Below, piece by piece: positions 1 through 64,000 of a DNA stretch of 64,000 bases. The stretch's first letter is position 1. Every line of letters begins with the position of its first letter. Location of the stretch: the NCBI GenBank assembly GCA_028278405.1, contig JANQEK010000015.1:1-64000 (forward strand), given 5' to 3'. The notes under the pieces are model-generated. The model saw only the letters and a list, made by a program, of their open reading frames with translations, did not search any database and had not been told where the DNA came from. The position numbers and the translations under genes are program-made. The DNA is from Nitrospinaceae bacterium (lineage in GTDB: Bacteria > Nitrospinota > Nitrospinia > Nitrospinales > Nitrospinaceae).

Positions 1-1
1 A

Positions 2-310
2 GAGGAAAGGTTATTTCCAGAGTTAAACAGAGAAAGAGACGGATACGGTCAAGGTCCATCGAAATGGTTTGGTAAATTCAAAAGTAAGTTGGGATTTAAA
101 AAATTTACAAAAACTTTTCATTCATTCCGACATACTTTCATAGATTCCTTAAAACAACTTGATGCCCCTCCTATATTGGTCAAGGAAGTTTGTGGTCATG
201 ACTCGGATGACGTTACTTTTGGGCGATATGGAAAATCTTATAAGATGGACAAAGTATATGATGAGGTTAGAAAGTTGAATTTTGGATTGGATATAAATAA
301 ATTCAAATAG
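2..310 (+). CDS. Tyrosine recombinase/integrase, C-terminal part (cut by window edge)
   Basis: This frame is open from the first bases of the window, so it is the end of a longer gene; the in-frame TTG at 89 is not a convincing start. The visible part carries the C-terminal catalytic box of phage-type integrases: HSFRHTF (the HxxR motif), then GHDSDDVTFGRYGK, which supplies the second His and the probable Tyr nucleophile. The first catalytic Arg would lie outside the window. It sits 12 bp upstream of hsdM and is probably the integrase of the island that ends near 11.5 kb. The family call is firm; the intactness of the gene cannot be judged. Confidence 0.85.
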   Translation, partial: EERLFPELNRERDGYGQGPSKWFGKFKSKLGFKKFTKTFHSFRHTFIDSLKQLDAPPILVKEVCGHDSDDVTFGRYGKSYKMDKVYDEVRKLNFGLDINKFK

Positions 311-322
311 GGATTAATAGCT

Positions 323-1870
323 ATGTCACCCAGTGAAACATTACAGCAACTGGAAAATCGCTTGTGGAGTGCGGCGGATCAACTTAGAGCCAATTCCGAC
401 CTCACCTCCCAAGAATACTCCCCTCCAGTGTTGGGATTGATCTTTCTACTCTATGCGGATCATCGATTTACCCAGGCAGAAGCCAAACTGAAAGGAAAAG
501 GCTCCAAACGCCGAACCATCGGGAAAAAGGATTATCAGGCCGAAGGCGTTTTATACCTCCCAAAAAAAGCCAGATTCAGTAAAATTCTCAATCTTCCTGA
601 GGGAGCCGATCTCGGCAAAGATTTAAAAGAAGCTATGGAAGCGATTGAGGAAGAAAACCCCGACCTCAAGGATACACTCCCTAAAACCTATTCACGTTTG
701 GATAATTCCACTATCGCAGAACTGCTCCGCATCATGGACAGCATCCCAAGAGATATTGAGGGGGATGCCTTTGGAAAAATCTACGAATATTTTCTGGGAA
801 ACTTTGCCATGTCCGAAGGCCAACTTGGCGGAGAATTCTTTACTCCCACACCCATCGTTAAGCTCATAGTCGAAATCATTGAGCCTTACAATGGCAAGAT
901 CCATGATCCCGCCTGTGGATCGGGAGGTATGTTTGTCCAGAGCGCAAATTTTGTGGAGGAACATAAGAAGAATCCCCTTGATGAAATTGCCGTCTATGGT
1001 CAGGAAAAGACGTTAGCCACGGTCCGACTGTGCAAGATGAATCTGGCCGTGCATGGTCTGGGCGGCGATATCCGCCAGGGCAACACTTATTACGATGACT
1101 TGCATCAAGCTAAAGGAAAATTTGATTTTGTGATGGCTAATCCTCCCTTTAATGTAAACGGGGTGGATAAAGAAAGGCTGAAGGACGACAAGCGTTATCC
1201 TTTAGGTCTTCCCCGCACCGATAACGGTAATTATCTTTGGATAGAATTGTTTTATTCCAGTCTCAAAGAAAAAGGCCGGGCCGGATTTGTCATGGCCAAC
1301 TCGGCAAGCGATGCCAGAAGTTCCGAAGCGGATATTAGGGAGAAGTTGATAAAAGACAAGGCCGTGGACGTGATGGTTGCCGTAGGACCAAACATGTTTT
1401 ACACCGTGACCTTGCCCGTGACTCTCTGGTTTTTGGATAAAGGGAAAAAGGGAACTAATAGGGAAGATAAATTCCTCTTCATAGATGCCCGTCATATTTA
1501 CAACCAAATCAATCGCCGCTTGCGGGAATTCACCCCAGAACAGATCGAATTCATTTCAAATATTGTCCGCTTGTATCGGGGAGAAGAGGTTGAGAACCGA
1601 CATGAAAGCGCAGAATTGATGAAGAAGAATTTTCCAGATGGGAAATATATGGATGTAGCCGGACTGTGCAAGATGGCTACTTTGGAAGAAGTTAAAACGC
1701 AAGGCTGGTCACTCAATCCAGGCCGCTATGTCGGCATCGCCGACCAGGATGAAGAGGAGCACGACTTCCAGGAGCGGCTTTTTGAACTTAATGATGAGTT
1801 TCAAGAATTGACCCTGAAAGCTCATGAGTTGGAACAGCAGATTTCTGAAAATATAACTAAATTGACTTAA
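323..1870 (+). CDS. hsdM: Type I restriction-modification DNA methyltransferase subunit HsdM
   Basis: This is the modification subunit that transfers methyl groups from S-adenosylmethionine to adenine, in complex with HsdS. An N-terminal helical HsdM domain is followed by SAM-binding motif [11 protein letters not shown] (from about residue 194), and the catalytic motif NPPF (Asn at about residue 273). The length of 515 aa is normal for the family. The ATG start lies 12 bp after the integrase stop. HsdS follows after 8 bp, so hsdM-hsdS-hsdR is one operon. Nothing suggests inactivation. Confidence 0.96.
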
Positions 1871-1878
1871 GGTAAATT

Positions 1879-3123
1879 GTGTTTAAGAAACAAACCCTTT
1901 CTGAACTTATTAGCTTCATTTCCAGAGGAGTAACCCCAAAATATTGTGATGAGGGGGTAACAATATTGAATCAGCGTTGTATAAGGAACAATATAATTAA
2001 TTTTGAAAATGCAAGACAAACAAGCTTAGAAAAAACTCGCATATTACAAGATAAATATGTTCAAAAATGGGATGTATTAGTTAACTCTACGGGAGTGGGA
2101 ACGCTCGGCCGTTTGTCACAAATGAAAAAAAACTTTAAGGGGATTACGGTCGATTCACACGTTACTATAGTAAGACCCAACCCAGAATTAGTTTATCCGC
2201 CTTTTTTTGGATACGCATTAATTCTCATTGAGCAACTTATTCAGACCTTAGGGGAGGGTGCAACCGGGCAAACTGAATTATCAAGGAACCGTTTAAAAGA
2301 ACTTGAAATTTATTATCCACCCCCATCAACCCAACAAAGAATCGCCACAATCCTCACCACTTATGACGATTTAATAGAAAACAATCAGAGGCGGATTAAG
2401 ATTTTGGAGGAGATGGCGCAAAATCTTTACCGGGAATGGTTCGTTCATTTCCGATACCCTGGCTACGAAGACGTCTCCCTCACCCACAGCCCCCTCGGTC
2501 CTATTCCAGATGAATGGGAAGTAAAAACTCTAGGTGAAATTACTTCGTTAATTTCACGAGGAATTTCACCAAAGTACGATGAAGATTCCTCTGGAATCGT
2601 TTTAAATCAAAAATGTATTCGCAATCATAAAATATCTTTCGACCCTTCCAGAAGTCATAAAACCAAAGTCCCGGAACATAAATATGTACAATATGGTGAT
2701 ATTTTAATTAATTCAACCGGCGTAGGAACTTTAGGACGTGTGGCTCAATTTAATATTCCAACTCCAGAAAATATTACTGTTGATAGCCACGTTACTATTG
2801 TTAGAGCAACAACAGAAGTAGATTTAGCTTTTTTTGGACAAGCGATTTTATCTTTAGAAAGCATAATTTCCGGCTTGGGTGCCGGTGCAACGGGACAAAC
2901 AGAATTGAATAAAGGCCGTTTAGAAGAGTTAAAAATTATATTTCCTTCAGATTGTATTCAGAAACATTTCTCCGAAATAATAAGTCCGATTAATGAAGCC
3001 ATTCAGGTATATATAAGATTAATTTCAACTTTATCCGAAACCAGAGACTTGCTTCTCCCTAAACTCATTTCTGGCGAAATCGAAATTTCTGATGCACTCA
3101 TACCTGAAGAGGATGCGGCATGA
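1879..3123 (+). CDS. hsdS: Type I restriction-modification specificity subunit HsdS
   Basis: This subunit sets the DNA target of the type I system. It starts at GTG, 8 bp after hsdM. Two target recognition domains are visible (about residues 5-150 and 215-385), separated by the conserved central helix region (TILTTYDDLIENNQRRIKI, EWFVHFRYPG). The two domains are unusually alike: both contain ISRG(V/I)(T/S)PKY, LNQ(R/K)CIRN, NSTGVGTLGR, ITVDSHVTIVR and GATGQTEL. Most HsdS proteins carry unrelated domains giving an asymmetric bipartite site, so a near-symmetric site is predicted here. The gene overlaps hsdR by 4 bp. Confidence 0.95.
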   Translation: MFKKQTLSELISFISRGVTPKYCDEGVTILNQRCIRNNIINFENARQTSLEKTRILQDKYVQKWDVLVNSTGVGTLGRLSQMKKNFKGITVDSHVTIVRPNPELVYPPFFGYALILIEQLIQTLGEGATGQTELSRNRLKELEIYYPPPSTQQRIATILTTYDDLIENNQRRIKILEEMAQNLYREWFVHFRYPGYEDVSLTHSPLGPIPDEWEVKTLGEITSLISRGISPKYDEDSSGIVLNQKCIRNHKISFDPSRSHKTKVPEHKYVQYGDILINSTGVGTLGRVAQFNIPTPENITVDSHVTIVRATTEVDLAFFGQAILSLESIISGLGAGATGQTELNKGRLEELKIIFPSDCIQKHFSEIISPINEAIQVYIRLISTLSETRDLLLPKLISGEIEISDALIPEEDAA

Positions 3124-6100
3124 GCCATAAGGACAGTGAAGATGCGCTTGAAAATGCTGCCCTGGAGGTTTTTGACGAGTTGGACTGGGATGTTCTCAAC
3201 TGCTATGGAGAATTTGATCAGGGAAAAAGTTTTCTTGGACGTGATAATAAGAGTGAGGTTCTATTATTTGAAAAACTCCTTCCAAAATTAAAAGAGTTCA
3301 ACTCTTCCCTCCCAGAAACAGCCTTTAATCAAGCTATAGAAGAGTTTTCCCGCATACGCACGGCTATGGCTTTAGGGGCAGCCAATCAAGAAATCTACAA
3401 GCTACTTAAAAACGGTATTCGGGTGAAGGTTCCTAATCCCAATGGCCACGGCAATATTGATGAGATTGTCCGGCTGATTGACTGGGAGAACATTGGTAAT
3501 AACGATTTTTTCATGGCCCAGCAACTCTGGGTGGCGGGAGAACTCCACACTCGCCGTGCTGATCTGGTCGGGTTTGTGAATGGAATTCCCCTGCTGTTTG
3601 TGGAACTGAAAGCCTCCCACCGAAACCTAGAGGCGGCCTTCAATGACAATTTGCGAGACTACAAGGACACCATTCCTTACCTTCTGACCTATAACGGATT
3701 TATCATCCTATCCAATGGTCGAGAGGCTAAAATCGGTTCGGTTACGGCAGCCTTTGAGCATTTCTCGGAATGGAAGAGGATCAATGAAGAGGGAGAGAAG
3801 GGAGTGATCTCCCTGGACACTATGATCCGTGCCACCTGTGAGCCTTCCCGTCTCTTGGATATTGTCGAAAACTTCACCCTATTTATGAATACCAAAGGTG
3901 GCCTGGCCAAACTTCTGTCCAAGAATCATCAATATCTTGGTGTCAATAACGCTATTCAAAACTTTCAAGCCCTTCGGTCTTCAACTGAACCGAACGATAA
4001 AGGCCGGTTGGGAGTCTTCTGGCATACGCAAGGTTCCGGCAAGTCTGTTTCCATGATCAACTTTGCCCAGAAGGTGCTTCGCAAGGAATCCGGAAACTGG
4101 ACCTTTGTAGTGGTAACTGATCGGGATGATCTGGACACCCAGATTTATAAGAACTTTGCAAATTGTGGGGTAGTGACAGAGGAGGAAGCGCAAGCCGAAA
4201 GCTCCAATCATCTTAGGCAGTTATTAGGAGAAAACCATCGTTACGTCTTCACCCTGATCCAGAAATTTCGGACGGAAACAGGGGAAACCCATCCTGTTCT
4301 ATCGGAACGTGACGATATTATCGTTATCGTCGATGAAGCCCACCGAAGCCAGTACGACACTTTCGCTGTCAATATGAGAACGGCTTTGCCCAATGCATCC
4401 TTTATTGCTTTTACTGGAACCCCGTTGATTCAGGGAGAAGATGAGGTCACCCGTGACGTGTTTGGAGATTACGTCAGTATTTATGATTTCCGGCAGTCGG
4501 TGGAAGACAAGGCTACTGTGCCCTTGTTCTATGAAGGACGAATACCTGAACTGCAACTCACCAATCTCAACTTGGATAAAGACATTGAACAGGTGATTGA
4601 TGAGGCTGAATTAGACGAGGGCCAAGAAGAAAAACTGGAGAGGTATTTCGGACAGGAATACCACATATTGACACGGGAAGACCGGCTAGATCGGGTGGCA
4701 GAGGATATAGTCGAGCATTTCACAGGCCGAGGTTATCAGGGCAAAGCCATGATGATCAGTATCGACAAGGCCACCACCGTCCGCATGTACGATAAGGTCC
4801 AAAATTTCTGGCAAAAGAAAATTGAAGCATTACGCAGTGAAATAGAATTAGCCAAGACGGAGACCGAAAGGAAAGCTCTATCCGATCAGATCAAGTCAAT
4901 GCAGGACACGGATATGGCGGTCATTGTTTCTCAATCCCAGAATGAGATCGATGATATGCGTCAAAAAGGCCTGGATATCAGACCACATAGAGAGCGAATG
5001 AATAGGGAAGATTTGGAAGAAAAATTTAAGGACCCAGAAAGCAAACTTGGAATGGTTTTTGTTTGTGCTATGTGGATTACGGGATTTGATGTTCCTACTT
5101 GTTCTACCATGTACCTGGATAAACCCATGCGCAATCATACCCTAATGCAGACCATCGCCAGGGCTAATCGAGTGGCCCCAGGAAAGGAAAGCGGCTTGAT
5201 TGTTGATTATGTCGGAATTTTCCGCAACCTAGAGAAAGCGTTGTCTGTTTATGGCCCTGGGCGTGAGGGAGAAGTTAAAGGGACCTCTCCAGTGGAAGAC
5301 AAACAAGCACAGATTGAAAGATTAAGAGTTGCTCTGGGAGAGGCCAAGGAATTTTGTGCTGGGCTGGGAATAAACATTCAAGCCATATTGTCTGCAGTGG
5401 GATTTGAGCGGGAAAAACTGAAGATGGATGCAGTGGATGCTCTTCTTGAAAATGATGATATCAGGAACAAGTTTTTAAGCCTGTCTAATCTGGTAGTACG
5501 GCTTCATAAAGATATTAAACCCCATCCATCAGCTAATGAGTTTATGCCAGAGGTTATTATATTTTCTATTCTGGCCCAAACCATACGCTCCATATTGCCA
5601 GCCCCTGATATTTCTGCCGTGATGGAGCAGATTGAAGGGATACTGGATGAATCCATTGTCGCTGAAGAGTCAGCAATTTATCAACGAATGGGAGATGATG
5701 CAAAACTTGTAAATCTCTCAGAAATTGACTTTGAAGTCTTACAGAAAAAGTTTTCCAAGGACTACAAAAGGGCGAAAGTTCAAACCGAACGAGCCAAAAT
5801 AGAAGATAGAATCACCAGATTGGTCCAACTTAATCGGACCCGGATAAACTTTCTTGAGAAGTTCCAGCAATTGATTGAGGAATATAACGCAGGAGGGCTT
5901 GGTATAGACCAGATAATTGAAGAGCTGGCCAGGTTATCCCAATTGCTGAATGAGGAAGAAAAGAGGGCGTTGAAAAATCAGTTAAGTGAGGAAGAATTGG
6001 CGGTATTTGATCTTTTAACTAAACCCGACCCAACGCTGAAACCCAATGAGGAAAAGCAAGTAAGAGCAGTGGCCAAAAACCTAATAAAGGTGATTGAGGA

Positions 6101-6290
6101 ATTAGGTCTTATGCAAGGCTGGAAAACCCGTCAACAATCCCGCGCCAAAGTGAAGGTTGAAATTGAAAAGGCTTTGGATGGAGGGCTTCCCGAAGTTTAT
6201 GATCGCACCCTATTTTCCCGTAAGTCTGAATTGGTCTATCAGCACATTTTCGAGGCTTATTCAGGGGATGGGGTGAGCGTTTACCAATAA
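3120..6290 (+). CDS. hsdR: Type I restriction endonuclease subunit HsdR
   Basis: This is the ATP-dependent translocase and nuclease subunit. The N-terminal nuclease core is visible as RADLVGFVNGIPLLFVELK (PD-(D/E)xK type). Walker A GSGKS starts near residue 305, the DEAH box near 405, and helicase motif VI is in QTIARANRVAPGK. A C-terminal helical domain follows. The 1056-aa length is typical. The start codon overlaps the hsdS stop (ATGA), indicating translational coupling. All key motifs are present, so the enzyme looks active. Confidence 0.96.
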   Translation: MSHKDSEDALENAALEVFDELDWDVLNCYGEFDQGKSFLGRDNKSEVLLFEKLLPKLKEFNSSLPETAFNQAIEEFSRIRTAMALGAANQEIYKLLKNGIRVKVPNPNGHGNIDEIVRLIDWENIGNNDFFMAQQLWVAGELHTRRADLVGFVNGIPLLFVELKASHRNLEAAFNDNLRDYKDTIPYLLTYNGFIILSNGREAKIGSVTAAFEHFSEWKRINEEGEKGVISLDTMIRATCEPSRLLDIVENFTLFMNTKGGLAKLLSKNHQYLGVNNAIQNFQALRSSTEPNDKGRLGVFWHTQGSGKSVSMINFAQKVLRKESGNWTFVVVTDRDDLDTQIYKNFANCGVVTEEEAQAESSNHLRQLLGENHRYVFTLIQKFRTETGETHPVLSERDDIIVIVDEAHRSQYDTFAVNMRTALPNASFIAFTGTPLIQGEDEVTRDVFGDYVSIYDFRQSVEDKATVPLFYEGRIPELQLTNLNLDKDIEQVIDEAELDEGQEEKLERYFGQEYHILTREDRLDRVAEDIVEHFTGRGYQGKAMMISIDKATTVRMYDKVQNFWQKKIEALRSEIELAKTETERKALSDQIKSMQDTDMAVIVSQSQNEIDDMRQKGLDIRPHRERMNREDLEEKFKDPESKLGMVFVCAMWITGFDVPTCSTMYLDKPMRNHTLMQTIARANRVAPGKESGLIVDYVGIFRNLEKALSVYGPGREGEVKGTSPVEDKQAQIERLRVALGEAKEFCAGLGINIQAILSAVGFEREKLKMDAVDALLENDDIRNKFLSLSNLVVRLHKDIKPHPSANEFMPEVIIFSILAQTIRSILPAPDISAVMEQIEGILDESIVAEESAIYQRMGDDAKLVNLSEIDFEVLQKKFSKDYKRAKVQTERAKIEDRITRLVQLNRTRINFLEKFQQLIEEYNAGGLGIDQIIEELARLSQLLNEEEKRALKNQLSEEELAVFDLLTKPDPTLKPNEEKQVRAVAKNLIKVIEELGLMQGWKTRQQSRAKVKVEIEKALDGGLPEVYDRTLFSRKSELVYQHIFEAYSGDGVSVYQ

Positions 6291-6302
6291 TACCCACCCC
6301 AT
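6268..6302 (+). terminator. Weak hairpin at the end of hsdR
   Basis: ATGGGGTG (6268-6275) pairs perfectly with CACCCCAT (6295-6302) across a 19-nt loop, with a short T-rich run after it. The hairpin starts inside the last codons of hsdR. It may terminate the hsd operon, although the loop is long and the U-tract is poor. Confidence 0.35.
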
Positions 6303-6414
6303 TCCTTTTATCTCAAAATCTCCTCAAATTCCCATTTTTCTTATCCAGGACATACCTAAGGTTACCCCGATACAATAAAAGGCAATCTAGAGCATAAATT
6401 ACGATAAATTATCG

Positions 6415-6651
6415 TCAAATTATAGAAGCTTTGATGATATCTGCCTTCTTATTTCGTTGTTCCCCAGAGAGAGTTTTAGAATGGTGAGGATTATTGCCAC
6501 ATCTAAAATCATATAAAGCACAATCCGTAGAGGGACATTCAGAAATACGTATTTGATAGCCTGGACTAACAGTGGTTCCCATGCATTCAATGCACATCTC
6601 TCTGATGGCTTTTAATGGTTGTTTGTGTTTCTTAGGTTTATATCGTTCCAT
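6415..6651 (-). CDS. Small cysteine-rich island protein, putative zinc-binding
   Basis: A 78-aa protein with the pattern CIECMG, then ECPSTDCALYDFRCGNNP, giving paired cysteines that could form one zinc site. Proteins with the same CxxC...C-x(4-5)-C-LY-x-x-R-x-G-NP pattern are common in prophages and integrated elements, where they remain uncharacterised. It is the last of three minus-strand genes (7779 down to 6415), though a 320-bp gap separates it from the gene above. A function is not assigned. Confidence 0.65.
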   Translation of the reverse strand: MERYKPKKHKQPLKAIREMCIECMGTTVSPGYQIRISECPSTDCALYDFRCGNNPHHSKTLSGEQRNKKADIIKASII

Positions 6652-6971
6652 ATTTTATTATCCTTTGACTATTTAAATAATTAATATTGGTTTGTTGTGT
6701 TGATTGAATTCAATAAATGCAATTTCACTTATGTTAAAAAATAATTCCTACCGTAAACTTCAAAAGACCAAGGAGTGGTAACCCATAGAATGGTATTGGT
6801 TTTGATAGCGCATACCAGCAAACCCTTAAATCGCATCAATCCATTTTAATTACCGGGATTAAGCTTATTCTTTTCGGTATTAGTTTTGTTAGGGAGAGAG
6901 GAGAGTTAACAGGTGGGGGCAATATCAGACTTGATACTGGTATTAGTATCAATTTGGATACCTACTTTTGA
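6652..6971. other. AT-rich 320-bp intergenic region
   Basis: No coding region is supported here. The only structure found is the perfect short palindrome at 6931-6952, which is listed separately. The rest is AT-rich sequence upstream of the 78-aa gene. Confidence 0.5.
6931..6952. repeat. Perfect 8-bp inverted repeat next to a wHTH-like gene
   Basis: TTGATACT-GGTATT-AGTATCAA is a perfect dyad with a 6-bp centre, 20 bp beyond the stop of the minus-strand gene at 6972. It has no T-tract on either strand, so a protein-binding site is more likely than a terminator. Confidence 0.45.
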
Positions 6972-7445
6972 TTAAACCTTTCTTTTCTTGCCAGTGCGTT
7001 CTTCCCAATTCTCGGGAGTGAACCCCAAACTACGGGTATCTTTTGGCCTGGTCTTAGGTTCAAATTGGTCAGTCCCAAATTTCATCCATCGATTACTAAT
7101 AGCGTATTTTGTGCAATCTCCCATTAAACCACCACCGGCATGAGCAATATCTAGAAACCCATTCCCTACTAATGAATCAATGGCTCTTGCGAAAGTTGAT
7201 GCCTTTAAACCATACTTCTTTGCCGCTTCAGCATAGGGGAATACAATTTCACCATTGTTATAAATTACCCAGTTCTCTTTTCCTTTTCTCGACCCCATCT
7301 TTTTCATTTTTCGACGCAACATGAATAACATTAAAACTTTAATAGCGGACCCGTTGAGTTTGAAAAAAGCCTTGGACTTGACCAGTTTTTCCTCAATGTG
7401 CATGAAATAAGATATTTCCTTTCGTGATAAGTATGTCCCCTTCAT
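6972..7445 (-). CDS. Winged-helix-like island protein, possibly replication or regulation related
   Basis: A 157-aa basic protein. The central part reads NGEIVFPYAEAAKKYGLKAS, TFARAIDSLVGNGFLDIAHAG, TKYAISNRW. This resembles the helix-turn-helix plus wing arrangement of small DNA-binding proteins carried by integrative elements, which are sometimes distantly related to plasmid initiators. It lies 31 bp downstream of the gene at 7477-7779 in the same direction, so the two are probably co-transcribed. The fold is inferred by eye; the function is unknown. Confidence 0.55.
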   Translation of the reverse strand: MKGTYLSRKEISYFMHIEEKLVKSKAFFKLNGSAIKVLMLFMLRRKMKKMGSRKGKENWVIYNNGEIVFPYAEAAKKYGLKASTFARAIDSLVGNGFLDIAHAGGGLMGDCTKYAISNRWMKFGTDQFEPKTRPKDTRSLGFTPENWEERTGKKRKV

Positions 7446-7476
7446 TTCACTGAAGTGAGACTGTTTTGATTATTAA

Positions 7477-7779
7477 TCAAACTGCCTTCTTGCTGAGATG
7501 TTGTTGAAGGAGACTTGCCTCCATGTAAAAATCATCCTCCATTCCTCTCTTTAGTATCGAAAGCAGATAGGAGATATAAGTTTCTAATGCTCTACGAATA
7601 ATTATGCTGGCCGAACACCCCTCCCCGCAGATTTGCCTGGTCATATCTCTCAGGGTGGAAAGATTTCGATGGGCTCCTTTATTTAAGGCAATTCTGATTA
7701 CCTGGACCGTTCCCTTTGCCTTCCTTCGGATATCCAGGTCAGGACTAACCTCGTCTTCAATTGCTATTGTTTCTTTCAT
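7477..7779 (-). CDS. Small hypothetical island protein
   Basis: I take the ATG at 7779 as start because AAAGGAAA precedes it at good spacing; an in-frame TTG upstream at 7794 is less likely. The 100-aa product has an acidic N-terminus, a basic middle and a predicted helical stretch (SASIIIRRALETYISYLLSIL) that recalls ribbon-helix-helix proteins, without a clear match. It heads the two-gene unit with the winged-helix-like gene. Function unknown. Confidence 0.5.
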   Translation of the reverse strand: MKETIAIEDEVSPDLDIRRKAKGTVQVIRIALNKGAHRNLSTLRDMTRQICGEGCSASIIIRRALETYISYLLSILKRGMEDDFYMEASLLQQHLSKKAV

Positions 7780-8144
7780 GAATTTCCTTTCCAATTAGTG
7801 GTTTACAATCTTGATTAAATTATTGATACGGGGATCAACAGAAACAAAAGGGAATATTTTTGTTTCTTTTATCGGTGCCTTGGTTCTCTATACTGTCCAC
7901 TATTACCAACTTATTGATTTATAAGGGTTTTTTCTATTAATAAAAATATGCATAAATTGGCCCATATTTTAATTAAACCCTTATAAATTAAGACTTATTG
8001 ATGCATATCCCATATCTTCATATCAGAAGTAATTGCGCATAAAACACCTAAAACACCTTAAATACCTTCAACTTTTCCTTGTTTGTAGTAGTGCAACCTA
8101 ATGCCATGGGTTCCAGAATTGCTGTAGTAACGGTTGAATATTTA
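7780..8144. other. Non-coding region between divergent island genes
   Basis: AT-rich region between the minus-strand gene starting at 7779 and the recombinase promoter. It contains the long inverted repeat described separately and a repeated ACTTATTGAT (about 7909 and 7992). No coding region is supported. Confidence 0.5.
7917..7988. repeat. Perfect 14-bp inverted repeat upstream of the serine recombinase
   Basis: ATTTATAAGGGTTT (7917-7930) and AAACCCTTATAAAT (7975-7988) are exact reverse complements separated by 44 bp. The direct repeat ACTTATTGAT lies next to each arm. The spacing suits a recombinase accessory site, an operator pair or an origin element. It is 217 bp upstream of the recombinase start. 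Confidence 0.6.
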
Positions 8145-8173
8145 TTGACATATTTATTAATTGGTCATATAGT
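8145..8173 (+). promoter_or_regulatory. Near-consensus housekeeping promoter of the serine recombinase
   Basis: TTGACA (8145-8150), a 17-bp spacer and TATAGT (8168-8173) sit 31 bp upstream of the recombinase ATG. A GGAG ribosome binding site follows. This is the best -35/-10 match I noticed in the window. Confidence 0.7.
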
Positions 8174-8204
8174 TTTTATGTCATTTGCGATTTAGGAGAT
8201 CAAA

Positions 8205-8882
8205 ATGCGAGAAGCAGTTGGATATTTAAGGGTATCTACAAAAGAACAGGGTGCTAAAGGGAACGGCCTGGAGGTTCAGAAGGAAACCATTCAAAAATTT
8301 GCCAAGGCTGAAGGGTTTGAAATAGCAGAATGGTATGAGGACCGTGTTTCTGGGAAGGGTTTCAAGGATGCACTGGAAAAGAGACCAGGATTGGCCCTAG
8401 CATTAAGTCACGCCAAGAAACTAAAGCGGTCTGTGATTGTATCCAAATTAGATAGGCTCTCCCGTGATGTGGCTTTCATTAGCTCCTTGATGTCAGAAGG
8501 TGTCCCCTTCATTGTGGCTGAATTGGGAGTTGATACCGATCCCTTTATCCTCCATCTCTACGCCGCTCTATCTGAAAAGGAAAGACGGTTAATTTCCCAG
8601 CGGACCAAAGAAGGTTTAGCTCGTGTTAAGGCAAAGGGGAAAAAATTAGGCAATCGAACCAATCTAAGAAAGGCTCAGGAAAAGGGTATTCAAACCAACA
8701 AAAAACACGCTGACCAATTTGCTTCCTCTGTGCTTCCAATCATCCAGACTTTTCAACAGCAAGGTTTAAGCCAGAGGGCCATAGTGGAAGAATTGAACAC
8801 ACGCAAAATTCCCACTTCAAGAGGTGGATCTTGGCATCTCCCCACCCTCCAAAACATTCTAAAGAGAGCCTTATTTTATTGA
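8205..8882 (+). CDS. Serine recombinase / resolvase family protein
   Basis: The N-terminal resolvase domain has YLRVSTKEQ (catalytic Ser at about residue 11), [10 protein letters not shown] and the [20 protein letters not shown] helix typical of resolvases and invertases. A C-terminal DNA-binding helix-turn-helix follows ([24 protein letters not shown], about residues 185-210). At 225 aa it is the small type, not a large serine integrase. It may resolve or invert island DNA; the inverted repeat at 7917-7988 is a candidate site. It is transcribed from its own promoter. Confidence 0.9.
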
Positions 8883-9092
8883 TCTCATAAAATCTCTCAA
8901 CCTAAGGAAAACTTTAGAAGGGATATTAGGTCTGTAAAACAAATACGCAAGAAAAGGTTTACAATTTTCAGTTGAGAAGGGGTAGAGGGGGGAAATGTTT
9001 TTCAAGCCTATAGCCTAAAGGGTTCTCAAATTATTTTACATAAATATTTTAACCCTGTAGAAATAAACATGATACTTTTTTAAATTGAAGGA

Positions 9093-9758
9093 TTACGTAA
9101 GACCTCTGGTTTCATTATATTTAGCTTGCAACTCTGTCAAATAGGCATCATCTCTAATGCAAGAGTCATCAAATCCTATATTAGAATAATGAGTTGCAAA
9201 ATTTTGTGCAACTTTCTCTCTAAACGGTGAAACCAACTCTAATACTTTTGATTTTAACGCTGCGTCTACTTCTTCAGCATCTCCTCCATCCAAACCAACA
9301 ATTATATTGAAATCAAGAATCATTGGCTCATTAAAGATTTTTCCATCTGGAGGGAGAAACATAAATCTAGATATTTTGTCTTCCAACAAAGATTTAATTT
9401 TTTTATTATTAAAATTACTTAATAAAAATGTTGAAAGCAGGTTTTTTATTGCAAATAGAACAATCGGAGGTTTAATTTTGGATAAAATCTCACTTTCAAC
9501 ATGATTGAATTTCTTTAAAATCAATTTTAATTTTGAGATTGGAGTTAATGAAATATTTTCTCCTCTTAGAGTCATTTCATCATTTTTAAAAGATAAATCA
9601 CAAGTTTTAGTAATAACCATCCAATAATCAGGACTGCCTTCAACACCTTCCTCTTTCAGACCTATTTTATCAGCTTGCAAAATATCGCCTTGGTACAAAC
9701 CTCCAAAATCTAAGTTTGATTTATAAAATGAATCAATATTTTTCGGAATTAAACCCAT
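9093..9758 (-). CDS. Hypothetical protein of a three-gene island operon (third gene)
   Basis: A 221-aa protein without signal peptide or membrane segments. The N-terminal part has LYQGDILQADKIG and DYWMVITKTCDLSF, a pattern I have seen in uncharacterised proteins that begin with a small beta-rich domain and a conserved TCDL motif. It ends the minus-strand operon 11005-9093 and lies only 5 bp after the preceding gene. The very AT-rich composition suggests horizontal transfer. Defence is a guess from neighbourhood only. Confidence 0.6.
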   Translation of the reverse strand: MGLIPKNIDSFYKSNLDFGGLYQGDILQADKIGLKEEGVEGSPDYWMVITKTCDLSFKNDEMTLRGENISLTPISKLKLILKKFNHVESEILSKIKPPIVLFAIKNLLSTFLLSNFNNKKIKSLLEDKISRFMFLPPDGKIFNEPMILDFNIIVGLDGGDAEEVDAALKSKVLELVSPFREKVAQNFATHYSNIGFDDSCIRDDAYLTELQAKYNETRGLT

Positions 9759-9763
9759 AAATC

Positions 9764-10195
9764 TTAACTATAAAGAATGATTTTCTTTTTTTGAGATTTT
9801 ATGTATGGACGCATAGCTTTCATATAATCTGAAATAATTTCCATTTCCATTTGAATTTCTTCAGCATCTATCAAATTATCTTTAACAAAGTTTCCTATTC
9901 TTGTAACTTTTTCTACATCTTTTACGATCGAATCTATCGTATTGGTTATTTGTTTATCTATACCAATTAACTCTGATTGCTCAGCTAAAATATTTTGGGG
10001 ATTTTGTGTCCTCGTCATATTTTGAGGAACAATCCCAAACCAAAATACTAAAGCTCCAATTGCAATTGTTTCTTTGTATGAATATTCGGGAAAGTTTGTC
10101 TTGATTTCCGTGGAATCTTCATCAGATTTTTTCTCAAATAACCCTAATTGGGAATCTTCCAGCTCTTGACAAAGAATGGAAGTATATGTGTTCAT
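9764..10195 (-). CDS. Hypothetical protein of a three-gene island operon (second gene)
   Basis: The ATG at 10195 with GGTGA ahead is preferred over an upstream TTG at 10207. The product has about 143 aa and is mostly helical, with a possible short hydrophobic segment (ETIAIGALVFWFGIVPQNM) and a long helical stretch rich in Ile, Glu and Asp. No family was recognised. It starts 27 bp after the TIGR04255-like gene and is followed 5 bp later by the 221-aa gene, so all three are probably one transcript. Confidence 0.55.
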   Translation of the reverse strand: MNTYTSILCQELEDSQLGLFEKKSDEDSTEIKTNFPEYSYKETIAIGALVFWFGIVPQNMTRTQNPQNILAEQSELIGIDKQITNTIDSIVKDVEKVTRIGNFVKDNLIDAEEIQMEMEIISDYMKAMRPYIKSQKKKIILYS

Positions 10196-10222
10196 AAAGT
10201 TCACCAATATTTAAAATTATTA

Positions 10223-11005
10223 TTAATTAATTTTATTAATAAATTCTTCCTTAATAGCCCAATGAAATATATTAAATATTTCGTCATTAATTTTTTTTAA
10301 CTCATCACCGATTCTATTTTTATCCACATTTTCTTCAATAGAAAATAAATCAATATCTAATATAATCTGCCTATTTTTAATTTTTACATTTTGGGGTAAA
10401 AGCCCATAATTTAAATTTAATCGATAAAAATTGTTTGAAAAAGTAATTGAACTCAATCCTGAATCAATAAATTTCCCACCTGGATTTGACAGCATGTGGT
10501 CTACCAAAAATTTATTAAATGGCTGAGAAATCAATCCTACAGGAGCCGCCTTTTCTTCAACATTTGCTTCTAACAAGTTTACTTTTCTAATAGCAATCCG
10601 ACTAAAAGTGTTAACTTCTACAAGGTCCATTATTGGTAAGAGTGTTGTGCTAATTTCCTCAAAGCTATTTTTAAAATTCGTATATGATGGGCCGAAAATA
10701 GTAAAAGTTAAGGCATTTAAAGTAAGGTGTATAATCTTTTGATTATTTTCATCTTTATACTCAAATCCAGAAACTTGATGACCCGATTCGACTATTGGAG
10801 TCTTGTCCTTCTCAATCTTAAATTCAGCCTTCACATCAAACACAGGATTGACAATAGGGAAGCTTTTCAGCCTATCACCTATTTCTTTTTTTCTCTCTAA
10901 TATCGCTTGATTCGGTTGAAATTTAACTTGGAATGTAACGGATTTGAGTAAATTATTTTTATAATGAAAATCAGGATCTCTTTCTTTACCAGGAAAGTTA
11001 AACAT
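10223..11005 (-). CDS. TIGR04255-like protein, first gene of island operon
   Basis: A 260-aa cytosolic protein. The opening LLKSVTFQVKFQPNQAI...LKSFPIVNPVFD and the alternating beta-strand pattern match my memory of the sporadically distributed TIGR04255 family, whose function is unknown and whose members often lie in accessory or defence regions. It leads an operon with two further unknown genes. The family assignment is moderate. Confidence 0.5.
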   Translation of the reverse strand: MFNFPGKERDPDFHYKNNLLKSVTFQVKFQPNQAILERKKEIGDRLKSFPIVNPVFDVKAEFKIEKDKTPIVESGHQVSGFEYKDENNQKIIHLTLNALTFTIFGPSYTNFKNSFEEISTTLLPIMDLVEVNTFSRIAIRKVNLLEANVEEKAAPVGLISQPFNKFLVDHMLSNPGGKFIDSGLSSITFSNNFYRLNLNYGLLPQNVKIKNRQIILDIDLFSIEENVDKNRIGDELKKINDEIFNIFHWAIKEEFINKIN

Positions 11006-11407
11006 AAAAATAAGAGGATTGTTTGATAGGAGGAAGCGGAATAAGCATAATTCTCATAGAATTGTACCATTCATTATTATTTATCATTATTAAATTATAA
11101 AGAATATACCTTATAAATTCATATGTTTGGAAAAGTTTAGTGCTCAAAAAACAACTTCATTCCCTAGACAACACTAGGAAAATTAGTATCCTTGAGTGGT
11201 GGAATAAAAAACAAAATAATAAATAAATACAAATAAAACAATGGGTTATGAGAGTTGCGGATGGTTTGCAAAGTGATTAAAACATACTCTCGACAGTGTT
11301 GGGAAACCATATTCTCTCAGTTTTTTAAGCTAATTTGAATCAATTCAATTCCGCTTTAGGGAATCGAATCGCCGTCCCAATCAAGTTTCAGTTCTAAAAT
11401 CTCAAGT

Positions 11408-11450
11408 TGTGTCCGATCCGTGGTAATATATCGTGTCCAGATCGGACGCA
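11408..11450. repeat. Inverted repeat near the att-like site
   Basis: TGTGTCCGATC (11408-11418) pairs with GATCGGACGCA (11440-11450) with one G-T wobble around a 21-nt loop. It lies about 60 bp upstream of the att-like core, where integrase arm or accessory sites are often found. An RNA stem is equally possible. Confidence 0.45.
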
Positions 11451-11510
11451 GAGTCATAAAGCCTAGTATAGATTCAATAGGTTGAGATCTTTTGAGATTC
11501 ATAAGCTCAA

Positions 11511-11537
11511 AGGTTCATCTCCCCCCGCCTCCACCAA
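11511..11537 (+). other. att-like site resembling the tmRNA/tRNA 3' end
   Basis: AGGTTCATCT followed by CCCCCCGCCTCCACCA reads like the last part of a T-arm, the 3' acceptor strand, an A discriminator and the CCA end, as seen at the end of many tmRNA genes. The T-stem does not pair properly and no tmRNA body precedes it, so this is probably a partial duplication left by integration into ssrA. Integrase and island cargo lie to the left, consistent with a right-hand attachment site. The core recurs at 19024-19038. Confidence 0.5.
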
Positions 11538-11638
11538 GCGGCGAGCCGCCGCTGGCCATTTGGCTGCTACTTGACTAGACAAACCAACCCTTACTTCCAC
11601 GCGTAATAATCCAATAATCTTTGTATGGAGGTACCCTG

Positions 11639-12025
11639 ATGGTTAAAGAACTTACATCAAAACTATGGGATATGGCAAACGCGATTACTGCATTTTCAAT
11701 CGCGCAGGTAATCGCCTATTTATATCTTCTTACTAACCCCAATGTGAATATCGAAGGACTAAAGTGGATTATTTGCGTAGGGATTGTTTTTTTTCATGGC
11801 ATCTATCTGCTTGGTATTGGTGGGTGTCACAAAGCAATGCTTAAATTAGAAACTAGGTCAAAGAAGAAGCTTAATAAGGTGAGCGTTAAGATAAAACATG
11901 GACAACAATTCATCGTCGTATTGTTCGCCATACTCGCAATAATATTGACGGTATTTTATTCACATAATTTTGATCAACAAAATCCCTCTGTACATCAACT
12001 CAAAGGACTCGTAAATATAATTTGA
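11639..12025 (+). CDS. Small three-helix membrane protein, unknown function
   Basis: The start is the ATG at 11639 because GGAGG ends 7 bp upstream; a TTG 18 bp earlier is unlikely. The 128-aa product has three hydrophobic segments, roughly residues 15-32, 43-62 and 93-112, with a basic loop (KLETRSKKKLNKVSVKIKHG) between the second and third. It lies just outside the att-like site and converges on the dab operon. No family was recognised. Confidence 0.6.
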   Translation: MVKELTSKLWDMANAITAFSIAQVIAYLYLLTNPNVNIEGLKWIICVGIVFFHGIYLLGIGGCHKAMLKLETRSKKKLNKVSVKIKHGQQFIVVLFAILAIILTVFYSHNFDQQNPSVHQLKGLVNII

Positions 12026-12085
12026 TTCTCTCTAATATCGATTTCAACCTTACGCTGATCCCAAAAAGAAGAAGGATTAATCGGG

Positions 12086-12100
12086 GCGCTCAAAAAGCGC
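12086..12100. terminator. Short hairpin between convergent genes
   Basis: GCGCT-CAAAA-AGCGC lies between the plus-strand membrane protein and the end of the dab operon, with a T-run about 6 nt after it on the plus strand. It is a weak candidate terminator. Confidence 0.4.
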
Positions 12101-12109
12101 TTCATGTTT

Positions 12110-12436
12110 TTACGCGTCAAAATGAGCAGGCCGAAGAACGCTGGCGTCTATTACAAAAAGACTGCCTGAGTGACGTTCCAGAAATGGCTTGAGACCCGAT
12201 AAAATAGGATCTAGTTTTTCTTCAGGGACAATGGTCAAAACCATTATAAGGCTACTTGTGTCGTTAAACATCATGTGTCCTTCATGAAACCCACTATGCC
12301 CTTTCCCCGATAAATTGCTGAAAATCGTATAACCGCTGGCTTTAATCCGGTCAAGAACGTCCGTCACAAAATGCAGATGTTCTCCTTCAATAATGATCTT
12401 GATTTCTTTCATCGGATGAAGCTTCAAGGCGCTCAT
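12110..12436 (-). CDS. PII-like signalling protein of the dab operon
   Basis: A 108-aa ferredoxin-fold protein of the GlnB/SbtB-like group: MKEIKIIIEGEHLHFVTDVLDRI...GYTIF as first strand-helix-strand, a T-loop region GKGHSGFHEGHMMF, and a second half SLIMVLTIVPEEKLDPILSGLKPFL. It lacks the classical GlnB uridylylation Tyr context. It follows dabA by 30 bp, and PII-like genes are known companions of inorganic-carbon transporters, so it probably senses a nucleotide and tunes DIC uptake. AAGGAG precedes the chosen ATG. Confidence 0.8.
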   Translation of the reverse strand: MSALKLHPMKEIKIIIEGEHLHFVTDVLDRIKASGYTIFSNLSGKGHSGFHEGHMMFNDTSSLIMVLTIVPEEKLDPILSGLKPFLERHSGSLFVIDASVLRPAHFDA

Positions 12437-12466
12437 AATATTTCTATACTCCTTAACAAAATTATT

Positions 12467-15400
12467 TTACTGAATAGGTTGCCAATCATTATTCCATTGA
12501 AAGAGGGAAAATTCCATAGTTTCGGGATCTAATGCGACAATATGGAGCCATTGGTTCATCGTCAATCGCTGCAAGATCGTATGTCGCAAAATGATGGTCT
12601 CTATCATTTTTAACGGAGCTTCTATTATAACAAATAGCCGCATGGGTTCATGGTAAGGTTTCTCGCCATCGAATATCGTTTGGATAGGAAGACCGACACA
12701 AAGATCACTCTGGGTGCCAAACATGACACCTACACGACCCACCACATTATGATACGCTTTACTTCCCGCTCCATAAACCTCAGAGTCAACGGTGGAAAAA
12801 TAGTGCTCCATATTAATCCATTGTCCTACGATCATTGGAGCGGTCATGATAATTTCTAAATATTTTCCTTCTGGATCCTTTGAAGAATCATAGGAATGCA
12901 AAAAAGTCCGGGCTTCCAAATTTACCCCTTTGGTCAAAAGCCGCCGCCCCGCGATAAAAGCCGTGTGCCGGGAAAGCCCCCATTCCGGCCGAACCTGCGA
13001 CCAATCGATGCTCCGTGTCTTTGTCCGTTTTAAAGCGCTGAAAACTCCATTGGTGTCAGACTCGTCTGGCATACGGGCCAACCGTTCCCTGCCGTTTTTT
13101 TCGCCGGCTTCCAGGAGATCGGCCTGCAACCTGGTTAAATCTTTTCGATGAGTGGCCGGGACGTCTTCCAAATCAAATAGCTCCACCTCGTCTGTTGTCG
13201 TGTCGTGTTGCCCGGGAAGAAAATGCGTATCATCAGGAATCACCAGACCCTTCTCAGCAAGTAGTTTACGAACCTCGGGTTTGTTGGCCATAACCGCCAG
13301 GGCTCGTGCGTTGGATACCCCATGGTTACCGCCGCACGCACCGCAATCCAATGCAGATTCGTAGGGATTGTTATCTGAGGTACTGCCATGACCGCAAAGC
13401 AAAATGAGCCGGGCAAATGTTTTAAATCCTAAAACCCTTAATGCCGTTTCCACGTAATTGACCTGCTCTGCAACGGTAAATCCTGCCTGAGTGATCCGTT
13501 GCATTTGACGATCCACGTCTCGTGGGTTCACATCAAACTTACTTTGGAGTACCTGGCTAAAACGGTCGATATCCGATTTGGTCCACTGTAACAATTGGCT
13601 CAATTCCTGGTTTTCAGGGTTGTCGGCCTGAACTTGATCCATCGCCATTTTTCGCAAATGTTCGACCTGTGCGTGAGACACGGTGGCGCCCAGGGGACCG
13701 TATTGCTCAATCAAAAGCTTGTAAATAACCGCCCGATGCTTAGAGGCAACCATTTCGTGAGCCTCTTCCCGTTCAATTTTGTCCACAGTCAGTGTTGTTC
13801 CTATAGGAATAGCCAAACGCTCTTTCAACCATGCAACGGCTCTGTTGAACCATTTGGGGCGCAACGTTTGGCCGAAAAGCCTAAACCCAAAGAACCAACC
13901 AATGGCTTCCACCATGACGTATGGGGTGATAACGTTCTCTTTCAAATCATGCAGCAATGTATGACCCGCCTTAGCGAGTTGGTGTCCCTCTAAAAACTCT
14001 TTTGCTGCCTTGGCTTGATAGGCGCGAGGAATTTCTTTAACGACGTGATTGGGCTTCAAAAGAACCGGACATTGGTCTGTCTGGTGTTCGTTCGTAAACC
14101 CTTGATAGCATATGGGAACCCCAAAAAAACCGGCAAATCCAAACGTCTCGTTGCCTCCAACTTCTTCAAGGTGCCTTCTGAACCCCTCTGACCGAACATC
14201 GATGCAAAAAATGGACTGGGACAGCGGACGTGATTCCGGATTCTTTTCCTCCGCCGTGTTGTTCTTCTTCAATTTCTCAATATTGGGAGAAAACTCTTTC
14301 ACAAAACCCTTGATGAAACTGGATTCTAAAGCCTTCAGCCAAACAGGTCCATACTTTGATTCGGGAAACTTCTCGACCCAGTCAAGTAGAGTGTCTAATG
14401 ACATGGAATCACTTTTCAAAACATCCTGCATAGAAATATTCAATGATTGGGTGAGATGCAATAGGATCAAGCTCTGAACATCAGTTTTTTGTTGTTTCCG
14501 AATTTTTTCCCATTTTGAAATCAATTCTGAATCGCATCGATTAAGGTCTTCTATACGCAACGGTTCCTGTATGAACAGGGACATATCCATGTTCTCTTCG
14601 ATTTCTTCTGGCAGTCCTCTTACTTCATGATCTTTGTATAGACCGTATCCAACGGAGAAATTATTTAAATATGCCCGTATCGAAGAATAGCTTCCAGGAA
14701 TGCCCAATTTAGAGTTGCAGGCCAAACTCACCAGTTCTCTTTCATAAAAAATCCGGACGGCCATATACTTGATAAGGTCAATCGGATAGGCGTTTTGCCA
14801 CTCATAATCTACCTGTTCCGAGCGCCATTTGAGGAACCCCGTCCACCCGGACAATTGAGCCAAATGCAGGGTGAAATAATCGATCCACAAATTCTTGGGT
14901 ATGGATAGCATGGACATACTTTCCAAAATGGCATCTTCCGGCCGATCGGGTAAGTTTTTAATCTTGTTTTTCCAATCAGGAATACCCAGCAAAAAGCCGG
15001 AAGCATCTTCCTGGGCTAACGCTTTCCAACCACCGTAAAAAGTTTTTTCTCTTAAAGGCATGTTCCAACAAGCATGTCCTTCGTCGAGAAATCCGCTAAC
15101 CCATTTGATAACTTCGCTGTCGATTTGATGCTGTATATTTGTTCCAAGTGATTGATCGCACCATTTCCCAAGTGTGTACTGTGTGGCCAGTTCTTCTTGT
15201 TCCCGCTCTGCAAAATCCAGCAGGGACATTTTTAGCTCTTTGGTTTTCGATAATCCTTGGATTTTCTCGATCAGATCTTGTACTTCTGTTTGATTTTGGA
15301 AAGATTCCAAAACCGTCGGAGCCACGTCTGTTGCGACTTCTCCCGTACCGTTAAGAAAAATGGTTTTCAAAACTTCAAAATGAGAAACCTGTTTATCGCC

Positions 15401-15715
15401 TATATTAATAGTTGCATCTTTTGAAATATCCTTTAAGGCTTCATTAAGGGCGTCATCTGTTATTCGTCCTTCCTTAACATAATCACGATACTCTTCATTA
15501 GGTAGAAAACCGCGCCCACCCAAAAACCGTTCAGCCTCCTTAATAGCTTTTTCAAAATGAAAATGTTCCAGCCCGTGAAGCGGATTATGATGGATAAAAG
15601 TCTTCATCGGCCAGTAATGAGAAATGGGTTCGCCAGCCAGGTTCACGAACGAACGCAATTCTATCCGCTGGGATTCAACTGACATTTTGGTTTCTTTTTC
15701 TTCGACGGTAGGCAT
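12467..15715 (-). CDS. dabA: DabA, zinc-binding inorganic carbon transporter subunit (DUF2309)
   Basis: This is the cytoplasmic, beta-carbonic-anhydrase-like subunit of the DAB inorganic-carbon accumulation complex, thought to convert CO2 to bicarbonate vectorially using the proton motive force. Four expected zinc and active-site residues can be placed: Cys504 and Asp506 in FCIDVRSEGF, His776 in LLCGHGS and Cys791 in LDCGACGG. The 15-residue His-to-Cys distance equals that of the characterised Halothiobacillus protein. At 1082 aa it belongs to the long form. It lies 44 bp after the NuoM-like gene and 30 bp before the PII-like gene. Confidence 0.93.
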   Translation of the reverse strand: MPTVEEKETKMSVESQRIELRSFVNLAGEPISHYWPMKTFIHHNPLHGLEHFHFEKAIKEAERFLGGRGFLPNEEYRDYVKEGRITDDALNEALKDISKDATINIGDKQVSHFEVLKTIFLNGTGEVATDVAPTVLESFQNQTEVQDLIEKIQGLSKTKELKMSLLDFAEREQEELATQYTLGKWCDQSLGTNIQHQIDSEVIKWVSGFLDEGHACWNMPLREKTFYGGWKALAQEDASGFLLGIPDWKNKIKNLPDRPEDAILESMSMLSIPKNLWIDYFTLHLAQLSGWTGFLKWRSEQVDYEWQNAYPIDLIKYMAVRIFYERELVSLACNSKLGIPGSYSSIRAYLNNFSVGYGLYKDHEVRGLPEEIEENMDMSLFIQEPLRIEDLNRCDSELISKWEKIRKQQKTDVQSLILLHLTQSLNISMQDVLKSDSMSLDTLLDWVEKFPESKYGPVWLKALESSFIKGFVKEFSPNIEKLKKNNTAEEKNPESRPLSQSIFCIDVRSEGFRRHLEEVGGNETFGFAGFFGVPICYQGFTNEHQTDQCPVLLKPNHVVKEIPRAYQAKAAKEFLEGHQLAKAGHTLLHDLKENVITPYVMVEAIGWFFGFRLFGQTLRPKWFNRAVAWLKERLAIPIGTTLTVDKIEREEAHEMVASKHRAVIYKLLIEQYGPLGATVSHAQVEHLRKMAMDQVQADNPENQELSQLLQWTKSDIDRFSQVLQSKFDVNPRDVDRQMQRITQAGFTVAEQVNYVETALRVLGFKTFARLILLCGHGSTSDNNPYESALDCGACGGNHGVSNARALAVMANKPEVRKLLAEKGLVIPDDTHFLPGQHDTTTDEVELFDLEDVPATHRKDLTRLQADLLEAGEKNGRERLARMPDESDTNGVFSALKRTKTRSIDWSQVRPEWGLSRHTAFIAGRRLLTKGVNLEARTFLHSYDSSKDPEGKYLEIIMTAPMIVGQWINMEHYFSTVDSEVYGAGSKAYHNVVGRVGVMFGTQSDLCVGLPIQTIFDGEKPYHEPMRLFVIIEAPLKMIETIILRHTILQRLTMNQWLHIVALDPETMEFSLFQWNNDWQPIQ

Positions 15716-15759
15716 AATTTTAGCCTGTTAGACCTCTCAAAAAATAAACAATTGATTCG

Positions 15760-16992
15760 CTAGTAGAGAACTCCACTATAACCAGCGCCAATTAATAATG
15801 CGATAATCGCAACAAACTCCGTTATCCGTAGATCAGAATAGGGCACATTCGTTCGCGCAGTTCCAAAAGCGGTTTGATGAAGCATTTGCAGGAAAAACCA
15901 GCCTCCTCCCAACCAAACCGCAAAATACATCAAAAAAATATTGATAAATTTCACTTCCAAAGTGTCGATGGTTGGCATAATGGTCAGGCCGGTAAAAATA
16001 GGCACCATTGGAAGAAACAGAGCGAAGCTCACAAGAAGAACCATAGCAGTGCCAAGTCGGGGCATTGGAGAAGCAAGCCCTGGAAGCTTTCCAATTATTT
16101 GCCATCCATAGCGATGTCGAACAAACGAAAATGCGAGACCGATACCTCCCAGCACAAACGCTACGGCTATACCAAAACTAATTCCCCATTTGGAAAAACT
16201 TGGAAAAATATTAAGCAACCCCCACACAAGCGATACATGAGCTACCGTAGCCGATGCGATGTACATATTGATTTGCTTTTGTCCCAGGGTAGCTAAAGAA
16301 GCATAAAAAGCGCTTATAAGGGCGAACACACTTATAACCAAAAGCATTTCAGTAGTCAGTGATGGATATATCATTTTCAATTCCACCAATCCCACAGTCA
16401 ACCAAACGACAATCCAAAAACTTGAAAGAGTTCCTTTAGCGTATTTAACCGTGTCAACAAATGGGAGATGAAAAGGAACCAGTGGCAGGAAAGTGACCGT
16501 TAGAAACAAACCGGAAAACATTCGTAAGGTTTCCCCGCCGAAGGAAGAACTTAAAGAGAGAATGATCGCAATGATGAAATGAACAATAATGAGGGTTGTT
16601 CGAAAAGAACGGTGTTTTTCGCGAGCAAGGAACAATGCGGCAAAACCCAGAAGACCACAAAGAAAAAGCCTGCCGGCAAGCCCCTGGCCCAGCAACGTGC
16701 CCAGAGCCAACCCCAAAATTATCATGCCTGAAAAGTAAACTTCCGAAGCCTGTTGCGATTCTCCTTGAGAAAAAATGACGCAAAAACCCGAGAGAAGAAC
16801 TGCAAAAGCCAAAAAGTTAATCGGTGAATCTGTTTCGACAGCAAAGAACAGAAACACGCCTGAAGCTATAATCGTCGCCAAACTAATCAATCTAATATTG
16901 GAAATTGAGATATGCACAACTTTCCATACAATACCCACAACAATCGGGAAAAGGGCGAGAATAATTGGAAGAGAATGTTGATTATCTATCAT
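15760..16992 (-). CDS. NuoM/MrpD-like membrane protein of the dab operon
   Basis: A 410-aa protein made almost wholly of hydrophobic helices (about 12), with weak resemblance to the antiporter-like subunits of complex I and Mrp. It has KYAKGTLSSFWIVVWLTVG and LATLGQKQINMYIASATVAHVSLVWG, the latter recalling the LGYSSVAHMG region of NuoM/NuoL. It lies 18 bp after dabB and 44 bp before dabA. Two-gene DAB systems lack it, so it is probably an extra proton-path or anchoring subunit. Confidence 0.75.
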   Translation of the reverse strand: MIDNQHSLPIILALFPIVVGIVWKVVHISISNIRLISLATIIASGVFLFFAVETDSPINFLAFAVLLSGFCVIFSQGESQQASEVYFSGMIILGLALGTLLGQGLAGRLFLCGLLGFAALFLAREKHRSFRTTLIIVHFIIAIILSLSSSFGGETLRMFSGLFLTVTFLPLVPFHLPFVDTVKYAKGTLSSFWIVVWLTVGLVELKMIYPSLTTEMLLVISVFALISAFYASLATLGQKQINMYIASATVAHVSLVWGLLNIFPSFSKWGISFGIAVAFVLGGIGLAFSFVRHRYGWQIIGKLPGLASPMPRLGTAMVLLVSFALFLPMVPIFTGLTIMPTIDTLEVKFINIFLMYFAVWLGGGWFFLQMLHQTAFGTARTNVPYSDLRITEFVAIIALLIGAGYSGVLY

Positions 16993-17010
16993 TTTATTCT
17001 AATCGCGCTT

Positions 17011-18711
17011 TTAAAAACGATGCGCAACCTTTTGAGCCAGGCGCAATATGCTATTGCTCCATCGAACATAAATCAGATCCACATAGCACCGATTAATTAG
17101 AAAAATATACAATTTTTTTCTAACTGAAACGAGCCAATTTGAAATAAATATTTTTTGCCCCTTGGCATTGGTATAAAGAATAAACCATCCTAATAAAATG
17201 AGCGTAGTGGCTGTTAATATGATCATGTCAAAGACGATCGGATTAAATGCCGCAGCTACAAAGTAACTTTCAGCTACGCCCGGCCCAGGATAAAGGTAAT
17301 GCGTGAATTCCTCCCCAGCCCACAAATAAATAAATACGATGAAGAACAAAGCTGCGATCATCGTGCATGCGACTTTCCAGGAATCCACAGCCTGGAGACG
17401 ATATAAACTAAACATGACCTGGGAAGCCGTCACCCAGCTGAAAAAGAGAAAAATAACCGCCCCATGCGCGTCTTTCAAATGTATCTCCAGCATCCCATGG
17501 GCGATCATGAGAATCACAAGCGGCATCACCAGGGTAACAACCAAACCGGTCACCCAGGTTAATTGGCCCGAAGATTTCTCCTCTTTGATTTCATGTTCTG
17601 CAGAATGTGGAATCTTTGGTTCTTCACGCGATGCATGAATGCCTGTTCCCGCTCCCAAAAACAATGACGCTTTAAAAAGACCGTGTGCGATTAAGTGAAA
17701 AATAGCCAGCGCAAATGCCCCTAGCCCACATTCCATAATCATGTAACCCATTTGCCCCATCGTGGAAAACCCAAGAGTTTTCTTAATATCGTTTTGGGCA
17801 AGCATCATGGAGGCGCCGAGCAGAACTGTCAGAACCCCTATCAAAAATACAATGTGAAGGGTTGCCGATGAGAGAGCATAAAAAGGAGCTAATCGGTTTA
17901 ATAAAAATCCGCCGGCATTGATAATTCCAGCATGCATAAGAGCCGAAACGGGGGTGGGGGAATCCATGGTGTCTGGCAACCACACGTGTAAAGGGAATTG
18001 AGAAGATTTGGCCATCGCGCCAACAAAAATGAGAACCCCAATCAGAGAAATGATGCTGATTTCAAAATGGATTCCCGGTAATAAAGAAACCATGTGAGGG
18101 TTTTCTGCCGCCGCTTTGAAGAGATCGGTAAATTCTAAAGTTCCAAAATATTTATAGGCAAGAAATAATCCAAAGAGAAAACTCACGTCACCGACACGAT
18201 GGACGAAAAAGGTTTTGAACGCATTGCGGCAGGCATCGGGATGGGAATAATTGAAATTAAGAATAAGATAAAGCGCCAAACTTAATAACTGCCAAAGCAT
18301 AAACAACATGAACAAGTTTGGGCTGGAAACGAGCGCAAGGATAACGAAGGTCATAAAGCTCAAAAGCGCGAAAAATCGAGCATAACCTTGATCACCTTCT
18401 AAATACCGGACCGAATAAACATGGATGACAACGCTGACACTCGTGATCAACAGCATCATAACGGCCGTGAGCCGATCGACCAGCATGCCAACTTTTAATA
18501 TGGCGGAGCTTTCAGAGTTTGACGTCCAGAAAACGAATTCGACCGTTCCCTCGACGCTTACGTAATAAAGAGTCCAGGCGGAAAGAAGAAAGGAAATACA
18601 GGTCGCAATAACCCCTACCTTAGCCACATGAGCCAACATGCGGTTGCCAAAGATCCAAATGAAAATCCCAGCCAGGAGAGGAAAGAGGAGAATAAGAATC
18701 GGAACGGTCAT
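17011..18711 (-). CDS. dabB: DabB, NuoL/MrpA-like proton-conducting subunit
   Basis: This is the membrane partner of DabA, a proton-transporting member of the complex I antiporter-like family (566 aa, about 14 helices). Recognisable blocks are FKTFFVHRVGD, AKSSQFPLHVWLPDTMDSPTPVSALMHAG, KKTLGFSTMGQMGYM and HLIAHGLFKASLFLGAG. Where complex I NuoL has the key TM5 Glu (WE...), this protein reads LWQLLSLALYLI, so that Glu is replaced. It is the first gene of the minus-strand operon dabB/NuoM-like/dabA/PII-like. No promoter was confidently placed. Confidence 0.9.
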   Translation of the reverse strand: MTVPILILLFPLLAGIFIWIFGNRMLAHVAKVGVIATCISFLLSAWTLYYVSVEGTVEFVFWTSNSESSAILKVGMLVDRLTAVMMLLITSVSVVIHVYSVRYLEGDQGYARFFALLSFMTFVILALVSSPNLFMLFMLWQLLSLALYLILNFNYSHPDACRNAFKTFFVHRVGDVSFLFGLFLAYKYFGTLEFTDLFKAAAENPHMVSLLPGIHFEISIISLIGVLIFVGAMAKSSQFPLHVWLPDTMDSPTPVSALMHAGIINAGGFLLNRLAPFYALSSATLHIVFLIGVLTVLLGASMMLAQNDIKKTLGFSTMGQMGYMIMECGLGAFALAIFHLIAHGLFKASLFLGAGTGIHASREEPKIPHSAEHEIKEEKSSGQLTWVTGLVVTLVMPLVILMIAHGMLEIHLKDAHGAVIFLFFSWVTASQVMFSLYRLQAVDSWKVACTMIAALFFIVFIYLWAGEEFTHYLYPGPGVAESYFVAAAFNPIVFDMIILTATTLILLGWFILYTNAKGQKIFISNWLVSVRKKLYIFLINRCYVDLIYVRWSNSILRLAQKVAHRF

Positions 18712-19023
18712 CGCCTATATTTGGTCAACACCTAGTTTGATGTTTAGGTTCATCAAATATTCTAATGCATCTTTCCAATTCAACAACTAAAAACTAACAG
18801 AATTACTTATAGTTTATTGATGACCCTATGCAAAAAACGATTCAAAAAACCATCCATTTTTTCCAATGTCAAAAGCATGAAAAATAGAATAATCGAAATA
18901 GTTCCACTTCCCAAAATAATCGGTCAAAAAAATGGCTTTATAGGGCATCTTTGGGGGCAACTGGAAAAATTGGAACTGGTTAACGCTTTTAAAAATGGTG
19001 GGATAGAAAACCTGCTCGGTAGT

Positions 19024-19038
19024 CCCCGCCTCCACCAA
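19024..19038 (+). repeat. Second copy of the tmRNA-end-like 15-mer
   Basis: CCCCGCCTCCACCAA is identical to 11523-11537 and lies in the same orientation. Together the copies bracket the membrane protein and dab operon (about 7.5 kb). A chance exact 15-bp match over this distance is improbable. As at the first site, no intact tmRNA or tRNA body precedes it. Confidence 0.55.
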
Positions 19039-19060
19039 TTCTTGATCCAAGCGGACCAAT

Positions 19061-19095
19061 AAGCTCCACAGAACCAGGCAAAATGGGGCTTTTTT
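19061..19095 (+). terminator. Terminator-like hairpin after the second repeat
   Basis: AAGCTCC (19061-19067) pairs with GGGGCTT (19085-19091, one G-T wobble) and is followed by a run of T. It lies 23 bp after the CCA-like end of the repeat, where a tmRNA terminator would be expected. No upstream plus-strand gene that it would serve was found. Confidence 0.45.
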
Positions 19096-19177
19096 GTTGT
19101 CCTCAGGTCCGGTAATATAGGTCAAATGAAAATGGGTTGATCCGATTCAAAAGTATCCCTTTTAATGGGTTTTTGCC

Positions 19178-22100
19178 ATGAAGGATTCTGATAAAAAACA
19201 GCGCCTTCCATCTGCAGCACCCCCCTCTCTCAAACCCAAAAAATCACGCTTATTGTTGAAATTACTTCTTGGTCTTGTCGGCCTGTTCGCTCTTCTGATT
19301 GTTTTGATCCTGTCTGTCGACCTCAATACGTTTCGCGAGCCGGTGGCAAAAGCCATCTCACAAGCTACAGGCATGAAAGTCAGTATTGAGCATCTTGGTT
19401 GGAGCTTCTCCCCAGGATTAAAAATCGATTGCAAGGGTGTGCAGGTGTTTTCCGGCGAAACAAAGGAAGAACTGGTATCCACAAAGGAGTTACTGATCAG
19501 CTTGAACTGGCTGCCTCTGCTGGAAAAACGGGTCGTTGTCGATAGCATTTCCCTTGTCGGACCTGTCCTCAAAATTGCGACCAACCCTTCCTCCGCAAAT
19601 GAGCCATCACCTCCTCTGCAAAAACCATCGGGTGCTGGTGTCAATTCAAACTCTTCTTCTCCCGCATCAAATGGGGCCTCTTCTCCTGACCCGCTGCAAC
19701 CCGTGCGCGAATTCCTTAAAAATCCTAACTTTACCTTAACTGCAATTAATCTGGTTGCGGGACGGGTGATTCTCCAGAATAAACAAACCGGTAAAGAAAT
19801 CGCTTTAGATACTGAAGGCCGGATGCAAATCGAAAGAGATAAGACGCGGGTCGGCTTGACTCTGGAGGATATCAAACTGGGCACGAGCAATTTAAAAGTT
19901 GAAGGCGAGATTCACACAGATGATTTTTTGTCGGCCAACTCGCCTATGCAAACCCACATTCGTGTAAATGCGTTCAGCGTGTCTGATCTACTTCCAGTTT
20001 TGGAATGGGTTCCTGAAACCCGCGATGCCATTTACCGGAAATTAAAACTCAAGGGGAATGTCCAAACACTGGAATTAAAATTGAAAACTCCCATCGATTC
20101 TGTGATGGACGTGGATTCCCTTATGAGTTCAGCGGACGCTACGCTAATTCTGAAGGGAGACAAACTTTCACTGGTCCAGTATGGGAACACCGTTTCCGCC
20201 TCAACGCTGGATACGGATGTTCGGTGGAAGAACCAACAATGGGAGCACAAAATTGTTCTAGGTATTTTGGGAGGAAACGTTGAATCCCAGGGTCAGATGG
20301 CCTTAAGAAAGGGTCCTAAAAAAGCCGATGACTGGAAAATGGTTTCGAAGTTGATTCTTGAAAAAATCAACCTGCGTGACTTAAAAACCCAATTCTTCAG
20401 CCAAACCGCTCAATTTCCGGAAAAAGGAACGATTTCGGCCAAGATCTACGTTCAGGGTCCGGCTCTTCATCCAGAGCTGATTCGAGGGACAGGAAGTATC
20501 AGCACGCAGGATCTGGCCATTCCTGTGCAGGGTACTGTTGTCTCCCTGGCCCATGTGGAAGGAAAAGGAGAATGGCTGGGAGACCAGTTGAATCATCAGA
20601 TTCAACTGGCTGCTCTGGGCGGCGAGACGACTGTGAAGGGAAATTTAAGATTCAAAAAGGATCGTCAGGGGCAATGGGACCCGGTGATCGATTCTGAAGT
20701 GACTCAAAAATCCATTCAACTGGCTGACCTTAAGCCACTGGTTCAGAAGAACTGGTTTCCTGAGAAGGGAACTTTAACCGGCAAAATGCGTATTCTCGGG
20801 CCGGTGTTGCGTTCGCAATTGCTTCAGGCGAAAGGAGAAATAGAAATTACGGATACCGCCGTCCGGCATCAGGAAACCGATGTTCACCTGGCCTCCATTA
20901 AAGGGACCGGCCGGTGGTTCCAGAATCAGCTGGCACATGACGTGAAAATGAAAGTTTTTGATGGCAGTGTACGCATTAAGGGAAATCTGAAACTAAAAAA
21001 GGCCAAAAAAGGGGACCTGAATCCCTTGATCGATTCTGATGTCATTACCCAGTCGATTCAACTGCCCAGCCTTCAGCCTCTGGTGCAAAAAACCTGGTTT
21101 CCAAAAAAAGGTGCATTGCAGGGGACCGTCCACATATCGGGCCCGCTGTTGCAGCTGGATGCCATAAAGAGTAAGGGTAAACTCAAATTTGCAGATCTTG
21201 AAGTTGCGGTGAACAATGCCTCCCTGTCCATCCCTGCAGTGGAGTTTGACGGTACATGGGCCAATAACCGGTTGATCCATGATGTCAAAGTGAAAGTATT
21301 GGAGGGAAATATCCAGACTAAAGGGCAACTGCTCTTGAAAAAGGATCGCAAGGGCAAACGTGACACCGTACTCGACTCGAAGATATTCATTAAACAGGTT
21401 GCCCTCAAACCGTTAAAACCTTTAGTCGCTAAAAACTGGTTTCCGCATCAAGGAACTTTGGATGGAACCCTTCAAGTGCGGGGCTCTGTGATGCGACCTC
21501 AGGCAATGAAGGCGAACGGAAAACTGAGAGTCCGGAATGCCGCCACCGAATTTGGAGGTAAAAATATCCCTCTGTCCCAAGTGGAGGGTCAGGGCTCCTG
21601 GCAAAAGGATAATTTAAAGCATCACATAATAGCCAAAATATTTGGCGGAGAAGTTTCTCTGAAGGGGAACCTGATTTTCAGTAAAAACAAACAGGGCGAG
21701 TTGGACCCCATGATACATTCCAGCATTAAGCCGAAGTCCATTCAACTGTCTAAACTCCGGACATTGATTGGGAAAGACACCCTTCCCTTAACGGGAGCCG
21801 TCACCGGGGCCATTCATCTGAAAGGTCCGGTTCAAAGGTTTTCAGAAGTGGCTATAACCGGAAAACTGACCGGGAACAAGATTCGAATGAAACTTCAGGA
21901 AAAACCGTTTGCCATTAAAAAAACGTTATTAGCATTTAATCCCATGCCAAAAAACCATCTTGAAGTCGGTTTCGACTTGAGCGATATCTCAATCGGCGAT
22001 TACAGGTTCCAGAAATCCCTTGGGCGCATGGTGTATTCACAAAAGAGCGTTGAATTGACCCATGGAAAGATCTGGCCTAAAACAGGGGAGGTTTCTTTAA

Positions 22101-22807
22101 ATGGAAATTATGAGTTTGAAACCAAGGATTATAAACTCAAATTTACCGGCAATGGACTTCGAATGGAAGATTACAAAGGGGAGTTTATTGAAGGACCCTT
22201 GGGTTTTAAAGGAAATTTGTTTGGAAAAGTTTTAGCCAAGGGATTCAAGAAAGGGCTTTCCGGCAAGGTGCAAGTCCATTCTGAAAATAGTAAATTGCTG
22301 AAGACCGGAAATACTCTCGCTCAGATCGTCAACACCTTGAATTTAAAATTTTTAAAAGGGGCTGAAAAGGGGGTTGCGATCGATTTCCTCGGTGGGGACT
22401 GTGAAATAAAAAACGGTGTTGTAACCACGAAAAACTTCAGAATGCTCAGCCCCGTCCTGAAGGTATGGCTCAATGGCAACGCGGATTTGTCCGAAGAAAA
22501 AATAGATGCGGTAGCCACGGCTATCCCCAAACAAAGCACAGAAAAGATTTTCCGGAAAGTGGATAAGGAAAAAGAGCGCCTGAAAAAGAAATTAAAAAAG
22601 GTACCCGTACTCGGTGAAATCTTCGGCGGGTCAGAGGAACAGGGGGGACTGGTGGATGATATCTTCAAGTCGGTTCCAATATTTGGAGAAGAAAAAAAGG
22701 ATGGGCAACCAAGGAGCTTGCTGAAGTTTCACTTTGATATCGCTGGCTCTTTTGACAAGCCCAAAGTAAAATATGCTCCCGAGAAAACTTTAGGACTCAA
22801 ACAATAG
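19178..22807 (+). CDS. AsmA-family envelope protein with five internal repeats
   Basis: A 1209-aa protein anchored by one N-terminal helix (about residues 26-48) with a large periplasmic part. It opens with the AsmA signature NTFREPVAKAISQATGMKVSI and ends with an AsmA-like C-terminal domain (IVNTLNLKF...DFLGGDCEIKNGVV). Between about residues 390 and 950 there are five repeats of roughly 115 residues, each around I-x-L-x-x-L-x-x-L...FPxKGTLxGxxxIxGPxL. AsmA relatives are large bridge-like proteins implicated in phospholipid transport and outer-membrane homeostasis. The YCII gene follows after 7 bp. Confidence 0.88.
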   Translation: MKDSDKKQRLPSAAPPSLKPKKSRLLLKLLLGLVGLFALLIVLILSVDLNTFREPVAKAISQATGMKVSIEHLGWSFSPGLKIDCKGVQVFSGETKEELVSTKELLISLNWLPLLEKRVVVDSISLVGPVLKIATNPSSANEPSPPLQKPSGAGVNSNSSSPASNGASSPDPLQPVREFLKNPNFTLTAINLVAGRVILQNKQTGKEIALDTEGRMQIERDKTRVGLTLEDIKLGTSNLKVEGEIHTDDFLSANSPMQTHIRVNAFSVSDLLPVLEWVPETRDAIYRKLKLKGNVQTLELKLKTPIDSVMDVDSLMSSADATLILKGDKLSLVQYGNTVSASTLDTDVRWKNQQWEHKIVLGILGGNVESQGQMALRKGPKKADDWKMVSKLILEKINLRDLKTQFFSQTAQFPEKGTISAKIYVQGPALHPELIRGTGSISTQDLAIPVQGTVVSLAHVEGKGEWLGDQLNHQIQLAALGGETTVKGNLRFKKDRQGQWDPVIDSEVTQKSIQLADLKPLVQKNWFPEKGTLTGKMRILGPVLRSQLLQAKGEIEITDTAVRHQETDVHLASIKGTGRWFQNQLAHDVKMKVFDGSVRIKGNLKLKKAKKGDLNPLIDSDVITQSIQLPSLQPLVQKTWFPKKGALQGTVHISGPLLQLDAIKSKGKLKFADLEVAVNNASLSIPAVEFDGTWANNRLIHDVKVKVLEGNIQTKGQLLLKKDRKGKRDTVLDSKIFIKQVALKPLKPLVAKNWFPHQGTLDGTLQVRGSVMRPQAMKANGKLRVRNAATEFGGKNIPLSQVEGQGSWQKDNLKHHIIAKIFGGEVSLKGNLIFSKNKQGELDPMIHSSIKPKSIQLSKLRTLIGKDTLPLTGAVTGAIHLKGPVQRFSEVAITGKLTGNKIRMKLQEKPFAIKKTLLAFNPMPKNHLEVGFDLSDISIGDYRFQKSLGRMVYSQKSVELTHGKIWPKTGEVSLNGNYEFETKDYKLKFTGNGLRMEDYKGEFIEGPLGFKGNLFGKVLAKGFKKGLSGKVQVHSENSKLLKTGNTLAQIVNTLNLKFLKGAEKGVAIDFLGGDCEIKNGVVTTKNFRMLSPVLKVWLNGNADLSEEKIDAVATAIPKQSTEKIFRKVDKEKERLKKKLKKVPVLGEIFGGSEEQGGLVDDIFKSVPIFGEEKKDGQPRSLLKFHFDIAGSFDKPKVKYAPEKTLGLKQ

Positions 22808-22814
22808 GAAAAAA

Positions 22815-23129
22815 ATGCCAAACTTTATGATTGCTTATTATGGAGGCAACCAACCGAGCTCGGAAGAAGAGAGAATGGCCCAGATGGAAAAGTGGCAGGC
22901 CTGGGTTAAAGGTCTTGGAGATAAGATTGTTAATCCGGGAACGCCGTTGCCGATTTCAAAACTTATAACGTCGAATAATGTTCAGGACGATAATGATCCA
23001 AACTCGATGAAAGGATTCGCAGTGGTTAAGGCAGAAAACATTGATGCTGCCGTAAAAATTGCGCAATCTGATCCCTTTCTCGGAAATGGCGGAACCATTC
23101 GTGTTTCTGAGATGATGGAGATGAAATAA
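22815..23129 (+). CDS. YCII-related domain protein
   Basis: A 104-aa ferredoxin-like-fold protein: MPNFMIAYYGG at the start, the helix EERMAQMEKWQAWVKGLGDKI, a GFAVVKAENIDAAVKIAQSDPFL segment and a final GTIRVSEMMEM strand. This matches YCII/DGPF-type small proteins, whose biochemical role is mostly unknown. It has an AGGAAAA ribosome site and follows the AsmA gene by 7 bp, so it is probably on the same transcript. Confidence 0.8.
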   Translation: MPNFMIAYYGGNQPSSEEERMAQMEKWQAWVKGLGDKIVNPGTPLPISKLITSNNVQDDNDPNSMKGFAVVKAENIDAAVKIAQSDPFLGNGGTIRVSEMMEMK

Positions 23130-23162
23130 GATGGCCTCACCAACCCAGCTGGTAACAGGCAA

Positions 23163-23675
23163 TCAATCAGAAAAATGTCGGACGTAGTGGACCAGTTGCC
23201 AGACCTCATCCTCCTCCAGATACTTGAATGGTTTCATCCGCGTACTGTGCGAACCGTGTTTGATGATCCAGAACAATTGCCCGTCGGATACCTCCTGCAT
23301 AGTCTGGTAGCAGGTAAAATCCCTGGGATATGGCTGCATCCGGGCAAAGATGACACCGAAACCATTACCCTTGAACCCATGACAGGTTTCGCAGGCAATT
23401 GGTTGAACACCTTTATGAAATAACTGTTTTCCTGCAGCGATGTTTTCTGGACTGGCGGGTAGAGGATTTTTCATTCCAGTATACGGTTCCGGGGCGGGTG
23501 CAGTTCCGCGGGTCTGCGGGCACAGTCCAGCGGGATCAATGGTCTTCATCTCCACGACTTCCTTCTCTGCAACAGGTTTGCTGGCTTGCTCCACTCTATC
23601 GCAACCGGACAAAAGAATCACCAGGCAAAACCCGGTTATGGCATTAGTCCACAATTTAGTTGATAAAAATTTCAT
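23163..23675 (-). CDS. Mono-haem cytochrome c lipoprotein
   Basis: The N-terminus is a lipoprotein signal with lipobox LLSGC (Cys25). One haem c site, CETCH, lies near residue 95, and the likely distal Met is in STRMKPF within the typical C-terminal helix (EDEVWQLVHYVRHF). AAGELFH-type sequence AAGKQLFHKG precedes the haem. At 170 aa it is a class I cytochrome with a linker. It is a plausible periplasmic electron carrier in this nitrite-oxidising organism, but no neighbour ties it to NXR. A GGGGGG-rich ribosome site supports the ATG. Confidence 0.9.
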   Translation of the reverse strand: MKFLSTKLWTNAITGFCLVILLSGCDRVEQASKPVAEKEVVEMKTIDPAGLCPQTRGTAPAPEPYTGMKNPLPASPENIAAGKQLFHKGVQPIACETCHGFKGNGFGVIFARMQPYPRDFTCYQTMQEVSDGQLFWIIKHGSHSTRMKPFKYLEEDEVWQLVHYVRHFSD

Positions 23676-23934
23676 AATCCCCCCTACGGTAATTTTGCGT
23701 TCTTGGAAACATGTTTATTATAAAGATATATTCCAGCCACGGTTTATTCCAATGTACGCAAGGAGTAAGATAAATAGCCACCAGCTCTTAAAATGTCCTT
23801 AAAAATCGCGCTTCTAATTTAAAATTACCTGAAAACAAAAATATTCCTCCATAAATAGTTATTGTAATTTCCCACACTAAAACCCGTTCGTTCCGCGGTC
23901 TACACTTCATCTTTTTTGTTGTTATACTAATTGA

Positions 23935-24318
23935 ATGAAATCTAAGAAGAAGTTTGTCATTGTGGGGCTCGTGCTGGCGCTTATACTATTGTCGGTTGTG
24001 GGGGTGATGTTGTATCAGAAGGATACCCAAACCGTACAGCAGGCCAAGGTGGTCAAGGCTTATTTTGTGAATTTCTGTATGGAAAACGCGCGCTATCCCA
24101 AAAAAGAGGAGTTCGAAAAGCGCTTCGCCAAACTGGCGGCAGACCCCGACTGGTTCTACTGGCCTGCAGAAGATTTGACCCGGGGCACTTTCCAGTATCC
24201 GATGACGCTGCCTGTCCCCTCCGCTCCCGGCGATTCCAAATTTTCTGAGTTCATGCCCGTCATTTATTCCTACGCTGTGCGCAATCCCTGCCAGACATTT
24301 TCCAGAGAACTTTTATAA
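23935..24318 (+). CDS. Hypothetical membrane-anchored or exported protein
   Basis: A 127-aa protein with a basic N-terminus and one hydrophobic helix (about residues 7-27), then a soluble domain with two Cys (NFCMENARYP and NPCQTF), a layout reminiscent of type IV pilin-like proteins without their processing motif. No family was recognised. It converges with the PhoX-like gene, whose stop is 7 bp away. Confidence 0.6.
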   Translation: MKSKKKFVIVGLVLALILLSVVGVMLYQKDTQTVQQAKVVKAYFVNFCMENARYPKKEEFEKRFAKLAADPDWFYWPAEDLTRGTFQYPMTLPVPSAPGDSKFSEFMPVIYSYAVRNPCQTFSRELL

Positions 24319-24325
24319 TCCGCTC

Positions 24326-25576
24326 TTATTTTGATTGCTTGCGTATTGCCCAGGTTCCATCGCCATCCGGCGCAGCCGAGTGTTGGACGTTGACGTAAAT
24401 CGTTTTTTTGTCGATGGGATCATAATAAATTCCAGAGCCTTCGGCTTTTGGGTCCGACAGGGAAGCGAACAGATATACCTGACTTGCAACCGGTCCGGTT
24501 CCGACCGCCACCCATATATCGGAGGGAACGTTGTCCTCCATGATCATCAATTTTCCATCCGGAGTTTTTGCCAGATTGTCGGGACGCTTCAGACCCGTCA
24601 CGTAACCGGCATGTCCGGGACGACCTCTCTCCGCCGGAACATTCACACCCGGTTTGACGTAATTGGACACTCTCAAGGTAGCCAGATTGATAGCGATCAC
24701 GCGGCCTCTATAATTTTCGTTTCCGGCAGCATCAACAGTTCCTTCGGTCACGGAGGCGTACAAGGTATTCCCTATGATTTCCAGGTCTTCCGGGCGCTGG
24801 TAACTTTGGCCTCCTTTGAGAGAGCCGTCCTTGCGGGCATCCAGGGAATCAATGGGCCCTTCCCATGCCGCCTGGCCGAGACCTTCGCGTGTATCGCCCT
24901 TTATGATTTTCAGAACGAACAGCTTGCCACTGGACAGATCGCCGTAGCGGTCGGGAATAAATTTATAGATTCCACCTCCACAGGGGACAAATCCACAACC
25001 GATCGTCAGGCTTTTCCATTCGTCGACGACATAAATATTGCCCTCGGCATCAACAGCAATTCCCTCATGAGACATTCGGCCTACGGCGTCCCGTTGCAAC
25101 ACGGTTCCCGAAATTCTGTCCGGGTTCAGGACAAATTCAAATATTCGCCCACCGGTTCTTTCTTCGGCGAACAAAAAACTGCCCCAGGGAGTCCATCGAA
25201 TTCCATCCACCATTTTCCATGACGGGTTTTGCGCCAGAAGCCGGGTCGTGCGGTTTTTCAAATCGACCACCGAAACCGCTCCTCCCTCAGGTTCGTTTTC
25301 CGCTTCATGGGTCCGGTACAGGAAGCGTCCGGCATTCGGTCCGGTTTCGTTGACAGTCATCATGTCGGTCATATCGTTTCTGGACCGATCATAGATGTTC
25401 AAATCCGATTCACTGGATACACGTGTTTGGGAATATCCTTCGGGCAATTTCCAGGGCGCAGTCGGGTTCCAGTGGGCCGGATCAGCGGATTCACTAATAT
25501 GAGGGTGATCGGTACCGGCCATTGCCGCATTGAAGCCAAAGGTCAAAACCAGCACAGTGAAAATTTTTCGGGGCAT
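24326..25576 (-). CDS. PhoX-like (DUF839) exported protein
   Basis: A 416-aa protein with a cleavable signal (ending NAAMA), then a beta-propeller-like domain: GAVSVVDLKNRTTRLLAQNPSW, DGIRWTPWGSFLFAEE, RMSHEGIAVDAEGNIYVVDEW, YQRPEDLEIIGNTLYASVTEG, RPDNLAKTPDGKLMIMEDN. This matches the alkaline-phosphatase PhoX/DUF839 group, which uses Ca/Fe cofactors; phosphatase activity is not certain. ATG at 25576 is preferred over the adjacent TTG, with AAGGAG upstream. Confidence 0.78.
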   Translation of the reverse strand: MPRKIFTVLVLTFGFNAAMAGTDHPHISESADPAHWNPTAPWKLPEGYSQTRVSSESDLNIYDRSRNDMTDMMTVNETGPNAGRFLYRTHEAENEPEGGAVSVVDLKNRTTRLLAQNPSWKMVDGIRWTPWGSFLFAEERTGGRIFEFVLNPDRISGTVLQRDAVGRMSHEGIAVDAEGNIYVVDEWKSLTIGCGFVPCGGGIYKFIPDRYGDLSSGKLFVLKIIKGDTREGLGQAAWEGPIDSLDARKDGSLKGGQSYQRPEDLEIIGNTLYASVTEGTVDAAGNENYRGRVIAINLATLRVSNYVKPGVNVPAERGRPGHAGYVTGLKRPDNLAKTPDGKLMIMEDNVPSDIWVAVGTGPVASQVYLFASLSDPKAEGSGIYYDPIDKKTIYVNVQHSAAPDGDGTWAIRKQSK

Positions 25577-25721
25577 CAATTCAGAACGCTCCTTGTCAAA
25601 TTTTATAAGACCAACGCAGGTCGATCTCCAATGCTACATGCTCCATAGCCTCGATATCAAGGCACTTTTTCCTCCGCACTTCGGGTCTTTATTAATAATC
25701 CGGCAAGAGTTATCCTTAAGC

Positions 25722-26456
25722 ATGTGGCCGGTCACGACTTTAATCGTTATTGCAGTTTGCCTGATGATTCTTGAACGGATCATCCCCGATCAACGCCTGC
25801 CGCATGTTCCCGGCTGGTGGATACGTGTGGTCCTTATCAATCTTGTGCAATTGGGACTGGTTGTTTTGGGGGGCGTTACCTGGGATCGATGGCTTCAACG
25901 ATGGAGCCTGTTTGATCTGTCCGCTTTACCAAACCTTTTCGGGGCCGCACTGGCCTACCTGACCATTACCTTTGCATTTTACTGGTGGCACCGATGGCGG
26001 CATGACATCAATTTCCTGTGGCTTCTTACCCATCAGTTTCATCACAGCCCGCAGAGGATCGAAACGATCACCTCTTTTTATAAGCACCCCCTGGAGATTT
26101 TGTTGAATTCGATCATCATTGGTGCCATCACCTATACCGGCCTGGGTCTATCTCCGGAAGGAGGAGCATGGGTGATGGTAATGACTGGAGTTGCTGAGTT
26201 TTTTTATCATATGAATATTTCCACACCGCGTTGGATTGGAAATTTTATACAACGACCTGAAAGTCACCGTATTCACCATCAAATGGGTAAGCATTACAAT
26301 AATTTTGCGGATCTCCCAGTATGGGATATGTTATTCGGCACATTTATTAATCCGGTCACAACCACCAACCCATGTGGCTTTAAGGAACCCCGGGAGCAGC
26401 AATGCATTGACATTCTTTTATTCAAAAATGTTAACGGGCCTGTCCCAAAAAAATGA
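25722..26456 (+). CDS. Sterol desaturase / fatty acid hydroxylase family protein
   Basis: An integral-membrane di-iron oxygenase of the fatty acid hydroxylase superfamily. The His clusters are all present: HRWRH, HQFHH and HRIHH, embedded between four hydrophobic helices. I place the start at ATG 25722 (MWPVTT), where the first helix begins; an in-frame ATG at 25638 is possible but would overlap the divergent promoter region. The substrate is unknown. Its stop overlaps the next start by 4 bp. Confidence 0.85.
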   Translation: MWPVTTLIVIAVCLMILERIIPDQRLPHVPGWWIRVVLINLVQLGLVVLGGVTWDRWLQRWSLFDLSALPNLFGAALAYLTITFAFYWWHRWRHDINFLWLLTHQFHHSPQRIETITSFYKHPLEILLNSIIIGAITYTGLGLSPEGGAWVMVMTGVAEFFYHMNISTPRWIGNFIQRPESHRIHHQMGKHYNNFADLPVWDMLFGTFINPVTTTNPCGFKEPREQQCIDILLFKNVNGPVPKK

Positions 26457-26935
26457 AAAAACGCCGTATCTTATACATCATTCTTTTTTTACTCGGCTCT
26501 CTACAAATCATCGGGGTCGCCACAGGATCTCGCGCAGTCAAAGGAATCGGGCTGGCTTCGGTGGCCTCTCCTTTACCTCTCGTATTTTCTCACTTCAGGG
26601 GAATCGAAACATTCGCTGCTGATTTTTATATTCGATTGAGAAAAGACGGAAAAGTCGTATACGATTCTCAAATCACCTCCGAGTTGTACGAAAAATTGGA
26701 AGGCCCTTACAATCGACGCAATATTTATGGCGCTGTATTTGCTTATGGGCCTGTGTTGAGCCAACCTTCAGAAAAAATTCTGGTCGATTCTGTATTAAAA
26801 CAGGGTATATGTTTTGATGGTCCCTTGGTTGCAGAATTCGGGTTGCCTGCTGAATTTGATACTGTTGAAATTGAAGTTCACACAAAAACGAAGAACCAGG
26901 AGCAGACTCATTCTTTTGGAGTTCGTTGCGAATGA
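26453..26935 (+). CDS. Hypothetical exported protein coupled to an HTTM-DCC gene
   Basis: A 160-aa protein with an N-terminal signal or anchor (about residues 5-23), then a soluble domain with VVYDSQITSELYEKLEGPYNRRNIYGAVFAYGP and a second strand-rich part. Its start overlaps the desaturase stop (ATGA) and its stop overlaps the next gene's start (ATGA). This coupling to the membrane redox protein that follows suggests a shared task. The pattern recalls small partners of HTTM proteins, but no family was confirmed. Confidence 0.7.
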   Translation: MKKRRILYIILFLLGSLQIIGVATGSRAVKGIGLASVASPLPLVFSHFRGIETFAADFYIRLRKDGKVVYDSQITSELYEKLEGPYNRRNIYGAVFAYGPVLSQPSEKILVDSVLKQGICFDGPLVAEFGLPAEFDTVEIEVHTKTKNQEQTHSFGVRCE

Positions 26936-28146
26936 TTCCCGTGACCCCCCACCAGTTTTCAGTATTCCGGATAGTATTAGGATCCTATTTTTTGGTTCAT
27001 TTTGCCAGTCTGGTCCCCTATGCCCCGGAAATGTTCAGCGGCCAGGGTCTGGTCCCCAATGGTTTCTGGAATCCCACCGGGAAGATATTTCCAAACATAC
27101 TCAATTATCTTGATTCCCCGCTTTTTACGCAGGTTTTTACCGTATTTTTGGCCATTTTATCAGCACTTCTGATCATCGGTTGGCGACGGCCGTGGGTGTC
27201 AGTCCTGTTGTGGTATGGCTGGGCCTGTTTGTTCAATCGGAACATTTTTACCGGAAACCCAGGCCTGGCTTTTCTGGGTTGGATACTGCTTGCCCTGGTA
27301 GTGATCCCCTCTGGAGAGCCGCTGTCTAAAGGACCCGAAAAAAAACCTGAATGGATGTTTCCCAAGGAAATTTTTTACGGTGCCTGGATACTTCTCTCAC
27401 TGGGGTACACCCTCAGCGGAATTCATAAACTGGGATCACCGAGCTGGGTGGACGGCACTGCACTCTTTCACGTGTTATCTAATCCCTTAGCGCGAGATAA
27501 TTTTATATGCGAGTGGATGCTTGCGATGCCGGGTTTTCTGAAAATATTGACGTGGGGTGCCCTGACTCTGGAAATTCTTTTCGCACCACTGGCTCTTTTT
27601 CCAAAATTACGCCCATGGGTCTGGCTGGCTATGGTGGGTATGCATTTTGGGATTTTGGGTGTGATTGATTTCGCAGATCTGACAGTGGGTGTTTTAATGT
27701 TTCACCTATTTACTTTTGATGCCAGATGGCTCCCAGCTCGCTCCACCATTCAAGAGCAGAGACCTATTCTGTTTTTCGACGGGATATGTGGATTATGCAA
27801 CGGTTTTATCGATTTCCTGCTGCAGGAAGAGAGAACCCCCATCTACCAGTTTTCTCCTTTACAGGGGGATGCAGCCCGCCATTATCTGGATGAGTCTCAT
27901 CGATCTCAACTGGACAGTCTGGCTCTGTGGGAAAATCAAACGGTTCTTCGAAAATCGTCTGCGGCTCTGAAATGTCTGGTGGATGTAGGAGGTATCTGGG
28001 GATTGTTCCGCATTTTTTATTGGGTCCCAATTTCGATTCGCGATTGGGTATACGACATAATCGCCAGCAATCGATATCAAATGTTCGGTAAGCGCGGAAC
28101 CTGTCGCTTTCCAACTCCGGAAGAAAGAGCCCGCTTTCTCGATTAA
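26932..28146 (+). CDS. HTTM membrane domain fused to DCC (DUF393) thiol-disulfide domain
   Basis: The start is the ATG at 26932 overlapping the upstream stop. The first ~275 residues form a horizontally transferred transmembrane (HTTM)-type, vitamin-K-carboxylase-like membrane domain (YTLSGIHKLGSPSWVDGTAL, with about eight helices). From about residue 278 comes a DCC/DUF393 domain with DGICGLC (Asp at about residue 283), the signature that names the family. HTTM plus DCC fusions are known in marine bacteria; their substrate is not. The three genes from 25722 form one coupled operon. Confidence 0.85.
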   Translation: MIPVTPHQFSVFRIVLGSYFLVHFASLVPYAPEMFSGQGLVPNGFWNPTGKIFPNILNYLDSPLFTQVFTVFLAILSALLIIGWRRPWVSVLLWYGWACLFNRNIFTGNPGLAFLGWILLALVVIPSGEPLSKGPEKKPEWMFPKEIFYGAWILLSLGYTLSGIHKLGSPSWVDGTALFHVLSNPLARDNFICEWMLAMPGFLKILTWGALTLEILFAPLALFPKLRPWVWLAMVGMHFGILGVIDFADLTVGVLMFHLFTFDARWLPARSTIQEQRPILFFDGICGLCNGFIDFLLQEERTPIYQFSPLQGDAARHYLDESHRSQLDSLALWENQTVLRKSSAALKCLVDVGGIWGLFRIFYWVPISIRDWVYDIIASNRYQMFGKRGTCRFPTPEERARFLD

Positions 28147-28179
28147 CTTTCCAAATTAATAATTCTCAATATTCAGAAT

Positions 28180-28590
28180 TCACTCTCTTGTTTGGAATTG
28201 ATCATAAATTTCCTGGATCAATGCTTCCCGGTCGGTCTTCAGTCGCTCGATGTACCATGGAGGTGTACCGGTATCGGGATCGTACTTCGCGCTCCATTCG
28301 ATAATCTCCATCAACGCAGGCACCAACTCCATTCCCTTTTGTGTCGGTGAGTAGACAAACCGCCGTTTATTGGTCTCGTCCAGTTGCTTCACGATCAGAC
28401 CGTGACGTTCCAGCTGCTCCAAACGGTTTGCCAGGATATTGGTCGATATTCCCTCCCCGGCGCCCAAAAAATCTTTATAGTATTTTCCGCCCCGAATGAG
28501 AATATCCCGCATGATCAGCAGGGACCACTTATCCCCGAAGATGTCTAAAGCAAATAAAATTGGGCAGTTAGTACTTCTCGTATCCTCCAT
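28180..28590 (-). CDS. HxlR-family transcriptional regulator
   Basis: A winged-helix regulator: CPILFALDIFGDKWSLLIMRDIL, GEGISTNILANRLEQLERHGLI and a wing KRRFVYSPTQKGMELVPALMEI. I choose ATG 28590 (MEDTRS), because the upstream extension to 28626 is just the translated operator sequence. HxlR/YodB/HypR proteins often sense electrophiles or redox stress through an N-terminal Cys; here a Cys lies at residue 8 (STNCPI). It is divergent from the membrane protein at 28682, with two palindromes between. Confidence 0.88.
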   Translation of the reverse strand: MEDTRSTNCPILFALDIFGDKWSLLIMRDILIRGGKYYKDFLGAGEGISTNILANRLEQLERHGLIVKQLDETNKRRFVYSPTQKGMELVPALMEIIEWSAKYDPDTGTPPWYIERLKTDREALIQEIYDQFQTRE

Positions 28591-28609
28591 AGACTTTATT
28601 ATCCAAAGT

Positions 28610-28668
28610 TTACTTGCAAAATACAAGTAAATATCCTAAGCTGTGATTAACTTGCAAATTACAAGTAA
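28610..28668. promoter_or_regulatory. Two palindromic operators for the HxlR regulator
   Basis: TTACTTGCAAAATACAAGTAA (28610-28630, shown in part by its arms ACTTG and CAAGT) and a near-identical copy at 28647-28668 share ACTTG-N7-CAAGT. The copies are 38 bp apart centre to centre, between the divergent HxlR and membrane-protein genes. The second ends directly before the GGAGGAG ribosome site, so binding would block transcription or early elongation. Confidence 0.75.
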
Positions 28669-28681
28669 AGGAGGAGAGGCT

Positions 28682-29095
28682 GTGAACCGGAAGTTTTTAC
28701 TGGCGGTTACAGGTTATGTGGTGGCTTCGTTTGCCCTGGCTGCGCCCTGGCATCTGGTATGGTTTCACGACAAATATGTTGCCCTGGGAGCTTTCACCCG
28801 GGGAGATCCGATCATGCCGTTTGGGGTGCTGGCGATGGTTCTTCAGGGGATGGTCTTTGCGTATTTCTATCCCCTGTTCTACCGACATCAAGGTGGAGGG
28901 CACCCCATATACCGCGGAATTCAATTCAGCCTGCTGATGGGTCTGACGGTATGGACCGTCATGGTGCTGGCCACTGCAGCCAAATTCAATATTGAGCCGG
29001 TTGTTGATTTTGTTGTTATAGGCACAACGTTTCAGATACTCCAATTTGTCCTGGTGGGTTTGACCCTGGGAATGATTTACGGAAAGAATCCATAA
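28682..29095 (+). CDS. Four-helix membrane protein controlled by HxlR (putative)
   Basis: The start is GTG at 28682, preceded by AAAGGAGGAG; the ATT/ATG-like codons further upstream lie in the operator. The 137-aa product has four hydrophobic helices and conserved-looking polar sites (APWHLVWFHDKY, YPLFYRHQGGG). Similar small membrane proteins of unknown function are widespread. Divergent orientation and twin operators make it the likely target of the HxlR regulator. Confidence 0.7.
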   Translation: MNRKFLLAVTGYVVASFALAAPWHLVWFHDKYVALGAFTRGDPIMPFGVLAMVLQGMVFAYFYPLFYRHQGGGHPIYRGIQFSLLMGLTVWTVMVLATAAKFNIEPVVDFVVIGTTFQILQFVLVGLTLGMIYGKNP

Positions 29096-29141
29096 TGGCC
29101 TATAATGTACTCTTTGGCCTAATGAACCAGGAGGAGATTGC

Positions 29142-29342
29142 ATGAAAAATAAAGCACAGGGAATTGTTATGCTGGCGGCAGGAGGAGCGCTGTTGTTTTG
29201 GGGATACAGCATTTCTCAATCGGTGACTGCCAAAGTGAGCCAGGCTATGAATGGCGGCATGCCCGACAAAGCCATGATCATTATGATTCTCGGTGGGCTG
29301 TGCGCGGCTTTCGGATTTTTCAAGCTGTTTAAATTACGGTGA
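29142..29342 (+). CDS. DUF3185-like small membrane protein
   Basis: A 66-aa protein with two hydrophobic helices: GIVMLAAGGALLFWGYSISQS and AMIIMILGGLCAAFGFFKLF. The G-Y-x-x-S-x-S motif after helix one is the DUF3185 pattern. A clear GGAGGAG lies ahead of the ATG. It follows the HxlR-associated membrane gene by 46 bp and may be co-transcribed. Function unknown. Confidence 0.7.
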   Translation: MKNKAQGIVMLAAGGALLFWGYSISQSVTAKVSQAMNGGMPDKAMIIMILGGLCAAFGFFKLFKLR

Positions 29343-29519
29343 TATTATTCCTTCTGTCCAACCTATCGATATATACCTATCTATCTAATTTTATTGAGTT
29401 ATCACATTCTTCCGCCTGTTTTGACCATTCCTTTTCTTATTCTTTCCTAATAGAGTCCTAACATTCTCCCGGTAGTCTGTCCCTGCATGAAACAAACAAT
29501 TGACTAAGGAGAATGACCG

Positions 29520-30467
29520 ATGTTCAAAAGGAGTTCAATCGTATTAGCGGGATTATTAGCAGTGGTTATTGCTACCACCAGTTATGCGGGATCCCGGGCA
29601 TTGAAGGGAACTGTAAAAGTTGACGGATCCAGTACCGTCTTCCCTATTACAGAAGCGGTGGCAGAAGAATTTGGAAAGGTGAGAGAGCATCGAAGAGTGC
29701 GGGTCACCGTAGGTGTTTCCGGAACCGGCGGTGGATTCAAAAAATTCCTGGCGGGAGAAACCGATATCAACGACGCATCCCGCCCCATCAAACAAAAAGA
29801 GATCGATAAAGCACGCAAGAATGACGTTAAGTTCGTCGAACTGCCGGTAGCCTATGATGGTCTTTCAGTGGTCGTCAACAAAAAGAACACTTGGGTCGAT
29901 TACCTGACGGTGGCTGAACTCAACAAAATCTGGAAGCCCGGAAGCACAGTTAAAACCTGGAAAGACATCCGTTCTAATTGGCCCGATCAGAAAATCCAAC
30001 TGTACGGACCGGGAACCGACTCGGGAACATTTGATTACTTCACAGAAGTGATTAACGGCAAATCTCAGGTGAGCCGCTCGGATTTCACCAAGAGTGAGGA
30101 TGACAATGTTTTAGTAAAAGGTGTAGCTGGCGACAAAGGCTCTTTAGGTTATTTCGGGTTTGCCTATTACATTGAAAACAAGGACAAGCTCAAAGTGGTT
30201 CCCATTAAGCAGGGAAACAAAAAACCCGTAGCACCAACCATGACCACGATCAACAACGGGTCGTATGCACCACTTTCCCGTCCCATTTTCATCTATGTCA
30301 ATCTCCAGTCAGCCAAAAAACCGGAAGTCCGGAAATTCATCCACTTCTATCTGCAACATGCCAAGGAATTGGTTAAAGAAGTAGGGTATGTTCCTCTTTT
30401 GGATCAGGATTACAAAAAACATCTCGATCAATTTGAAAGTGACTTTCTGAAGCTGGCAAAACGTTAA
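29520..30467 (+). CDS. pstS: Phosphate ABC transporter substrate-binding protein PstS
   Basis: The periplasmic phosphate receptor. A cleavable signal ends at SYAG. Phosphate-binding elements are visible: [22 protein letters not shown] and [12 protein letters not shown]. The 315-aa length is normal for the TIGR02136-type PstS. It leads the pstSCAB-phoU operon, with AAGGAGAATG as ribosome site region. I could not find a clear Pho box in the 177 bp upstream. Confidence 0.95.
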
Positions 30468-30479
30468 TAATAGGCAATC

Positions 30480-31361
30480 ATGCTCTCACGCTGGATTGAC
30501 CACACGGTGCACCTTTTTTTGGCGCTCTGTGTGGTCATTACCATTTTAACGACCCTGGTAGTCATCGTCCTTTTGGGGAAAGAATCGCTTCTTTTCTTCC
30601 AACAGGTTTCTCTGTGGGATTTTCTTTTTGGGACACGGTGGGAACCACTCCTCGAACCAAAATCTTTTGGTGTCCTTCCTTTAGTGGTGGGTACTCTTAA
30701 AATTGTATTCGGTTCCATTTTGTTTGCACTGCCTCTTGGTTTGCTGATTGCCACCTACCTTAGCGAATTTGCCTCCAGCCGGATGCGGTCCTCAATCAAG
30801 CCAATTCTCGAAATTCTCGCAGGGATTCCAACCGTTGTGTATGGATATTTCGCATTGACTTTTGTCACGCCGTTGATTCGTATCATTTTTCCCGACACGC
30901 AAATATTCAATGCAGCCAGCGCAGCCATAGTGGTCGGAATCATGATTTTACCAATGATTTCATCGCTGTGTGACGATGCGTTTCAGGCTCTGCCCAATTC
31001 ACTGCGGGAAGGGGCCTATGCCCTGGGAGCCACACAGTTTGAAGTGGCTGTACAGGTAATTCTTCCTGCAGCGGCGGCCCGTGTGGGAGCTGCGATCATT
31101 CTGGCATTGTCACGTGCTATCGGAGAAACCATGGCGGTAACCCTGGCAGCTGGAGCCACACCGCAAATGTCCCTTGGTTTTCTCGAGAGCATCCAGACTA
31201 TGACCGCGTATATCGTACAAGTCAGCCTCGGTGATATACCCGCAGACGGTATTGAGTATCTAACCTGTTACGCAGTAGGCCTTCTTCTGTTTGTCATGAC
31301 TCTGATAATGAACATAATTGGTAATCACTTCATAACCAAAAGCCGGAAACTGCATTCATGA
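30480..31361 (+). CDS. pstC: Phosphate ABC transporter permease PstC
   Basis: A 293-aa inner-membrane permease with six helices and the ABC permease coupling motif ([25 protein letters not shown] region). It lies 12 bp after pstS, and its last codons overlap pstA by 4 bp. With PstA it forms the phosphate channel. Confidence 0.95.
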
Positions 31362-32206
31362 AGCGGACTCATAGAAAACGCAAGGAAAAATGGTTTCTCT
31401 GGATTTGTCGAGGTGCGACCCTGTTGGCCGTTGCGGTTTTGCTCACTTTACTCTTTCATGTCATCCGAGAGGGATTTGCTTGGTTGGATCTTCAATTCCT
31501 GGATAGTTTCCCCTCACGCAAACCGGAGCGCGCTGGTATAAAATCTGCCCTGTGGGGAAGTGTTTGGGTGATTGGTCTGACTGCGCTGATTTCGATACCG
31601 CTCAGTATCGCCAGCGCGATTTACCTCGAAGAATACGCCCCGAAGAACAAATGGATGCGAAGTGTTGAGATCAACCTTGCAAACCTTGCGGCGATGCCAT
31701 CCATACTTTATGGGCTTCTGGGTCTCGCGATTTTTGTTCGCTTCTTTGATTTGGACCGCAGTTTATGGTCTGGAGCCCTGACTCTAAGTCTTTTGGTTTT
31801 ACCCGTTATAGTGATTGCGGCCAAAGGCGCCATACGATCAGTTCCCCAATCAATACGAGAGGGCGCTTATGCATTGGGGGCCCGGAGATGGCAAGTTGTA
31901 TTTTATCAGGTTTTACCCAGCGCAATTCCAGGGATCATGACGGGAATCATTCTGGCCCTCTCACGTGCCATGGGAGAAACTGCTCCCTTGATCATGGTCG
32001 GCGCTTTAAGTTATATTGCTTTTCTTCCGGAGGGCCCTTCAGATCCTTTCACAGCATTACCGGTACAGATTTTCAACTGGGCAGCGCGTCCCCAAGCTGA
32101 TTTTCATGGATTGGCTGCGGGAGGAATCATCGTATTACTATGCTTGTTGTTGACTTTGAATGCAGGAGCGGTTTTTATTAGAGAAAAACTACAAAGGTAT
32201 AAATAG
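31358..32206 (+). CDS. pstA: Phosphate ABC transporter permease PstA
   Basis: A 282-aa permease. The coupling motif [25 protein letters not shown] and the following [16 protein letters not shown] identify PstA. ATG overlaps the pstC stop. The TAG stop shares its G with the GTG start of pstB, so translation is tightly coupled. Confidence 0.95.
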
Positions 32207-32976
32207 TGAATGATCGTTTGATGGACAAACAAATCTCTCTCGAAACAAAAAATGTTTCTATCAGCTATGGAGATAAACAGGTAATCCGCCAGGTGAGCCT
32301 GAAAGTGTCGAGTCACCAGGTCACTGCCGTTATCGGACCTTCCGGTTGTGGCAAGAGCACATTACTGAGAACTTTCAACCGAATGAATGATTTCATTCCT
32401 TCATTTTCAATGGAGGGAGAAATTATTTTTCAGGGTAAAAATATTTATGAGCCGTCCAGCGATCCGGGAGTCATCCGTCAGAAAATCGGGATGGTATTCC
32501 AACGACCCAACCCCTTTCCAAAATCAATTTTCAAAAATATAGTTTGGGGTCCAAAAATCAATGGTTACTCGGGCGATTTACAAGCTCTCGCGGAAGATGC
32601 ACTAAAAAGGGCTGCGCTTTGGGAAGAAGTAAAGGACCGTTTGAATGATTCGGCACTCAAGTTATCAGGAGGCCAGCAGCAGCGCCTCTGCATTGCCCGG
32701 GCCATCGCCATGAATCCAGAAGTTATACTGATGGACGAACCCTGCTCCGCGTTGGACCCGAGCGCTACCGCTCGGATTGAAGACTTGATCAAGGAGCTTC
32801 GAACAAACTACACAATTGTAATTGTGACTCACAATATGCAGCAAGCCGCTCGTATTTCCGATCAGACCGCTTTTCTGTATGAAGGTGACTTAGTGGAATA
32901 CGGCGTAACCAAAAAAATATTTACACAGCCTGACAAGAAAAGAACCGAAGATTATATAACCGGCCGGTTTGGCTGA
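32206..32976 (+). CDS. pstB: Phosphate ABC transporter ATPase PstB
   Basis: A 256-aa ATPase with Walker [10 protein letters not shown], signature LSGGQQQR, Walker [14 protein letters not shown] and the switch His in VTHNMQQA. The GTG at 32206 gives the usual length; an in-frame ATG at 32221 is the alternative. It powers the PstCA channel and is followed 17 bp later by phoU. Confidence 0.96.
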
Positions 32977-32993
32977 TAAAAAGCGGATCTATT

Positions 32994-33656
32994 ATGACCA
33001 AACACTTTGAAAGAGAACTTGATTGGCTTAAAAAGGAATTGCTGGAACTGAGCGCCCTGGTTGAGGAAAATGTTGTGAAATCCATCCAGTCATTGAAAAA
33101 TAGAGATGAAGTCCTTGCACGAGAAGTGATCAACGGTGACGATGTTGTAGATCACTCGGAGGTGGCATTGGAAGAACAATGTCTTAAAATACTCGCTCTT
33201 CACCAACCGGTAGCAGGAGATCTGCGATTCATTATCTCGACGCTTAAAATCAACAACGAACTTGAACGCATAGCCGATCTTGCAGTAAACATTGCTGAGC
33301 GTTCTCTGGTCATCATGCGGCAAAAGGTTATTGACGCACCGTTTGATTTTACACATATGTCCCAAAAATCGCGTTTCATGCTGGCCCGCTCCATTGAATC
33401 GCTAATTAAAATGGATATTACTTTGGCGCATGAAGTATGTCAGGCAGACGACGAAGTGGACGAACTCAATCGGGAAGTTTATCAACGAGTGTATAAACTT
33501 ATAAAGGAGCAGCCGGACAATGTTGAAATTTTGATCAATTATATTTCCGTGTCCCGCCATTTGGAGCGCATCGCCGATTACGCCACAAACATTGCTGAGG
33601 ACGTGATTTATCTGGTCGAAGGTAAGATCATCCGTCATCAGCCAGACGATTCCTGA
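32994..33656 (+). CDS. phoU: Phosphate transport regulator PhoU
   Basis: A 220-aa all-helical protein with two three-helix repeats, each carrying the metal-binding pattern seen in PhoU (ELERIADLAVNIAE and HLERIADYATNIAED). PhoU restrains the Pst transporter and signals to the PhoR/PhoB pair. No phoR or phoB is present in the window, so the signalling partners lie elsewhere. Confidence 0.95.
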   Translation: MTKHFERELDWLKKELLELSALVEENVVKSIQSLKNRDEVLAREVINGDDVVDHSEVALEEQCLKILALHQPVAGDLRFIISTLKINNELERIADLAVNIAERSLVIMRQKVIDAPFDFTHMSQKSRFMLARSIESLIKMDITLAHEVCQADDEVDELNREVYQRVYKLIKEQPDNVEILINYISVSRHLERIADYATNIAEDVIYLVEGKIIRHQPDDS

Positions 33657-33751
33657 TTCCCCGCCATATTCGATTCTGGTATTATATCTCCTGTAATTTC
33701 CTGGATTTCTATCCAAAGTCCAATTATTATTTAATTTTTCAAGGGACGATC

Positions 33752-34111
33752 ATGCCTGAATTTATAGACTCTCCAAAAATTATTGAAGCCCAGGGGAATA
33801 TTCCTAAAATCATTAAGGAGTTTGTCGGCTGTGTGAATAGTGGAACAAAAGAGGTCAGCATTGCCAAAATGGAAAGCCCGGCCGGGTGGAAGGAACCCGG
33901 ACAAACTCCCGAATTCGATGAGTACACCCTTGTACTCAAGGGCACACTGAATGTGGAAACAAAGGAAAAAACCTTTGAGGTCAACGCGGGACAGGCAATT
34001 ACAATCCACAAAGGAGAATGGGTGCGCTACAGCACACCGGGTGGAGCGGAATATGTCGCCGTATGTCTACCGGCCTTCACACCGGATACGGTTCACCGCG
34101 ATGAGGAGTGA
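33752..34111 (+). CDS. Cupin-domain protein
   Basis: A 119-aa single-domain cupin: DEYTLVLKGTLNVETKEKTFEVNAGQAITIHKGEWVRYSTPGGAEYVAVCLP carries the two cupin motifs. The first motif has Asp-Glu rather than the common HxH, so metal binding may differ. It is monocistronic and convergent with the 34121 membrane gene. Confidence 0.82.
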   Translation: MPEFIDSPKIIEAQGNIPKIIKEFVGCVNSGTKEVSIAKMESPAGWKEPGQTPEFDEYTLVLKGTLNVETKEKTFEVNAGQAITIHKGEWVRYSTPGGAEYVAVCLPAFTPDTVHRDEE

Positions 34112-34120
34112 AGAAAACGG

Positions 34121-34531
34121 TCACAGAGGATGACGTTCTCCCAGAGCATAACGAACCACATCTACCAAATCGATCACCAGGGAAATTCCATTAACAACTA
34201 GAACCGAAATGATCCAGTATTTGAAAGCTCCCGCCGCTTTTTCTTGAAATATCGCCTGAGCAAACCAGACCATTAATGGAGTCCAGGCAATCAAATGCCC
34301 TAAACCCATTAAACGGACAAATCCTTTTTTAGAATAGATCCCCCACATTATCAGAAATCCAAACATAAGGCAGACCAGAGCCAACCGACCTTCAATAGTT
34401 CTGATAAAAACCAAACCGCCCACCATATTGACCATGGCCATCAGGCCCACCCATAGATTCCAGGGAAACTTCATCCCAAAAACCTTTTTGTTAAACTCCA
34501 AAAAAGAATTCACTCCGTTACCCTCTTCCAT
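34121..34531 (-). CDS. Four-helix membrane protein, unknown function
   Basis: A 136-aa protein with four hydrophobic helices (about residues 26-47, 50-66, 73-92 and 104-125) and a charged C-terminus. No signature motif was recognised. It lies between the cupin and the glycosylase genes and is transcribed towards the cupin. Confidence 0.6.
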   Translation of the reverse strand: MEEGNGVNSFLEFNKKVFGMKFPWNLWVGLMAMVNMVGGLVFIRTIEGRLALVCLMFGFLIMWGIYSKKGFVRLMGLGHLIAWTPLMVWFAQAIFQEKAAGAFKYWIISVLVVNGISLVIDLVDVVRYALGERHPL

Positions 34532-34632
34532 TGATAGGTATCCAATATTCTAATAATTTTACATGAAAACTTCCGTGACATTGTCTCAATTTCTCTATAG
34601 AATCGGCACTTCATCGCAAAGGATTGCTATTT

Positions 34633-35196
34633 ATGAAAAAACGATGCGAATGGACAGAGTCCAATAATCCTCTCATGGAAGCCTACCATGATAGGGAATG
34701 GGGCAAGCCTGTTAAAAACGACCGCCTATTATTCGAGTTTCTTATCCTTGAAGGAGCGCAAGCCGGTTTGTCTTGGCAAACCATACTCAACCGTCGCGAG
34801 AACTACCGTCGAGTTTTTAAAGATTTCGATCCCGAAAAGCTGGCCAAACTGACAGACCGTCAATTGGAAAAGATATTGAAAGATCCGGGGATTATCCGTA
34901 ATCGGCTCAAGGTTTACTCAGTGCGTATTAACGCCCACGCTTATCTGGAAATCCGAAAGGAGTTCGGAACTTTCGGCAAATATCTCTGGTCCTTTGTTGG
35001 TGGCAAACCCATCAAAAATAAATGGAAAAAAATTTCTGAAATTCCCGCTACCACTTCTGAAAGCGACGCCATGTCTAAAGATTTGAAAAAAAGGGGCTTC
35101 AAATTCGTCGGCAGCACTATCTGCTACGCCTTCATGCAGGCGGTAGGGATGGTGAACGATCATACCGTGGATTGCTTTCGATACACAAAAGTGTAG
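34633..35196 (+). CDS. tag: DNA-3-methyladenine glycosylase I
   Basis: This base-excision repair enzyme removes 3-methyladenine. It has the family opening KKRCEW...PLMEAYHDREWG, the block LFEFLILEGAQAGLSWQTIL and the C-terminal zinc motif region MVNDHTVDCF (with the N-terminal Cys4 and His17). ATG 34633 is chosen; an upstream TTG at 34624 would add three residues. At 187 aa it has the usual length. Confidence 0.95.
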   Translation: MKKRCEWTESNNPLMEAYHDREWGKPVKNDRLLFEFLILEGAQAGLSWQTILNRRENYRRVFKDFDPEKLAKLTDRQLEKILKDPGIIRNRLKVYSVRINAHAYLEIRKEFGTFGKYLWSFVGGKPIKNKWKKISEIPATTSESDAMSKDLKKRGFKFVGSTICYAFMQAVGMVNDHTVDCFRYTKV

Positions 35197-35338
35197 ATCC
35201 TCTCCTCATACAAAATTCTTGTTTCCCCCCTTCACAACCGGGTTTTTCTTGTTGTATTATATGGCCGAAAAATCGCCCTCAAATAAGGGTTATCAGTCAC
35301 TGACCTCTGCCGGTCCATTTTCCCGAATTTGAAAATTT

Positions 35339-35788
35339 ATGAGAACCAATAAAAAATTTAAACTTTTCAACGGACTTCAATTGAATCTACGGAAGGCTCT
35401 AACTGTTTTTACATTCGGATTGTGTTCATTATATATATCTTCCTGCGGGAACTCTGATGCCGAACCCAGGGTTAAAAAGTTCTGCTCCCAAGTTAAAATT
35501 GGTGAATCCATTATGAATGTGGTCGCCCGCGCCGGTAAGGTAGACTTTGACAAGTACTGGTTGGAAAAGTTTGATAAAGATCCATCCAAGGGAGAGAACA
35601 TTGGCATCATCCGACCCCGTGACCTTGAAAAGAAAACTGAAAAATTGAAAAAATTAAAAGACCCAAAAGAATGGAAACACGGCCAGTTCAAGGCAATGAT
35701 CCAGGAATTGGGTTATTCCCGCCACGTTTGTTCCGTCGACTTTTCCAAGAACAAGGTCCTCAAAAAGAAAGTCTTTTCCGTAGATTAG
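35339..35788 (+). CDS. Hypothetical lipoprotein
   Basis: A 149-aa protein with a long basic N-terminus, a hydrophobic stretch and a lipobox-like LYISSC. The mature part is rich in Lys and Asp and has two further Cys (VKKFCSQ and SRHVCSVD) that could form a disulphide. No known domain was recognised. It stands alone with 140 bp upstream and 391 bp downstream. Confidence 0.6.
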   Translation: MRTNKKFKLFNGLQLNLRKALTVFTFGLCSLYISSCGNSDAEPRVKKFCSQVKIGESIMNVVARAGKVDFDKYWLEKFDKDPSKGENIGIIRPRDLEKKTEKLKKLKDPKEWKHGQFKAMIQELGYSRHVCSVDFSKNKVLKKKVFSVD

Positions 35789-36179
35789 AAACGTCTCTAA
35801 GTATTCAATTTAAAAGATATTTTTTAGTTCAAGTGTTCTCCGGTTGTTGGTACAACAAAAATTCTCTGGTCTTACCCGCACGTTGAGTTCTAGACGACCT
35901 CTAAATTACCATTTTTAAAGTATTTTAAGTCTTTTTTGGTTGGTGAGCAGCCCCCTCCTTATCACTTTCTTTAACTTGCGATTTTTCAATTCTTTTTAAA
36001 CAGAAAGGTACCTTTTCACAAAACCTGTCAATTCCCTTGTTTTATGAGTACCAACTCACTCAATTTAAACGTAAATTTTTGGAAAATAAGGGTTTTCATT
36101 TTCAAAATGGGTATTAGAATGTAATAGATATCCCTTTAATCTATTCTATAGCTCAAGGACCTTTTTTTCTTCAGATGAT
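35789..36179. other. 391-bp intergenic region without recognised features
   Basis: AT-rich sequence between the lipoprotein gene and the response regulator gene. No coding region, strong hairpin or tRNA was seen. It presumably holds the promoter of the two-gene signalling unit at 36180-37957. Confidence 0.45.
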
Positions 36180-36629
36180 ATGAAGACGACCGTACATGGA
36201 TTGCACCCCATCCTGATCGCAGAGGATGACGAAGACGATTACCTGTTGACGATGGAGGCGTTAAAAGAAGCCGGGGTCGACACGCAAATCAAATGGGTGA
36301 AAGATGGCGAAGAGCTCATGGATTATCTTGAGCCCGTCGGGACTGCCATAAAGAAAACCTCACCTGAGTTCCCCAGTTTGATTTTGCTGGATTTAAATAT
36401 GCCCCGGAAAGATGGGCGTGAAGTGCTGGATGAAATTAAAAAAAACAATGCGCTTCGCAAAATACCTGTTGTTGTGCTCACAACATCTAAAGCGGAAACC
36501 GACATTAACCACGCTTATGATTTGGGGGTCAATTCCTATATTCAAAAGCCGGTTCGGTTTAATGAGTTTGTTGAAGTCATCAAAGTTTTATCCAATTATT
36601 GGTTCCAAGTTGTTAAACTGCCAGACTAA
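36180..36629 (+). CDS. Single-domain response regulator (Rcp1-like)
   Basis: A 149-aa stand-alone receiver domain. It has the acidic pocket EDDEDDY near the N-terminus, phospho-acceptor Asp71 in LILLDLNMPRKDG, Thr in VLTTS and Lys in YIQKPV. The insertion between strands resembles Rcp1-type receivers that partner with bacteriophytochrome-like kinases. It lies 17 bp before the REC-histidine kinase gene. Confidence 0.92.
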   Translation: MKTTVHGLHPILIAEDDEDDYLLTMEALKEAGVDTQIKWVKDGEELMDYLEPVGTAIKKTSPEFPSLILLDLNMPRKDGREVLDEIKKNNALRKIPVVVLTTSKAETDINHAYDLGVNSYIQKPVRFNEFVEVIKVLSNYWFQVVKLPD

Positions 36630-36646
36630 AGTTTTGTCCCGGGTCT

Positions 36647-37957
36647 ATGAATAAAGAGGGCCTTAAAATTCTTCTAGTTGAAGATGATGAAGATGATGCT
36701 TTCTTTATCAAGGACTTGATCGCCGAACGGGAGCTCCAACCCCGACCGATTATTAAGCACGCACCCAATCCCCAATCCGCTCTGGATTTTCTCAATCAGA
36801 CTTTTTTTGATGTTTGCCTGTTCGATTTTCGCTTAGGTGAAATGGATGGAATCGACCTGCTGCGGATGGTCCGTCAAAAGGACATCACGACTCCAATTAT
36901 TTTCCTCACCAGTCAAGGGGATCAGGAAGTTGCTGTAGAAGCCATGAAAAGTGGCGCAACAGACTACCGCACTAAAGGAAGCTTAACATCTGAATCTCTC
37001 TTCCAATCAATTCGATTTGCCATTCAACTGAGAAAAGAGGAAGAACGCCGCCAGCAGGCAGAAGAACAACTAAAAAAATATAATGAAGAGCTGTCCCGGG
37101 CAAACAACGAATTACAGATATCAATGAAAAAGCTTCAAAACGCCCAGGATCAAATACTAAGATCTGAGAAGCTGGCCAGCATTGGTCGCTTGGCGGCTGG
37201 GGTATGCCATGAACTTCTCAATCCCCTGAATATCATATCAGGACATGTCCAGGCTCTACTATTGGAACGGGAGCAAGATGCGGGGCTGAATGAAGACCTC
37301 GGATCAATTATGGAAGAAATTGGGAGAATTGAGAAAATTGTTGGAGGGCTTTTGAAATTCTCCCGCAAAGAGGATATGGAGCTCACTTATGTGGATATCA
37401 ATGAGGAGCTGGAATCTGTTCTTTCCATTATGGAAAAGGATATGCAAATCGACAATGTTCGAGTGGTGCGTAATTTTGCCTCAGATTTGACGACAATCAA
37501 AATCGATGCCAATCGTATGCGTCAAGTATTCCTCAATCTCACCAACAATGCACGCCATGCTATGGAAAGAGGCGGGGTATTGACGGTAACCACCGAAAAC
37601 TTTGTTAAGAAACAAAAGCAGAATCGGCGGAAAACCGACCTCAATACACCTCCGGATGCGATTCCGGTGATTCAGGAGAACTTTATTCGAATCAAATTTT
37701 CTGATACGGGAACGGGGATCAAAAAAGAGGATATGGTGAAACTGTTTGATCCCTTTTTTACCACCAAACCGGAAGATCAGGGTACGGGATTGGGGCTTTC
37801 CGTCTGCTACACCATCATCGAAAAACATTCCGGTACGATTGAAGTTGAAAGCAAACAGGGGAAAGGGGCGACTTTCATTATCGACCTACCTTGTTCCTCC
37901 CGCAGGGAAAGCGACCGAAATCCTATTATCAACAGTGCCCAGTCCAGTTCCCGATAA
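36647..37957 (+). CDS. Receiver domain-histidine kinase hybrid
   Basis: A 436-aa cytosolic kinase without membrane helices. The N-terminal receiver has phospho-acceptor Asp60 (LFDFRLGEMDG). A coiled coil follows (about residues 128-175, RKEEERRQQAEEQL), then the HisKA box with His188 (GVCHELLNPLN), and a HATPase domain with NLTNNARHAM, FSDTGTG and GTGLGLSVCYTI. The arrangement REC-HisKA-HATPase fits a sensor fed by another phospho-donor. It ends 8 bp before flgL on the other strand. Confidence 0.93.
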   Translation: MNKEGLKILLVEDDEDDAFFIKDLIAERELQPRPIIKHAPNPQSALDFLNQTFFDVCLFDFRLGEMDGIDLLRMVRQKDITTPIIFLTSQGDQEVAVEAMKSGATDYRTKGSLTSESLFQSIRFAIQLRKEEERRQQAEEQLKKYNEELSRANNELQISMKKLQNAQDQILRSEKLASIGRLAAGVCHELLNPLNIISGHVQALLLEREQDAGLNEDLGSIMEEIGRIEKIVGGLLKFSRKEDMELTYVDINEELESVLSIMEKDMQIDNVRVVRNFASDLTTIKIDANRMRQVFLNLTNNARHAMERGGVLTVTTENFVKKQKQNRRKTDLNTPPDAIPVIQENFIRIKFSDTGTGIKKEDMVKLFDPFFTTKPEDQGTGLGLSVCYTIIEKHSGTIEVESKQGKGATFIIDLPCSSRRESDRNPIINSAQSSSR

Positions 37958-37965
37958 GCTGCCAG

Positions 37966-39480
37966 TTACCGCAGGAAGTCCAATAAACTGGGTTGCAGAA
38001 CCCGTGCAGACGTGTTGAGGGTGGCCTCCAGCGCCAGTTGTAAGGCTGCGACATCCGATGCATCCCTGACCAGATCAGAATCCTCTACATCGGATAACTG
38101 AGCCGTTTCACTCACTTCATCAGCACTATGGCGCGTTTCGAGGTTGTCCATGGTTCTGATATGGGCGCCGAATTCAGACCGGGCCTGCAATATTGTATCT
38201 AAAGCCCCATCCAAGTTTTCAAAGGAGGCTGAAATGGCGTTGGTATCATTCCTCTGCAAAGCCTCTCTCAGTGTATCCAGAGCGGTAAACACATTTCCTC
38301 CTCCTATTCCCAGAAGGAAGGCTGTGTCGCCCCCAGCCACCTCGCTGATGACCGCGGTCGTTGTGGGAGCATTAGATACGACCTGAAGGGCATTGCCCGG
38401 ACCGTTAATATTGGCTGTTACGTTGACTCCGGCACCATTGATAGCTGTCAGGACATCGTTTACGGTGAGCGCAGCGCTCAAGTCGACGTTTGCCGATAGG
38501 GCGCCATTAACAATATCAATCTGCCCAAGGGTTAATCCATTACCGCCGTTTAAATCGGAAATCAAGGTCGCGGTTGATAAAACCGGATTTAAATCTCCTC
38601 CGACGATATTGCCATCGTTGACTCTCAGAATCCCTAAATCTGCAGCTGTCGTACTGCCTGTTTCGGTAACCGTCAGGGATTGAAGAATGGTTCCACTGGA
38701 ATCGGTGAGCTGCAAACCTGTTTGACTGGAGTTCAAAGAAGCTGTGACATTGATGCCGGCACCGTTGATGGCCCCGATCACGTCATTGACAGTAACTGCT
38801 CCGCCAATATTAACGACTGCGGCATTGCCTGCACGATCGGTGATGTTGAATGAAGCCAGCGCGACCCCGGCGCCGCCATTCAAATTCACCAACAAGGTGT
38901 TGACGTTCAGTGCCGGATTCATATCTGTTCCGAAAACCCCGGATCCTGGACGGGTGATTGGGATTGTCAGGTTGGAGGCAACTTCCACTTCCAGACTGTC
39001 AGAATTCCCGGAATAGACAGCACCCGGACCCGAACCGTTGGCTTGATAGGGAGCACTCAACAAATTTGTTCCGCCAAAAATAAATTGCCCTTTAACCTGT
39101 GTGTTGGCTTCCTGAATAGCCTGGTCAAGAATAGTTTGTATTTCCGTAGCAATGATGGAGCGCGTGTCCGCATCATTGGATGGCCCCAGGCTACTCTGTG
39201 CCAATTCGCGGGCACGGGTGAGGCCCAGTCCCACTGACTCCAGGGAGGAATCTCCTGTATTTAGAAACAGACGGTTATTATCTATATTCCTGCCAAACTG
39301 TTTTATTTGAGCGATTGAGCTGCGGAGTGTCAACGTGTCCTGTATACCGAATGGGTCGTCGGAAGGCTTGTTGATTCTTTTCCCCGTCGCAATACGCTGA
39401 TTAGCCTCGAACAAATCCTCTGTAATCCGGAATATATTCTGGAGCGCGTTGCTCTGTTGAATTTGATTGGTGATTCGCAT
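37966..39480 (-). CDS. flgL: Flagellar hook-associated protein 3 (hook-filament junction)
   Basis: The last gene of the flagellar operon. The flagellin-like N-terminus (MRITNQIQQSNALQNI) and C-terminus (SDVAALQLALEATLNTSARVLQPSLLDFLR) are both present. The middle (about residues 190-400) holds two hook-IN-like segments (NVNTLLVNLNGGAGV..., TLISDLNGGNGL...) with VNDVIGAINGAG repeats, which make it larger than most FlgL (504 aa). ATG 39480 is better spaced from GGGAGAAGG than ATG 39486. Confidence 0.93.
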   Translation of the reverse strand: MRITNQIQQSNALQNIFRITEDLFEANQRIATGKRINKPSDDPFGIQDTLTLRSSIAQIKQFGRNIDNNRLFLNTGDSSLESVGLGLTRARELAQSSLGPSNDADTRSIIATEIQTILDQAIQEANTQVKGQFIFGGTNLLSAPYQANGSGPGAVYSGNSDSLEVEVASNLTIPITRPGSGVFGTDMNPALNVNTLLVNLNGGAGVALASFNITDRAGNAAVVNIGGAVTVNDVIGAINGAGINVTASLNSSQTGLQLTDSSGTILQSLTVTETGSTTAADLGILRVNDGNIVGGDLNPVLSTATLISDLNGGNGLTLGQIDIVNGALSANVDLSAALTVNDVLTAINGAGVNVTANINGPGNALQVVSNAPTTTAVISEVAGGDTAFLLGIGGGNVFTALDTLREALQRNDTNAISASFENLDGALDTILQARSEFGAHIRTMDNLETRHSADEVSETAQLSDVEDSDLVRDASDVAALQLALEATLNTSARVLQPSLLDFLR

Positions 39481-39522
39481 AACCATAACCTTCTCCCACT
39501 CTTTATTAGACTTCAGACAATT

Positions 39523-41199
39523 CTATATTCTTTGCAAAACGTCAAACATTTCCTCAATAACTGTAACCATTCGTGCCGATGCCGCAAAGGCTTGCTGGAA
39601 TTTGATCAGGTTGATCATTTCTTCGTCCAGAGAAACACCTGAAATACTTTCGCGTTGGGCATTCAATTGCTGCATGACCCCTTCCTGCTGCTTCAAGATC
39701 GTTTCGGACGATCGGGATCCCGAACCCAAGCCACTGACCAGGGAATTATAAAAATCATCGAAAGTTGCGTTTCCCGCTCCAGGAGTAAAAGCTCCCGAAC
39801 TGAATACCAGGCTGCTTTGCAGATTCGATATATTGAGCGCATTCTGTCCATCACCCGTTCCAGACAAACCGGCGGCAATTTTATCCGTATCATTTAAGAC
39901 CGTGCTGGAAAGAGCCATATTCATTGCCGCGTCTTCCGAAATCGAGATATCAGCCGTGTCGCCGGCAACCGGAGCTCCGGTAATCGTTACCGCTAAACCA
40001 TTGGCAATGTTCAGGGGAACTCCCGCCGCAAATGCAAAAGAACCTGAGACCTGGTTTGTCGTCAAATTGAACAAATCAAAAGTTCCTGGTCCCGTGAACC
40101 TGATCTGAAACTTGTCCACGTTGACGGTAGATGGGCTGGCATTGGTTGCCGTAACCGCTCCTGTTCCCATGTTTTGACTTCCAACAACCACCGTGGGAGT
40201 TAACGTATCAAAAAATAGATTTCCCGAACTTCCATCAAGACCCACTCCCTGCAAATGAACTCTGTTCACTTCTTCCATCAATCCCGCCGCAAGACGGTCC
40301 AACTGATCGATAAGACCACGCGTTTCAACATCTCTCATATCCAGCAACCCACGCATTTCCCCGCCTTGAATCTCAGCGGTCACATTGACCGTTCCCCCAG
40401 AACCATTGTCCACCAGAATATCCCTGAAACCCCGGTTATCCGGATTGGCTGTAGTGCTGAGTTGAAATACCGTAGTGCCCACCACCAGAGGAGTTCCGCC
40501 GGCAAGCGCCAGGGTTGTATTGCTGTCATTGGTATCGATAAGCTGGACGTCAATTTTTTCTGATAACTGCTTAACCAAAAGGTCCCGTTGATCCCGCAGA
40601 TCATTGGCCGGCGTATTGCCATTTTCCAGTTTTATAATTGACCGGTTAAGTTCCGAAATTTCATCCAGCATGCTATTGATTTCGGTCACCTCTGCCGTAA
40701 CAGCATCATCCAGGTTCATGCGCTGCTGGAGTAGCGATGAGCCTAACTGGTTGAATACCGTCGTCAGTGTACCCGCAGCTGAAAGAACTGCAGAACGTGC
40801 GGCCAGGTTGGTTGGATTGGATGCAAGATCGTCAAAAGCGAGAAAAAAATCGCTCATCGCTGCATTCAGGCTGACCCCAGAGCTTTCATTTATAATGGTT
40901 TCCAGCCTCTGGAAAAAAGTGTTCCGAATATCAAAATTCCCCAAAGTGCTGCTTTCGCCCAAAATCTGATTAAATAGAAATTGATCGAATTCTCGGGTCA
41001 CATTGGTTGCACGAACCCCCGTACCTAAAAAAGCCAAGCCCACCCGGCGCGGCCGATTAACCTCTAGCGTCACTTCCTGCCGGGAAAACCCCTCGGTCTG
41101 TACATTGGCGATATTATGGCCTGTAATTTCAATCGCCGTCTGGTTGGTCTGCAACCCTAATTTAGCTGTATTCAATACACTGAAAATATTTGCAGTCAT
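39523..41199 (-). CDS. flgK: Flagellar hook-associated protein 1
   Basis: The 558-aa hook-filament junction protein. It has the rod-hook family N-terminal motif (ALGLQTNQTAIEITGHNIANVQTEGFSRQ) and the C-terminal heptad region ending in NLIKFQQAFAASARMVTVIEEMFDVLQRI. It lies between flgN (32 bp) and flgL (36-42 bp). No anomaly. Confidence 0.96.
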   Translation of the reverse strand: MTANIFSVLNTAKLGLQTNQTAIEITGHNIANVQTEGFSRQEVTLEVNRPRRVGLAFLGTGVRATNVTREFDQFLFNQILGESSTLGNFDIRNTFFQRLETIINESSGVSLNAAMSDFFLAFDDLASNPTNLAARSAVLSAAGTLTTVFNQLGSSLLQQRMNLDDAVTAEVTEINSMLDEISELNRSIIKLENGNTPANDLRDQRDLLVKQLSEKIDVQLIDTNDSNTTLALAGGTPLVVGTTVFQLSTTANPDNRGFRDILVDNGSGGTVNVTAEIQGGEMRGLLDMRDVETRGLIDQLDRLAAGLMEEVNRVHLQGVGLDGSSGNLFFDTLTPTVVVGSQNMGTGAVTATNASPSTVNVDKFQIRFTGPGTFDLFNLTTNQVSGSFAFAAGVPLNIANGLAVTITGAPVAGDTADISISEDAAMNMALSSTVLNDTDKIAAGLSGTGDGQNALNISNLQSSLVFSSGAFTPGAGNATFDDFYNSLVSGLGSGSRSSETILKQQEGVMQQLNAQRESISGVSLDEEMINLIKFQQAFAASARMVTVIEEMFDVLQRI

Positions 41200-41231
41200 A
41201 ACCCATACCGTCCGATTAAAGGCTGATAATT

Positions 41232-41732
41232 CTAAACATCCGTATTCACTACCCGGCTACCCATATTCGGCTCACTTAACTGCCCGTTGGAATAATAGGG
41301 CGTATACGCCGTGTCTACTTCGTACAACCATGACATGGATTTTTTCATTGCGAGAGATGATCGGTTGATCAGTTGTTTATTTTCTAAGTTTATATTGTTA
41401 ATTGTTTTAATCTGGTCACGTATTTTATCCCGACGGGCACTCATGCGATTTCCCCGCGTGTTTTCTTTTAGTCCGATAATGGTTTTAAGGGTCACTTCCG
41501 ATTGATCACGACCCAGTTTTTGAGCAAAGGCTTTAACAATTTCTTCCCTTTTATGATTCAATTCGTGGACCTTGGCCAGCAATGCTGCTTTTTGTTCCAA
41601 AGCCGTTTCCAGGTTTTCTCGCGAATAATCGGAAATACTGGCCCACTCCTTTTTCATCACTTCAATAAGATTATTGTACAGTTCAACCTTTTGAATCAGA
41701 ATTTCGTCTAATGTGTGGAATAGATCATTCAT
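41232..41732 (-). CDS. flgN: FlgN-family flagellar export chaperone
   Basis: A 166-aa helical protein with FlgN character: long heptad helix at the N-terminus (LDEILIQKVELYNNLIEVMKKEW), a basic middle and a small C-terminal hook. FlgN chaperones FlgK and FlgL, the next two genes in this operon. Its ATG overlaps the flgJ stop by 8 bp. Confidence 0.82.
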   Translation of the reverse strand: MNDLFHTLDEILIQKVELYNNLIEVMKKEWASISDYSRENLETALEQKAALLAKVHELNHKREEIVKAFAQKLGRDQSEVTLKTIIGLKENTRGNRMSARRDKIRDQIKTINNINLENKQLINRSSLAMKKSMSWLYEVDTAYTPYYSNGQLSEPNMGSRVVNTDV

Positions 41733-42198
41733 ATGCGTTGACCTTTTGCAAGTTGTTGGAAACCGATGCTGGAGGACTGGTGTTCTGTTTCATTCGACTT
41801 AATTGATAGAACAAGCTGTCCGCAAATCCGATTCCTTTGTGTTTTACCATTTCATTGGCAATTTCTTCATCCATCATGGATTCATATTGCTGAAGCGAGA
41901 AGCTATTTAATAGATCCGATTTGTGAACCGTTTTCCGCATGGCCTTCAACATTTGATGGATCAGAATCGCCTCAAACTTTTTTGCCACTTCCATCAACTC
42001 TTTATCTTTATCAACCTGTCCAGTTGAAGCTTTCGAGTCGACCCGTAAAGGCAATCCTTTGTCAGGTTCACTGATTTTCTGCTGGCTCTGGGTTTCGACC
42101 AATTGCCTGGCTTTGGCTGCCAATCCCTTCAAGGGAGTAAACCTGCTTTGTTGAGCCAGTGAAGCGCCAAAATTGAATGTGGAAGTGTGCTCCATCAA
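41725..42198 (-). CDS. flgJ: FlgJ-type rod-binding protein without muramidase domain
   Basis: A 157-aa protein corresponding to the rod-capping half of FlgJ: KFEAILIHQMLKAMRKTV...YESMMDEEIANEMVKHKGIGFADSLFYQL is the rod-binding signature. The peptidoglycan hydrolase half is absent, as in many alpha- and deltaproteobacterial-type flagella, so a separate enzyme must open the wall. It is separated from flgI by about 235 bp without genes. Confidence 0.88.
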   Translation of the reverse strand: MMEHTSTFNFGASLAQQSRFTPLKGLAAKARQLVETQSQQKISEPDKGLPLRVDSKASTGQVDKDKELMEVAKKFEAILIHQMLKAMRKTVHKSDLLNSFSLQQYESMMDEEIANEMVKHKGIGFADSLFYQLSRMKQNTSPPASVSNNLQKVNAYE

Positions 42199-42432
42199 AT
42201 TTCTCTCTCATTAACCTGGAAAACGCTTGCGCAAAACACAATAAGTTTTGCAAGGGCAATGCCAAACAACGAGGAAATCCATGGCCGAAAACCATTTGTT
42301 TTATTGGAGTTTAGGGGTTTCGAATTCCATGGATCCAGTTGTAGGAGGAGCGGAGATGAAAAGAGGAAATTTTTGCCTAGCAGACAGTAGGCACTTTCCT
42401 CCCGGCAATTGAAATGGAGAAGGCAATCTATA

Positions 42433-43551
42433 CTATATGATCTTCAACTCTGCGTGTAAGGAACCGGATGCCTTGATGGCTTGTAGAATCGCTATCAAAT
42501 CCCTGGGTGTGACTCCTATGGCGTTCAAGGCATTTACCACCTCACCGATACCAACACCTTTAGGCACAAGTAAAAGCCGCTCTTCCTCTTCCTCCACAGT
42601 GATGTCAGTACGAGGAACTACTGTGGTCTGTCCTTCAGAAAAAGGTGCAGGTTGTGAAACTTCCGGTGATTCCGTTATCTGTACAAACAAGTTTCCATGC
42701 GCCACCGCCACCGTTGAGATACGAACATTTTCACCCATGACCACCGTTCCAGTTCTTTCATCAATAATCACTTTGGCCGCAGTATCCGGTTCCACCTCCA
42801 ATTTTTCTATTTTAGTAACGAATCCGGAAACATTATTGATATAAAATTTTGGAACTTTGACACGGATGGTTCTGCCGTCGATCGGTTCAGCAAAGACATC
42901 CTTCATTTTGAAATTGATCGCCTTGGCAATTCGGGATCCGGTGGTAAAATCTGTATTTTTCAATGAAAGGGATATTTCTTTCTTGCTGTTGAAAAATTCC
43001 GGAAGTTCTTTTTCGACAATAGCTCCTCCGACAATCCTGCCCACATTGGGATGATTTTTTTGGATACCCTGTGATTGGCCCTGGACCGAAAATCCTCCGA
43101 TCGAAACAGGACCCTGCGCTACCGCATAAGTAATGGAATCTGTCCCCTTTACCGGAGTCATCAACAAGGTGCCGCCCTGAAGACTTCTGGAATCACCCAG
43201 TGACGAGACAACCACATCAATCCGATCGCCCTGACGTGCAAATGCAGGCAGTTCAGTTGTTACCATTACGGTCGCGGCATTTTTAAACTGCAGTTGGTTG
43301 ATCCGGTTCTCTGGAATAGTGACTCCCAGTTTCTGAAGCATGTTGACCATAGTTTGAATGGAGAAAAATACATTATTTGCCTGATCACCAGTATTGGCCA
43401 AACCAATGACCAATCCAAACCCGATCAATTTATTAGCCCGCACTCCATTGACATTGACCAGATCCTTAATACGTGCCGCTTCGGATGGCTTCATCAATGT
43501 AGCGGAAATTATTAAAATTGTGATCAAAATAAAAGTAACTTGCTTATACAT
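42433..43551 (-). CDS. flgI: Flagellar P-ring protein
   Basis: The 372-aa periplasmic P-ring subunit. I choose ATG 43551 (MYKQVTF), which gives a proper signal peptide ending in SEAA and has GGAG upstream; the longer frame to 43596 overlaps flgH. Family landmarks are RIKDLVNVNGVRANKLIGFGLVIGLANTGD and the C-terminal VNALNAIGVTPRDLIAILQAIKASGSLHAEL. Confidence 0.95.
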   Translation of the reverse strand: MYKQVTFILITILIISATLMKPSEAARIKDLVNVNGVRANKLIGFGLVIGLANTGDQANNVFFSIQTMVNMLQKLGVTIPENRINQLQFKNAATVMVTTELPAFARQGDRIDVVVSSLGDSRSLQGGTLLMTPVKGTDSITYAVAQGPVSIGGFSVQGQSQGIQKNHPNVGRIVGGAIVEKELPEFFNSKKEISLSLKNTDFTTGSRIAKAINFKMKDVFAEPIDGRTIRVKVPKFYINNVSGFVTKIEKLEVEPDTAAKVIIDERTGTVVMGENVRISTVAVAHGNLFVQITESPEVSQPAPFSEGQTTVVPRTDITVEEEEERLLLVPKGVGIGEVVNALNAIGVTPRDLIAILQAIKASGSLHAELKII

Positions 43552-43573
43552 TCTGATGCTCCAAACAAACCAA

Positions 43574-44293
43574 TTAAAATGGCCACACCCAGGCAAAGAA
43601 CCGCATTAGCCAGCCCACATTCTGCTCGTCGGAAACCACTCCTTTTCCGGTATAAACAATATTGGCGTCAGCAATTTGCTCGGAAGAAATTCTATTGGCA
43701 AACCCTATATCCACGCGTCGAATCAAACCTGTCAAAACCATCATTTGGTCTTCATTATTGACGGTTACCGCTCTACGGCCTTCTATACGAAAAATGCCAT
43801 TAGGCAGCACTTCCTTGATTACCGCAGCCAATGTTCCGGTCATACTTCCCTCACGGGTGGTCGTTCCGGAACCATCTGTTGATCTTGAGCTTTCTGCTTC
43901 TACGTTCGGACTAAAAGCGTTTCCTGATCCCAGGAAATTGGAAATCCCATAGTCATTCGGTAGACCCAGGACGGTCGTAACCCCAAGATCAATTTCTGAC
44001 TGTTTAGAAATATCTGTAGTGGCAGAGTTGCTGGACGTAAAGTTCTCTTCCAGCTCGACGGTTACAATATCTCCTACTTGCTTGGCCTTGGTGTCAGCAA
44101 ACAGAAGATTATCCGAGGTTTCACCAGGCCACATCGATCCATCTTTTGGAACGTATTTTTCTGTATCTTCAAAAATAGGCTCTGTGAACACTTCTTCCGA
44201 GGAAGTTCCCAAATTCAAACCTCCTCCACAAGACACCAGCAAAAGGGCACAGAGCACATAGCCCAAAACCCACGATATTGTTTTCATGAGCAA
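43574..44293 (-). CDS. flgH: Flagellar L-ring lipoprotein
   Basis: The outer-membrane L-ring subunit. The lipobox is LLVSC followed by GGG. Landmarks are SMWPGETSDNLLFADTKAKQVGDIVTVELEE and the C-terminal EQIADANIVYTGKGVVSDEQNVGWLMRFF. The TTG at 44293 has better spacing to AAGGA than the ATG at 44287, so the exact start is open. Its presence with flgI indicates a Gram-negative envelope. Confidence 0.93.
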   Translation of the reverse strand: MLMKTISWVLGYVLCALLLVSCGGGLNLGTSSEEVFTEPIFEDTEKYVPKDGSMWPGETSDNLLFADTKAKQVGDIVTVELEENFTSSNSATTDISKQSEIDLGVTTVLGLPNDYGISNFLGSGNAFSPNVEAESSRSTDGSGTTTREGSMTGTLAAVIKEVLPNGIFRIEGRRAVTVNNEDQMMVLTGLIRRVDIGFANRISSEQIADANIVYTGKGVVSDEQNVGWLMRFFAWVWPF

Positions 44294-44303
44294 AATTTGT
44301 CCT

Positions 44304-45047
44304 TCAGAAGTTAATTTGCACAGTACGCGAATCTATAACGGTTCCAAAAATAATTTTTCGACTTTGAATATTTTCAACTCTTACCGTGTCATTTATGAAC
44401 CCGTTTTGCCGGACCACTCCGGGCACTGTTATCCGCAAGAGCCCTTTTTTGGCAACGAGAAGAATTCTATCTCCATTTTTAACCACGGGCACTCTTTTAA
44501 CCATGTGCGTCAGGATGGTTTCTCCTTGATCAAGATTTCTTATCAATCGGTGCCCCACAATGTCTTTTTCATCAGAAATTATATTTCTTAAAACACGATC
44601 TGATTTTAATCGGGTGAGCTCGATGTCCTCCGGTTGAAATATGTGACCCATTTTGAGGGACTGAATAGGTCGGTATATATCGTAAGCGACCTTGACGTCT
44701 GCATGGAGTCGGAGTCTTTTTCTGGTGCTTCCCTCAACATTGATCAAACATAAAAAATGAATCCGACCGACTCTTCTTTTTCTACCGGGCAATTTGCAGT
44801 CAAATTTCACATTTCCCTGGGGAATTCGAATATTTTTCCCACCATAGACAACCTTTATTTCCAATCGATCCCTGTCCCATTCGAGGGCTTCGAGCATGAA
44901 ATCCCTGCCAATTTTCTCAATTTCCGACGCTTTCAGGAGTTTGCTGGCAGCCCATGCAGATTTTGTATACAGGCCTCCGCTGCATAACATCGCAATAATA
45001 AAGAGTAATTGTAGATTGATGAGCCTAGCTGATTTTTTTGTCTTCAT
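44304..45047 (-). CDS. flgA: Flagellar P-ring assembly chaperone
   Basis: A 247-aa periplasmic protein with a signal peptide (ends KSAWA). The C-terminal SAF-domain region reads MGHIFQPEDIELTRLKSDRVLRNIISDEKDIVGHRLIRNLDQGETI, typical of FlgA, which helps FlgI polymerise. It starts 3 bp after the flgG stop and is followed by flgH and flgI. Confidence 0.92.
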   Translation of the reverse strand: MKTKKSARLINLQLLFIIAMLCSGGLYTKSAWAASKLLKASEIEKIGRDFMLEALEWDRDRLEIKVVYGGKNIRIPQGNVKFDCKLPGRKRRVGRIHFLCLINVEGSTRKRLRLHADVKVAYDIYRPIQSLKMGHIFQPEDIELTRLKSDRVLRNIISDEKDIVGHRLIRNLDQGETILTHMVKRVPVVKNGDRILLVAKKGLLRITVPGVVRQNGFINDTVRVENIQSRKIIFGTVIDSRTVQINF

Positions 45048-45050
45048 AAA

Positions 45051-45839
45051 TTATCGCTTCAGGTTGCTTGTTATTTGCAGCATTTCATCAGCTGTCTGAA
45101 CCGTACGGGAATTGATTTCGTATGCCCGTTGTGCAGTAATCAGATTAACCAATTCCTCAACTACACTAACGTTGGACAATTCCAGAAATCCCTGGACCAA
45201 CGTCCCGCGGTCTTGAAAACCAGGATTTCCTATAAATGGAGGACCGGAAGCTCCCGTTTGCAAAAACAGGTTGTTACCAATCGCCTGCAAGCCGGCTTGA
45301 TTTTGAAAAGTTGCCAATTGAATGGTTCCAATAATGGCTGGCACTGTGGTTCCCGGCTGAGTGATGGATACCGTTCCCGTTGGTTCTATAGATACATTAA
45401 TCGCATTGTTCGGAATTGTGATCGCGGGCTGGATTAATTGACCTTCAGAAGTGACAAGCCGGCCCAGCTGATCCAACTTAAATGTCCCCGCCCGGGTAAA
45501 GGCAAAGTTTCCATTGGGTTGCAGAACTTGAAAAAAGCCTTTACCTTCTATAGCGACATCTAGAGGATTTTGTGTTTGAGCAAAATCTCCCTGTAGGAAT
45601 ATTTTTTGAATGGCAGCAGGTTTAACCCCCAAACCTACCTGAATTCCAGTCGGAATTTGAGTTCCCGCATTATTGATTGTTCCCATTAATTTCAAATTTT
45701 GATAGAGCAAATCTTCAAAGTCAGCACGACTTCTTTTAAATCCGGACGTATTGACATTGGACAAATTGTTGGCGATCACGCTGACATTTAAATCCTGGGC
45801 ACGCATTCCCGTTGATGCGATATACAATGAGCGGAGCAT
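45051..45839 (-). CDS. flgG: Flagellar distal rod protein
   Basis: The 262-aa distal rod subunit. It has LYIASTGMRAQDLNVSVIANNLSNVNTSGFKRSRADFEDLLYQ at the N-terminus and VEELVNLITAQRAYEINSRTVQTADEMLQITSNL at the C-terminus. The length is canonical. Confidence 0.97.
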   Translation of the reverse strand: MLRSLYIASTGMRAQDLNVSVIANNLSNVNTSGFKRSRADFEDLLYQNLKLMGTINNAGTQIPTGIQVGLGVKPAAIQKIFLQGDFAQTQNPLDVAIEGKGFFQVLQPNGNFAFTRAGTFKLDQLGRLVTSEGQLIQPAITIPNNAINVSIEPTGTVSITQPGTTVPAIIGTIQLATFQNQAGLQAIGNNLFLQTGASGPPFIGNPGFQDRGTLVQGFLELSNVSVVEELVNLITAQRAYEINSRTVQTADEMLQITSNLKR

Positions 45840-45875
45840 ATTTTTATCCTTTACTGAGGCCTTTTATTGATTCAG

Positions 45876-46667
45876 TTAAGCTACCCGTCCCAGACTATTT
45901 ACGGATTGGTCGTCTGCTTCATCAATTGACTGAATTATTTTTTGATACGCTTCGAGCTGCCTTACTGTTTCAATCATTTTTGTCATTTCATGGATAGCAT
46001 TGGAGTTACTCGTTTCAGTAAATCCTTGAAGTACCTTAGCGTCATCCACCAGAATCTCTTTAACCGAAGCATTCGAAATTTTATAAAATCCTTCTCCTTC
46101 TTTTTCCAGAGTTTGAGGATTATCGAATTTAACTATTTTTATTTGGCCTAATGGATCTGAATCTAGGTTGCTGCCGCCAAACACTGATCCATCCCGGGCG
46201 ATTGTTACTTCCCGGGTTCCAAATGGAATGAGAATCGGTTCTTCGCTGCGGGTCATTATGATATTGCCGCTTTTGTCCACCAATTGCCCCAATCCATCCA
46301 AATGAAAATTACCATTCCGGGTGTATCGGACTCCAGTGGGGGTGTCCACGGCAAAGAAGCCCTCACCTTCAATGGCCACATCGAGAGGACTATCGGTTTT
46401 AATCAATGAACCTTGGGAGAAATCTGTAAGAGACTGGGTGACTTGGACATAGGAGACAGCAGGATCTCCGTCTTGAAGAGAAAGAAGACCTTGCGCATCG
46501 ATACTATTCAGAGGAATCTGCTGGAGGGAGGATTTTTTCTCCTCGTACACCAACATCTCCCTTTTGAATCCCTGGGTATTGATATTGGCAATATTGTTGC
46601 TCAAGGCATCCAGCTTTTTAAGCTGCTTGGTTCCCCCGGAAGCCGCGATATATAATCCTTCAACCAT
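45876..46667 (-). CDS. flgF: Flagellar proximal rod protein
   Basis: A 263-aa rod protein of the FlgF type: MVEGLYIAASGGTKQLKKLDALSNNIANINTQGFKRE and the C-terminal SNSNAIHEMTKMIETVRQLEAYQKIIQSID. It is the first gene of the operon flgF-G-A-H-I-J-N-K-L. A sigma-54-like site lies just upstream. Confidence 0.93.
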   Translation of the reverse strand: MVEGLYIAASGGTKQLKKLDALSNNIANINTQGFKREMLVYEEKKSSLQQIPLNSIDAQGLLSLQDGDPAVSYVQVTQSLTDFSQGSLIKTDSPLDVAIEGEGFFAVDTPTGVRYTRNGNFHLDGLGQLVDKSGNIIMTRSEEPILIPFGTREVTIARDGSVFGGSNLDSDPLGQIKIVKFDNPQTLEKEGEGFYKISNASVKEILVDDAKVLQGFTETSNSNAIHEMTKMIETVRQLEAYQKIIQSIDEADDQSVNSLGRVA

Positions 46668-46699
46668 TTGGACCTTTGAGTTAGGGTTTTTGACAAATT

Positions 46700-46715
46700 T
46701 GCATATTCCATACCA
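46700..46715 (-). promoter_or_regulatory. Candidate sigma-54 (-24/-12) promoter of the flagellar operon
   Basis: On the minus strand TGGTATGGAATATGCA keeps the GG and GC pairs with the required 10-bp spacing of TGGCACG-N4-TTGCA. It matches 8 of 11 other consensus-type positions only loosely. It would place the transcript start about 22 nt before flgF. Sigma-54 control of rod and hook genes is common but unproven here. Confidence 0.35.
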
Positions 46716-46951
46716 AATCTAATTATTTGTTTTTATTATATTTACTATTCTTTATCCCTTTGAATATATACATTTAGCTCCCTCTTTATTTGCATCTATT
46801 TTTGGCTTTGCAGTGGAGCCTTTTGTTTCAGGCAGATTTTTCCTTCGAATTGAAGGAAGAAAGATATTTTTTCCTACCCAGTTCATAGGTTCCGGGATTA
46901 GGCAACCATGATATAATTTGGAATATTTTTACTGCCTAAGAGAGGAATTCC

Positions 46952-47266
46952 ATGAAAAAAATCAGCATAGATGAATTGCACGACTTGACTCCAAACATGG
47001 GAGACGATGATTTGATTTTGGATGTGCGGACCCCAGCAGAATTTTCCGGAGGCCACATAGCGGGAGCCAGGAACCAGGATCATGAAGAAGTAGGTTTGAT
47101 TGCAGAGGAATTAAAAAAACACAAAACCGTCTATGTTCATTGCAAAATGGGAGGCAGGGCCCAAAAAGCGGCGGAAGAACTGGAAGCAGCCGGATTGACC
47201 AACATTGTTTGTGTCAGTCAAGGTGGAATGCACCGCTGGATGGAGATGGGCTGGGAAACAGAGTAA
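46952..47266 (+). CDS. Rhodanese-like sulfurtransferase domain protein
   Basis: A 104-aa single rhodanese domain with LILDVRTPAEFSGGHIAGARN and the active-site loop VHCKMGGRAQKAAEEL (Cys64). It has a GAGAGGAAT ribosome site. It converges on the nxr operon and shares the 47296-47329 hairpin as its downstream boundary. The substrate is unknown. Confidence 0.9.
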   Translation: MKKISIDELHDLTPNMGDDDLILDVRTPAEFSGGHIAGARNQDHEEVGLIAEELKKHKTVYVHCKMGGRAQKAAEELEAAGLTNIVCVSQGGMHRWMEMGWETE

Positions 47267-47295
47267 CTACAGTTAGTAGAGCTTACACAAAGAAA

Positions 47296-47329
47296 AAACC
47301 CGGAAGATGGAAATCCATCTTCCGGGTTT
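47296..47329. terminator. Perfect 16-bp bidirectional terminator of the nxr operon
   Basis: AAACCCGGAAGATGGA (47296-47311), a 2-nt loop and its exact complement (47314-47329). On the minus strand the stem is followed by a T-run, so it should stop nxr transcription efficiently 25 bp after the NxrC-like stop; on the plus strand it lies just after the rhodanese gene. Confidence 0.9.
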
Positions 47330-47353
47330 AACTTTTAAGAAATGCCTAAAAGC

Positions 47354-48367
47354 TTAGTATTGCAGAGTTTGCCACTGCGTTACAGCTTTTTGACCATTTC
47401 TTTCTTTGTTTTGACCATTCCAGATAGCGATAGCCATTGGAGTCTTGCTACCGGTGAACTGGGTGTCATTCTTATCGCTGGTTTTCAAAGCACGCTTGAA
47501 AACTACCGTCCAGCGATTGTTGTTCCAGTTGCCTTTACCATCAACGTTCTGAGTAGCCTGAGTGGTCAAGGTGCTGAAACCTTCAGCATTCAGGTCTTCA
47601 ACCGGAGAACGTCTCATGGAGTTGTCGGACAGGATGTTATGGGTAGCACGACCTGGGTTAAACGTACCTTCGTTTTTACCCATGCCGAAGTCTACCATAC
47701 TGCCACGCTTGCTGATGCTTTGAACGCCACCCGTATGAACGCCACCTTTTGCGCGGCGGTCTTTACTACCGGACATTCCAGAACCCAACTCAGCATTCAT
47801 TTGCAGTTTACCATCCGGCTCATACATGTAGTAGCCACCGGAACCCATGGCCATAAAGTCGTACTGATCTTCCAAGTCCTGCATCGCTTCATTACCTGCA
47901 CTTCCAGCACCCTCTTTATCCCAGGTTGCTTTCCATTGCCAGATATTGACGCGCTCACCAGCACCACCCATTGTAAAGGGAGGCTCTTCGCCGGATTGAT
48001 TTACAGGAAACATGATGGCAGCCTGGTCTTTATACTGCTGAGACTGAACCATAATGTCGTTACGTGTCGGATCAATCCACTCCAAGTGAACGGCGATTTC
48101 TTTGCCATTCGTTGCAGCTTTCGCAAACACATACTTCGTTTGCGGATTAGGCCACATTGGATTGGTAATCATTTGGGGATCCATATCGATAATAACGTGC
48201 TTCAGGGCTGTGGGGCCATAACGCTCGGACCAGAACAGGCTTGAAGGATCGACAGGAATGTTCCCTTTTACCTTTACCGCTTTGATGGTAGCTGCGCCTG
48301 CCGTCATCGTGAGACCGAGAACGAAAGCGGCTACCATAGCGACAATGATGCTTTTTTTGGTATTCAC
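47354..48367 (-). CDS. nxrC: NxrC-like haem b-binding gamma subunit of nitrite oxidoreductase
   Basis: A 337-aa exported protein of the type II DMSO reductase gamma-subunit/ethylbenzene dehydrogenase family, expected to bind one haem b and pass electrons from NxrB. It has a Sec signal (ends TAGAA), a beta-rich domain with DPQMITNPMWPNP, VHLEWIDPTRND, a C-terminal NRWTVVFKRAL, and a Lys-rich region that could supply the axial Lys. GTG start after GGAGGAAAACT. Third gene of the nxr operon. The family call is stronger than the specific naming. Confidence 0.82.
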   Translation of the reverse strand: MNTKKSIIVAMVAAFVLGLTMTAGAATIKAVKVKGNIPVDPSSLFWSERYGPTALKHVIIDMDPQMITNPMWPNPQTKYVFAKAATNGKEIAVHLEWIDPTRNDIMVQSQQYKDQAAIMFPVNQSGEEPPFTMGGAGERVNIWQWKATWDKEGAGSAGNEAMQDLEDQYDFMAMGSGGYYMYEPDGKLQMNAELGSGMSGSKDRRAKGGVHTGGVQSISKRGSMVDFGMGKNEGTFNPGRATHNILSDNSMRRSPVEDLNAEGFSTLTTQATQNVDGKGNWNNNRWTVVFKRALKTSDKNDTQFTGSKTPMAIAIWNGQNKERNGQKAVTQWQTLQY

Positions 48368-48441
48368 AGTTTTCCTCCTGTTTAGCAGTTATCGGGTTTG
48401 TCAGATCTAACCCAAGTACATTCAGCCAAGCGATCTGTCCT

Positions 48442-48464
48442 CCGGAGCGGGAAACCCGCTCCGG
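48442..48464 (-). promoter_or_regulatory. Perfect GC-rich hairpin between nxrB and nxrC
   Basis: CCGGAGCGGG-AAA-CCCGCTCCGG forms a 10-bp perfect stem with a 3-nt loop, 22 bp after the nxrB stop. No T-run follows on the minus strand, so it is unlikely to be a classic terminator. A role as mRNA 3'-end protector or processing site is likely. Confidence 0.8.
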
Positions 48465-48486
48465 AAGCAGAGAAAATCGCTCAGGC

Positions 48487-49764
48487 TTAGATTGCGCCTG
48501 GATGTTCTTCAGGTCTGACGTAGAAGGGCTCCTCAACCGTAACACGGATGATTTCTTTACCCTTCCGGTTAAACCCGATGATCGTGTCATTGTACATCTC
48601 AAACTTCTTACCGTGAATGTTGGTCTCAAAAATCTTCGGACCAGGCTCACGTTTCCATTTGAAGATGATCCGCTGCGTCGTTCGGAACAACTGCAAGATA
48701 CCCAGCAGGTCGCGATCGGGAACCATGTACTGGTCGATCGCGTGATCCACGCCAGGTCCAAACATTTGCTGCGAGTACGCACGAGGAACGTGCCGTGACG
48801 GTACATAGTAACCGTTCGGCTCCGTACCAAACTGCGGATACAGCGGCAGAGCAACTTTCCGGTCCCGAATCAGGTAATACTGGGGATTATCCGGATCGTG
48901 TGCCCATTGGCCGTTAGAACCAACTTTAACCAGACCCTGCAGACGAATCTTACCAACGCAGGCCGCCATACAGCGGGTTTCCATCTGGTCACCCTCAGTC
49001 AGGGGATCCAGTCCCTCGATCCGCGGGTAACACGCGATACATTTCTCGGAAATTCGAGTCGTACCACGGAACATTGGTTTTTTGTAAGGACACTGCTCAA
49101 CGCATTTTTTGTAACCACGACATCTGGATTGATCGATCAGCACGATGCCATCTTCTTGGCGCTTATAAATCGCCTTCCGAGGACATGCAGCCAAACAACC
49201 CGGATACGTACAATGGTTACAAATACGTTGCAGATAGAAAAACCAGATTTTATGCTCAGGCAACACAGACTTACAGCCGTTGTCGCCACCGAACGTACCT
49301 TCGCGAGACTGAGTAAACTCACGACCATGAGCGGTATCTTCACCAAAGTTCGGGAAGCGCCACTCTTCGTCGGTCGGAACATAACCGATTGCCTGTTGGT
49401 TCAAACCAATCTTGGCAGGCGCTTCGAAGATGGTAACACCTTCATAAACACCGTGAATCGCTTTGTTCGACGTCTTACGAACGTTCCATACGTTCTGACC
49501 AGGATTGGATTGTTCCAGCATTTTCAGAATTTTCCAATCCCAGAACTGAGGATATCCACCGTAAGGCTTCGTTTCAACATTGTTCCACCACATGTACTCC
49601 TGACCTTTGGAGAACGTCCAGGTGGATTTATGAGCCATCGTACACGTTTGACACGCGATACAACGGTTCGTATTGAAAACGAAGGTAAACTGCTCCTTCG
49701 GGTGCTTCTCCTCGTACACATAGGTCGCCATGCGACCCAACTGCCAGTTATATACTTCAGGCAT
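48487..49764 (-). CDS. nxrB: Nitrite oxidoreductase beta subunit (iron-sulfur)
   Basis: The 425-aa electron-transfer subunit with four Fe-S clusters. Cysteine groups are CIACQTC (Cys35, 38, 41), CNHCTYPGCLAACPRKAIY, CRGYKKCVEQCPYKK and CIACYPRIEGL with CMAACVGKI. In the third group Tyr stands where a ligand Cys would be, as in NarH-type proteins, which indicates one [3Fe-4S] cluster. No signal peptide, so it is probably exported together with the Tat-targeted NxrA. GGAGG precedes the ATG. Flanked on both sides by GC-rich hairpins. Confidence 0.96.
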   Translation of the reverse strand: MPEVYNWQLGRMATYVYEEKHPKEQFTFVFNTNRCIACQTCTMAHKSTWTFSKGQEYMWWNNVETKPYGGYPQFWDWKILKMLEQSNPGQNVWNVRKTSNKAIHGVYEGVTIFEAPAKIGLNQQAIGYVPTDEEWRFPNFGEDTAHGREFTQSREGTFGGDNGCKSVLPEHKIWFFYLQRICNHCTYPGCLAACPRKAIYKRQEDGIVLIDQSRCRGYKKCVEQCPYKKPMFRGTTRISEKCIACYPRIEGLDPLTEGDQMETRCMAACVGKIRLQGLVKVGSNGQWAHDPDNPQYYLIRDRKVALPLYPQFGTEPNGYYVPSRHVPRAYSQQMFGPGVDHAIDQYMVPDRDLLGILQLFRTTQRIIFKWKREPGPKIFETNIHGKKFEMYNDTIIGFNRKGKEIIRVTVEEPFYVRPEEHPGAI

Positions 49765-49844
49765 TTTTTAACCTCCGTTAAAACCGGATCCTAAAAGGAA
49801 CCGATTCTGGTTGCTAATATGTGTCAAGAAAAACCGCAATAGGT

Positions 49845-49864
49845 GCGGGCCCCGAGGGGCCCGC
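49845..49864 (-). promoter_or_regulatory. Perfect GC-rich hairpin between nxrA and nxrB
   Basis: GCGGGCCCC-GA-GGGGCCCGC, 9 bp of perfect stem, begins 12 bp after the nxrA stop. On the minus strand a T-run follows 11-12 nt after the stem, so partial termination (attenuation) or mRNA end protection are both possible. Confidence 0.8.
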
Positions 49865-49876
49865 TTACCCAAAAGC

Positions 49877-52800
49877 TTAGATCTTAACGCGAGTGTATTG
49901 CCCCGCGAGATACATCTCAGCAAAGCGATCTTTCAACGGAGACTCAGGAGTGTAACCCGTTCGAACAGGTTCCCAAAGTCCCTTACCATGCAGACCACCG
50001 TCCTCAGCCTTGGAGAACTTAACCAAGGTTTCTTTCGGAACCGCGTTAACGGCGTGGTTGTCTGCCTCATACCCATGCTTGAACTTCATCTTGGTTTTTG
50101 CTTTATGGAACAGACTGTCAGTCTGATGCATCGGCATCAACCAAGATCGCGTGATGGACTGCTGACCACCATACCGGAAGTTAGACTGGTAAGGAGTAGT
50201 CATGGACATCGCGCGTCCGTCCGGCCGTTCTTCGTGCGCTTTAACCGTACGCTCAGTACCAATCCACGTTGCATGTTTCATCATCGTGGTGTGATACGGA
50301 TACGCTGGGTTGTACTTCGCGCGCAGCATGAGGCGGCCAACCTTGTATCGAGGATCAGACGGCTTCCAACCCATGTAAGGCCTGTCGGCCGGGTTGGCGT
50401 CACAATAAATGTAGTCACCGTCGTTGATACCAAGGTCTTTACACAGGAACGGGTTCATGTGTACTTGCCATTCACCAACACCCGGAGACCGCTTATCCAT
50501 TCGGTAAGGATCACCAAAGTTGTTGTTCCAGATCATGTTCCAGTCAGTCGTCGCCCAGGACGAATGCGCGGTATGTCTGGATTTAGGCGTTACACAATAG
50601 AACCGATACCCCTTCTCCCACAGGAAGTTCTTGGTCGTACGTACAGAGGACCAAGGCTTCTTGATGTTCCGGACGTGGCGGAGATCCGGATCTTGCTCTT
50701 CTTCCGGAATACCGTAATCGTCAGGTCGGATGTAGGGGTTGGTGGATACAATAACGTTCGGCAGGTAAGGCGTTGCTTCCGGACCTTCCCTGTGAACGAT
50801 GAAGTTTTCACCATACTCGATCGCTTCCGGCTCGTCATTGTAGAACTGGATTCGACCGTTGGGAGTGTAGTAAGGCTTAGACTCGGTGAACATTTCCCAG
50901 AACGGTGACCGCGGATAGGTTCTGAACAGCATCAGACAACATCCCGGCTCACCATACTTACCGTTGATGATATCGTCGATGTTGTAACCCATACCGGTGG
51001 TCGACGTGGTGAACAGCCGGCGAATCATCGCCTTCGTTCGGTTGGGAGCTGCACCTTCGTAAACCTTGTAGAAGTCCGCAAACCGCTTGTCACCGGTGAC
51101 CTGTGACATTCTCTTGGCGAATTCCCGATGGATCAGGTTATCGTCGATCGTGTCAAAGATCGGTTTAATACCGGTGCCACCCCAAATCTGGTGGAACGGG
51201 TTGGAACATGCGGAAGTGATTTCATAACTCTCGAATTCCGCCCAAGAGTTCGGAGCGAGAACGATATCGGAGTATTCACAAGAACCGGTGAACTCGATAT
51301 CCTGAGCTACGATCATGTCTACGTTATTATTGGTGTTGAACACCAATTCGTAGAACCACTTCGCATTGTTGATAACGTTAACATTAACGTACCAAACAAG
51401 CTTGGTCGGAGTCGGCATATGGGTACGACCCGTGAATACCTTACGTCCATACCGTGGGGTATTAACGATCAAGGCTTTATCACGATGCGCCCAGTAGCTG
51501 ACTTCCTCACCCTTCAGATAACCCTTAACGTTTTTCCAGTCAACGTTCTTGGCCGGATCCAGAATCGGGTTGAAGGGATCTTCCGCTACCATCGCTGCGA
51601 AACCAGGTCCGGACCAGTGAGATCCTTGGTAGTTACCAGCTTTGTAGTTACCCGCCCAAGTATGGGAACCGGAACCTTTCGGTCCAACGTTACCCGTCAA
51701 CATGAGGGGAACATACGATGCACGGTTGTGCATGGTGGCGTGGAAGTAATGGTTGATACCTTCACCGTAGTGAATTTCAACCGGTTTGATGGTACCGATA
51801 TCGCGAGCCACACGAACAACCAAGTCTTTCGGCGCGTGACTGATCTGATTGACGGTATCCAGGTCATAGTCTTTCAGATGAACTTTGTACATTTCGTACA
51901 AAGGCATGACCGTGATGGTTTTACCGTTAACCAGTTTGATATCAAAAACACCGTCCAGAGCTGGGTCGATTTTCTTCTTCAGCATCTTGGCACCGATGTC
52001 TTCGCGAGTAATCGCTACCGGCTTGTTGGTATTCATATCCCATACTGCAAAGTCAGGCATTTTGCTGCGATTGAAGTTCTTCATCCACTTGGTGGTGAAG
52101 CCGTCTTTCGGCAGCGACTGAACTTTATAACCCGGAATGTAATCATCCGGATGCAGACGGGTCAATGTGTCGGTTCTTACCAGAAGCGGCATATCGGTGT
52201 ATTCCTTAACGTAAGGTACATCTACCAAACCTTCATCCATGATGATTTTGGCAGCGCCCAGGAATACGGAAATGTCCGACAGACCGGCACGACAGGGAAT
52301 CCAGTAGTCCGCTTTCGTAGAAGGCGGATTGTACTCAGGACAAACGGTAACGAGTGTACCACCGCGTTCCATGATTTCCGTGTACCAGTGAGCTTCCGGC
52401 ATTTTGTTTTCAATGAGGTTTTTACCCCACTGAATGGTCAACTTCGCATAACGATGGTCAGCGAAGTCGATATCAGAGGTCTGCATACCATGCGTCCAGG
52501 AATGTCCCGGAGCTTGGTCACCATGCCAGGTGTAGTTGGACCATGCGCGTCCACCCAATACCTGACCGGGTCCGCGACCACGAATGATCGCATCCAGCAA
52601 ACCAACCATGTTGGCGAGGCGGTAAATACCATACTTACCAACAACACCCAACAGACCCATACCACCGCGATACTTAAAAGTACGGGGGCCGGATCCGCCC
52701 ATCGCTTCGATCATTTCAGGCTGGTAGCCTTCATTCTTCAAGCGCTGAGCACCGCGGGCGCCACTGTAAGCTTTACCTACAGCAACATGACCCTTCGCCA

Positions 52801-53338
52801 AATAGGTGAAGGTCTGATCCCATGACAAACGAACAAATTCGTCCGTGCCACGGCTGGTGAACTTATACTTTTCACGGTTCTCTTTATCCAGATACGGGAA
52901 TCCGTCATCCGCCCACTGTTTCCAGCCAACGCGGATCATCGGATACTTGTTCCGGTAAGGACCGTATGCACGTCGCGGATAAGTCATACCGCGCAGACAC
53001 ATGCGGGGGTTCCAAGCGGCGTCTGCCTGGTTACCGTACAGATCTTTGACCTTATGATGGTCATAGTTCTGCTCGATACGCATTAAGATGCCATTACGCA
53101 CAAATCCCCGAACACGACACTGATGGGTGTCATTCGGGGAACAACAATACGTAAAGGAACGCTCGTACTTATACTGGTCGCGGTAAACTTCTTCCCAACG
53201 ACGATCGGGATAGGAATCCAGAGGATTGCCTACCTTCACTACGGGCTTTAACTGAGCACCGACTCTCTTGCTTGAAAGCGCCATAGCCGAAGCTACACCA
53301 GCACTCACCTGCAAGAATTTTCTTCGATTTAAACGCAT
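49877..53338 (-). CDS. nxrA: Nitrite oxidoreductase alpha subunit (molybdopterin)
   Basis: The 1153-aa catalytic subunit of the DMSO reductase type II family that oxidises nitrite to nitrate with bis-MGD molybdenum. The N-terminus is a twin-arginine signal (RRKFLQVSAG, Arg5-Arg6), so the enzyme faces the periplasm, as in Nitrospina, Nitrospira and anammox types. Fe-S ligand residues lie in TYCCSPNDTHQCRVRG (Cys65, 66, 74). Later blocks such as IQWGKNLIENK, GEGINHYFHATMHNR, APNSWAEFESYE and NPFLCKDLGINDGDY are molybdopterin domains. AAGGGAGG precedes the ATG. It is the first gene of nxrABC. Confidence 0.97.
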   Translation of the reverse strand: MRLNRRKFLQVSAGVASAMALSSKRVGAQLKPVVKVGNPLDSYPDRRWEEVYRDQYKYERSFTYCCSPNDTHQCRVRGFVRNGILMRIEQNYDHHKVKDLYGNQADAAWNPRMCLRGMTYPRRAYGPYRNKYPMIRVGWKQWADDGFPYLDKENREKYKFTSRGTDEFVRLSWDQTFTYLAKGHVAVGKAYSGARGAQRLKNEGYQPEMIEAMGGSGPRTFKYRGGMGLLGVVGKYGIYRLANMVGLLDAIIRGRGPGQVLGGRAWSNYTWHGDQAPGHSWTHGMQTSDIDFADHRYAKLTIQWGKNLIENKMPEAHWYTEIMERGGTLVTVCPEYNPPSTKADYWIPCRAGLSDISVFLGAAKIIMDEGLVDVPYVKEYTDMPLLVRTDTLTRLHPDDYIPGYKVQSLPKDGFTTKWMKNFNRSKMPDFAVWDMNTNKPVAITREDIGAKMLKKKIDPALDGVFDIKLVNGKTITVMPLYEMYKVHLKDYDLDTVNQISHAPKDLVVRVARDIGTIKPVEIHYGEGINHYFHATMHNRASYVPLMLTGNVGPKGSGSHTWAGNYKAGNYQGSHWSGPGFAAMVAEDPFNPILDPAKNVDWKNVKGYLKGEEVSYWAHRDKALIVNTPRYGRKVFTGRTHMPTPTKLVWYVNVNVINNAKWFYELVFNTNNNVDMIVAQDIEFTGSCEYSDIVLAPNSWAEFESYEITSACSNPFHQIWGGTGIKPIFDTIDDNLIHREFAKRMSQVTGDKRFADFYKVYEGAAPNRTKAMIRRLFTTSTTGMGYNIDDIINGKYGEPGCCLMLFRTYPRSPFWEMFTESKPYYTPNGRIQFYNDEPEAIEYGENFIVHREGPEATPYLPNVIVSTNPYIRPDDYGIPEEEQDPDLRHVRNIKKPWSSVRTTKNFLWEKGYRFYCVTPKSRHTAHSSWATTDWNMIWNNNFGDPYRMDKRSPGVGEWQVHMNPFLCKDLGINDGDYIYCDANPADRPYMGWKPSDPRYKVGRLMLRAKYNPAYPYHTTMMKHATWIGTERTVKAHEERPDGRAMSMTTPYQSNFRYGGQQSITRSWLMPMHQTDSLFHKAKTKMKFKHGYEADNHAVNAVPKETLVKFSKAEDGGLHGKGLWEPVRTGYTPESPLKDRFAEMYLAGQYTRVKI

Positions 53339-53511
53339 AAAGTAAAACCTCCCTTAGGTTAAAAGTGGGTTTTAAACCGAAACTTCTACTGATTCATTGT
53401 CTAGTCGATCCCTCTGTAGCAACGGGATCCCTCAAAACTCCTCCTTTCAGATTCTTGTTTGAATGTCTTAATTACGAGTGATTAATAATGTTTACCAAAA
53501 GCAAAATCATG

Positions 53512-53530
53512 TCCAAGGACTTTCCTTGGA
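53512..53530. promoter_or_regulatory. Perfect palindrome upstream of nxrA
   Basis: TCCAAGGA-CTT-TCCTTGGA is an 8-bp perfect dyad with a 3-bp centre, about 175 bp before the nxrA start. It could be an operator or a leader hairpin. Confidence 0.5.
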
Positions 53531-54106
53531 AAAACAAACTACTTCCAAAAACTTTTTTATTTTTCTTCGGAAACCAAAATGTCCAACATCCGTTTGAAGC
53601 CCATTTAAAGCCTCGAAACAGCACACGACGTAAAAAAACTTCTTCCAAAATTTCTCGAGCAATTTAAAAAAACACAGATTTTGGAATCCATTTTTTGGTC
53701 AAATTGGCTTCTGGGGTATTCTAGCTTGCCTCTTTATACGTGAATCAGAAAATCTTGTCAAACCCTTTTTCGAAGGGGAAAATCAATTTTTTTGGGAGTA
53801 TTTTTGACATCAAAAATGACTAAAATCAAAGCTCCTTAAAAAGTGGTTTACACTCCAATTTGTGGCTGTAAATGTACAACATAACTCTTGAATTTTCAAC
53901 AATTTTTGAGGATATTCCCGCTTTTTTTATTTGAGTCCCCAAAAAGCCGGCTTCGGATATCTGATGAAATTTCAAGGGTATTGGAACTTCTTATAAATAA
54001 AGGCTTTTAGGTTGAATAGCCGGGGGTTGCCTCTTTTGGAGTGCGGCAAATTTTGCAGATTTTGGAACCTGAGTGGTGTGAAATCCTGAAAAGCAAAACC
54101 AAAAAA

Positions 54107-54122
54107 CACCCTAAAAAGGGTG
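54107..54122. terminator. Short hairpin with T-rich tail upstream of coaD
   Basis: CACCCT-AAAA-AGGGTG followed on the plus strand by ATTATTTTTT, and preceded by a run of A, so it can act on both strands. No gene directly upstream was recognised on either strand. Confidence 0.5.
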
Positions 54123-54315
54123 ATTATTTTTTCAGCGTAATGATCTTTTTTTGAATAATTCCTCAAAATGACCCCAAATTACCCCTGTGGAAATAACAAT
54201 TTTTCCCCTTGATATGTCGGTTTTTCTAAAAATGACGCGAAAAACCTTAAAATTCTGCTTTTTGGCCCTTTCGCGACTCTTCATTTGAAGTTATAATCCC
54301 CCCTCTTAAAAAGCC

Positions 54316-54801
54316 ATGAATACTCAAAGAACAGCTATTTATCCGGGAACTTTTGATCCCATCACCTTCGGCCACCTGGACATCATGCGGCGCGCGCTCA
54401 GTCTGTGCGACAGTTTGATCGTGGCCGTTGCGTTGAATCCCAAAAAGAATCCTCTATTTAATAGTAAAGATCGAGTGAACTTTATAAAACAATCCGTCCG
54501 GGACCTCGAAGGAATCTCTGTATTACCCTTCGATACACTCCTCACCGATTTCGCTCAGTCGCACCGAGCCAACATTATTATTAAAGGATTGCGTGCTGTT
54601 TCCGATTTTGAATATGAACTGCAAATGGGACTGATGAACCGCAACCTGAACGATAACCTGGAAACGGTGTTTATGATTCCCAGTCAGGAGTACTCGTTTC
54701 TCAGTTCCAGTTTCGTCAAGGAAATCGCCAAGCACGGAGGCGACGTCAGCAAAATGGTTCCCAAATGTGTACAGGAAGGCATCTATAAAATATCCTCATG
54801 A
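54316..54801 (+). CDS. coaD: Phosphopantetheine adenylyltransferase
   Basis: The penultimate enzyme of coenzyme A synthesis. The nucleotidyltransferase motifs are AIYPGTFDPITFGHLDIM (T/HxGH type) and YSFLSSSFVKEIA (ISSTxxR-like). The 161-aa length is canonical. Its stop overlaps the aminotransferase start (ATGA). Confidence 0.96.
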   Translation: MNTQRTAIYPGTFDPITFGHLDIMRRALSLCDSLIVAVALNPKKNPLFNSKDRVNFIKQSVRDLEGISVLPFDTLLTDFAQSHRANIIIKGLRAVSDFEYELQMGLMNRNLNDNLETVFMIPSQEYSFLSSSFVKEIAKHGGDVSKMVPKCVQEGIYKISS

Positions 54802-56000
54802 AGTTTTCGCAACGCATACAAAAAGTCCAGCCGTCGATGACACTGGCGATTTCCGCAAAAGCCCAGGCTCTCAAAGAGCAGGGGATCGATGTCATCGGTT
54901 TTGGTGCGGGGGAACCCGACTTTGATACTCCGGATAATATCAAGCAGGCCGGAATCGATGCGATCCAAAACAATGAAACGCATTACACCATTGTCAGCGG
55001 TACGCATGCACTTAAGGATGCCATCATCGAAAAATTTAAACGCGACAATGGATTGACTTATGACCGCAAGCAGATTGTGGTTTCCTGTGGAGCCAAACAT
55101 TCTTTCTACAATCTGGCGCAAGTGTTGTGGGACGAAGGCGACGAAATCCTCATTCCTTCTCCTTATTGGGTGTCGTATCCGGACATGGTCATACTCGCCA
55201 ATGCAAAACCCGTTATCCTGAACACGGATGAGTCGTCGGGATTTAAAATCACTGCGGAGCAGCTGCAACAAGCGGTCACTCCAAAAACGCGAGCAGTGAT
55301 TTTGAACAGCCCGTCCAATCCCACCGGATCGGCTTACACGAAGCAGGAACTGGAAAAACTTGCGGAAGTTATTTTAAAAAACAAGTTGCTGGTGATTTCT
55401 GACGAAATTTACGAAAAGATCATATTCGATGGATTCGAGCATTGTTCGATCGCATCCTTAAGCGAAGAGTTAAAACAAAACACCATCGTCATCAACGGTG
55501 CTTCCAAATGTTTTGCGATGACAGGCTGGCGCATCGGTTACCTTGCAGCACAAGAGGAGATTGCGTCTGCCGTATCCAAATTACAGGGGCAGTCCACTTC
55601 CGGTCCCAATTCGATCGCGCAAGCGGCTAGCGTGGAAGCGTTGATCGGTGAGAAGACTCCCGGTGAGATACAAAAAATGGTGGTGGAATTTAAGAAGCGA
55701 CGCGATACTTTAATGGACCGTTACGCCAAAATTGAAGGCGTCTCCTGTTATCAACCGGTCGGTTCGTTTTACTCGTTCCCGGATTTTTCCGGAGTGTTTG
55801 GCCGACAGTGGAATGGTAAAACCATTGAGGGATCCCTCGACGTTGCAGAATTTTTGATCGAAGAAGCCAAAGTCGCCCTGGTGCCTGGCATCGCCTTCGG
55901 CGCCGACAACAATCTGCGCCTCTCTTTCGCCACCTCGATGGAAAACATTAACGAGGGATTGAACCGGATTGAATCCGCATTACATACTCTGCGCTCCTGA
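54798..56000 (+). CDS. Aspartate aminotransferase, class I PLP-dependent
   Basis: A 400-aa fold-type I aminotransferase. PLP Lys237 is in GASKCFAMTGWRIGY. Other landmarks are GFGAGEPDFDTP, SPYWVSYPDM, LNSPSNPTGSAY and the C-terminal Arg in NNLRLSFATS, which binds the substrate carboxylate. Closest to the AspB/prephenate-type Ib subgroup. It is translationally coupled to coaD. Confidence 0.93.
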   Translation: MKFSQRIQKVQPSMTLAISAKAQALKEQGIDVIGFGAGEPDFDTPDNIKQAGIDAIQNNETHYTIVSGTHALKDAIIEKFKRDNGLTYDRKQIVVSCGAKHSFYNLAQVLWDEGDEILIPSPYWVSYPDMVILANAKPVILNTDESSGFKITAEQLQQAVTPKTRAVILNSPSNPTGSAYTKQELEKLAEVILKNKLLVISDEIYEKIIFDGFEHCSIASLSEELKQNTIVINGASKCFAMTGWRIGYLAAQEEIASAVSKLQGQSTSGPNSIAQAASVEALIGEKTPGEIQKMVVEFKKRRDTLMDRYAKIEGVSCYQPVGSFYSFPDFSGVFGRQWNGKTIEGSLDVAEFLIEEAKVALVPGIAFGADNNLRLSFATSMENINEGLNRIESALHTLRS

Positions 56001-56093
56001 TCGAACACACCTCGACCCCTTCAAGGACGGTTGCTTCTATTTGTTATTTAAGGGATAATCTCAGATACAGGGATGAGAGAAGTTGCTCAGCCT

Positions 56094-56348
56094 TCAGGCG
56101 TTGGCTTTGGAGGATGTCGCTTTCTTACCGGATCTTTCGAGGGATTCCTTGTAGGCTTTGAGCTGGGCTTCAATTTTGGGTCGGCACCGCTTGGCTTTGC
56201 AGTTTCCCGTCCCGACGCGGATGGCCCGCCGGAGAGATTCGAATGATAAACTGCCTTCCCGAATGGCTTTCATGATGGTGCCTCCGGTCACACTCCGGCA
56301 AATACACACTTTTTTGAAGTTATTGATCATTTGCTTTTGCGTATTCAA
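56094..56348 (-). CDS. BFD-like [2Fe-2S] ferredoxin
   Basis: An 84-aa protein with the bacterioferritin-associated ferredoxin cysteine pattern: Cys15-x-Cys17 (VCICRSVTGGTI) and Cys50-x4-Cys55 (GNCKAKRC), plus the helix pattern between them. The C-terminus is a Lys/Ala-rich tail. Relatives donate electrons or sense redox state; without a bacterioferritin gene nearby the partner is unknown. Confidence 0.85.
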   Translation of the reverse strand: MNTQKQMINNFKKVCICRSVTGGTIMKAIREGSLSFESLRRAIRVGTGNCKAKRCRPKIEAQLKAYKESLERSGKKATSSKANA

Positions 56349-56440
56349 CCCGGTCTTCCTTTTACTATAGAATTAGGATTCCAACCCTAACACTATATCT
56401 GATATCAGGAAATATACCTAACACTATTGCCCCTTCCTCT

Positions 56441-58003
56441 ATGAAGGACTACCTGAAAGCCATCCTGAGCGGCCTCCTGTTGGCCTTCGCCTTTCCCAAA
56501 TTCAATCTGGAGTTCCTCGCTTGGTTTGCCTTAGTTCCTTTACTTTTCGCTATTTATACGGGAAGTGCCCGGCGGGCTCTGAAACTGGGTTTTGTCACCG
56601 GACTGGTTTTTTATTTCATTACTCTCAGTTGGGTGATCAACACGCTCGTCAACTACGGAAACATCCCCATGGTGGTGAGCTGGTTGATTTTGAGTTTGCT
56701 GGTGGCTTATTTGAGTTTATATCTTGGCCTGTTTGCTTATCTGATCAACCGCTTCAGCAAGGGTCACCCCGTTAACATTTTTCTGCTCGCGCCGGTCACC
56801 TGGACCGCTCTGGAATATCTTCGATCCACCCATTCCATATATGGGTTCTCCTGGCAGGGGCTCGGCTATTCCCAGTTTCAATCCCTGCCGGTTATACAAA
56901 TGGCATCCATCACTGGAGTGTACGGCATCACTGCCCTGATCGTTTTGGTGAATGCCGGTCTCTTTGTCCTCATCCACCCCGCCTTTGGAAAGTATCCCGC
57001 CTGGCAAAATTTCAGGAAGCGGATCGCCGTTTCCACATTATTGTTTTTACTGGCCTGCGTAGGATATGGGAAATGGACGCTGAGCCAGGTTCCCGTTTAC
57101 GGCATTCCGCCGGTTCAGGTGGCTCTTATTCAAGGCAACATTCCACAGGAATTGAAATGGAATCCGGCTTACCGCAATGAAGTGCTGGATCGTTACCGAA
57201 ACCTGTCTTTCAAGGCAGCGGTGTTCAAACCGGATCTGATGGTCTGGCCTGAGGCGGTTACTCCTTTTTTCTTCGGCCGCGATGCCTCGGGCACCGAGTA
57301 TGTGATCGACACAGTGCGTCAGACCCAAACCCCTCTGGTCCTGGGAAGTCCTGCCCTTAAAGAAAATAAACCGGCACTGAACAAAAGTACTCCCCAACTC
57401 TATAACAGCGCTTATTTCCTTTCCCCGCAGGGAGCAAAGCTGGGGCGCTACGACAAAATTCACCTGGTGCCGTTCGGTGAGTTCGTTCCCTTCCGCTCCA
57501 TTTTGTTTTTCATCGACAAAATGGTGGCGAACATCGGAGATTTCGAACGGGGGGATGAAGCCAAACTATTTCAGCTGGGGGACCACGGGTTTGCTGTGTC
57601 TATTTGTTTTGAAATCATTTTTCCCGACTTGGTTCGCCAGCCTGTAAAACAAGGAGCCAGTTATCTGGTCAACATCACCAACGATGCCTGGTTTGGCAGA
57701 AGCGCCGCGTCATATCAGCACATGAGCATGGTTGCCATGAGGGCTGTCGAAAATCGTGTCCCTATTGTACGCGCTGCCAATACCGGAATTTCCGGATCGG
57801 TCGATGCTTATGGCCGAATCATCGAAGCCACCGAAATTTTTAAGGAAGACTGGATTATCGCTAGAATTCATCCGCAGACTGCAGAGCCCGGATTTTATTC
57901 CTCCTATGGAGATATCTTCAGTCAGGTCTGCTTGGTGCTGTTACCCGTTTTTGCGTTTATCGGAAGCCGGTCGCGACCCCCGGAAACCTTCGGATGGGGT
58001 TGA
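56441..58003 (+). CDS. lnt: Apolipoprotein N-acyltransferase
   Basis: The 520-aa inner-membrane enzyme that adds the third acyl chain to lipoproteins. About seven hydrophobic helices come first, then a nitrilase-like domain. Catalytic residues fall at Glu271 (WPEAV), Lys339 (YDKIHLVPFGEF) and Cys389 (VSICFEI), almost the E. coli numbering. It fits with the many lipoproteins in the window. Confidence 0.96.
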   Translation: MKDYLKAILSGLLLAFAFPKFNLEFLAWFALVPLLFAIYTGSARRALKLGFVTGLVFYFITLSWVINTLVNYGNIPMVVSWLILSLLVAYLSLYLGLFAYLINRFSKGHPVNIFLLAPVTWTALEYLRSTHSIYGFSWQGLGYSQFQSLPVIQMASITGVYGITALIVLVNAGLFVLIHPAFGKYPAWQNFRKRIAVSTLLFLLACVGYGKWTLSQVPVYGIPPVQVALIQGNIPQELKWNPAYRNEVLDRYRNLSFKAAVFKPDLMVWPEAVTPFFFGRDASGTEYVIDTVRQTQTPLVLGSPALKENKPALNKSTPQLYNSAYFLSPQGAKLGRYDKIHLVPFGEFVPFRSILFFIDKMVANIGDFERGDEAKLFQLGDHGFAVSICFEIIFPDLVRQPVKQGASYLVNITNDAWFGRSAASYQHMSMVAMRAVENRVPIVRAANTGISGSVDAYGRIIEATEIFKEDWIIARIHPQTAEPGFYSSYGDIFSQVCLVLLPVFAFIGSRSRPPETFGWG

Positions 58004-58095
58004 TGGCTTCCGGGTCACCCTGACATTCAAATTTTTCATTGCCATCAGATGATAATCTGGAGAAAATATAGGAACAGTTTTTAGGAGTCTTGGGA

Positions 58096-58281
58096 ATGGA
58101 CGGACAGAAAATCCAGCCGCCGGAGAAACGTCCGGTGGTCTTCAAAAGTAAAAAACAGATGCGGGAAGAGTGGGCCAAGCTCAATCTACCGGATCTCGAT
58201 GACACCGAGGAACCCACCGAAGAGCATTCTGCGCTCGACGAAATCTACCATGACGATGTCCACGGCCTGGGCAACGAATAG
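58096..58281 (+). CDS. Small acidic hypothetical protein
   Basis: The start is ATG 58096 with AGGAG upstream. The 61-aa product is charged, begins MDGQKIQPPEKRPVVFKSKKQM and ends in an acidic stretch (DDTEEPTEEHSALDEIYHDD). No known family. It stands between lnt and the FGE-like gene. Confidence 0.55.
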   Translation: MDGQKIQPPEKRPVVFKSKKQMREEWAKLNLPDLDDTEEPTEEHSALDEIYHDDVHGLGNE

Positions 58282-58328
58282 TACGTTTATTATGCGTTAA
58301 ATCCTCCAATCCCTAGTTGGAGATACCC

Positions 58329-58991
58329 TTGAAACTGTTTCTGCCCATATGGCTCCTGCTTTTCTTTTTTCTCTTGAACAACACCATCGCAAACCCGGTT
58401 TCCTCTCAAGAAACTGCGATGGTTCAGATTCCCACCGGAGTATTGCAACTCAAAGACAAAAGTAAAATCGCGATTGATTCATTTTTCGTGGATCGCTATG
58501 AAGTCACCCAGGAACAATTTCAAAAGGTGATGGATGATAATCCATCTTTTTTCAAGGGAAGCAATCTCCCTGTAGAAAAAGTGACCTGGGATCAGGCCGA
58601 CGCCTATTGCCGCAAGGTCGGGAAACGCCTGCCCACGGAATGGGAATGGGAACTCGCCGCGCGTGCCGGATCTTCTTCAATTTATTATTGGGGGGATGCG
58701 ATGAACGATGCCTACGCCTGGTATAAAGCAAATGCCAATAAGAAGACGCACCCGGTGGGAACAAAGAAACCAAATGCTTTCGGACTGTATGATATGTCAG
58801 GCAATGTGTGGGAATGGACGGCGAGCGATCACGAACACGGCGGCAAAGTCCAGCGCGGCGGATCGTGGCGAAACAACGCCATCAGCCAACGTTCCGGGCA
58901 CCGCATCCTGAGTAATCCTATCTACCGTTACCACTACGTCGGCTTCCGCTGCGCCTCCTCCTCCCCAGCGGGAGAACTTGTTGACCGTTAA
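58329..58991 (+). CDS. Exported formylglycine-generating-enzyme-like protein lacking catalytic Cys
   Basis: The start is TTG 58329, with GGAG seven bases before it, giving a signal peptide directly (MKLFLPIWLLLFFF). The rest is a single FGE-sulfatase (SUMF1) domain: VDRYEVTQEQF, KRLPTEWEWELAARAG, GLYDMSGNVWEWT, VQRGGSWRNNA and YVGFRCA. In true FGE a Cys follows RGGSW; here Asn stands there, so formylglycine generation is unlikely and a structural or binding role is inferred. Confidence 0.85.
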   Translation: MKLFLPIWLLLFFFLLNNTIANPVSSQETAMVQIPTGVLQLKDKSKIAIDSFFVDRYEVTQEQFQKVMDDNPSFFKGSNLPVEKVTWDQADAYCRKVGKRLPTEWEWELAARAGSSSIYYWGDAMNDAYAWYKANANKKTHPVGTKKPNAFGLYDMSGNVWEWTASDHEHGGKVQRGGSWRNNAISQRSGHRILSNPIYRYHYVGFRCASSSPAGELVDR

Positions 58992-59046
58992 CTGTAAACG
59001 TTCATCCTCGGGCACAATTCTAAGATTTTAAAATTTGTTCCGGGTC

Positions 59047-59868
59047 TTACCCGCCGATGACGTGATTCAATACCAGTCTTACGTTTTTGGCGTCGGCGTG
59101 TGTGTCGAGTGTACCTTCGAGATCGCCGGGGGCAACGCCGGCAACGCCATCCTGGTCAAGCCGCACGGTCAACGTAATCGGTCCGTCAAATTCCGCATCG
59201 GGCATCATGGTGTCGGATTGTCCGAGGGTAAAAGCCTGCGGCAACTGATCGGCGAAGATCCGCTTCACCGCCAGGGGTGGGCCGCGCTTCACGCCCTTGG
59301 GACGGGCGAACAGAAACAGGATTTTTTTCGCAGGCAGTTGCGCTTTTATTTTCGGGTCCAGGGAAATGGTGCCGGTGACTTTGTTACCGGTTTCTTCCAG
59401 CACCTGATTGAGGACCACCGTCACTCCTTTCTGTCCGGTAGTGACATCCAGTGATCCGGTGATATCTCCCGCGCCGGCACGGGCGTTGCCGTCTCGGTCC
59501 AGTCGCGCGGTCAAGGTCAGCGGCCCATCAAATCCCTCCTGGGTCATCACCGCGTCGGCGGGGCTGATGGAAAACTCCTGCGGCAGTTGGAAAAAGGTCA
59601 ATTTCCGGACCGCCACCGGCGGACCGGAGTCCACTCCCTGAGCCCGGGCATAGATGAATAGCACCGATCCCGGGGGAATGGCCGCTTTGATTTTCGGGTC
59701 CAAAGCCACGCTGCCGCTGACGGCTTTGGCCTGCAGGGCTGGATCGCTCTGCATCTCCAGTTTTTTGACCACGGCAGGGTGGCCCTTATGCTCCTTGAGC
59801 TCTCGGTCGCACCCGCCGATAAGTAGAAAAAGTGCCAAAATCAATAAAAAATGTGCCCGATAGTTCAA
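59047..59868 (-). CDS. Lipoprotein with two CcmI/CycH C-terminal-like domains
   Basis: A 273-aa lipoprotein (lipobox LLIGGC). It carries two tandem copies, about residues 52-150 and 165-265, of a domain beginning VSG(S)VALDPKI and continuing PPGSVLFIYARAQGVDSGPPVAVRKL...LPQEFSISPADAVM...FDGPLTLTARLDRDGNA. This is the pattern of the C-terminal part of cytochrome c biogenesis protein CcmI/CycH, here free of the TPR and membrane parts. A role in cytochrome c maturation is plausible, not shown. Confidence 0.8.
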   Translation of the reverse strand: MNYRAHFLLILALFLLIGGCDRELKEHKGHPAVVKKLEMQSDPALQAKAVSGSVALDPKIKAAIPPGSVLFIYARAQGVDSGPPVAVRKLTFFQLPQEFSISPADAVMTQEGFDGPLTLTARLDRDGNARAGAGDITGSLDVTTGQKGVTVVLNQVLEETGNKVTGTISLDPKIKAQLPAKKILFLFARPKGVKRGPPLAVKRIFADQLPQAFTLGQSDTMMPDAEFDGPITLTVRLDQDGVAGVAPGDLEGTLDTHADAKNVRLVLNHVIGG

Positions 59869-60044
59869 AACAAGCCCTCAAATTACTAAAAATAGAGTGT
59901 TTATGAATCCTTGTTTCCGTTCCTGCATCTCATTTATAATGGAAACGTATCATTATATACCTGTTGAGGACAAGTTCACTAGATTGTAACGGCCTGGGGG
60001 CCGTTTCCTGGCTTGTTTTTCCGGTAGGAAAGCGAGGAGGCAAA

Positions 60045-60260
60045 ATGTTCTACCCTGTTAAGATCAAGGATGGTAAAGGAAAAGTCAAAAAAGTTCTCCC
60101 CAGTAAAAAGCTGAGCAAGGATTACTGGGACAACTATTTCGGCGGACTCAAGAAAAAAGTTCCACTGAACCTGAAAAATAAGGGCCAGAAAAAGGACGAA
60201 CCCAATCTGGAAAACGACGGATTGATGGACTCCGAGAACGACGATTATTCTCTGGATTAA
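60045..60260 (+). CDS. Small basic-acidic hypothetical protein
   Basis: The start is ATG 60045 with GAGGAGG upstream. The 71-aa product has a Lys-rich first half (VKIKDGKGKVKKVLPSKKLSKDYWDNYF) and an acidic tail (MDSENDDYSLD). No family was recognised. A hairpin (59988-60005, AACGGCC/GGCCGTT) lies in its leader, and a strong terminator follows. Confidence 0.6.
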   Translation: MFYPVKIKDGKGKVKKVLPSKKLSKDYWDNYFGGLKKKVPLNLKNKGQKKDEPNLENDGLMDSENDDYSLD

Positions 60261-60300
60261 ATCTCAGGTACAACAGGGCTGCGCCCTGATTCGGAATACA

Positions 60301-60329
60301 AAAGGCGGGAGCATAACGCTCCCGCCTTT
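60301..60329. terminator. Strong terminator after the 60045 gene
   Basis: AAAGGCGGGAGC (60301-60312), loop ATAAC, GCTCCCGCCTTT (60318-60329) then a T-run. Two further perfect hairpins flank it, CAGGGC-TGC-GCCCTG (60274-60288) and CCGGGC-AAA-GCCCGG (60336-60350). It serves the plus-strand gene and, with A-rich upstream sequence, possibly the convergent minus-strand gene. Confidence 0.85.
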
Positions 60330-60390
60330 TCTTTTCCGGGCAAAGCCCGGGGCAGATTTTAAATCTTGAAAAACAACCCGCTGACTCAGC

Positions 60391-60912
60391 TCATTTGCGC
60401 ATATGGTCTTCTACAACGGTAAGGAAACCAACAAACATTCCTGCTAAGCAAATGAATATTCCAGCATATGACACAATATTTTTTTCTTCTTCCATTATTC
60501 CAACAACTGCTAACAACATTCCTCCAGCATATACCACAAAGCCAGTTACAAAAAATTTCATCGCTTTAGCAGACAGCTTGGATGGATAATTTGGATTCTT
60601 CCATATCGCAATTACCATTCCAGTTGTTACTATCAACCACCCAACTACAAATAAGACAGCCCCTACTTTGCTGTGGGCAAACGCAGCGATCATCCATCCC
60701 GGCAGGCCCACGGCAAAACCCATAACGATCAACGTAATGGCCCTTTTCATGACCCCTTCCTGTTTGGGGATAATATAAAACGTAACCCCAACAACCAAAC
60801 CTATCACGATTACCGAAAGGACCGCCTTTATCTCTTTAGATCCTTCAGTCAGCATCATAAAGGCTACCGCAAGTGTTAAAGCTACACCGGCTAATATAAT
60901 CGATTTCTTCAT
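60391..60912 (-). CDS. Multi-helix membrane protein, unknown function
   Basis: A 173-aa protein with about six hydrophobic helices and short loops. No signature motif was seen. The ATG follows a plausible GGTAGAGC site. It stands alone, convergent with the 60045 gene. Confidence 0.6.
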   Translation of the reverse strand: MKKSIILAGVALTLAVAFMMLTEGSKEIKAVLSVIVIGLVVGVTFYIIPKQEGVMKRAITLIVMGFAVGLPGWMIAAFAHSKVGAVLFVVGWLIVTTGMVIAIWKNPNYPSKLSAKAMKFFVTGFVVYAGGMLLAVVGIMEEEKNIVSYAGIFICLAGMFVGFLTVVEDHMRK

Positions 60913-61092
60913 AGCTCTACCTGCATTCTAAATGAGATGGAACCACCCTGGCGGTTGGACAACACGTGGCTAGCACCGTGGCTATCAATTCAGTATAACG
61001 GGAGAGGGGTCAATTTGGGCAAGGATTAATACAATACTTCAGGACTGTTATATAGGAAGTTTTGGGACTTTCAGTCAAGCGAGGGATACCTG

Positions 61093-62049
61093 CTATTTCT
61101 TTTTACGTGGTTGGGAAGGTGAGGTTTGTTTGCCCTGCATCTCCTGGCGGTAATCGATGCCTTCCAGCTTGATGAACCGGCACATCTCCGCCAGCCGGGA
61201 ATAAATCCGTTCGCCTACCTTGTCCTGCAACGTCTCTTCTCCCGGTAATGCCTTATCGATTTCAACATGCGTCTCTTTTTTTCCGTTCTTCTTGGAATCG
61301 TGGGTCTGATCCGAATAGTTGGTCGTAAACAAAGTGATCTTGTCGGCGGCGTTATAGCGGCTGGAAATAATCTGGTCGAGCATGGTCAGTTCCCATTCGG
61401 TGTTCCGGCCTTTGGCCAACTCGTCAATCAACAGAATCGGTGCCGCGACGTAGGGATTGATGATGGCCTGTTCGGAAAGGTTCTGGGAATAGCCAAAACG
61501 GATGTCGGACAGCAATTGGAAAAAATCCACGAATTTGCAATCCGCCTTTTTGTCCAGGATCAACATCTTAAGAATGGACACTGCCAGATGCGTCTTGCCC
61601 AATCCGGGTCGTCCCATAAACAACAAACCCTGTTGCGTTTTTCCAAAGTCCTCCACAAAATCCTGCGCTTGCCGTAAAGCAAACTTCTGGGAGCTATGTA
61701 TGGGATGGTAGGTTTCCAGCTTGGTGTTCGTAAATTTTCCGGGTATGCCCGCTTCCCCTACTTTCTTCAACCGACGTGCAAACTCAATGCATGAACATTC
61801 CCGCATTGACGAGATACCGGTTTCATCTTCTATAAAGATATAACCACGCCCTTCACATTCAGGACATTTGAAACACTCACACAAGTCAGCTTGTACGTAT
61901 CCTTCATGATTGGTCAAAACATAATTCGAACCGCGACATTGTTTACACACTCCAGTTTTCTTTTTGCTTTCGATGGAAATCTCTTTCGGATCAGGGACAG
62001 TCGCTTTTGCCTGAGCTTTAGCTCGTGGAGACGCTTTACCGGAGTTCAT
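61093..62049 (-). CDS. DnaC/IstB-like AAA+ ATPase (putative helicase loader)
   Basis: A 318-aa AAA+ protein. I choose ATG 62049, which overlaps the upstream stop. The N-terminal part has a zinc-ribbon region (CKQCRGSNYV and CECFKCPECEGRGY). Walker A is GRPGLGKTH, Walker B is ILLIDELAKGR and sensor 1 is FTTNYSD. DnaC/DnaI-type loaders place the replicative helicase. No transposase is near, so IstB is less likely than a chromosomal loader. The C-terminus is Lys-rich. Confidence 0.85.
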   Translation of the reverse strand: MNSGKASPRAKAQAKATVPDPKEISIESKKKTGVCKQCRGSNYVLTNHEGYVQADLCECFKCPECEGRGYIFIEDETGISSMRECSCIEFARRLKKVGEAGIPGKFTNTKLETYHPIHSSQKFALRQAQDFVEDFGKTQQGLLFMGRPGLGKTHLAVSILKMLILDKKADCKFVDFFQLLSDIRFGYSQNLSEQAIINPYVAAPILLIDELAKGRNTEWELTMLDQIISSRYNAADKITLFTTNYSDQTHDSKKNGKKETHVEIDKALPGEETLQDKVGERIYSRLAEMCRFIKLEGIDYRQEMQGKQTSPSQPRKKK

Positions 62050-62318
62050 CGCGCAGCCCTCCCAAGTTCCTGTTCGATAAAATCTTCCAGACGGGTCAAC
62101 GACCATTTAGAGTGGGGTGATCGCTCTTGCCGGTTCGCTTTATCAAAACCTGTTTCAATGGCGCGGCATAACTGCTCGACCGGAACCCCGCGCTCTTCCC
62201 ATTGACTGACCAGATGATAATCGTTGGCGGAAAGGTGAAGACCCGAATCCTTGAGCGACAGAAAGAATTGCTCCACGGTGGTCAGGTAATTCAGGTTCTT
62301 GTTTTCGATCAGGCTCAT
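62046..62318 (-). CDS. Small protein translationally coupled to the DnaC-like gene
   Basis: A 90-aa helical protein (LTTVEQFFLSLKDSGLHLSANDYHLVSQWEERGVPVEQLCRAIETGFDKA). Its stop overlaps the start of the DnaC-like gene by 4 bp, so a joint role in helicase loading is inferred. The architecture recalls a short DnaD-like or replication-initiation accessory helix bundle, without a firm match. Confidence 0.6.
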   Translation of the reverse strand: MSLIENKNLNYLTTVEQFFLSLKDSGLHLSANDYHLVSQWEERGVPVEQLCRAIETGFDKANRQERSPHSKWSLTRLEDFIEQELGRAAR

Positions 62319-62463
62319 CGGAAAGTTTTCTAAACAAAGGGAAGGTGAGTGCGACGATCTTACTTTTTGCCGAGCGGCTTTTCAACCTTTAATACCAAGT
62401 GATTTGAAAACGCTTAAAAACCGGGGATTAAGACCTCTAGCGAGGGAGGCAGCTTGCTGACGG

Positions 62464-62988
62464 TTACCGCTTATCGGTGGTCGTTGAGCGCAATTCGTTG
62501 TTTAAATTTTGCTCCGGGCCTTGCCCGGCTACTTGAACGAGATTGCGGATCATCGCGGTTTCGTCACAGTGGTCCTGCTTGCGACAACCCTGACAATCCT
62601 TCCAGATTTTGTCGGGGAGTTGATCCATGTTGATAATGCGAAACCCGAGTTTTTTAAACAGAGGGATCGCATAGGTCAAGACAAAGATGCGTTCGCAATC
62701 CGCCAGTGTGGCCTGCACAATACACTCGTTGACTAAAGCGGTACCGATCCCCTGCCGGTAATGGTCGGGAAGCACAGCGAGTGACCGGATTTCAACCAGT
62801 CTTCCCGGACCAAAACTGAGTCCGCAGGCGCCGGCAATGCATCCGTCCTTTTCTGCAATCAGGAAATTCAGGATATGGGTTTCCACATCTTCCCGGCTGC
62901 GAAACAGCATTTGATCCATTTCCGCGTGGACATTGATCAAATGCACGATCGCATCCACATCTTTTAATGTGGCTTGTCGAATCTTCAT
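62464..62988 (-). CDS. GNAT acetyltransferase, short ArgA-like N-acetylglutamate synthase
   Basis: A 174-aa GNAT domain with VEIRSLAVLPDHYRQGIGTALV as acetyl-CoA-binding motif and FKKLGFRIINMDQLPDKIWKDC near the end. The cysteine cluster CQGC-RKQDHCDE at the C-terminus is typical of the short synthases used for arginine synthesis in some delta- and related lineages. No arg genes are close by, so the substrate is inferred from the motif. Overlaps the next gene by 4 bp. Confidence 0.75.
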   Translation of the reverse strand: MKIRQATLKDVDAIVHLINVHAEMDQMLFRSREDVETHILNFLIAEKDGCIAGACGLSFGPGRLVEIRSLAVLPDHYRQGIGTALVNECIVQATLADCERIFVLTYAIPLFKKLGFRIINMDQLPDKIWKDCQGCRKQDHCDETAMIRNLVQVAGQGPEQNLNNELRSTTTDKR

Positions 62989-63992
62989 ACCGCTAATGCT
63001 CTGTCCTTCCTATCCCGGGCCTGTTCCAAGGCACCTGAGGCTGCTGTCAATAAATCCGTCGGGGTATTGATGCCCCTGCCGGAGGTGGCGGCTATTCCAA
63101 AGATAATTTTCACGCAATCGTTTTCCAGCTCCGGAAACATGTGATTGACCAGGGTCTTCCGGATCCGCTGGGCGATTTGCGCCGCCCCCTGCTCCGATGT
63201 ATCCGGGAGTAAAATCAGAAAATCCCCCTCACCGGAACTGATCATAATGTCGCCCCCGCGGCTGTTTTCCGCAAGCACTTTTCCCGCTTCCTGCAGGACC
63301 TTTTTGATGCGTGACTTGCCATAAGTATTGACGAGTTCCTCAAAAGAGTCAATGTGCATTTTAATGAGCGACAGGGTTTTGCCATAACATTGAGCCCATC
63401 CGAATTCCCGGCGCAGTACCGGGTCGAGATAAATTTCATTGTACAGCCCTGTCCTGGAATCCAGCACCGGCTGATTTTTCATGAGATCCAGCAGCAGCAT
63501 GTTTTCGATGGCGATCCCCAGTTTGTCGGCGGTGCGTTCCAGAAGATCGGTGCGCAGCCCTTTATGAAAATGGTGCGGATTCTCGCTCCCCAGGGCAATG
63601 GTCCCGATCAAATGACCGTGCAACAGAATCGGGATCAACGCTTCCGACTGAATATTCAGCTCCGATGCACCTTCAAAGATTTCCGAACCTTCCGTCATCT
63701 CCGCCCTTAGAACAGGCTTGGGGTTGTCATCAAACCAGCCGGAGGCGGCATCCGCATCAACGAATTGCAATCCTTCGATAGCGTTTTTGTCCAGCCGTTC
63801 CCTTAAGCATCCTTCCATTAAATGCTCGTCGCCATCCATCAAAATGATTTGTACGCCTGGAATTTTGAAACGCTTGATGATCTCCTCGCGCAGTTGCCCG
63901 ATCATCTGCGTAAAGTTGAGGCTGTACATGATGATGCGATCGATGGCGAACAGGTTCTCTTGAATTTTTTCGTTGGCCTGGCTGATTTCCAT
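62985..63992 (-). CDS. GAF domain plus degenerate GGDEF-like protein (start near window end)
   Basis: A 335-aa protein with an N-terminal GAF-like sensor domain (about residues 20-160, ALIPILLHGHLIGTIALGS) and a C-terminal diguanylate-cyclase-like domain (about 175-330, LSLIKMHIDSFEELVNTYGKS). The signature site reads SSGEGDFLILL instead of GG(D/E)EF, so cyclase activity is doubtful; it may bind c-di-GMP or act as a scaffold. The ATG at 63992 lies 8 bp from the window end, and a longer N-terminus cannot be excluded. Confidence 0.75.
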   Translation of the reverse strand: MEISQANEKIQENLFAIDRIIMYSLNFTQMIGQLREEIIKRFKIPGVQIILMDGDEHLMEGCLRERLDKNAIEGLQFVDADAASGWFDDNPKPVLRAEMTEGSEIFEGASELNIQSEALIPILLHGHLIGTIALGSENPHHFHKGLRTDLLERTADKLGIAIENMLLLDLMKNQPVLDSRTGLYNEIYLDPVLRREFGWAQCYGKTLSLIKMHIDSFEELVNTYGKSRIKKVLQEAGKVLAENSRGGDIMISSGEGDFLILLPDTSEQGAAQIAQRIRKTLVNHMFPELENDCVKIIFGIAATSGRGINTPTDLLTAASGALEQARDRKDRALAV

Positions 63993-64000
63993 GAAGCTGA

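Follow-up and report, generated by a model that had tools for sequence, protein, structure and literature searches.

How did a dab operon for CO2/bicarbonate uptake in a marine-type (Nitrospinia) bacterium come to lie between two short direct repeats that resemble the 3' end of a tmRNA gene? The window, the whole stretch of DNA that was analysed, comprises 64,000 nt of Nitrospinaceae bacterium GCA_028278405.1 (contig JANQEK010000015.1, positions 1-64,000, forward strand). Its own genome, a 3.16-Mb assembly, is denoted G000, and its contig C25 begins at window position 1. The repeat, CCCCGCCTCCACCAA, occurs in two exact copies on the + strand, at 11523-11537 and 19024-19038, which bracket the dab operon. 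These two were also the only matches in the window at up to two mismatches (shuffles expect 0.13) and the only exact copies in the assembly, exactly as the initial annotation had placed and oriented them. Two one-mismatch copies elsewhere (C24 and C25) lie within protein-coding frames and were taken as chance. The initial annotation had also held that neither copy has an intact RNA body; ARAGORN and Rfam were both blank across the window, detecting no intact tRNA or tmRNA.

Because ssrA of this bacterium is absent from its assembly, the repeat was compared with ssrA of five congeners and of the wider order. Five congeners yielded an ssrA gene, whose 3' terminus reads ...TTCCCCCCGCCTCCACCA, and all five genes terminate GGTTC(G/A)ATTCCCCCCGCCTCCACCA. 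Both boundaries of the dab segment match this end over 14-17 exact nt. The positions concerned are as follows.

11512-11536, + strand: copy 1, a fragment of the ssrA T-arm/acceptor 3' end, read as the attachment-site scar between two units
19024-19037, + strand: copy 2, with 14 exact nt of congener ssrA, read as the original chromosomal ssrA 3' end detached from its gene body
19038-19110, + strand: remnant of the native ssrA downstream region and terminator, with alignments to G025, G017, G033 and G003

Copy 1 shares 17 exact nt (11520-11536) with congener ssrA together with GGTTC of the T-arm (11512-11516), and it departs from ssrA in the T-loop. Copy 2 departs from ssrA upstream of its 14 nt. 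Such differences would be expected of element-derived or decayed sequence, which is not proof of either. Judged by its letters, the repeat string is the ssrA 3' end. An ssrA with an unlike 3' end had been named as the observation that would speak against this identity; the congener ends agree with the 15-mer, the bacterium's own ssrA lying outside the assembly.

The DNA beyond each copy distinguishes the native end from the other. The 72 nt after copy 2 rank first among 5,328 window segments for similarity to the post-ssrA DNA of nine relatives, with a mean score of 14.4 versus 7.3 for the average of all segments (s.d. 0.8) and with the T-run in register. No such similarity was found behind copy 1. 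Since terminator-like DNA follows copy 2 and none follows copy 1, copy 2 is the ssrA end native to the chromosome, and the whole stretch that runs from the assembly gap to 19023 was added between ssrA and its terminator. Directly after copy 1, at 11537-11560, is a REP-like palindrome, AGCGGCGAGCCGCCGCTGGC; similar elements recur across the genus, also behind ssrA in G002. The similarity of G002 to the DNA after copy 1 was considered as a shared element end, a reading that is weakened because most of it is this palindrome. A recurrent palindrome in that position is what one might expect if the repeats had arisen by chance, or represented a short dispersed repeat with no relation to ssrA. We regard this as hardly credible, since there are just two exact copies in 3.16 Mb, both agree with ssrA ends, and terminator homology follows copy 2.

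The right flank was compared with the relatives to examine the native order of the chromosome.

22815-23129, + strand: YCII-like gene of the native right flank, found behind an ssrA 3' end in congener G007
23935-24318, + strand: native flank ORF, found downstream of ssrA in G002 (139 bp), G005 (about 660 bp) and G003 (about 1,800 bp)

G005 is colinear with window 29141-46292. G002, G003 and G005 possess ssrA and lack the island, and in other relatives ssrA is likewise joined to its terminator. An AsmA/YhdP-like ORF of 1,209 aa (19178-22807) lies between the terminator remnant and the YCII gene. It may be a further insertion, because it is missing from the corresponding place in G007 and its best relatives are just 29-44% identical.

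Were dab ancestral at this place, the left island would be the sole real insertion and the scar at 19.0 kb a product of rearrangement. dabA is common in the order (22/41 genomes), which is compatible with ancestry, but dab was not found at ssrA in any relative examined, and relatives keep ssrA joined to a copy-2-type terminator with no dab between. The native terminator stands behind copy 2 rather than copy 1, and G005, which is 95% complete, is entirely without dabA. Ancestral dab is thus very improbable. The synteny comparison that had been proposed came out in favour of insertion, as the locus is not conserved here among the relatives examined.

The array should begin with an intact ssrA. 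None was found in the G000 assembly, where the Rfam tmRNA matches that were checked are tRNAs or tRNA-like. G005 DNA upstream of ssrA aligns to contig C4 of G000 up to the last base of C4 (86139), 3.8 kb short of the expected ssrA start, and the window opens in a truncated tyrosine integrase gene, of which the last 102 codons are present. These two ends make the absence of ssrA explicable. The simplest reading is that C4 is followed by a gap, which would hold intact ssrA and the rest of the integrase, and then by C25.

The DNA left of copy 1 has the gene content of an integrated island.

2-310, + strand: tyrosine integrase C-terminus, truncated where C25 begins (PHROG integrase families, E 4.6e-8)
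323-6290, + strand: hsdM, hsdS and hsdR, type I restriction-modification genes carried as cargo (Pfam, PADLOC)
8205-8882, + strand: serine recombinase of the resolvase/invertase type (PF00239, E 6.6e-29)

The integrase fragment gives a weak PF00589 match (C25:59-241), and the HxxR, GH and Y motifs are visible. A TIGR04255 gene is also present in this unit. This content bears out the proposal that copy 1 ends a left-hand island with integrase, hsd genes and recombinase.

The second unit extends from 11538 to 19023 (7.5 kb) and contains one small ORF and the dab operon.

11621-12025, + strand: small ORF of 134 aa, not common to other dab loci, with a weak PTPLA match below cut-off
12110-12436, - strand: gene for a PII-like protein, last of the dab operon (PF00543, E 2.3e-22)
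12467-15715, - strand: dabA (PF10070, E 1.9e-260)
15760-16992, - strand: gene for a 410-aa NuoM-like membrane subunit, conserved in the operon
17011-18711, - strand: dabB (NuoL-like), first gene of the operon (PF00361, E 8.6e-58)
12015-18745, - strand: conserved, putatively mobile dab block, at or within whose edges the similarity to other dab loci stops

DabA and a NuoL-like DabB are encoded in one operon, as in known DAB systems, and the gene order is the same in relatives. Neither ORFs nor Pfam profiles revealed a recombinase or integrase between the two scars; the only integrase sequence is the C-terminal fragment in the left unit. Therefore the dab unit is not classified as an autonomous integrative element. 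With scars at both ends in the position of attL and attR and with no recombinase or transfer genes, it has the composition of a cis-mobilizable element. Because copy 1 closes the left island and copy 2 is the native end, the dab segment would be a second, integrase-less unit at ssrA. The lack of a recombinase implies that it either lost one or was moved by the enzyme of another element.

We propose, with a probability of roughly 0.84, that two units have integrated in tandem at the ssrA 3' end, with a presumed intact ssrA in the gap and a presumed order of insertion. From left to right the array would consist of intact ssrA (in the gap), the left island, copy 1, the dab unit, copy 2 with the terminator, and the native chromosome. 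A site-specific recombinase would cross the attP of an element with the T-arm/acceptor end of ssrA. The incoming element would supply a replacement 3' end, so that the tmRNA stays whole while the displaced old end remains as a scar, and repeated insertion would stack the units. We infer a recombinase that acts now, or acted formerly, on the two scars. The dab unit may have lost its own integrase, or it may never have had one and moved in trans or by accretion with its neighbour.

We wondered whether dab occupies comparable sites in other genomes. Comparison of 13 other dab loci with the window revealed one conserved four-gene block. Where contigs reach, homology to the window stops at 12015-12135 and at 18479-18745, and the flanks are mostly unlike one another. 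Several of the blocks adjoin tRNA genes. G033 has an intact tRNA-Arg(TCT), then dab (split across two contigs within the operon), then an identical tRNA-Arg 3' half. G007 has an intact tRNA-Lys(CTT), dab, and a tRNA-Lys 3' fragment matching 38/47 nt. In G026 a tRNA-Arg 5' half precedes dab, and after dab come one ORF, a tyrosine integrase of 355 aa and intact tRNA-Arg, which shows a complete-looking, integrase-bearing version of the dab unit. Scars on one side only were seen in G001, as a decayed tRNA-Lys-like end, and in G025, where a tRNA-Thr 3' half and a P4-type integrase lie side by side at a distance of about 1 kb from dab. Since the 5' half is restored in G026 and the 3' half in G033 and G007, different enzymes probably carried the same cargo. 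No tRNA or tmRNA scar was found within 1.5 kb of 9 of the 15 dab loci examined, 3 of these 9 being readable on one side only. Searches for empty sites did not confirm the flanking DNA: for the G026 unit, the alignment in G033 is confined to the tRNA and a few bases past it and leaves the right flank unconfirmed, and for the G007 unit the DNA past the tRNA-Lys fragment is unmatched at the tRNA-Lys site of G000, G002 and G005.

These tRNA-associated units lend support to the suggestion that the dab operon and its neighbour form a tandem second unit. They also bear on a different history, in which a single composite hsd and dab island integrated once and copy 1 was left inside it by an older fusion. 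The region shows a single integrase remnant, and the dab unit is without any, which suits a single event, but the GC content of the parts differs (left island 39.1%, dab unit 43.2%; native flank 45.0%), and integrase-less dab units stand alone at other tRNA genes in G007 and G033. A composite island is therefore unlikely, and two separately integrated units remain the preferred reading.

Two other arrangements were seen around dab. In G008, G025 and a Nitrospirales MAG (L103, L106 and L096), dab is next to purE-purK, just past the purK 3' end and in differing orientation; this applies to three of the nine scarless loci or their kin. In G036 a gene 3' end of 299 nt is directly repeated (83%) on the two sides of dab, at L107:5438-5736 and 13283-13581.

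Stacking at ssrA was also examined in relatives. G007 contig C169 carries intact ssrA, next a 1.8-kb unit that has two ORFs but lacks an integrase, and then a slightly decayed second ssrA end. A third ssrA 3' end opens contig C63 of the same genome and is followed by the native flank, with homologues of the window's YCII gene, the 23935 ORF and 25681-28150. In G009, which belongs to the same family as the window's organism, a near-copy of the ssrA end lies 265 bp past ssrA. The patterns in G007 and G009 suggest that serial insertion at ssrA is common in the family. The C169 unit (L038:7510-9300), a very small one for an ssrA site, encodes a PRiA4_ORF3-like gene and one further ORF.

Protein identities were used to compare the history of dab with that of its hosts. 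G001, G018, G025 and G026 represent three families; their DabA proteins are 92-93% identical, against 76-78% for RpoB between the families. Conversely, G000 and its congener G001 share 68% identity in DabA and 92% in RpoB, and G000 and G013, of another family, share 79% in DabA and 67% in RpoB. By these comparisons the dab operon has evidently spread horizontally. The location of dab at other tRNA genes in relatives indicates that the carbon pump moves between bacterial families as island cargo. A scan for close relatives of dab on viruses found none in IMG/VR. On plasmids, 123 records contain relatives of DabA, none of which reaches 60% identity; plasmids thus do carry distant DAB genes. A phage collection contains an unannotated 5.9-kb Staphylococcus phage record (OR849901.1) with a distant DabA-like stretch (34.5%), which may be host DNA.

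The ssrA-island architecture is already known from Dehalococcoides ssrA islands and cis-mobilizable elements. Dehalococcoides ssrA islands, including the vcrABC islands, also carry a niche-defining operon as cargo and many lack an integration module (PMC3146451); for 15 without such a module, a cis-mobilizable nature was suggested (PMC3146451). DsiB, the integrase of those islands, is a CcrB-like serine recombinase, whereas the left unit here has the remnant of a tyrosine integrase along with a smaller serine recombinase, and the cargo here is the DAB carbon-uptake operon. The dab unit resembles the cis-mobilizable elements and island accretion discussed in that source (PMC3146451): it has an attachment site on either side, encodes no recombinase and lies next to an integrase-bearing unit, by which any mobilization is putative. 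Serial insertions marked by repeated tRNA 3' ends also characterize the additive flexible island of Ca. Methylopumilus, where the last 20 bp of tRNA-Lys(ctt) are repeated (PMC10872708), although host, target and cargo are all different. Prochlorococcus tycheposons, as those sources describe them (PMC10872708, PMC11389934), are likewise tRNA-targeted cargo elements of marine bacteria with nutrient-uptake genes; membership is not claimed for the dab unit. No report of DAB as cargo of such islands was found in the openly licensed literature searched.

Gain and loss of a carbon-uptake pump in chemolithoautotrophs are usually argued from gene presence alone. Because insertion sites, scars and near-complete units are visible here, the steps by which DAB was gained can be put in order, the elements that carry it can be named, and its mobility becomes testable. 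We hold with slightly better than even confidence that DAB in Nitrospinota is recurrent plug-in cargo, a four-gene block acquired by recombinases of unrelated kinds that target tRNA and tmRNA genes, and carried from one family to another, often without an integrase and relying on neighbouring islands. If so, inorganic-carbon uptake would be a trait that islands carry and that is patchily distributed within a single class, comparable to the dehalogenation genes of Dehalococcoides.

The tRNA-Lys(CTT) site of G000 is also broken across contigs, namely C14, C6 and C16 (end of L166, end of L167 and start of L168), each with a tRNA-Lys 3' end, suggesting islands at that site too. Contig C6 opens with a second, different dabA.
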